26,221 nucleotides of DNA, from positions 1 through 26,221 of IMG/VR virus record IMGVR_UViG_3300025809_000110; one strand, written 5' to 3'. The notes under the pieces are model-generated. The model was not told where the DNA came from. It made no database searches and was given only the letters and a program-made list of their open reading frames with translations. The DNA comes from a virus. Shown in pieces: positions 1 through 26,221 of this stretch. Position 1 is the stretch's first letter; each line of letters opens with the position of its first letter. The translations under genes were made by a program, and so were the position numbers.

Positions 1-87
1 TGGAAAGGTAAAAAATATCCAAGATCTCAAATGCAAGAAGGTGCTGAAAACTTACCTTGGGAAAAAGAAGCTTATAAAAATGCATAA
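1..87 (+). CDS. C-terminal end of an unidentified gene (5' truncated)
   Basis: The window opens inside a reading frame that runs 28 codons from base 1 to a TAA at 85-87. The visible peptide is basic and rich in Lys, Glu and Trp, and it ends in EKEAYKNA. Nothing here identifies a family. It is followed after 23 bases by the next gene on the same strand, with an A-rich leader (aaataataataac) like those before other genes in the window. This supports it being a real upstream gene of the same operon. The start lies outside the window. Confidence 0.5.
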   Translation, partial: WKGKKYPRSQMQEGAENLPWEKEAYKNA

Positions 88-110
88 AACAAAAACTAAA
101 TAATAATAAC

Positions 111-950
111 ATGGCATATAACCAAAACTTTGGAAAAGAAAAATCCAACCCGTTAGCAGATATAGCTGGCAAACTAAAAGAAGGTAGTGGACTAGGTAGT
201 ACTAGCGACAGTGCTGCAACGATGTATGGAGCGCCTGTGCATATGAAAAGTGGCGGAAGTCAAATTGGTCATTTATCTGGAATAAACTATGGGTCTCCTG
301 TACACAGTGAAGGCCATGGCGCACCAGAAGGACACACTCACAGTAGTGAAGGTTCTGATGATTACACATATCAAAAAGCGGTTAAACCTTCTTCTAAAAA
401 TGTTTCTAAAAAAGCTACAAGAAAGCAAGCCAAAGATTTATATAATGCTGCTCAAGCAGGATACGGTAGTCAAGCTTACTCAGAAGGTGGTAGTGGAACA
501 AGTGTAAAAATAGGGAAGCAACCTGGAAACAAAAGAAATATAATAAGCGTGCGTAAAAGCAAAGGTGGTACTACTGCTGGATATGGATCTGAGGGGCCTG
601 TATATGACGAAGCTAATAAAAATGTTTCCAAAAGAGATATTAAAAAGCAATTAAGGAAAAGCGGTAGTGTTACAGTTAAAGGGGGGAAGGTGACATCTGG
701 AACAACATTAACTAAAACCGCAAAAGGTTCTGTTAAGCGTGACACCCATAAAGCAAACCTTAAAAAGAAAAAAGAAGATTTTTCAACTAAAAAAGCCGCT
801 GAAAAACAGAGTATGATTACGGCTAGAGCAAACAAAAAAGCAGAACAAGAAACAAAAAGAAACGAATATAAAGCAAAGCAGGCCTCAAGAAAAGCTTTGA
901 TATTAGCAAAAAGAAAAGCAGAGAAAGAAAAAAAATCTAAAAAATCATAA
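111..950 (+). CDS. Basic, low-complexity Gly/Ser/His/Lys protein with YG-x-P repeats
   Basis: I do not recognise a family for this 279-residue protein. It is strongly basic and probably disordered. The N-terminal 165 residues carry four degenerate repeats built on Tyr-Gly: YGAPVH (39-44), YGSPVH (60-65), YGSQAY (118-123) and YGSEGPVY (158-165). A KNVSK motif follows at 96-100 and again around 169, each leading into a Lys/Arg helix. The last 60-70 residues are a Lys/Glu/Ala-rich, probably helical tail. There are no membrane segments and no signal peptide. The gene is packed with the following basic protein (2-base gap) and sits two genes before the holin. A small decoration, DNA-condensing or internal virion protein is possible, but that is inference from charge and location only. 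The start at 111 has a typical A-rich leader. Confidence 0.75.
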   Translation: MAYNQNFGKEKSNPLADIAGKLKEGSGLGSTSDSAATMYGAPVHMKSGGSQIGHLSGINYGSPVHSEGHGAPEGHTHSSEGSDDYTYQKAVKPSSKNVSKKATRKQAKDLYNAAQAGYGSQAYSEGGSGTSVKIGKQPGNKRNIISVRKSKGGTTAGYGSEGPVYDEANKNVSKRDIKKQLRKSGSVTVKGGKVTSGTTLTKTAKGSVKRDTHKANLKKKKEDFSTKKAAEKQSMITARANKKAEQETKRNEYKAKQASRKALILAKRKAEKEKKSKKS

Positions 951-952
951 CC

Positions 953-1762
953 ATGCCACACAAAAAAGGACATAAAGATCCAGCTAAAAAAGCAAACAAA
1001 AATAAACCCCTTGGTAAAAAGAGTGTTAATGACTCTCCTGAAACAGAGGCTCGAAGAATAAAAGAATACAAAATAGCAAAAGCAGCTAGGGAGGCTGATA
1101 ATAAAAAAGCTGAGGAAAAAGGAAAGGCATCAAAAGCGCATGCAAAGAGTAATGCATCTTCAACTGCTCCTGCTAAAAACTTAGGTACAGTATCTGACGG
1201 AACTCCTTTTTATAAAAGAGGCCCACTATATGCACATGAAGCAGGTCATACTGATCCTACTAAAGAAGCAAAAGCAAAAGCAGAAGCTAAAAAGAAAGCT
1301 GAAGCTAACGCTTCTAAAGGAAAAAAAGTTTACGGTAAAACTACCAGAACTAAAACAACTAGCGATACAGGTGTTACTACGCATACCGCATCAACCCCCT
1401 ATACGACAAGTGGAAGCGGAAATGCTACTACTAAGAAATCTTATAAACAACTTAAGGCAGAAGGCGGAGACGTAGAAGCGGCTAAAAAGTTTAACGCTAG
1501 CGCTACATCATCTGGAGTTAAAACAAGGTCTTACAAAACTTTTGACGTAAAACCAGTAGGTATAAAGATTACTCCTATGGTGCCAACCGCATCAATAATT
1601 ATTCCAAAGAAACCAACCAACACTAAAAAAACACCACCCCCACCATCTTTAACATCATTTAAAGGTAAAAGTGGAACATACAGTTTGAAAGGCATAGACA
1701 CGAGTGGCCGGGGTGGAAGAAAAAGCGGTAGCGGAGGCGGAAGAGTCTGCGGTTGTAAATAA
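953..1762 (+). CDS. Basic Lys/Ala/Thr/Gly-rich protein ending in a Cys-x-Cys tail
   Basis: This 269-residue protein of unknown function is strongly basic and low in complexity. The first half is Lys/Ala/Glu-rich and probably helical or disordered. The middle is Thr/Ser-rich. A proline run lies near residue 225, and the C-terminus is Gly/Ser/Arg-rich and ends RVCGCK. Around residues 87-102 it carries a Tyr, Gly, Pro and His-rich segment (YKRGPLYAHEAGHTDP) that echoes the YGSPVHSEGHGAPEGH segment of the preceding protein, so the two may be diverged relatives. The gene begins 2 bases after its neighbour and its TAA abuts the holin ATG, so it is probably translated as part of the same message. 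The terminal CGC pair could bind metal or form a disulfide, but this is not demonstrable. The HEAGH string is discussed under rejected items. Confidence 0.72.
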   Translation: MPHKKGHKDPAKKANKNKPLGKKSVNDSPETEARRIKEYKIAKAAREADNKKAEEKGKASKAHAKSNASSTAPAKNLGTVSDGTPFYKRGPLYAHEAGHTDPTKEAKAKAEAKKKAEANASKGKKVYGKTTRTKTTSDTGVTTHTASTPYTTSGSGNATTKKSYKQLKAEGGDVEAAKKFNASATSSGVKTRSYKTFDVKPVGIKITPMVPTASIIIPKKPTNTKKTPPPPSLTSFKGKSGTYSLKGIDTSGRGGRKSGSGGGRVCGCK

Positions 1763-2170
1763 ATGAAAAAGATAATTCAGTGGCTATCAGGTGGCGTTAT
1801 CAAAGAAATTGGTAACGTCATTGACAAGCTTACTACTACCGACGAGGAAAGGTTAGAAGTAAAGAAACAAATACAGCAGATATTAGAAGACGCGGATACT
1901 AAAGCTCAAGAGCAAGTTAGCAAGCGTTGGGAAGCAGATATGAAGTCTGATAGCTTTTTAAGTAAAAACATCAGGCCTTTTATATTAATATATTTAACTG
2001 TAATTTTTACGTCTTTGGCTTTCTTTGATGGTAATATAGGTCAGTTTGAAATAGCTGAAGAATATATACCAATATTTCAAACATTATTAGTAACGGTGTA
2101 TGGCGCTTACTTTGTTGGGAGAACTTGGGAAAAAGCGAAAAGTATAGGTAATAATAAAAATAATAACTAA
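1763..2170 (+). CDS. Putative holin, GTA-type 3TM holin family
   Basis: This 135-residue protein matches what is known of the HOLIN_3TM (gene transfer agent holin) family. It has an amphipathic N-terminal region, a charged helical stretch (residues about 27-60), then the family hallmark WEADMKSDSFLSKNIRPFIL (56-75) leading into a first hydrophobic segment (73-88). After a short acidic loop there is a second hydrophobic segment (about 103-118) followed by GRTWEKAK. The pattern (charged helix, Ser-x-Leu-Ser-x-Asn-x-Arg-Pro, two or three membrane helices, Arg-x-x-Glu-Lys tail) is characteristic. It would form lesions in the inner membrane at the end of infection. No endolysin or spanin is visible beside it. 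The length fits the family. The ATG abuts the stop of the previous gene. Confidence 0.82.
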   Translation: MKKIIQWLSGGVIKEIGNVIDKLTTTDEERLEVKKQIQQILEDADTKAQEQVSKRWEADMKSDSFLSKNIRPFILIYLTVIFTSLAFFDGNIGQFEIAEEYIPIFQTLLVTVYGAYFVGRTWEKAKSIGNNKNNN

Positions 2171-2187
2171 CAATTAAATTTAATAAA

Positions 2188-2424
2188 ATGAGTAAAATCA
2201 CAGAACAAGAATTAACAAACATTCAAGAGCAGCAAACAGAGCTTAATAAAGTATTAGGAACTATAGGTTACCTAGAGGCTCAAAAGCATTCGGAATTGCA
2301 TAAAGTAGCTGCAATTAATGAAAATATTAATGAACAGAAAAAATTGCTTGAAGAAGCATATGGACCTGTAAACATTAATTTAGAAGATGGTAGTTACACA
2401 GCAGTAGAAACTGATGGCAAGTAA
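2188..2424 (+). CDS. Small coiled-coil protein, unknown function
   Basis: This 78-residue acidic protein is dominated by a predicted coiled coil: residues 1-55 are rich in Glu, Gln, Leu and Asn with few helix breakers. It ends in a short segment of the form YGPVNINLEDGSY (58-70). Small proteins with this layout, a helix of about 50-60 residues followed by a Tyr-Gly, Ile-Asn, Gly-x-Tyr tail, recur in marine phages, usually without assigned function. That statement is from memory. The gene lies 17 bases after the holin and overlaps the next gene by 11 bases (ATG at 2414 inside its last codons), which suggests translational coupling. It could be a chaperone or minor structural component, and I would not go further. 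Confidence 0.72.
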   Translation: MSKITEQELTNIQEQQTELNKVLGTIGYLEAQKHSELHKVAAINENINEQKKLLEEAYGPVNINLEDGSYTAVETDGK

Positions 2425-2641
2425 TATAAGAAAAATAAGTATAGGATCTGATTATAAAAATGACGCCATGCATTATGCTGTAGGACAGCAAGTGTATGGT
2501 GGTCATACTATTTCTAATATTATATTTGAAGATCAAGATAATTCTTACAATATCTATATAAAAAAAGAAGACGAGGTATTACCTTGGAAGAAATTTAATG
2601 CTCACATGTCCATATCGGTCGAGTATGATTTAGAATATTAA
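2414..2641 (+). CDS. Small protein of unknown function
   Basis: This 75-residue protein probably has a small beta-rich fold: alternating hydrophobic residues occur in IRKISIG, QQVYGGHTISNIIFED, SYNIYIKKED and SISVEYDLEY. There is no signal peptide, no membrane segment and no recognisable catalytic motif. It starts inside the coding sequence of the upstream gene (11-base overlap), and its TAA shares a base with the next ATG (TAATG at 2639-2643). It is therefore tightly embedded in a translationally coupled string. I do not recognise a family. The tight overlaps on both sides and consistent codon use make it a credible gene. Confidence 0.68.
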   Translation: MASNIRKISIGSDYKNDAMHYAVGQQVYGGHTISNIIFEDQDNSYNIYIKKEDEVLPWKKFNAHMSISVEYDLEY

Positions 2642-3246
2642 TGAGAAGCTTAGAATGTTTTATAGTTAAGCCGTTAGGCGAAAGATACAATAATGATATT
2701 AATGTTGGTGAAAAAAAGTTAATAACCAACGCTAATATAGAAAGCTTTCGTCACATAAATAAAAAAGCGGTAATTGTAGAAACCCCTAAGAACTTTAAGA
2801 CTCCAATAAAAAAAGGGGATATAGTTCTTATACATCATAATATATTTAGAAGATATTATGGTATGAGTGGGAAAGAGAAAAATGGTAGTACCTATTTCAA
2901 AGACGATATGTACTTTGCGTACCCGGAACAAATATATGTGTACCAAAAAAATGATAAATGGTACACAAATATAAATTATTGTTTCGTAGCACCTATTGAA
3001 GAAACAGACCATTTAAAGCCTGAAAAAGAACAAAAGCATATTGGTATATTAAAATATGGAAACAGCGAGCTAGAGGCGCTTAATATAAGCCCAGGAGATC
3101 TTGTTGGATTTAAACCGCTACGTGAGTTTGAATTTGTGTTTAATAAGCAAAGGCTTTATTGTATGAAATCAAATGATATTGTAATTAAATATGAACGTAG
3201 AGGAAACGAAAAGGAGTATAATCCAAGCTGGGCAGAAAGCAGTTGA
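2641..3246 (+). CDS. Putative tandem GroES-like co-chaperonin (gp31-like)
   Basis: This 201-residue protein appears to contain two GroES-type beta barrels in series. The first opens with KPLGER (10-15), matching the RPLGDR start of GroES, and continues with a KKAVIVETPK strand (41-50), KKGDIVLIHH (57-66, the GroES KVGDRV-like strand) and a closing EQIYVY strand (96-101). The second begins at CFVAPIEE (114-121) and contains an HIGILKYGN strand, SPGDLVGFKP (150-159) and LYCMKSNDIVIKYE (172-185), equivalent to the closing strand of GroES. T4 gp31 and similar phage co-chaperonins help the host GroEL fold the capsid protein, so a role in capsid folding fits the position upstream of the head genes. 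The two-barrel assignment is my reading of motifs and needs a profile or structure check. The last 56 bases overlap the next gene in another frame. Confidence 0.55.
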   Translation: MRSLECFIVKPLGERYNNDINVGEKKLITNANIESFRHINKKAVIVETPKNFKTPIKKGDIVLIHHNIFRRYYGMSGKEKNGSTYFKDDMYFAYPEQIYVYQKNDKWYTNINYCFVAPIEETDHLKPEKEQKHIGILKYGNSELEALNISPGDLVGFKPLREFEFVFNKQRLYCMKSNDIVIKYERRGNEKEYNPSWAESS

Positions 3247-3463
3247 GGAATTAATTAAGGTAGCAAAAGAAGCTATTGTTGATTCTGATGATGATATATC
3301 CGCTGATAGACTTAAAAATGCAGCAGCTACTAAAAAGCTAGCTATATTTGATGCGTTTGAAATACTTAACCGTATTGAAGAAGAAGAGGGTTACTTAGAG
3401 ACGAAAGATACTAATAGCAAACAAGCCAAATTTAAAGGCTTTGCTGAAGGAAGATCGAAATGA
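3191..3463 (+). CDS. Small helical protein before terL; candidate small terminase subunit
   Basis: This 90-residue, mostly alpha-helical, acidic protein has a recognisable block DRLKNAAATKKLAIFDAFEI (residues 39-58) between charged helices. It overlaps the end of the previous gene by 56 bases and overlaps the terL start by 4 bases (ATGA at 3460-3463). That ATGA arrangement is the classic position and coupling of a small terminase subunit. However, 90 residues is short for a TerS, and no DNA-binding helix-turn-helix is obvious, so the terminase role is inference from position only. The frame has no other internal ATG, so the start at 3191 is the only ATG choice. A shorter form from a non-ATG codon after 3246 would avoid the overlap. 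Confidence 0.68.
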   Translation: MNVEETKRSIIQAGQKAVEELIKVAKEAIVDSDDDISADRLKNAAATKKLAIFDAFEILNRIEEEEGYLETKDTNSKQAKFKGFAEGRSK

Positions 3464-5664
3464 GTTACGAACAGCAATTAGTAAAACAACTACCCGATCA
3501 TATAAAAGAAAGTGTTATTAAAAAAAATAACAAATCTAAAAAATGGGAATATGGGTATAACGAAGATTATGATGTTGTTGTAATAAGCAAGACCGGTCAA
3601 ATTGAAGATATTATTGAGATTCAAAATCTTAAAATTGCTTTACCTAAGAGAGAAGAGCAAGTTAAGTCTGAATCTAAAAAATGGGAAAAAGAAGCCTACC
3701 CCAAAGAACTAAGTAAAATAAAAAATGTATCTGACTGGGAGGCAAAGCCAGAACACTTTAGAAACAAATGGTATGACTATATTGATAAAGAATTCAAAAG
3801 GCGCGATGAAGGCTTATGGTTTTATAACAAGAATAAGTATATTTATATTACTGGTTCTCACTTTATGTACTTGCAGTGGTCCAAAATTGATGTTGGGGCA
3901 GCAGACTTTAGGGAATCAAATAGATTATTCTTTATATTCTGGGAAGCTTGCAAGGCCGACTCACGATGCTATGGAATGTCATATCTTAAAAACCGTAGGA
4001 GTGGATTTTCGTTCATGTCCTCAGCTGAAACTGTTAACCTCGCAACAATATCCTCGGATTCACGGTTTGGAATATTGTCAAAGTCTGGCTCTGACGCTAA
4101 GAAGATGTTCACAGACAAGGTCGTACCGATATCCGTCAACTACCCGTTCTTCTTTAAGCCCATCCAAGACGGTATGGACAGGCCCAAAACCGAACTTGCC
4201 TATCGTGTCCCCGCATCCAAGCTTACCCGTAAGAAACTTGAAGCCAACGAAGCGCAAAAAGATCTTGAGGGATTAGATACAACTATTGATTGGAAAAACA
4301 CAGGTGATAACTCCTATGATGGAGAAAAATTAAAACTATTAGTCCACGATGAAAGTGGAAAGTGGGAAAGACCAGATAACATATTAAACAATTGGCGAGT
4401 AACTAAAACAACACTAAGACTAGGTAGTAGAATTGTTGGTAAATGTATGATGGGATCAACATCAAACTCGCTAGATAAAGGTGGTGAAAATTTTAGAAAA
4501 CTTTACAATGACTCAGATGTTACGAAAAGAAACGCCAATGGACAGACTCGTTCAGGACTCTATTCTTTGTTCATACCTATGGAATGGAACTACGAAGGAT
4601 ACATTGACTCTTATGGCTTACCTGTATTCGATAAGCCGACCGGTACAGTATTAGGCCCTCAGGGGGAGAAAATTAAAACAGGTGTTATAGAGTATTGGAA
4701 CAACGAAGTTGAAGGGCTTAGAGACGACCAAGATGGTTTAAATGAATTTTACAGACAATTTCCACGTACAACTAAACACGCATTTAGAGATGAAGCAAAG
4801 CAGTCGCTTTTTAATCTAACAAAAATATACGAGCAAATTGATTACAACGAAGATTTAAGAAATACAAGCACAGTAACCCAAGGTAATTTTTATTGGGAAG
4901 GTGGCATTAAAGATTCTAAAGTTATATTTGCTCCAACTAAAGAAGGAAGATTTTTTATATCTTGGATACCTGATTTAGTATTACAAAATAACGTGCTATT
5001 TAAAAATGGATTAAGATGGCCAGGCAACGAACACATTGGTGCTTTTGGTTGTGATAGTTATGATATATCAGGGACAGTTGATGGTAAGGGTTCTAAAGGG
5101 GCCTTGCACGGGTTAACTAAGTTTAGCATGGAGAACGCTCCTATTAATACATTTTTCTTAGAGTACATATCTAGGCCTCAAACGGCTGATATATTTTTTG
5201 AAGATGTGCTTATGGCTTGTGTGTTCTACGGAATGCCAATACTTGCTGAAAATAATAAACCTAGATTATTGTACCATTTTAAAAGAAGAGGCTACAGGGG
5301 ATACAGCATGAATAGACCAGACAAACTTAAACTGTCTGTTACTGAAAGAGAAATTGGCGGTATGCCAAATTCAAGTGAAGATATAAAGCAAGCGCACGCG
5401 GCCGCTATTGAAGCTTACATAGAAGATCATGTGGGTTTAACAGAAAATGGATATGGTACAACTTATTTCCAAAGAACTCTAGAGGACTGGGCGAAGTTTA
5501 ATATAAATAACAGAACTAAGCATGATGCTTCCATAAGCTCAGGATTAGCCATAATGGCTTGTAACAAAAATAAATATAGACCATCTCCCAAAAGAGAATT
5601 AAGGTCAACTCCATTAGGGATAAAAAAATATAACAATAAAGGGGCAAGCTCAAAAATAATGTAA
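3460..5664 (+). CDS. terL: Terminase large subunit (TerL)
   Basis: This 734-residue packaging motor has an N-terminal ATPase and C-terminal nuclease. The ATPase part carries a deviant Walker A of the Arg-rich phage type, KNRRSGFS (177-184). The Walker B motif LLVHDE (293-298) ends in the catalytic Asp-Glu pair, and the coupling motif is STSN (333-336). The nuclease (RNase H-like) domain contains GCDSYD (530-535), whose Asp residues are candidates for the metal-binding acidic cluster. Residues 1-165 precede the Walker A and include an aromatic-rich KNKYIYITGSHFMYLQW stretch, long for a terminase and reminiscent of TerL proteins from Bacteroidota podoviruses and crAss-like phages. The protein docks on the portal and cuts concatemeric DNA. 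The start overlaps the upstream stop by 4 bases, and the portal ATG follows the TAA directly. Codon use changes abruptly between about 3960 and 4265 (see separate entry). Confidence 0.93.
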   Translation: MSYEQQLVKQLPDHIKESVIKKNNKSKKWEYGYNEDYDVVVISKTGQIEDIIEIQNLKIALPKREEQVKSESKKWEKEAYPKELSKIKNVSDWEAKPEHFRNKWYDYIDKEFKRRDEGLWFYNKNKYIYITGSHFMYLQWSKIDVGAADFRESNRLFFIFWEACKADSRCYGMSYLKNRRSGFSFMSSAETVNLATISSDSRFGILSKSGSDAKKMFTDKVVPISVNYPFFFKPIQDGMDRPKTELAYRVPASKLTRKKLEANEAQKDLEGLDTTIDWKNTGDNSYDGEKLKLLVHDESGKWERPDNILNNWRVTKTTLRLGSRIVGKCMMGSTSNSLDKGGENFRKLYNDSDVTKRNANGQTRSGLYSLFIPMEWNYEGYIDSYGLPVFDKPTGTVLGPQGEKIKTGVIEYWNNEVEGLRDDQDGLNEFYRQFPRTTKHAFRDEAKQSLFNLTKIYEQIDYNEDLRNTSTVTQGNFYWEGGIKDSKVIFAPTKEGRFFISWIPDLVLQNNVLFKNGLRWPGNEHIGAFGCDSYDISGTVDGKGSKGALHGLTKFSMENAPINTFFLEYISRPQTADIFFEDVLMACVFYGMPILAENNKPRLLYHFKRRGYRGYSMNRPDKLKLSVTEREIGGMPNSSEDIKQAHAAAIEAYIEDHVGLTENGYGTTYFQRTLEDWAKFNINNRTKHDASISSGLAIMACNKNKYRPSPKRELRSTPLGIKKYNNKGASSKIM
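3960..4265 (+). other. Codon-usage island inside terL (ATPase core)
   Basis: By hand count, GC content in 3961-4260 is about 46 percent (138 of 300). The nearby block 4321-4380 has 22 of 60. In this segment leucine is encoded by CTT, CTC or TTG and never by TTA, although TTA is common elsewhere in the window. Codons such as GTC, CCC, AAC, ATC, TCC and GCC appear repeatedly. TTA returns at the codon starting at 4273. The reading frame is uninterrupted. The island encodes roughly residues 168-269, which include the Walker A motif and the following strand-helix region. Confidence 0.7.
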
Positions 5665-8073
5665 ATGATATCAACCAATTATAACAGTTCATTTCCAGAC
5701 CAGGTGGTACCTGACGAGGAAAAGCAAACATTAGAATACGGTGTCAAGGTAGGCCAGGCTATTGAATTCGAATGGTTTCGTAATAATAGAAGCGGAGGAG
5801 ATAGATTTTTATCTAACTACCAAAACTACCATAGACTCAAGCTTTATGCTAGAGGAGAACAATCTATACAAAAATATAAAGATGAGTTAGCTATTAATGG
5901 TGATTTGTCTTACTTAAACTTAGATTGGAAACCGGTGCCTGTAATATCTAAATTTGTAGATATTGTTGTTAACGGTATGTCGCAAAGATCTTATGAGATT
6001 AAAGCTTTTGCGCAAGACCCTGAATCTTTAAAGAAAAGAACTAATTACGCAGAAAGAATAATGCGTGATATGGTTGCAAAAGAATTTTTAGACAATGTAC
6101 AAAGCACATTAGGTGTTAATATGTATTCTACTGATCCTGAAAAATTACCTAAAGACGTAAATGAGCTATCTCTTAAGATGCAATTAGATTTTAAGGAATC
6201 CGTTGAAATAGCAGAGGAGCAAGCTATAAATACAATACTAGATAAAAGCAAATACGACGAAGCTAGGAAAAGAGTTATATACGATTTAGTTGTTTTAGGT
6301 ATTGGTTGTACAAAAACAAGTTTTAATTTAACAGAAGGTATAAAAACAGAATATGTGGATCCGGCTAGTTTAGTTTATTCATATACTGAAGATCCTAATT
6401 TTGAAGATCTATATTACGTAGGTGAAGTTAAAACAGTTTCTTTGCCTGAGTTGAAAAAACAATTCCCAAGCCTAACACCAGAAGATTTAAAGCAGATAAA
6501 TAAGGTTGGCAGTTCTGGTAATTATTTAAGGGGCTACAATGGTGGCCAAGGAGATGATGACCAGGTTAACGTATTATTTTTTGAATATAAAACGTACAGT
6601 GATCAGATATTTAAAATAAAGCAAACAGATCAAGGTCTTGAAAAAGCTTTAGAAAAGCCAGACACGTTTAATCCTCCCAAGAATGATAACTTTGAAAGAG
6701 TAGGTAGGAGTATAGAGGTTTTATACAGCGGAGCTAAAATACTTGGGCAGAATATGATGCTAAAGTGGGAGATGTCAGAAAACATGACTAGACCAACCGC
6801 TGATACTACTAAAGTTAAAATGAACTATTCTATTTGTGCACCTAGGATGTACAAAGGAAAAGTGCAATCATTAGTAAGTAGAGTTACTGGGTTTGCTGAT
6901 ATGATTCAGCTGACTCATTTAAAAATACAGCAAGTATTATCAAGAATGGTTCCTGATGGGGTTTATCTTGATGTTGATGGTTTATCGGAAGTTGATTTAG
7001 GTAATGGTACAAACTATAATCCTCAAGAAGCTCTTAATATGTATTTCCAAACAGGTAGTATTATAGGTAGATCGCTTACACAAGATGGTGACCCAAATAG
7101 AGGTAAAGTTCCTATCCAAGAGCTGCAATCATCTAACGGTCAAGCTAAACTGAGTGCTTTGATAAGTACGTATCAGTATTACCTGCAAATGATTCGAGAT
7201 GTTACCGGGTTAAACGAAGCAAGAGATGGAAGTACACCTGATAAAAATGCTTTAGTAGGTTTACAAAAGATAGCAGCTGCAAATTCAAACACAGCTACAA
7301 GACACATACTACAAGCTCAACTGTATTTAACATTATCCACTTGCGAAAACATTGCGCTACGATTAGCAGATGCATTAGCATATCCACTAACAGCACAATC
7401 ATTAAAACAATCTATAAGTACATATAATGTAGGAACCTTAGATGAATTGTCTACCTTACAACTACATGACTTTGGTATATTTCTAGAGTTAGAGCCGGAT
7501 GATGAGGAAAGAGCTAAAATGGAAAACAATATACAAACAGCATTGTCCGCGGGATTAATTGGATTAGATGATGCTATAGATATTAGAAACATAGCGAACA
7601 TTAAGACAGCTAATGAATTTTTAAAAGTACGTCAACAACAAAAAGCTAAAAGAGAACAAGAAGCGCAGCAAGCAAATATACAAGCACAAGCACAAGCAAA
7701 CTCTCAGTTAGCACAACAAACCGCTTTGGCTGAAACACAAAAACAACAAGTTTTAACAGAACAAAAGATACAGTTAGAGCAAGCTAAGATGCAATTTGAT
7801 GTTCAAAAGCTACAACAAGAAGCTGCTATAAAGAAGCAATTAATGCAAACAGAGTTTGATTTCAACATGCAACTTGCTATGGCAAATTCACAACAACAAA
7901 CATCGAAAGAAAATAACAAAGAAGATCGTAAAGATGATAGGGCTAAGATAGTAGCTTCACAACAGAGTGAACTAATTAATCAAAGACAAAACAATTCGCC
8001 TCCAAAAAACTTTGAGTCCTCAGGAATGGACGTATTAGGAGGATTTGGTTTAGAACAATTTGACCCTAAGTAA
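5665..8073 (+). CDS. Portal protein
   Basis: This 802-residue protein forms the dodecameric channel at one capsid vertex through which DNA enters and leaves. The N-terminal region carries SYLNLDWKPVPVISKFVDIV (82-101), a segment typical of large podovirus portals of the P22 gp1 and crAss-like type. A long mixed alpha/beta core follows to about residue 640. The C-terminal part (about 655-770) is extremely rich in Gln, Ala and Lys and reads as a long coiled coil, probably the barrel that projects into the capsid, followed by a disordered Asn/Asp/Lys tail. The length is normal for the crAss-like or Flavobacteriia podovirus portals I know of and larger than lambda-type portals. The gene starts right at the terL stop (TAAATG), implying coupled translation. 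Confidence 0.9.
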   Translation: MISTNYNSSFPDQVVPDEEKQTLEYGVKVGQAIEFEWFRNNRSGGDRFLSNYQNYHRLKLYARGEQSIQKYKDELAINGDLSYLNLDWKPVPVISKFVDIVVNGMSQRSYEIKAFAQDPESLKKRTNYAERIMRDMVAKEFLDNVQSTLGVNMYSTDPEKLPKDVNELSLKMQLDFKESVEIAEEQAINTILDKSKYDEARKRVIYDLVVLGIGCTKTSFNLTEGIKTEYVDPASLVYSYTEDPNFEDLYYVGEVKTVSLPELKKQFPSLTPEDLKQINKVGSSGNYLRGYNGGQGDDDQVNVLFFEYKTYSDQIFKIKQTDQGLEKALEKPDTFNPPKNDNFERVGRSIEVLYSGAKILGQNMMLKWEMSENMTRPTADTTKVKMNYSICAPRMYKGKVQSLVSRVTGFADMIQLTHLKIQQVLSRMVPDGVYLDVDGLSEVDLGNGTNYNPQEALNMYFQTGSIIGRSLTQDGDPNRGKVPIQELQSSNGQAKLSALISTYQYYLQMIRDVTGLNEARDGSTPDKNALVGLQKIAAANSNTATRHILQAQLYLTLSTCENIALRLADALAYPLTAQSLKQSISTYNVGTLDELSTLQLHDFGIFLELEPDDEERAKMENNIQTALSAGLIGLDDAIDIRNIANIKTANEFLKVRQQQKAKREQEAQQANIQAQAQANSQLAQQTALAETQKQQVLTEQKIQLEQAKMQFDVQKLQQEAAIKKQLMQTEFDFNMQLAMANSQQQTSKENNKEDRKDDRAKIVASQQSELINQRQNNSPPKNFESSGMDVLGGFGLEQFDPK

Positions 8074-8106
8074 AGTAAATTTTTAACTATTTAATTATAT
8101 TATATC

Positions 8107-9273
8107 ATGTCAGAACCAGTAAAACAAGAAGGAGATTTTAAAATCAAAAAGAAAACTCCTAGAAAATTTTCAAATGAGCCAAGTGCTCCAGCAAAAATTG
8201 ATTTAAGTCAACCAAAAGAAGCGGATGTTACCAAAGTGGTAATTGATCAAGCAGAAGAAAAAGAAGTTGTTGCAGAACAACCAACTATTGTGGCAGAGGA
8301 GCAAGTGCAAGTGCAAGAATCAGAGCAAGAGCAAGAGCAAGAGCAACCGGTTGTATTGCAGGAAATAACAGAAGAAGAAGTTCAGCAAGAAACTAAAAAA
8401 GTAGAAGCTGAAATAAAAGAAGCAGTAAGAGACGAAAGAGTATCTGGAAAACCGTTACCGGAAAACATAGAGAAATTAGTTACTTTTATGGAAGATACCG
8501 GTGGAACTGTACAAGATTTTGTACGTTTAAATGCGGATTATACTAATATAAGTGAAACTGCTTTATTAAAAGAATACTATTCAAAAACAAAACCTTATTT
8601 AGAAGGTGATGATGTGAATATTTTATTAGAAGACTTTTCATATGATGAAGAGTTAGATGATGAAAAAGATATACGCAAGAGAAAAATTGCGTTTAAAGAA
8701 GAGGTTGGAAAAGCCAAACACTATTTAGAAGGACTTAAGAGTAAATATTACGACGAGATCAAGTTGAGACCGGGCGTTACTCAAGAGCAGCAAAAAGCAG
8801 TTGATTTTTTCAATCGATACAAAGAGGAAGAGCAAGTAAATGCGCAGTCAAGAGATGCCTTTGTTCATGGTACTAATGATTACTTTTCTAGTGATTTTAA
8901 AGGTTTTAATTTCAACGTAGGAGAAAAGAAGTTTAGGTATTCTGTAAAAGACACCGACAATGTAAAAGCAAATCAATCTGATCTAAAGTCCGTAGTTGGA
9001 AAGTTTCTAAACGAAAAAGGACAAGTTAAGAATTATGCTGATTATCATAAAGCCATTTATGCTGCAAGAAATGCCGACACTTTAGCTCAGCACTTTTACG
9101 AACAAGGAAAAGCTGATGCCGTTAGAGACATAACAGCTAAGTCAAATAACATTCAAACAGATGTTAGACAATCAGTCCCTGGTAGCGTATTTGTGAATGG
9201 ATTAAAAGTGAAATCAATCAGCGGAGCGGACTCTTCAAAACTAAAAATTAAACAACGAAAATTTAAAAATTAA
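8107..9273 (+). CDS. Putative scaffolding protein
   Basis: This 388-residue protein sits between portal and major capsid protein, the usual place for a scaffold. Residues 40-115 are highly acidic and Glu/Gln-rich, with an in-frame Glu-Gln repeat (73-80). The centre is charged and mostly helical. The extreme ends share a short basic motif: KIK at 12-14 with RKF at 19-21 near the N-terminus, and KIK at 380-382 with RKF at 384-386 at the C-terminus. Scaffolds of other phages commonly use a basic terminal helix to bind the coat protein, which fits. No serine-protease motif of a prohead protease is evident. The role is assigned by position and composition rather than by a recognised domain. The 33-base gap upstream is pure A/T leader. 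The stop lies 5 bases before the capsid ATG. Confidence 0.68.
   Translation: MSEPVKQEGDFKIKKKTPRKFSNEPSAPAKIDLSQPKEADVTKVVIDQAEEKEVVAEQPTIVAEEQVQVQESEQEQEQEQPVVLQEITEEEVQQETKKVEAEIKEAVRDERVSGKPLPENIEKLVTFMEDTGGTVQDFVRLNADYTNISETALLKEYYSKTKPYLEGDDVNILLEDFSYDEELDDEKDIRKRKIAFKEEVGKAKHYLEGLKSKYYDEIKLRPGVTQEQQKAVDFFNRYKEEEQVNAQSRDAFVHGTNDYFSSDFKGFNFNVGEKKFRYSVKDTDNVKANQSDLKSVVGKFLNEKGQVKNYADYHKAIYAARNADTLAQHFYEQGKADAVRDITAKSNNIQTDVRQSVPGSVFVNGLKVKSISGADSSKLKIKQRKFKN
8323..8346 (+). repeat. Four tandem copies of the hexamer GAGCAA
   Basis: Four perfect copies of GAGCAA follow a related stretch (GAGCAAGTGCAAGTGCAAGAA) just upstream. They encode a Glu-Gln dipeptide repeat in the acidic part of the putative scaffold. 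Because the unit is six bases, gain or loss of copies would lengthen or shorten the protein without breaking the frame. Confidence 0.85.
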
Positions 9274-9278
9274 AAATT

Positions 9279-10736
9279 ATGGCTTTAACACCACAATTCG
9301 GTTCAATCAAACCGAGTCAAAAACAACAAGCTTTAGATTCCAACTATCTAAACTTTACAGACGGAACCACTACGGCTTTCGCAGAACAATACTTACCAGA
9401 AGTATATGAGCAAGAAATTGAAAGATACGGTAACCGTACTTTATCTGGATTCTTACGTATGGTTGGCGCTGAAATGCCAATGACTTCTGATCAAGTAATT
9501 TGGTCTGAGCAAAATAGATTACACGTATCTTATACTGGAGTAGTTAATGCTGTCGTAGGAAACGTAAGTACTTTAACTATACCTTTAGATTTAACACCTG
9601 CTGATCCTAAAGATTATGTAGCAAATGTTATTTCTAAAAACCAAACTATTGTAATAATTGATCCAGCTACTAACGCTGAATTAAAAGCATTAGTATTATC
9701 TTCTGATGTTACAACTGGAGATCTTGAAGTAGCACCTTATACTGCTGCTGATACAAGTGGACTGGGAGCTACAGGGCTTAAGATATTTGTTTATGGTTCT
9801 GAATATGCAAAAGGTTCTACCTTAGCAGCTGACGATTACCAAAGCATCACTCCATCTTTTACACAATTCTCTAACTCCCCAATCATTATCCGAAACAAAT
9901 ACGTTGTATCTGGATCTGATACTGCACAAATTGGATGGGTAGAAGTTGCAACTGAAGACGGAACATCTGGATACTTATGGTATTTAAAAGCTGAATCTGA
10001 AACTCGTTTACGTTTTGAAGATTACTTAGAAATGTCAATGGTAGAAGGTGAGCTTGCTGCTGCAGGATCTAAAGCATTAGCTAGTGGTAAAAAAGGAACA
10101 CAAGGTTTCTTTGCTGCTATTAATGACAGAGGAAATGTAAACAGTGGCTTTGATGCTACAACTGGATTAGGACAGTTTGATGAAATCCTACAAAACTTAG
10201 ACACACAAGGTGCGATTGAAGAAAACATGTTATTCTTAAACCGAATTTCTAATTTGGCTTTTGACGATATGCTTTCTGGTGTTGGTTCTCCAACAGGCGC
10301 TGGAGCTGTTTATGGTGGTGGTAGTTCTTTTGGGGTATTTGAAAACTCTGAAGAAATGGCACTTAACTTAGGTTTCTCAGGTTTCCGTAGAGGATCTTAC
10401 GATTTCTATAAGACTGACTGGAAATACTTAAATGATGCTTCAACAAGAGGTGCAGCTGATCCATTGACTAGCTCACAAGTTGGAGATATCCAAGGTGTAT
10501 TAGTTCCTGCTGGAACATCTACTGTATACGATCAAGTATTAGGTACAAACATCAGACGTCCATTCTTACACGTTCGTTATAGAGCTTCACAAGCTGACGA
10601 CAGACGTATGAAGAACTGGGTTACTGGATCTGTTGGTGCAGCTACTTCTGATCTTGATGCAATGGAGGTACACTTCCTTTCTGAAAGATGTCTTTGTGTA
10701 CAAGGAGCAAACAATTTCGTATTGTTCACTGTATAG
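9279..10736 (+). CDS. Major capsid protein (HK97-fold type)
   Basis: This 485-residue protein is the expected shell subunit. It follows the scaffold by 5 bases and begins MALTPQFGSIKPSQKQQALD, a start I associate with capsid proteins of Bacteroidota podoviruses. It has the even, Gly/Ala/Thr-rich, cysteine-poor composition of a coat protein. The region from about residue 75 to 185 is beta-rich and may be an inserted surface domain. The later part includes long helical and loop segments (EMSMVEGELAAAGSKALASG) as in the P domain of the HK97 fold. The codon choice looks more optimised than in its neighbours, as expected for the most abundant product. The leader is an A/T tract (aaaaattaaaaattATG) and the gene ends at TAG followed by a strong hairpin. 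Assignment rests on position, size and composition; I cannot verify the fold. Confidence 0.85.
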   Translation: MALTPQFGSIKPSQKQQALDSNYLNFTDGTTTAFAEQYLPEVYEQEIERYGNRTLSGFLRMVGAEMPMTSDQVIWSEQNRLHVSYTGVVNAVVGNVSTLTIPLDLTPADPKDYVANVISKNQTIVIIDPATNAELKALVLSSDVTTGDLEVAPYTAADTSGLGATGLKIFVYGSEYAKGSTLAADDYQSITPSFTQFSNSPIIIRNKYVVSGSDTAQIGWVEVATEDGTSGYLWYLKAESETRLRFEDYLEMSMVEGELAAAGSKALASGKKGTQGFFAAINDRGNVNSGFDATTGLGQFDEILQNLDTQGAIEENMLFLNRISNLAFDDMLSGVGSPTGAGAVYGGGSSFGVFENSEEMALNLGFSGFRRGSYDFYKTDWKYLNDASTRGAADPLTSSQVGDIQGVLVPAGTSTVYDQVLGTNIRRPFLHVRYRASQADDRRMKNWVTGSVGAATSDLDAMEVHFLSERCLCVQGANNFVLFTV

Positions 10737-10738
10737 AC

Positions 10739-10797
10739 AAGAGTAAATTAATGTAATTTTTACCCTCGTTGTACTGACGGGGGTAACTATTACTCTT
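10739..10797 (+). terminator. Two-tier RNA hairpin after the capsid gene
   Basis: Nested inverted repeats fill the capsid to auxiliary-protein gap. The inner stem pairs TTACCCTCGT (10760-10769) with ACGGGGGTAA (10777-10786) around a 7-base loop: ten pairs with one G-T wobble. The outer stem pairs AAGAGTAA (10739-10746) with TTACTCTT (10790-10797), eight perfect pairs. There is no long T run downstream, so it may be a leaky terminator, an RNA processing site or a 3' end stabiliser for the capsid message rather than a strong intrinsic terminator. Confidence 0.6.
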
Positions 10798-10822
10798 ATA
10801 AATTATTAAATTATATCATATT

Positions 10823-11647
10823 ATGGCTACTAAAAAAGCTCCAGCAAAAAAAGTTGAGGTTGCTCCTCAGCCAACTGTTGCAAAATCTGCACCAGTTCAA
10901 CCCACAAAACCAACGTGGGAAATTAAAGATAGAAATTATTATCTATTGCACTCAAAGTCACCGCTAACTTATACAATCCAATCTAGGCATTCAAGAAGAT
11001 TTCCTTTATTGTGGTTTGATGATGTTAAAATGGAACAAAGAGAATTAAGATATGCAACTAATCAAAACTCACCGTTTAGAGATGAACAAAAAGGTGATGC
11101 AACATTAGGGCACATCATATTTAAAAATGGGACTTTATTCGTTCCTAAGGAAAGTCAATCCTTACAAAAGATTTTGTCATTATATCATCCAGGCGTAGGT
11201 AAAAAATACGCAGAGTTTGATCACGTAGCAGATGCTATTGATGAGTTAGACTTTTTAGACTACCAGATTGATGCTTTAAATGCAGCAAGAGAGATGGATG
11301 TTGACATGGGCGAAGCAATAATGCGAACAGAACTTGGTTCTAAGGTCACTTCAATGACTTCTAAGGAGCTTAAAAGGGATTTGCTATTGTTTGCTAAAAG
11401 AAACCCCGGGCTGTTCTTAGAACTAGCCAATGATGATAACGTTCAGTTGAGAAATGTAGCTATTGTAGCTAGAGAACAAGGTGTAATTGCTTTATCCTCA
11501 GATCAACGAACATTTACCTGGGCTACAAATGGAGCTAAACTAATGACTGTTCCTTTTGACGAAAACCCTTACTCAGCGATGGCCGCTTACTTCAAAACCG
11601 ACGAAGGTGTTGATGTTTTCAAGTCAATAGAGAAAAAGCTGAAATAA
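10823..11647 (+). CDS. Putative auxiliary head protein
   Basis: I do not recognise a named domain in this 274-residue protein. Residues 1-30 are Lys/Ala/Pro-rich and probably disordered. Residues 33-115 contain the distinctive blocks YYLLHSKSPLTYTI, RRFPLLWFDD and RELRYATNQNSPF, which look like a compact beta-rich domain. The C-terminal part (about 185-274) is helical, with DVFKSIEKKLK at the end. Similar proteins seem to occur beside the capsid gene in related environmental phages (from memory). Position between the capsid gene and the ring proteins suggests an auxiliary capsid, decoration or head-completion role. It is the only gene in the window isolated by intergenic gaps on both sides (86 and 71 bases), each with a long hairpin, so it may be expressed at its own level. 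The start follows an A/T leader resembling that of the scaffold gene. Confidence 0.72.
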   Translation: MATKKAPAKKVEVAPQPTVAKSAPVQPTKPTWEIKDRNYYLLHSKSPLTYTIQSRHSRRFPLLWFDDVKMEQRELRYATNQNSPFRDEQKGDATLGHIIFKNGTLFVPKESQSLQKILSLYHPGVGKKYAEFDHVADAIDELDFLDYQIDALNAAREMDVDMGEAIMRTELGSKVTSMTSKELKRDLLLFAKRNPGLFLELANDDNVQLRNVAIVAREQGVIALSSDQRTFTWATNGAKLMTVPFDENPYSAMAAYFKTDEGVDVFKSIEKKLK

Positions 11648-11660
11648 ACATGTAATACTA

Positions 11661-11701
11661 TATAGTAGATAGGCCGCTTTAAAGGTGGCCTAACTACTAT
11701 A
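11661..11701 (+). terminator. Two-tier RNA hairpin after the auxiliary head gene
   Basis: Left arm TATAGTAG (11661-11668), an unpaired A, then TAGGCCGC (11670-11677). Right arm GTGGCCTA (11685-11692), an unpaired A, then CTACTATA (11694-11701). Two eight-pair stems are stacked across a single A-A mismatch with a 7-base loop (tttaaag) and one G-T wobble. The layout matches the hairpin after the capsid gene. There is no downstream T run, so the same caveat applies: weak terminator, RNA processing or stability element. Confidence 0.6.
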
Positions 11702-11718
11702 ATTAATAAAATATTAAA

Positions 11719-12540
11719 ATGGCTATAAACGTAAATACAGTGTATCAAACCGTTTTATCTATACTAAATAAAGAGCAGAGAGGTTATTTAACTCCTGACG
11801 AGTATAATAAGATAGGAGCTCAAGCTCAGTTAGAAATATTTGAGGGTTACTTTCCTAGCGGAGATCAATTCAATAGAAAGAATCAAAACAATTCTCAAAA
11901 TGACACTGAATGGTTTAACATTTACGATAATGTGGTCACAAACTTAGAACCATTTATATACAGGGACGCTACCTGGCAAAACGCATCTTCTTTTGCTCCT
12001 TACTGGACTCTTACTCCCGCAGTTACACTCGCTTTGGATGGTAGGGTAGTTAAGCAAGTAGGAAATGTTGAGGTTCAATATAATACAGCTAGTAGTAATA
12101 ATTCTTCAAATGGATTAATTCAAACTTCAATTTGTGAAAGAATTTCTAAAAAAGAATATAATTTAATAACAAGGTCTAGATTAACTGCACCGTCGGTTAA
12201 TGACCCTGTATATTACGTTAATAATTTTAACTTATCAGCTCCTAATTTAAGGATATATCCTAATCCAACACCTTCATCAATAAGTATTGCTAATGGTTTG
12301 GTTACTTCTGAGTTAATAGTGCAACCATTAAATCCTCAATGGAATTACACTATAGATCCGACGGTTGGAGCATACATATATGACGATGTTAATAGCATCA
12401 ATTTTGAATTGAATCCTTCAGAGCAAACTGATTTAGTATTAAGAATACTATTGTACGCAGGAGTGGTAATAAGAGACCCTCAAATAATACAAGCGGCTGC
12501 TACGGAAATTCAAAAAGAGGAAATACAAGAAAAATCATAA
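11719..12540 (+). CDS. Head-tail connector / ring (adaptor) protein 1
   Basis: This 273-residue protein begins MAINVNTVYQTVLSILNKEQ and continues RGYLTPDEYNKIGAQAQLEI (21-40). This is a helical N-terminal signature I associate with the first ring or adaptor protein under the portal in Bacteroidota podoviruses and crAss-like phages. Residues 65-215 are mostly beta-strand with Asn/Ser loops. Residues 225-260 form a further helical segment (SEQTDLVLRILLYAGVVIRD, DPQIIQAAATEIQKEEIQEK). Such proteins bind the portal base and start the short tail. The next gene starts 3 bases after the stop, and the operon continues with a second ring protein. Family assignment is from motif memory and position, with no computed match. 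Confidence 0.75.
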   Translation: MAINVNTVYQTVLSILNKEQRGYLTPDEYNKIGAQAQLEIFEGYFPSGDQFNRKNQNNSQNDTEWFNIYDNVVTNLEPFIYRDATWQNASSFAPYWTLTPAVTLALDGRVVKQVGNVEVQYNTASSNNSSNGLIQTSICERISKKEYNLITRSRLTAPSVNDPVYYVNNFNLSAPNLRIYPNPTPSSISIANGLVTSELIVQPLNPQWNYTIDPTVGAYIYDDVNSINFELNPSEQTDLVLRILLYAGVVIRDPQIIQAAATEIQKEEIQEKS

Positions 12541-12543
12541 TAA

Positions 12544-13785
12544 ATGGGCTTAATAACAGAAAATAATTCTCAATATTACGCAGGTTCTCAGCATGTGGTT
12601 GGCAATGGCGTATCAACTATTAGTAGCGCGAATTTTACATTTGACACACCTTTAAGCTTAGGTTCAGCAGGTGCGTGGTTGAATACAGATCCTTACTACC
12701 CATTAAATAACTTTAAAATATATGTTAGTACCGACGGCGGCACAACGTTTGTTGAATGGCTAACTGAATATGAGTTAAAAACATCTTCAACTTCAGAAGG
12801 AAATATAACATCTGTTGTTACATTCATAGGCACATTACCTTCACCAACTAGTATAGTAGTAGTGCAGTTAAAATCACTAACTGGTGGTCAATATGGAAAT
12901 AGAGATGCTTTTGGCGATACTGTAGAAGAAAACTACGGTAGTTATTCATATCTTACTTTAAATGAAGCCGTAGAAAATTATATGGTAGGCTTTGTTGGAG
13001 ATGGAAAAATAATACAAACCGCTAAAAAGTATGATATAAATTTTCATGCTAAAAGAGGGCTTCAAGAATTTAGCTATGACTTACTAAAAAGTATAAAATC
13101 TCAAGAGCTAACAATCCCAAACAACCTATCAATACCTATACCTCAAGACTACGTAAACTACGTAAAGTTCTCGTGGGTAGATGGGCTAGGTGTAAAACAC
13201 ATTATATACCCGACCACGTTAACAAGTAATCCCGACACTATACCTCAACAAGATGTATATGGTACACCTATGCAAGACGCTTTTGGTAATAACTTGCAAA
13301 CAACTTCTATCACTGAACAAAGATGGGATAGCAATGATACCAGAAGAATAACAGGTGGATATGACCAAAATTTTGTAGATGCGGATGCGGATCAACATAA
13401 TTTTAATAGAATAGGTGTAGGCCAACGGTATGGCTCAAATCCTCTTACTAGTCAAACAAATGGTTGGTTTACTATAAATGAAAGAACAAATCAGATTGCG
13501 TTTTCTAGTAACTTGATTAATAAGGTTATAATATTTGAATACGTTTCAGACGGATTAGCATATGACGCTGATTCCAGGGTTCCTAAAATGGCTGAAGATG
13601 CTTTGTATGCTTATATAAGTCATGCTATTGTTGCCACTAGAGCTAATCAACCAGAATATTTGGTTCAAAGATTAAAGAAAGAGAAAAGCGCTAAAATGCG
13701 TAATGCAAAAATAAGGTTATCTAATATTAAGCTAGAAGAGATTACTCAAGTTATGAGGGGCAAATCTAAATGGATTAAACACTAA
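12544..13785 (+). CDS. Tail ring / tubular protein 2 with extra N-terminal beta domain
   Basis: This 413-residue protein seems to have two parts. Residues 1-120 are a beta-rich domain (AGAWLNTDPYYPLNNFKIYV, STDGGTTFVEW) of the kind found at the start of phage tail and fibre proteins. Residues 135-400 look like a podovirus adaptor: helices around TLNEAVENYMVGFVGDGKII and YDINFHAKRGLQEFSYDLLK, then PQDYVNYVKFSWVDGLGVKH, and a C-terminal helical bundle (PKMAEDALYAYISHAIVATR, then a Lys-rich tail). The Lys-Arg-Gly-Leu-Gln-Glu helix and the Pro-x-Asp-Tyr-Val strand recall ring proteins of crAss-like phages, with a role similar to P22 gp4 or T7 gp11. It would join the first ring to the nozzle. The gene is 3 bases after its upstream partner and 6 bases before the nozzle gene. 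Confidence 0.72.
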   Translation: MGLITENNSQYYAGSQHVVGNGVSTISSANFTFDTPLSLGSAGAWLNTDPYYPLNNFKIYVSTDGGTTFVEWLTEYELKTSSTSEGNITSVVTFIGTLPSPTSIVVVQLKSLTGGQYGNRDAFGDTVEENYGSYSYLTLNEAVENYMVGFVGDGKIIQTAKKYDINFHAKRGLQEFSYDLLKSIKSQELTIPNNLSIPIPQDYVNYVKFSWVDGLGVKHIIYPTTLTSNPDTIPQQDVYGTPMQDAFGNNLQTTSITEQRWDSNDTRRITGGYDQNFVDADADQHNFNRIGVGQRYGSNPLTSQTNGWFTINERTNQIAFSSNLINKVIIFEYVSDGLAYDADSRVPKMAEDALYAYISHAIVATRANQPEYLVQRLKKEKSAKMRNAKIRLSNIKLEEITQVMRGKSKWIKH

Positions 13786-13791
13786 AATTAA

Positions 13792-16700
13792 ATGGCAGAA
13801 GCTAAAAATACTTTTCTTAAGTCTAAAATGAATAAAGACCTAGATGATAGATTACTACCATCTGGAGAATATAGAAATGCTAGGAATGTAGCAGTAAGTA
13901 AATCTGAAGGGCAAGACGTAGGAGCATTGGAGAACGTTTTAGGTAATACTAAGATAGCTAATATATTACCGGACTTTGAGATAGAAGTGTTAAGCAGTTC
14001 ATCCGGGGTAGGCGATGACATAATTATTAGTAGTTTTTCATCAGCTGCTTCTTTTAATAATAATGACCGAAGGATTCACATCAATTATGAGGTAATAGTA
14101 CAAGGTTTTGTAGTAGGATTTGTTTCGGCTTATTCAAACAGTACTGCAGGTATGACAATAACGGTTCCTGGCGGTAGTGGAATGTTCCCCCCTGGATATT
14201 TTTTTAAAATAAGACCTAATTTAGAAATAATAGGTACCTTACCTATAGTTTCTACAGATAAAATATACTTATTTGCAACAAACTATACAGATACATCAGC
14301 TAGTGGGCTAGCTAATTTTAGCTCAGATACTGGCTTGAGTATAGTAAAAACTAACCCAGGCAATAGTGCAATATTAGAGTATAACTTAAATACTCCTAGC
14401 CAAGCGCCTATGGTCCTAGTTGAAGGATCATGGTTAAACTTTTCTAAAACTTTTCCCATAATAAATTCTAATTTATTAGAGACATTACTTTTTTGGACAG
14501 ATGATAGAAATCAACCTAGAAAAATAAATGTAAATACAGCTTTAAACGCTTCTTTTACAAGCGAGCAACAATATGCAGATGGAAATTGGGGATACTATAA
14601 GAACGAAGATCATGTTAGTGTAGCCAAATATGCCCCTATAACTCCAATACAATTGTGGAAATTATATGAAAACGGTGGAAGCCCTACATATGAAACAACA
14701 ATGAAGGATGTTGTGAGTGAAAAGTTACCAGATGGTACTACAGCTAATCCTGATTATGATGCCACTTATGGAGGAGACCCTGATTTTCTTGAAGATAAAT
14801 TTGTTAAGTTTAGTTATAGGTTAAAGTTTGATGACGGAGAATATTCTTTAATGGCTCCTTTTACACAAGCTGCTTATATACCTAAACAAGACGGATTTTT
14901 TCTTACAGATGATGAGGATGATACTTTTAGATCAACCGTGGTGGGTTTCATGGAAAACAAAGTTAACAATATTTCCTTAAGAATACCTATGCCCTATGTT
15001 ATTAATGGTACCGGGGAAAATCCAGAAGAAGCTAATTTGATGCAGTGTGATCAAATTTCCGAGTTAATGAAGATTACTGAGGTTGAAATTTTATATAAAG
15101 AATCAGATGCATTAGCAGTACAAGTTTTAGATAGACTGCCTTTAAGTACAGTAGAAACAGGGGGTACATCTAAGTTTTATGAATATGATTACCAAGCAAG
15201 AAAGCCTTATAGAACTTTACCCTCCGCAGCACTAGTAAGGGTGTTTGATAAAATACCGCCAAGAGCTAAAACTCAAGAGGTGATAAGTAATAGGGTTGTT
15301 TATGGTAATTATGTAAACAAACTTACTCCACCTGAAACATTAAATTACAATGTAGCCTTAAGTGATAAATACCCTTTGTTTGATTTGTTTGGTGAACCGA
15401 ATCCTGAACAGGGGCGTACCTCTGTTGTAGAATATCCTCAGCATACAGTAAAAAATAATCGTAACTACCAGGTAGCTATAGTGCTTTCAGATAGATATGG
15501 TAGATCTTCCACTCCAATATTATCTGAGGTGACCGATTCTGTTTCATCGCAGGGTATAAACTACGGAGGATCCACATTTTACGCTCCCTACAGATATTCA
15601 GCAGCTGGACCAGGTGTTAATGAATCCACGGTTTTAAACTGGGCAGGAGACTCTATAAAAGTGTTGTTCAACGACGTAATAACATCGACAAAAAATGATT
15701 TACTAAGCAACAGTACAGGTACAGGAACGCCGGGTATTCATTCTTATAATACAAGTATAAGTTCACTAATGGTTCCAGGAGGTTGGTTTAGCTATAAAGT
15801 AGTGGTTAGACAAGTGGAGCAAGAATACTATAACATTTATTTACCCGGTATAATAAACGGATACCCTGGGCACACAGAATATTTTGGAGAAGAAGAGGGA
15901 GTTACCGCTTTTACAACATTATACAGTGACAACATAAACAAGCTGCCTAGAGATTTATCCGAGGTTGGACCAGAGCAAAGACAATATAGAAGCAGTACAC
16001 GATTATATGGTAGAGTAACAAACGTTGATTTTGCCACAGCCCCTTTTAATACCCAATATTATCCAGGAAGAGAAGCGCACGATCCCGATGCTATTGGTGT
16101 TGAATCTGAATTAGCTGGTGGTGGTGGTAATAATGCTCATCCTAGTATATACCAAGCAGACACAGACCCTTATTTAGTTAGACTATCTACAGATAGTGCT
16201 ATTGGTCAAGAAGACACACAAAGTGGTGATCTTGATTTTCCTGTTTTAGCTGTTTACGAAACGGAGCCTGTAGTATCAAGAATAGATATATTTTGGGAAA
16301 CATCAACCAGTGGTTGGTTAGGCAGGTTAAACGAGCTAATACTAACCTCTACGGAAGCACCAATAGGTATTTCAGCTACAAACTTTTTATTAAAAGAGGA
16401 TCAAGAGCAATCCGGAGCAGGAACAGTTACAGGAGCAACAAATTCTCCTTACGTTACAGATTTATTTCAACCTATTAATCAAGCGCAACTAGCAGTGGAT
16501 GATGGTATTCTTACCGACTTTCAAGTAATAAGTGCTTCAGGAGTAAATAGAACGGCAGATTTTGCAATAGAATCAGGCCCAGGAAACGTAGGTGATCCTG
16601 GATATGGGTTTAGAATAAAAATTGCAAATGATTTTTATTATGGATCCACAGCTACCACGGATGAAACATATACTTTTTCATTTAATGTAGCTACATCATC

Positions 16701-18303
16701 ATTTCCAGACGACAAGACACTTGTTGATTTTACAGAGTCACTTCAAAACGTAGCGCCTACAATAGATGCTTGTCCAGGTATTGTAGCCTTGCTACCTCAA
16801 GATACAGCTATATACAGTTTTACCGCAGTAAATGGAAGCGCAAGTGCAACACAAGACACTAATGAGCTTTTATTTTATTTCGAAACTGCCCCAGGAGTTG
16901 TAGCCAATACAATAACTATAGCGGGAGTTGTATTTGAATGCACTTTAAACGGGGTTGTTACAGTTCAATCTGGAATTCCTTCAGGTAGTTATTCTTTAAC
17001 AGTTATAGTATATGACGCAGCTGCAGGAACTGGGACACTAACAGACAAATGTTTATTTCCAGTCAATTTTGGATTTGTAGAAGTACCCAGTGGATTTACT
17101 CAAGATTTTAACGGAAACTTTGAGGGTGATAAAGTTTATTTTTCTTGGAAAGAAGATAATGCAGTTTTATCATTTGGAGGTCTTACAAATGGAACAGGTG
17201 ATGACTATGTCACAGCTACAGGTTTAGCAACCACAGGCGGTTCGGGCTCTGGGTTAACTGTAGACATTGTAGCAAGTCCTCCAATTAATGGAGCTAAAAT
17301 TATAGAGGCTATTGTAAATAATCCAGGATCAGGTTATCAACCTCAAGATTCAGTTATAGTACAACAAGCAGGTAGCCAAAATAATGGGGTCATAAACTGT
17401 GATTTTGATAGCTATACACCAGGATGTGTAGAAGGAAATTACATAACATATAGAACAAAAGCTTACAATTACGATACAGCGTGTGGGGGTACTGCGCCTA
17501 GATTTATAAAGCTAAACGACAACGAGCAGTTTGTAGTAGTTTTTGATATGTTTGCATCCTCACTTGGTGGAAATGACCAAGCGTGGTATGGGCCTAAAAT
17601 GAACTATAGAGCAACAAGCAGTGATCCTTGGGTCCAAGCTCAAGACGCTAATGGAAATCAAGGGTTGTTCAGAGGAACCTGGGCTGGCAATGCCGGTCAA
17701 GGTCAAGGCTTAACTTCTAATACTGAAGATCAAATGACCTTTCAACCAGGGCTGACCTTGAATATAGGATTTCAAAATCAAGCACTGTGTACGCGGTATT
17801 TAATGTTTAATACGCCTGGAGAATACGAATTGGTTCCATATAATAATAATGGAGCATTTATTACTGGCACCAGTACTTGTGCTAATCCAAATTTGAATTT
17901 TGATTGGGGATTTTATAGTCAAGACGGAAGTTACGATTTACCAACTTGTGATGGAGGAACTCCAGGCACGTCATTTGAGTATAACATAGCTACATCGACA
18001 AGTGCTTCAAACGCATGTGCTGTCCCTAGTAGTTTTGGAACTAAATTGTGGGCTCAATCTTATTTATCTAAGTATGTTGTTGAGTTTTATACGGACAAAG
18101 AACTACTAACTCCCTGGACACCTACAGCTGGGTGGTTTACTTATAATCAAACAGGAAGAGTATTCAGGGGAGGTGTAATAGAAACAGGTCAATTTAAAAA
18201 TCCTAATGAGAGAGGAAATGGAGCTTACAAGGCTTATTTTAATTCAGATGGAACTAAGAGTGGTAGTGGGTGTGTATCTTGCACTATAAATAATGGAACA
18301 TAG
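13792..18303 (+). CDS. Tail nozzle / muzzle (stabilisation) protein, N-terminal part, with adhesin-like C-terminus
   Basis: This 1503-residue structural protein opens with NTFLKSKMNKDLDDRLLPSG (6-25), then EYRNARNVAVSKSEGQDVGA. This start is characteristic, from memory, of the large tail nozzle or stabilisation protein of Bacteroidota podoviruses and crAss-like phages. Residues to about 950 are beta-rich and presumably build the tube wall. After that the character changes. Residues about 978-1102 resemble an Ig or cadherin-like domain (VAPTIDACPGIV start, SGSYSLTVIVYDAAAGTG end). Residues 1170-1187 contain IVNNPGSGYQPQD, a repeat type common in phage adhesins. The last 300 residues are rich in cysteine (INCDF, TPGCVE, DTACGG, ALCTRY, STCANP, PTCDGG, NACAVP, GCVSC). 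The gene ends in TAG directly followed by TAA, so readthrough is unlikely. The companion propeller part is encoded separately 28 bases downstream. Confidence 0.8.
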   Translation: MAEAKNTFLKSKMNKDLDDRLLPSGEYRNARNVAVSKSEGQDVGALENVLGNTKIANILPDFEIEVLSSSSGVGDDIIISSFSSAASFNNNDRRIHINYEVIVQGFVVGFVSAYSNSTAGMTITVPGGSGMFPPGYFFKIRPNLEIIGTLPIVSTDKIYLFATNYTDTSASGLANFSSDTGLSIVKTNPGNSAILEYNLNTPSQAPMVLVEGSWLNFSKTFPIINSNLLETLLFWTDDRNQPRKINVNTALNASFTSEQQYADGNWGYYKNEDHVSVAKYAPITPIQLWKLYENGGSPTYETTMKDVVSEKLPDGTTANPDYDATYGGDPDFLEDKFVKFSYRLKFDDGEYSLMAPFTQAAYIPKQDGFFLTDDEDDTFRSTVVGFMENKVNNISLRIPMPYVINGTGENPEEANLMQCDQISELMKITEVEILYKESDALAVQVLDRLPLSTVETGGTSKFYEYDYQARKPYRTLPSAALVRVFDKIPPRAKTQEVISNRVVYGNYVNKLTPPETLNYNVALSDKYPLFDLFGEPNPEQGRTSVVEYPQHTVKNNRNYQVAIVLSDRYGRSSTPILSEVTDSVSSQGINYGGSTFYAPYRYSAAGPGVNESTVLNWAGDSIKVLFNDVITSTKNDLLSNSTGTGTPGIHSYNTSISSLMVPGGWFSYKVVVRQVEQEYYNIYLPGIINGYPGHTEYFGEEEGVTAFTTLYSDNINKLPRDLSEVGPEQRQYRSSTRLYGRVTNVDFATAPFNTQYYPGREAHDPDAIGVESELAGGGGNNAHPSIYQADTDPYLVRLSTDSAIGQEDTQSGDLDFPVLAVYETEPVVSRIDIFWETSTSGWLGRLNELILTSTEAPIGISATNFLLKEDQEQSGAGTVTGATNSPYVTDLFQPINQAQLAVDDGILTDFQVISASGVNRTADFAIESGPGNVGDPGYGFRIKIANDFYYGSTATTDETYTFSFNVATSSFPDDKTLVDFTESLQNVAPTIDACPGIVALLPQDTAIYSFTAVNGSASATQDTNELLFYFETAPGVVANTITIAGVVFECTLNGVVTVQSGIPSGSYSLTVIVYDAAAGTGTLTDKCLFPVNFGFVEVPSGFTQDFNGNFEGDKVYFSWKEDNAVLSFGGLTNGTGDDYVTATGLATTGGSGSGLTVDIVASPPINGAKIIEAIVNNPGSGYQPQDSVIVQQAGSQNNGVINCDFDSYTPGCVEGNYITYRTKAYNYDTACGGTAPRFIKLNDNEQFVVVFDMFASSLGGNDQAWYGPKMNYRATSSDPWVQAQDANGNQGLFRGTWAGNAGQGQGLTSNTEDQMTFQPGLTLNIGFQNQALCTRYLMFNTPGEYELVPYNNNGAFITGTSTCANPNLNFDWGFYSQDGSYDLPTCDGGTPGTSFEYNIATSTSASNACAVPSSFGTKLWAQSYLSKYVVEFYTDKELLTPWTPTAGWFTYNQTGRVFRGGVIETGQFKNPNERGNGAYKAYFNSDGTKSGSGCVSCTINNGT

Positions 18304-18331
18304 TAATTAACCGCATAAACAAGTAATTATA

Positions 18332-19732
18332 ATGGCATACGCTATAGAAGTTAAATATTTCAATTCCTTCTTGTTAAAGAAAGTAGTAGATGATTCAAAT
18401 CTACCTGTATGGCCTAGCTTAATAACAGCTACCACGGAGAACAATACCAGGTGGCCTACATTTTCACAACAAGCTGAAGATTCCGTCCCTAATGATTGGG
18501 TCATTGAAGAGGCTAGACTGCGAGGTGGATATAACAATGTTGAAGTTGGGTATGGTGTTAAAGCATATGCTGTTGAACCAAACCCTAATGGATCTTTGCT
18601 TTTAAACGGGTTAATATATTCAGGTATATTCAACTCTAGAACAGGTATTAATCAAACAAATGTTTTTTCAGTTGGCGAAGAGATTACTAAGTCTGCTGAT
18701 CCAGCTAATGGCTCTATACAAAAGCTTTACGCGGAGGATACAAATTTAATTATATTCCAAGAAAATAAAGTGAGTAGGGCGTTAATAGATAAGGATGCTA
18801 TATATTCCGCTGAAGGAGGAGGAGCTGTAACTAATGTCAACACAACAATAGGAACAATACAACCTTATCAAGGTGAGTATGGAATAAGTAAAAACCCTGA
18901 AAGCTTTGCTGTATATGGGTATCAAAAATATTTTACAGATAAAAATAGAAATGCAGTAATGAGATTATCTATGAACGGTCTTGAAGAGATATCAAGGTTT
19001 GGGATGATTGATTACTTTAGAGATAACTTAACAAATTTAGGAGATGGAAAGGCTGTAGGAGCTTATGATGTATACTCCAAACAATACGTTTTATCTTTGC
19101 AAGGAGCCGGGTTAAGTAATGTCAATGCCACTTTAACTTTTGATGAATCTGTTAAAGGTTGGGTTAGTTTTATGGATTACATTCCTAGTTTTATGTTTAG
19201 TCTTAAAAACAAGTTTTATAGCACAACAGGTGGAGATATTTACGAGCAATTTTCAAATATTGTAGATAGAAACTCATTTTATGGAACTACTTATAATAGT
19301 TCTGTTACGCTTGTTCATAACCCAAAGCCAAGCATGTCTAAGGTGTTTAAAACAATAAATTATGAAGGCAGTGATGGGTGGACCGTAACGTCTCAAATAA
19401 CATCTGAAAGTGATATAGGAAATCCTATATTAAGTTTTTTACAGGGAACATACGATTCTAGTGTGCCTCCAAGAACAGGAACCGCGGCCTCAGGACCAGG
19501 GTCTGTAGCTCCTAGAAGGTATGCAGGTTTTGCAAAAAAAGAAGGTAAATATCACGGTAAAATTGTTAATGGAACTGGCGTAAAATCAAGAGAAATTATA
19601 TTTGGAAACGATATGACTGGTATAAAAGGCTATTTCTCCACAGTGACAATAACTACTGACAAAGTAACAAACCCAGGTGGAGCAAAAGAATTGTTTGCAG
19701 TTTCTACAAATTATGTGGAATCCGCTTATTAA
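18332..19732 (+). CDS. Tail nozzle / muzzle protein, propeller-like second part
   Basis: This 466-residue beta-rich protein contains blocks I associate with the distal half of podovirus nozzle proteins (T7 gp12 and crAss muzzle type): LIYSGIFNSRTGINQTNVFS, SIQKLYAEDTNLIIFQENKV (128-147) and GEYGISKNPESFAVYGYQKY, followed by FTDKNRNAVMRLS (about 180-215). The repeated strand-turn pattern with Tyr/Phe-Thr-Asp-Lys looks like propeller blades. In the relatives I have in mind these blocks lie in the same chain as the preceding protein's N-terminal motif, so here the nozzle seems to be made from two polypeptides. The start at 18332 is in a different frame from the upstream gene, after TAGTAA and a 25-base A/T gap, and the N-terminus (WVIEEARLRGGYNNVEVGYG) is well formed. 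It therefore does not look like a sequencing frameshift. Confidence 0.78.
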   Translation: MAYAIEVKYFNSFLLKKVVDDSNLPVWPSLITATTENNTRWPTFSQQAEDSVPNDWVIEEARLRGGYNNVEVGYGVKAYAVEPNPNGSLLLNGLIYSGIFNSRTGINQTNVFSVGEEITKSADPANGSIQKLYAEDTNLIIFQENKVSRALIDKDAIYSAEGGGAVTNVNTTIGTIQPYQGEYGISKNPESFAVYGYQKYFTDKNRNAVMRLSMNGLEEISRFGMIDYFRDNLTNLGDGKAVGAYDVYSKQYVLSLQGAGLSNVNATLTFDESVKGWVSFMDYIPSFMFSLKNKFYSTTGGDIYEQFSNIVDRNSFYGTTYNSSVTLVHNPKPSMSKVFKTINYEGSDGWTVTSQITSESDIGNPILSFLQGTYDSSVPPRTGTAASGPGSVAPRRYAGFAKKEGKYHGKIVNGTGVKSREIIFGNDMTGIKGYFSTVTITTDKVTNPGGAKELFAVSTNYVESAY

Positions 19733-19747
19733 ATTAAATCAAATTAA

Positions 19748-20155
19748 ATGGAATTAAAAGCAAGAATATTACAAGACGAAGATTGGGATACATTATGTAG
19801 TTGGTGGGATAGCTGGCCAAAATGGGTTAATCCACCTAAGTCGTTTTTACCGGACAATGGAAAAGGCGGCTTAATGATAGAAAAAAACGGTAAACCAATT
19901 GTAGCTGGGTTTTTGTATTTAACTAACTCAGACGCTGTCTTATTAGAATGGATAGTATCAGATCCAGAATATAGAGATAAAGATCGTAAACAAGCTTTAG
20001 AATTGCTTATAACAAGTGCAGAAGATGCGTGCAAAGCTTTAGGCAAAGTACATATGTTCAGCATAGGAAGAAATAAACATTTAATAGAAACGCATAAAAA
20101 ATTAGGTTGGACCGCTGATCCGGATCCATCTTATGAACTTATTAAAAACATATAA
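19748..20155 (+). CDS. GNAT-fold acyltransferase-like protein
   Basis: This 135-residue protein has the layout of the GNAT N-acetyltransferase superfamily. An N-terminal strand and helix (MELKARILQDEDWDTLCSWW) leads to a central pair of strands (GLMIEKNGKPIVAGFLYLT), then motif A (LLEWIVSDPEYRDKDRKQAL) with its long helix, and a C-terminal strand-helix (HMFSIGRNKHLIETHKKLGW). The normal acetyl-CoA pyrophosphate loop is Arg/Gln-x-x-Gly-x-Gly/Ala. Here the corresponding stretch is RDKDRKQA with no glycine, so cofactor binding is doubtful. Some T7-like podoviruses carry a GNAT-like protein (T7 gp13 area) that is needed for assembly of internal virion proteins. The location directly before the gp14-like gene suggests an analogous role rather than a metabolic one. 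The gene ends 3 bases before its neighbour. Confidence 0.72.
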   Translation: MELKARILQDEDWDTLCSWWDSWPKWVNPPKSFLPDNGKGGLMIEKNGKPIVAGFLYLTNSDAVLLEWIVSDPEYRDKDRKQALELLITSAEDACKALGKVHMFSIGRNKHLIETHKKLGWTADPDPSYELIKNI

Positions 20156-20158
20156 ATT

Positions 20159-20881
20159 ATGGCAGTAGTAACAGCAATTGCAGGCGCAGCTATAGCAGTA
20201 GGAGGAGCTGTAGCAGGTTCAATTTCCGCAGGTAAAGAAGCTAAAAGAGCTGGTAGAAGAGCCGCTAGCGCAAGAGCCCGTATGGATTACATTGAAGATA
20301 ATAGACAAGAGGTAATAAACCCTTATGATCAGATGTCCTCAGTTGCTGATATGGCTACGGATTTACAGAATACATTATCCAACCCATTTGCTAACCTAAG
20401 TGTTGCGACAGGGGCAGCGGAAATGCAAGCTGAACAAGCTGATATTGCATTAGCAAATACTCTAGATACACTGTTAGCAACAGGTGCAGGCGCAGGTGGA
20501 GCAACAGCTTTAGCTCAAGCAGCTTTACAAAGTAAAAAAGGTATATCCGCAAGTATAGAAGGCCAAGAAGCTACTAATGAAAAAATGAAAGCTCAAGGCG
20601 AGCAAGATGCTCAAAAAGCAAGATATGCTGAAGCGGTTCGTATGCAAAATACAGAAATGCAAGATGAAATAAGATTACAAGGGGCTCAAGCTCAAGGTAG
20701 AGCTTATGAATTTGAAAGTGAGGAGCAAAGAGATGAAAATGAATTAGCTAGATTAGCTGGACAGCAACAACAAGCAAATGCCGCAAGGTCATCTGCTAAA
20801 GCAGGTCAAGCTGGTGCGTGGGGAGGATTAGCTAGTGCGGGAGGAAGCATAATGAGCGCCGGTATAGGATCAATGAAATAA
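20159..20881 (+). CDS. Internal virion (ejection) protein, T7 gp14-like
   Basis: This 240-residue protein starts with a Gly/Ala-rich hydrophobic segment (residues about 4-25, TAIAGAAIAVGGAVAGSISA) and then a basic stretch (KEAKRAGRRAASARAR). A long Ala/Gln/Glu-rich helical middle follows (AAEMQAEQADIALANTLDTL). It ends in another small-residue hydrophobic segment (about 222-238, AWGGLASAGGSIMSAGIG). This is the architecture of T7 gp14-type internal proteins, which leave the head first and insert into the outer membrane to make a channel for DNA. Similarity to gp14 is in layout and composition, not in a motif I can point to. It follows the GNAT-like gene by 3 bases and precedes two further large internal-type proteins. 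Confidence 0.7.
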   Translation: MAVVTAIAGAAIAVGGAVAGSISAGKEAKRAGRRAASARARMDYIEDNRQEVINPYDQMSSVADMATDLQNTLSNPFANLSVATGAAEMQAEQADIALANTLDTLLATGAGAGGATALAQAALQSKKGISASIEGQEATNEKMKAQGEQDAQKARYAEAVRMQNTEMQDEIRLQGAQAQGRAYEFESEEQRDENELARLAGQQQQANAARSSAKAGQAGAWGGLASAGGSIMSAGIGSMK

Positions 20882-20904
20882 AAATAATTTAAAAACAAAG
20901 TAGA

Positions 20905-22503
20905 ATGTCAAATACAATAAATTGGAACCCGCCTACTATTAAGGCAGCCAGAATAACAGGTAAAGGTGGTAGTGTCAATACTTCTACGCCTAACTGGAAT
21001 GCCGTTGGTCAATCTATAGCTAATGTAGGTCAATCTATAGCCGCTGGTTTAAATTTACGTACACAGAATATAAAATACGAAAAGCAAAGACAATTAGAAT
21101 TGTTGAAAACAAGAAACAACATAGCTACTACTCAATATGATAAAGTTGCTCAGCTTCAAACAACAAATAATAATGAATTTGAAATAAGTAAAAATAATCT
21201 ATTTCATAGTCAAATGGACAAGTATGTTAAGATAAGAACAGCTATGGATGATCCTAACAGTGGTATAGATATGGCTATGGCTCAACAAGCTTTATCGGAA
21301 ATAAACGCTGGTGTTTCTAAATATGCTAAGCAAGCACCTGTAGTTTTAGCAGCGGCTGCGACACTGAAAGAAGCCTTAAATAAACCGTTTGGTACCGCTG
21401 GTGCAGTAGCTGGGGGTGTACCCACTGCTCAACAAAACCTTTTATTAAAACTAATTGAAGGGGGAGATGTATCTATAGCAGATCAAAATGGTGATTTTAT
21501 TATTTACGACAAAGATAAAAAAGGAAATGTGCTAAATGTGTTTAACATTGATCAGTACATGCAAGCTACCAACGGAGGTAAAGATCCAGAAGATTATTTT
21601 AGAACTATAATAGATACAAAAGAAGAGCAAAAAGATGCTTCTGAGGCCATAGTAGGAACTGTTCAGAAGCCTAGTCAAACGTATTATGACTATGAAACCA
21701 AAACATCTAAAGATGGACAGTCTAGCATTGTCAATTTAGAATGGAAAACGAATGACAAAGGGCAGCTTATAGGAAGAGAGGCTGCTATATTGAATATTTC
21801 TAAGAGTGGCTTTAACTACCTTGTAGACGATGTAAAAGAAACCACAGCTATGTCTGATTTGTGGAATGATGTTATTGGTCAAGATCCTTCTGGTATAACT
21901 GGTCAAGACACTCCTTGGGATCCAAAAGATAAAACAAAGAAAAAATATACAGTTAAAGGGTATATAGATGCTGACTCAGGACAATTTGTTTTTGATCCAG
22001 AAGGTGATTCATCTCAAATATACAAAGATTCTTTTGGTAAAGAACTAGAATTAACTCAATCAGAATTTGCTAAAAGATGGATGGCCGAGAGTGCTGTATT
22101 TAAAAACGCTCCAAAACCCGCTATTGTAAGTAGATCTAAAAAAGCAGAAGGCGATAAAGGATATTCATATGATATGTATGAAGGCTATGTAAATAATCAA
22201 AAGAAAATAGCTGCTGCTCTTAAAGCAGATCCTAAATCTGACTTAACAGATTTTGATGGGCAGATACTTTCAGCTGGGTCAACCGGAGCTTACAAATTAC
22301 GCGTTTCGGGGCCAACGGAAGCTAACCCGAAAACTCCTATTACTGCTTCATGGGAGCATGTGGTACTAGTAGATGCCTATGCACAAGATGGCAAAAGCAA
22401 AATTAAAATGTGGAAACGTGTTGATGGCGAGAAGACTATACCAGCTCAAGGAAGTTGGTCTGAAATGAAAGCGCGTACAAAACAATATAGAACAAAGAAC
22501 TAA
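20905..22503 (+). CDS. Putative internal virion protein, unknown fold
   Basis: I do not recognise this 532-residue protein. The N-terminus (1-60) is Asn/Ser/Gly-rich and includes a short internal duplication (VGQSIANVGQSIAAG). Residues 55-150 form a helical, Gln/Lys-rich region (LRTQNIKYEKQRQLELLKTR). The remainder is soluble-looking with mixed strands and helices, including WGHVV-like beta segments near the C-terminus (ASWEHVVLVDAYAQDGK) and a basic end (KARTKQYRTKN). There is no membrane segment or catalytic motif. It lies between the gp14-like gene (23-base gap) and the giant ejection-type protein (15-base gap), the slot occupied by gp15 in T7-like phages. A role as an ejected core protein is therefore plausible by position only. 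Confidence 0.68.
   Translation: MSNTINWNPPTIKAARITGKGGSVNTSTPNWNAVGQSIANVGQSIAAGLNLRTQNIKYEKQRQLELLKTRNNIATTQYDKVAQLQTTNNNEFEISKNNLFHSQMDKYVKIRTAMDDPNSGIDMAMAQQALSEINAGVSKYAKQAPVVLAAAATLKEALNKPFGTAGAVAGGVPTAQQNLLLKLIEGGDVSIADQNGDFIIYDKDKKGNVLNVFNIDQYMQATNGGKDPEDYFRTIIDTKEEQKDASEAIVGTVQKPSQTYYDYETKTSKDGQSSIVNLEWKTNDKGQLIGREAAILNISKSGFNYLVDDVKETTAMSDLWNDVIGQDPSGITGQDTPWDPKDKTKKKYTVKGYIDADSGQFVFDPEGDSSQIYKDSFGKELELTQSEFAKRWMAESAVFKNAPKPAIVSRSKKAEGDKGYSYDMYEGYVNNQKKIAAALKADPKSDLTDFDGQILSAGSTGAYKLRVSGPTEANPKTPITASWEHVVLVDAYAQDGKSKIKMWKRVDGEKTIPAQGSWSEMKARTKQYRTKN
21007..21041 (+). repeat. 14-bp direct repeat inside the 532-residue gene
   Basis: GGTCAATCTATAGC occurs at 21007-21020 and again at 21028-21041, in frame and 21 bases apart, encoding VGQSIAN and VGQSIAA. 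The copies match perfectly over these 14 bases, which suggests a recent seven-codon duplication. Confidence 0.75.
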
Positions 22504-22518
22504 CTAATCATATAAAAT

Positions 22519-25500
22519 ATGCCTATTTACAAAAACGAGTCAGGTGAAACTATGACGCAAGAGCTGTTGCAGGAAGCTGCAGAAATGAGCGGAATGACTA
22601 TTGACCAATACGCAAGCTCTCTTGGATACAAATTAGTAGACGAAGAAGAAGAAACTGTTATAGACCCGGGAAAAGAAATGGGCGCTGCAACTCAGGGTGC
22701 AAGTGTGGGGCCTCTAAGACCAGAGTACCAGGACCAGGAACAAGCTTTGCCATTAAACGGTACGGGTTGGAACTTGGAAAATATTTTATCGGATTCACAA
22801 AATCCAGTTAGTGCAGAATTAGATACTCCAACAGGTAAAACAGACGAAAAAGGTGGATGGTTAACAATGGATAGCAAGCTGGAAACAGCAAGAGCTGCAT
22901 TAAATGCTATTAAAATTTCATCTGAACAAGTAGGTGAAATTGAAGCGCAAGCAGATAAACCTATTGAGATTGTAGAAAGAGAATTGGAATACAATTATAA
23001 ATTAGATAAAATGCTGCCTACGGGTCCTATCATTAACACCACTTATGAAGATGCCTATAAGGATTACATACAACAGGCTAAGGTAAGTTTAGCGCAATCG
23101 TCCAATAATGAGTATGATGTATATAATGTACCTGAAGACCAATGGAGAGAAAAAGCTAGAGGTATGTACATTGACGAGAAAAAAGCAACTGAGATGCGTC
23201 GTCAGTCTGAAGAGGTATTAGAACAATACGAAAAAGATGTTTTTGGCAGTTGGTTTAGCTTTGCTAGAGGTAAAAAGCTTCTTAAAGGGGCCGCTGGAGT
23301 TCCGTCATACGTGCTTACAGATGAGGAAGCAGAGTATGTTGCAGGTCATGCTATATTAACCTCTGAGCTTAAAGAACAAGGCAAAGAAGCTAATGCTGAG
23401 TTTTCATCAACAGTAGACAAAATTACTACATACGCCAATATAATGCAAACTACTTCGGTAGAACTTAATGACTTGCAGTTTAAATTTAATAACGATCCCG
23501 GCTCTATAACAGAGATGGACAAATTAAGATATACAGAGTTAGCGAATACCCAAGCTACAGCTGGTCAAATATATGGTACTTTATTTAATAAATTAGGTGA
23601 ATTAGAAGGTACTTCAGATAAGGTTAATATCCTAGCGGATATGACCAAGAGAACATATAATAATCTTGACGTTGCTACAAATAGAATAACAGGAGCAGTT
23701 GTAAGAACTATGGCTGGACTGGGTAGTGTTGCGCATGAGCTTAGTCCCCAACAATTAATTAAAAGAACTACTGGATACGACGTAAACGAAGAAGGTGGGT
23801 ATTTACCAATGTTCTTAGCAGGTGTTGCTCCTGCTGGCTCTGACACTTTTAAAGAAGGGGTTGACGCGTTATACAGGGGAGTTGAAGAAATAGAAAATGC
23901 TACAAAACAACGACAACAGCTAGGGGAAATACAAGGGATTGAAGATTTTGGTGAGTTTATGCTAGATCTTTTTAGCGAGCAGGCCGTAAACACAGCTATT
24001 ACAGTTGGTACCGGCGGAGCTGGTCTTATTGCTGTATCTGCTGCTGCGGGTGGTAACAAGTTCAATGACATGGACTTAGAAATGGAACATGATCCAGATC
24101 TAAAAATCTCCGCATTCCAATTTTATGGTGCTGGAATTCTTTATGGTGCTGCTGAATATGTTACAGAAAAAGTTTCTCTTGGCCAAGCAAAAAGAGGTTT
24201 AGACTATTTAAAGTTTGGTAAAAACAACTTTAAGAAAGCTACGAAAGGAGCTAAGTCTTTTGATGTTGGCGAAGGTTTTACATTGGATACATTTTCAAAA
24301 AGAAAAGCTTTACTTGATTACGGTATAAACGTTAATAAAGAAGGTGGTGCTGAATTTGCGGCTCAACTTATAAACAATGGTGTTGATAAATTTTTATTAG
24401 ATAAAGACATCGCTATTACAGACGGGCTTGGTGAAGCATACTTGACGGGGTCTATAATGTCTGGCCTTGGATTTCAAGCACCAGTATTAGCAGGTGATAT
24501 ATACAGAGCTTTTAACGGAAGTAGTGAAATAACAAAGTTAAACAATAGATCCCAAAGACTTGAAGCTATTAGAAAGCAGCGTGAAACTATAATAAAAAAC
24601 ATGCCTAAAAATGGGGATGCTAATGCTGAAAACACTTTAAACATACTAGCAGAAGAGGCTGATAAGTTAATAATTGAAAACTTAAAATCTAAAAAGATTA
24701 ACGAGAATAGAATCAATGAGCTTAATAATAATGACAAAAGAACATTATTAGACATTGATGCTGAAACATACAAACTTAAACGTGGAATTGATAAGTTAAA
24801 TGAGAATCCTAACTTAGCCATGGAACAAAAGAAAAAGCTTATTGCAGATCTTCAGACTAAGATTATGGTGGCTAACCAGGTTAAAAATGTTATAATAGCA
24901 AATTCAACCAACTCTAAAGCTGTAGAAAAACAAAATAGACAGCAAATGCAGTATGCTGCGGAAAAAGATTTAACCTTTAAAGCTATTAATGCCACTACTC
25001 AAGAGCAAGCATATGAAGAGGTAGCAGTAGAACTTGACAATAAAATTGCAGAGATAAAAGAATCAGGTGAATTATCTAAAGAGCAAAAAGATCAAATAGA
25101 AGGAATTAAAGCCGTTAAAGTAGCAGTAAAAGAAGCTACTGATAATGGTAAATCTGCAGGGATGATGTTTGGGGCAGAAGTTGGTATTCCTATAGCTATA
25201 TCTGTAGGAGAAACTCTAGCAGCAGCAGGCTTAGGGGCTACTATTCTACACGAAACAGCGCATGCAACTTTATTTAAAAAGTTATTTGAAGGCAATGCGG
25301 ATATTATAGGATTAGTGTCTAGCTTTGAATCCTACATGACCGCCAACTTCAAAGGAGCACAAGCTAAGTTTGATCGCATTGACGCAGAATATCCTTTAGG
25401 AGAAGGCCCAGGCAAATTCTCAGCCGCTGAAATAGCTGAAGAAAAACTTGCTACCATGTTAGAGTACACTTACAATGTAGACATGAGTAAAGATCGTACA

Positions 25501-26221
25501 TTCTCTAAAAAAGTTGTAGATCAATTTAGAAAGGTTATACCAAAGTCAGAAGTAACAACCATAAAAAATGGACAAGACGTATTTAGAGCATTACAAAGTT
25601 TTGCTAGAGGATTTGATAAAGGAGAAATAACAGGTTTAGCAGATAAAGTACTTAAGGGTAATGTAAAAGCCGCTCAAACCGAAGCAAAGAAACAAGCTAA
25701 GCAATCAAAAGTTGCGCCTTCATTGACATCCGCAAAAGATAACTTAGGTAAAATTGAAGCTAAAGATTTAAAAGGTGTTGGAGCACAGACAGATATAGCT
25801 ATGGAGCTTCCTGGTATGGCATTAGCTCAAGTGCTTGGTAGATTTAACTTATCTCCACAAGTAGCAGCTGACATGAGAGATGCTGTAGTTGAGAAAATAT
25901 ATTTAGCTCAAGAAACAACTAAATGGGATGGTAGAGGTCAGTTATATGGCTTTATAAACGGTCGTATAGCTCTTAGAATCAAAGATATTGTAAAAGAGGA
26001 ATATAATAGACCTGCAGAAGAAAGATTATTTTTGTCATCAGTAGAGGGGCTTCAGGCTGAAGATCAGAAGGGTTTAGCTACACCTGATCCAACTCCAACT
26101 AAAACAGCTGAAAAACCTAAGTATAGAAAAATAAAAGACAGTAATGTTGTTTCTAATGAAACTATAGGAAAAATTAAAGCAAAAATAGTAAGCGCAGCTA
26201 GAGTATTAAAATCTAAACTAG
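22519..26221 (+). CDS. Giant ejection-type virion protein with HExxH zincin motif (3' truncated)
   Basis: The frame is open from ATG 22519 to the window end, giving at least 1234 residues with no stop. Residues 1-35 are a short helical start (MTIDQYASSLGYKLVDEEEE). Residues 489-513 are a Gly/Ala-rich hydrophobic stretch. Residues 680-870 are mainly charged coiled coil. A second hydrophobic segment (about 880-910, AISVGETLAAAGLGATIL) leads directly into HETAH (911-915), an HExxH metallopeptidase motif. About 60 residues later EEKLA (974-978) supplies candidate third-ligand glutamates, as in gluzincins. Residues 1135-1160 contain a WDGRGQLYGFINGRIALRIK segment. Very large multidomain proteins with peptidase modules are known from phages (polyvalent proteins and T7 gp16-type ejected proteins). 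Position after three internal-type genes supports ejection with the DNA. Enzyme activity is unproven, and the full domain set lies beyond the window. Confidence 0.78.
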   Translation, partial: MPIYKNESGETMTQELLQEAAEMSGMTIDQYASSLGYKLVDEEEETVIDPGKEMGAATQGASVGPLRPEYQDQEQALPLNGTGWNLENILSDSQNPVSAELDTPTGKTDEKGGWLTMDSKLETARAALNAIKISSEQVGEIEAQADKPIEIVERELEYNYKLDKMLPTGPIINTTYEDAYKDYIQQAKVSLAQSSNNEYDVYNVPEDQWREKARGMYIDEKKATEMRRQSEEVLEQYEKDVFGSWFSFARGKKLLKGAAGVPSYVLTDEEAEYVAGHAILTSELKEQGKEANAEFSSTVDKITTYANIMQTTSVELNDLQFKFNNDPGSITEMDKLRYTELANTQATAGQIYGTLFNKLGELEGTSDKVNILADMTKRTYNNLDVATNRITGAVVRTMAGLGSVAHELSPQQLIKRTTGYDVNEEGGYLPMFLAGVAPAGSDTFKEGVDALYRGVEEIENATKQRQQLGEIQGIEDFGEFMLDLFSEQAVNTAITVGTGGAGLIAVSAAAGGNKFNDMDLEMEHDPDLKISAFQFYGAGILYGAAEYVTEKVSLGQAKRGLDYLKFGKNNFKKATKGAKSFDVGEGFTLDTFSKRKALLDYGINVNKEGGAEFAAQLINNGVDKFLLDKDIAITDGLGEAYLTGSIMSGLGFQAPVLAGDIYRAFNGSSEITKLNNRSQRLEAIRKQRETIIKNMPKNGDANAENTLNILAEEADKLIIENLKSKKINENRINELNNNDKRTLLDIDAETYKLKRGIDKLNENPNLAMEQKKKLIADLQTKIMVANQVKNVIIANSTNSKAVEKQNRQQMQYAAEKDLTFKAINATTQEQAYEEVAVELDNKIAEIKESGELSKEQKDQIEGIKAVKVAVKEATDNGKSAGMMFGAEVGIPIAISVGETLAAAGLGATILHETAHATLFKKLFEGNADIIGLVSSFESYMTANFKGAQAKFDRIDAEYPLGEGPGKFSAAEIAEEKLATMLEYTYNVDMSKDRTFSKKVVDQFRKVIPKSEVTTIKNGQDVFRALQSFARGFDKGEITGLADKVLKGNVKAAQTEAKKQAKQSKVAPSLTSAKDNLGKIEAKDLKGVGAQTDIAMELPGMALAQVLGRFNLSPQVAADMRDAVVEKIYLAQETTKWDGRGQLYGFINGRIALRIKDIVKEEYNRPAEERLFLSSVEGLQAEDQKGLATPDPTPTKTAEKPKYRKIKDSNVVSNETIGKIKAKIVSAARVLKSKL

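Follow-up and report, generated by a model that had tools for sequence, protein, structure and literature searches.

The window analysed here, a stretch of 26,221 bases making up a virus record that is probably a fragment, closes with a giant open reading frame whose product contains the motif HETAH. This locus raises two questions: does the motif belong to a genuine zinc-peptidase-like domain and, if so, what might such a domain do in a protein of this kind?

The giant ORF and its genomic setting

The giant ORF is the final gene of a structural/late cluster that runs terminase, portal, capsid-like protein, a 1503-aa protein, muzzle protein, a small ORF, two mid-size ORFs and then the giant ORF itself. 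The features on which the argument depends are as follows.

3460-5664: terminase
5665-8073: portal
9279-10736: capsid-like virion protein
18332..19732, plus strand: protein with crassvirus muzzle domains (crAss_MUZ, crAss_MUZ_C), in a tail context
20159..20881, plus strand: 240-aa ORF with a glycine-rich hydrophobic N terminus, at the position of phi38:1 gp099 and elemo gp22
20905..22503, plus strand: 532-aa ORF directly upstream of the giant ORF, at the position of phi38:1 gp100 and elemo gp21
22519..26220, plus strand: giant ORF of at least 1234 aa, open at the 3' end of the window; putative polyvalent virion/cargo protein
23872..25110, plus strand: shared N-terminal module of the giant proteins (residues 452-864), common to phi38:1 gp101 and elemo gp20
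24961..25638, plus strand: zincin-like domain, residues about 815-1040, from the alignment of relatives and the model
25159..25203, plus strand: beta-hairpin predicted by the model, residues 881-895 (strands 881-883 and 892-895), aligned with SSGLYINGEIHIN in relatives
25249..25263, plus strand: HETAH, residues 911-915, in invariant columns; predicted zinc ligands His911 and His915, predicted catalytic Glu912
25438..25452, plus strand: EEKLA, residues 974-978; Glu974 and Glu975 are both invariant and either one is the predicted third zinc ligand
25801..26010 (approximate), plus strand: sub-threshold sigma-70 region-2-like segment, residues about 1095-1164, from alignment with the related loci L003, L004 and L009

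A comparable gene order is found in Cellulophaga phage phi38:1 (Pervagoviridae) and in the Flavobacterium elemo phages. Identity of the window terminase falls from 62% with MW202828.1 (Manatee Spring) through 45% with the elemo phages to 37% with phi38:1. The muzzle protein matches PF25729 (E 4e-12) and PF25731 (E 4e-7). The window phage is an uncultured, marine-type flavophage that has the elemo phages and phi38:1 among its relatives. By their positions, the 240-aa ORF is a candidate small ejection protein and the 532-aa ORF a candidate second cargo/ejection protein. The small ORF at 19748-20155, between the tail and cargo genes, lies where MW202828.1 has an annotated 'N-terminal acetyltransferase complex subunit'; phi38:1 and the elemo phages have an ORF of equal size at this position.

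Residues 452-864 of the giant ORF match phrog_22602, a 'virion structural protein' (E 6e-12), and the ORF is homologous to phi38:1 gp101 and elemo gp20, each of which is annotated 'structural protein'. Gene position, annotation and homology together suggest that the giant protein is carried in the virion. Great in length (its complete relatives measure 2272-3859 aa), multidomain and located next to virion genes, it is most readily taken for a phage 'polyvalent' virion/cargo protein; the candidate further domains are a sub-threshold sigma-70 r2 in relatives, DUF3293 in elemo gp20 and a sub-threshold GNAT in Gundel gp74.

The zincin-like domain and its relatives

The first-pass annotation had placed HETAH at residues 911-915 and EEKLA at residues 974-978 of the giant protein, and both positions were borne out. 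By chance a HExxH motif is expected 0.0014 times when this protein is shuffled and 0.06 times across all main ORFs of the window. Only one other HExxH is present in those ORFs, HEAGH in a Lys/Ala/Thr-rich protein (ORF 953-1762) that has no Glu helix, and it is probably a chance occurrence.

We scanned viral contigs with patterns that included neither motif, and this returned the loci L002, L003, L005 and L004. L002 is 84-86% identical to the window, and L002, L003 and L005 all possess HExxH and the downstream EE pair; an attempt to align the HELGH sequence of L004 to the window domain yielded no alignment. The elemo domain, likewise sought with patterns free of the motifs, was found at eight loci, and HExxH and EE were present in all eight, so that every locus found with motif-free patterns to hold the window-type domain had both. 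An alignment-based scan yielded 124 relatives; the 80 that were kept all have both motifs, a count that is biased because here, unlike in the two motif-free scans, the motifs themselves served as seeds. The invariant residues of 13 aligned sequences are G, I, H, E, H, E, E and G. Among 52 aligned phage domains, with identity down to 22-26%, the sole invariant columns are G33, H54, E55, H58, E110 and E111. Homologues lacking the HExxH residues had been named as a reason to doubt the site; the motif proved invariant both in these 52 domains and in the loci recovered with motif-free patterns. The window lineage (three sequences) matches the elemo lineage in hhalign with a probability of 86% (E 4.8e-6) across the hairpin, HExxH and EE. 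Purifying selection on the domain is indicated by a dN/dS between the window and L002 of 0.12 overall, and of 0.08 and 0.06 for the helices that bear the motifs; both motifs have synonymous changes only. The window-type domain is encoded in 68 Flavobacterium phage records (the cultured elemo group; host BAL314), and judged from such sequences its lineage is common in flavobacterial phages. Bacterial and archaeal genomes scanned with the profile of the elemo lineage yielded 31 pattern matches and no relatives, and a tblastn search of phage records with the whole L003 protein as query found no match.

AlphaFold2 modelled the window domain with moderate confidence (pLDDT 66.7, pTM 0.62) and the elemo-type domain, with 52 sequences, at pLDDT 81.8 and pTM 0.68. 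The order of elements in the elemo-type model is E9-13 H16-23 E33-36 E39-43 H49-67 (HExxH) ... H110-126 (EE). Both models predict strand, helix, strand, strand, HExxH helix and a later Glu helix, which is the E-H-E-E-H-H order of the minimal zincin, and the conserved Glu falls in the second helix, itself predicted, C-terminal to HExxH. HETAH had been described as following a hydrophobic helix; the model and the homologues show mostly a beta-hairpin there (strands at residues 881-883 and 892-895, the latter 'PIAI') and then the helix (905-918) that bears HETAH. A transmembrane hydrophobic helix ahead of the motif is ruled out by this hairpin. Of the gluzincin-type arrangement that had been proposed, the invariant HExxH and downstream Glu stand, in a predicted minimal-zincin order, and the preceding hydrophobic helix mostly falls. 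The invariance of the motifs in relatives and the predicted order of elements give good support to the broader proposal, a gluzincin-type site within a giant protein of virion/ejection type.

The fold check that had been suggested, a Foldseek search, found no solved zincin in the PDB that matched either model significantly, and VIA-align against the PDB produced Z scores of at most 5.7 with both, within the noise range. Anthrax lethal factor appeared in the VIA results for the window model (Z 4.9-5.3 over 137-159 residues), tied with unrelated rows, and was set aside as a fold match despite its agreement in direction with the HHpred lead for N4 of Iyer et al. Among predicted viral structures, matches with E below 1e-3 were to giant phage proteins and one MuF-C protein; weaker ones were to 'large polyvalent protein' entries, crAss-like proteins and the Gundel_1 giant protein. 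Since the PDB gave no significant match, it is on sequence pattern and predicted topology that the fold assignment rests, and on these the domain belongs to the zincin superfamily; we regard its zincin-like nature as very probable. None of the Pfam/NCBIfam peptidase families, M78, SprT-like and DUF5700 among them, reached its curated cut-off for the window domain, which is therefore filed in none of them. The sub-threshold leads were mixed with unrelated families; those that recurred were metallopeptidases, namely IrrE (PDB 3dte and 8slm), Spartan/SprT-like, M78, DUF5700 and phrog_87 'metallo-protease'. The kind of domain is already known from the giant injected proteins of other phages. What is new is a domain lineage, unnamed in the libraries searched, in the giant proteins of flavophages akin to elemo and phi38:1.

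The giant proteins themselves vary at this position. That of phi38:1, gp101, keeps the N-terminal module and has neither HExxH nor a zincin domain, the position being empty, so the domain is not essential to this class of protein. Gundel_1 gp74 (2482 aa) has HEFGH, the 3859-aa giant protein of MW202828.1 (L102 741-12320, minus strand of the record) has HEFGH twice, and L004 has HELGH at the zincin position. HExxH domains are common in these giant proteins, yet they are of differing lineages. Complete giants with a zincin-like motif measure 2272-3859 aa and phi38:1 gp101 measures 1691 aa, a size trend that is only suggestive because there is a single clean non-carrier; phi46:3 gp120, also without HExxH, was not counted as one as its gene may be split (gp121 is next to it).

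Several peculiarities of the related records were seen in passing. The MW202828.1 protein is deposited as 'reticulocyte binding/rhoptry protein', a name that looks wrong. In L004 an in-frame TAA (9587-9589) interrupts the giant gene shortly before HELGH, with the same frame resuming afterwards; it may be a sequencing error, a gene split or a site of read-through. In L005, at about 12960-13006, the giant gene is divided into an ORF of 1800 aa and an overlapping one of 879 aa, where L003 has a single ORF of 2665 aa. The C-terminal half of that L003 protein (7604-15601) holds HAD-phosphatase-like motifs, DFDDTLAFS ... VLTARP ... FVDDAYKN; a Pfam search up to E 1 gave no match to them.

What the domain may do

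We think it reasonably probable that a real gluzincin-type domain lies in a giant flavophage virion protein that is packaged with the ejection proteins and processes its own polypeptide. Within this reading the confidence differs from part to part. The domain is likely to be an active peptidase; His911, His915 and Glu974 or Glu975 would hold the zinc, with Glu912 acting as the general base. That its main substrate is the giant protein or one of its partner virion proteins has an even chance of being correct. The giant protein would be packaged together with the ejection proteins, and the domain may cut its own polypeptide in cis or in trans, whether while the particle is being assembled, inside the capsid or upon entry, with the cleavage freeing the N-terminal module from C-terminal effector-like domains. 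There is a precedent in P1 DdrB, a protein with a C-terminal MPTase that undergoes cleavage of its polypeptide prior to packaging (PMC5512222). Self-cleavage is not general, because the N4 virion RNA polymerase has a HExxH domain and is packaged unprocessed (PMC5512222).

The N4 polymerase is also the precedent for the idea that the zincin fold has been kept for packaging or architecture, without proteolysis that matters. It may itself be such a case: the region is needed for encapsidation of a protein that is packaged whole. A purely structural site would leave the catalytic Glu of HExxH free to vary; it is exactly the metal and catalytic residues that are invariant across 52 diverse sequences, which implies a metal centre, and we consider a solely architectural role quite unlikely. 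The same invariance weighs against a motif that arose by chance in a helical protein with no zinc site. The lack of a significant PDB fold match is in keeping with such an accident, but the expectation of 0.0014 in the giant protein, the invariance of HExxH in relatives and the equal invariance of the Glu pair in the second helix make it extremely improbable.

The first-pass annotation had pictured the peptidase cutting host cell-wall, membrane or antiviral proteins. This finds no support here, and processing of the giant protein is, by inference, better supported. A protease effector that is injected and acts after entry on host proteins of defence, envelope or regulation is nevertheless listed as a possible role of such MPTase domains by Iyer et al. 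(PMC5512222), and the occupation of the position by different HExxH domains (HEFGH in Gundel_1, two HEFGH in MW202828.1, HELGH in L004) is a turnover that fits an arms race. However, an autoprocessing module would fit this turnover equally well, and the domain is interior to the polypeptide rather than terminal; we rate the host-directed role as rather unlikely. Self-processing and action on the host can be told apart experimentally in a cultured phage-host pair, because the 68 Flavobacterium phage records with host BAL314 encode the domain.

A further lead lies just C-terminal to the zincin. The window, L003, L004 and L009 share the pattern DGRG-x2-YG-x2-NGRI-x2-RI-x-D there, the segments in relatives being at L009 6760-7020 and L003 about 10670-10820. 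Below cut-off, L009 has matches to Pfam Sigma70_r2 (E 0.004, over almost the full length) and to TIGR02937 (E 0.006). In L003 the Sigma70_r2 match has an E of 0.028 and ranks behind COMPASS-Shg1 (E 0.001), the best match there. The window segment itself matches neither Sigma70_r2 nor TIGR02937. The sigma-70 region-2 identity of the segment is a lead only. It would allow the giant protein to be an injected pro-transcription factor from which the zinc peptidase frees a sigma-like segment that guides the host's RNA polymerase to the early promoters of the phage. This is a very unlikely scenario in our estimation; were it true, it would be a sigma-based counterpart to the RNA polymerases that N4 and crAss-like phages carry in their virions.

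Comparison with known systems

The internal virion protein gp16 of phage T7 carries a transglycosylase. Like it, the window protein comes last among three putative ejection proteins, is the largest of them and has a predicted enzyme domain, a likeness of layout; it differs in having a zincin-like domain in place of the transglycosylase. IrrE is a cellular regulator and not a virion protein. The hairpin and HExxH segment of IrrE/ImmA (M78) aligns with that of the window (GAYDPEHHVILINSQ...TLAHEISHALLL), in a match of about 35 residues that is not significant (E 0.06-0.11). A counterpart from cultured phages is the 3694-aa elemo gp20 (Flavobacterium phage vB_FspP_elemoC_14-1A, YP_010356528), which shares the domain, the gene position and the 'structural protein' annotation; it differs in its extra domains (DUF3293 and others), and window residues 475-841 are only about 26% identical to it.

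The crassvirus cargo proteins (crAss001 gp45, gp46, gp47, gp49 and gp50; PMC10172136) are likewise large virion-carried proteins of the late cluster. The window tail protein bears crassvirus muzzle domains, and the giant ORF is likened to the cargo proteins by context; the words 'protease' and 'peptidase' do not occur in the text of PMC10172136, and a literature search combining crAss and zincin found nothing relevant. The C1 domain of the N4 virion RNA polymerase (PMC12633501) is also a HExxH domain within a giant protein ejected from the virion. That protein is packaged unprocessed, and the window protein has no N4-type polymerase match.

A peptidase in this position had been put forward as a different solution from that of T7-like phages; its kind has already been reported, zincin-like domains being the commonest domain of phage polyvalent proteins, including the N4 virion RNA polymerase and P1 DdrB (Iyer et al. 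2017, PMC5512222). These MPTases, which form 12 clades, have a core of strand, helix, two strands, HExxH helix and Glu helix (PMC5512222); Cellulophaga, Flavobacterium and crAss phages are not mentioned in that text. The window domain differs from them in reaching no Pfam/NCBIfam cut-off. It shares with those exemplified by P1 DdrB the zincin core, whose two C-terminal helices bear HExxH and then Glu, and the location inside a giant multidomain protein near late virion genes. Our findings confirm a zinc-peptidase-like domain in flavophage giant proteins that the databases searched name only 'structural protein', and tie this domain to the zincins already reported in polyvalent proteins.
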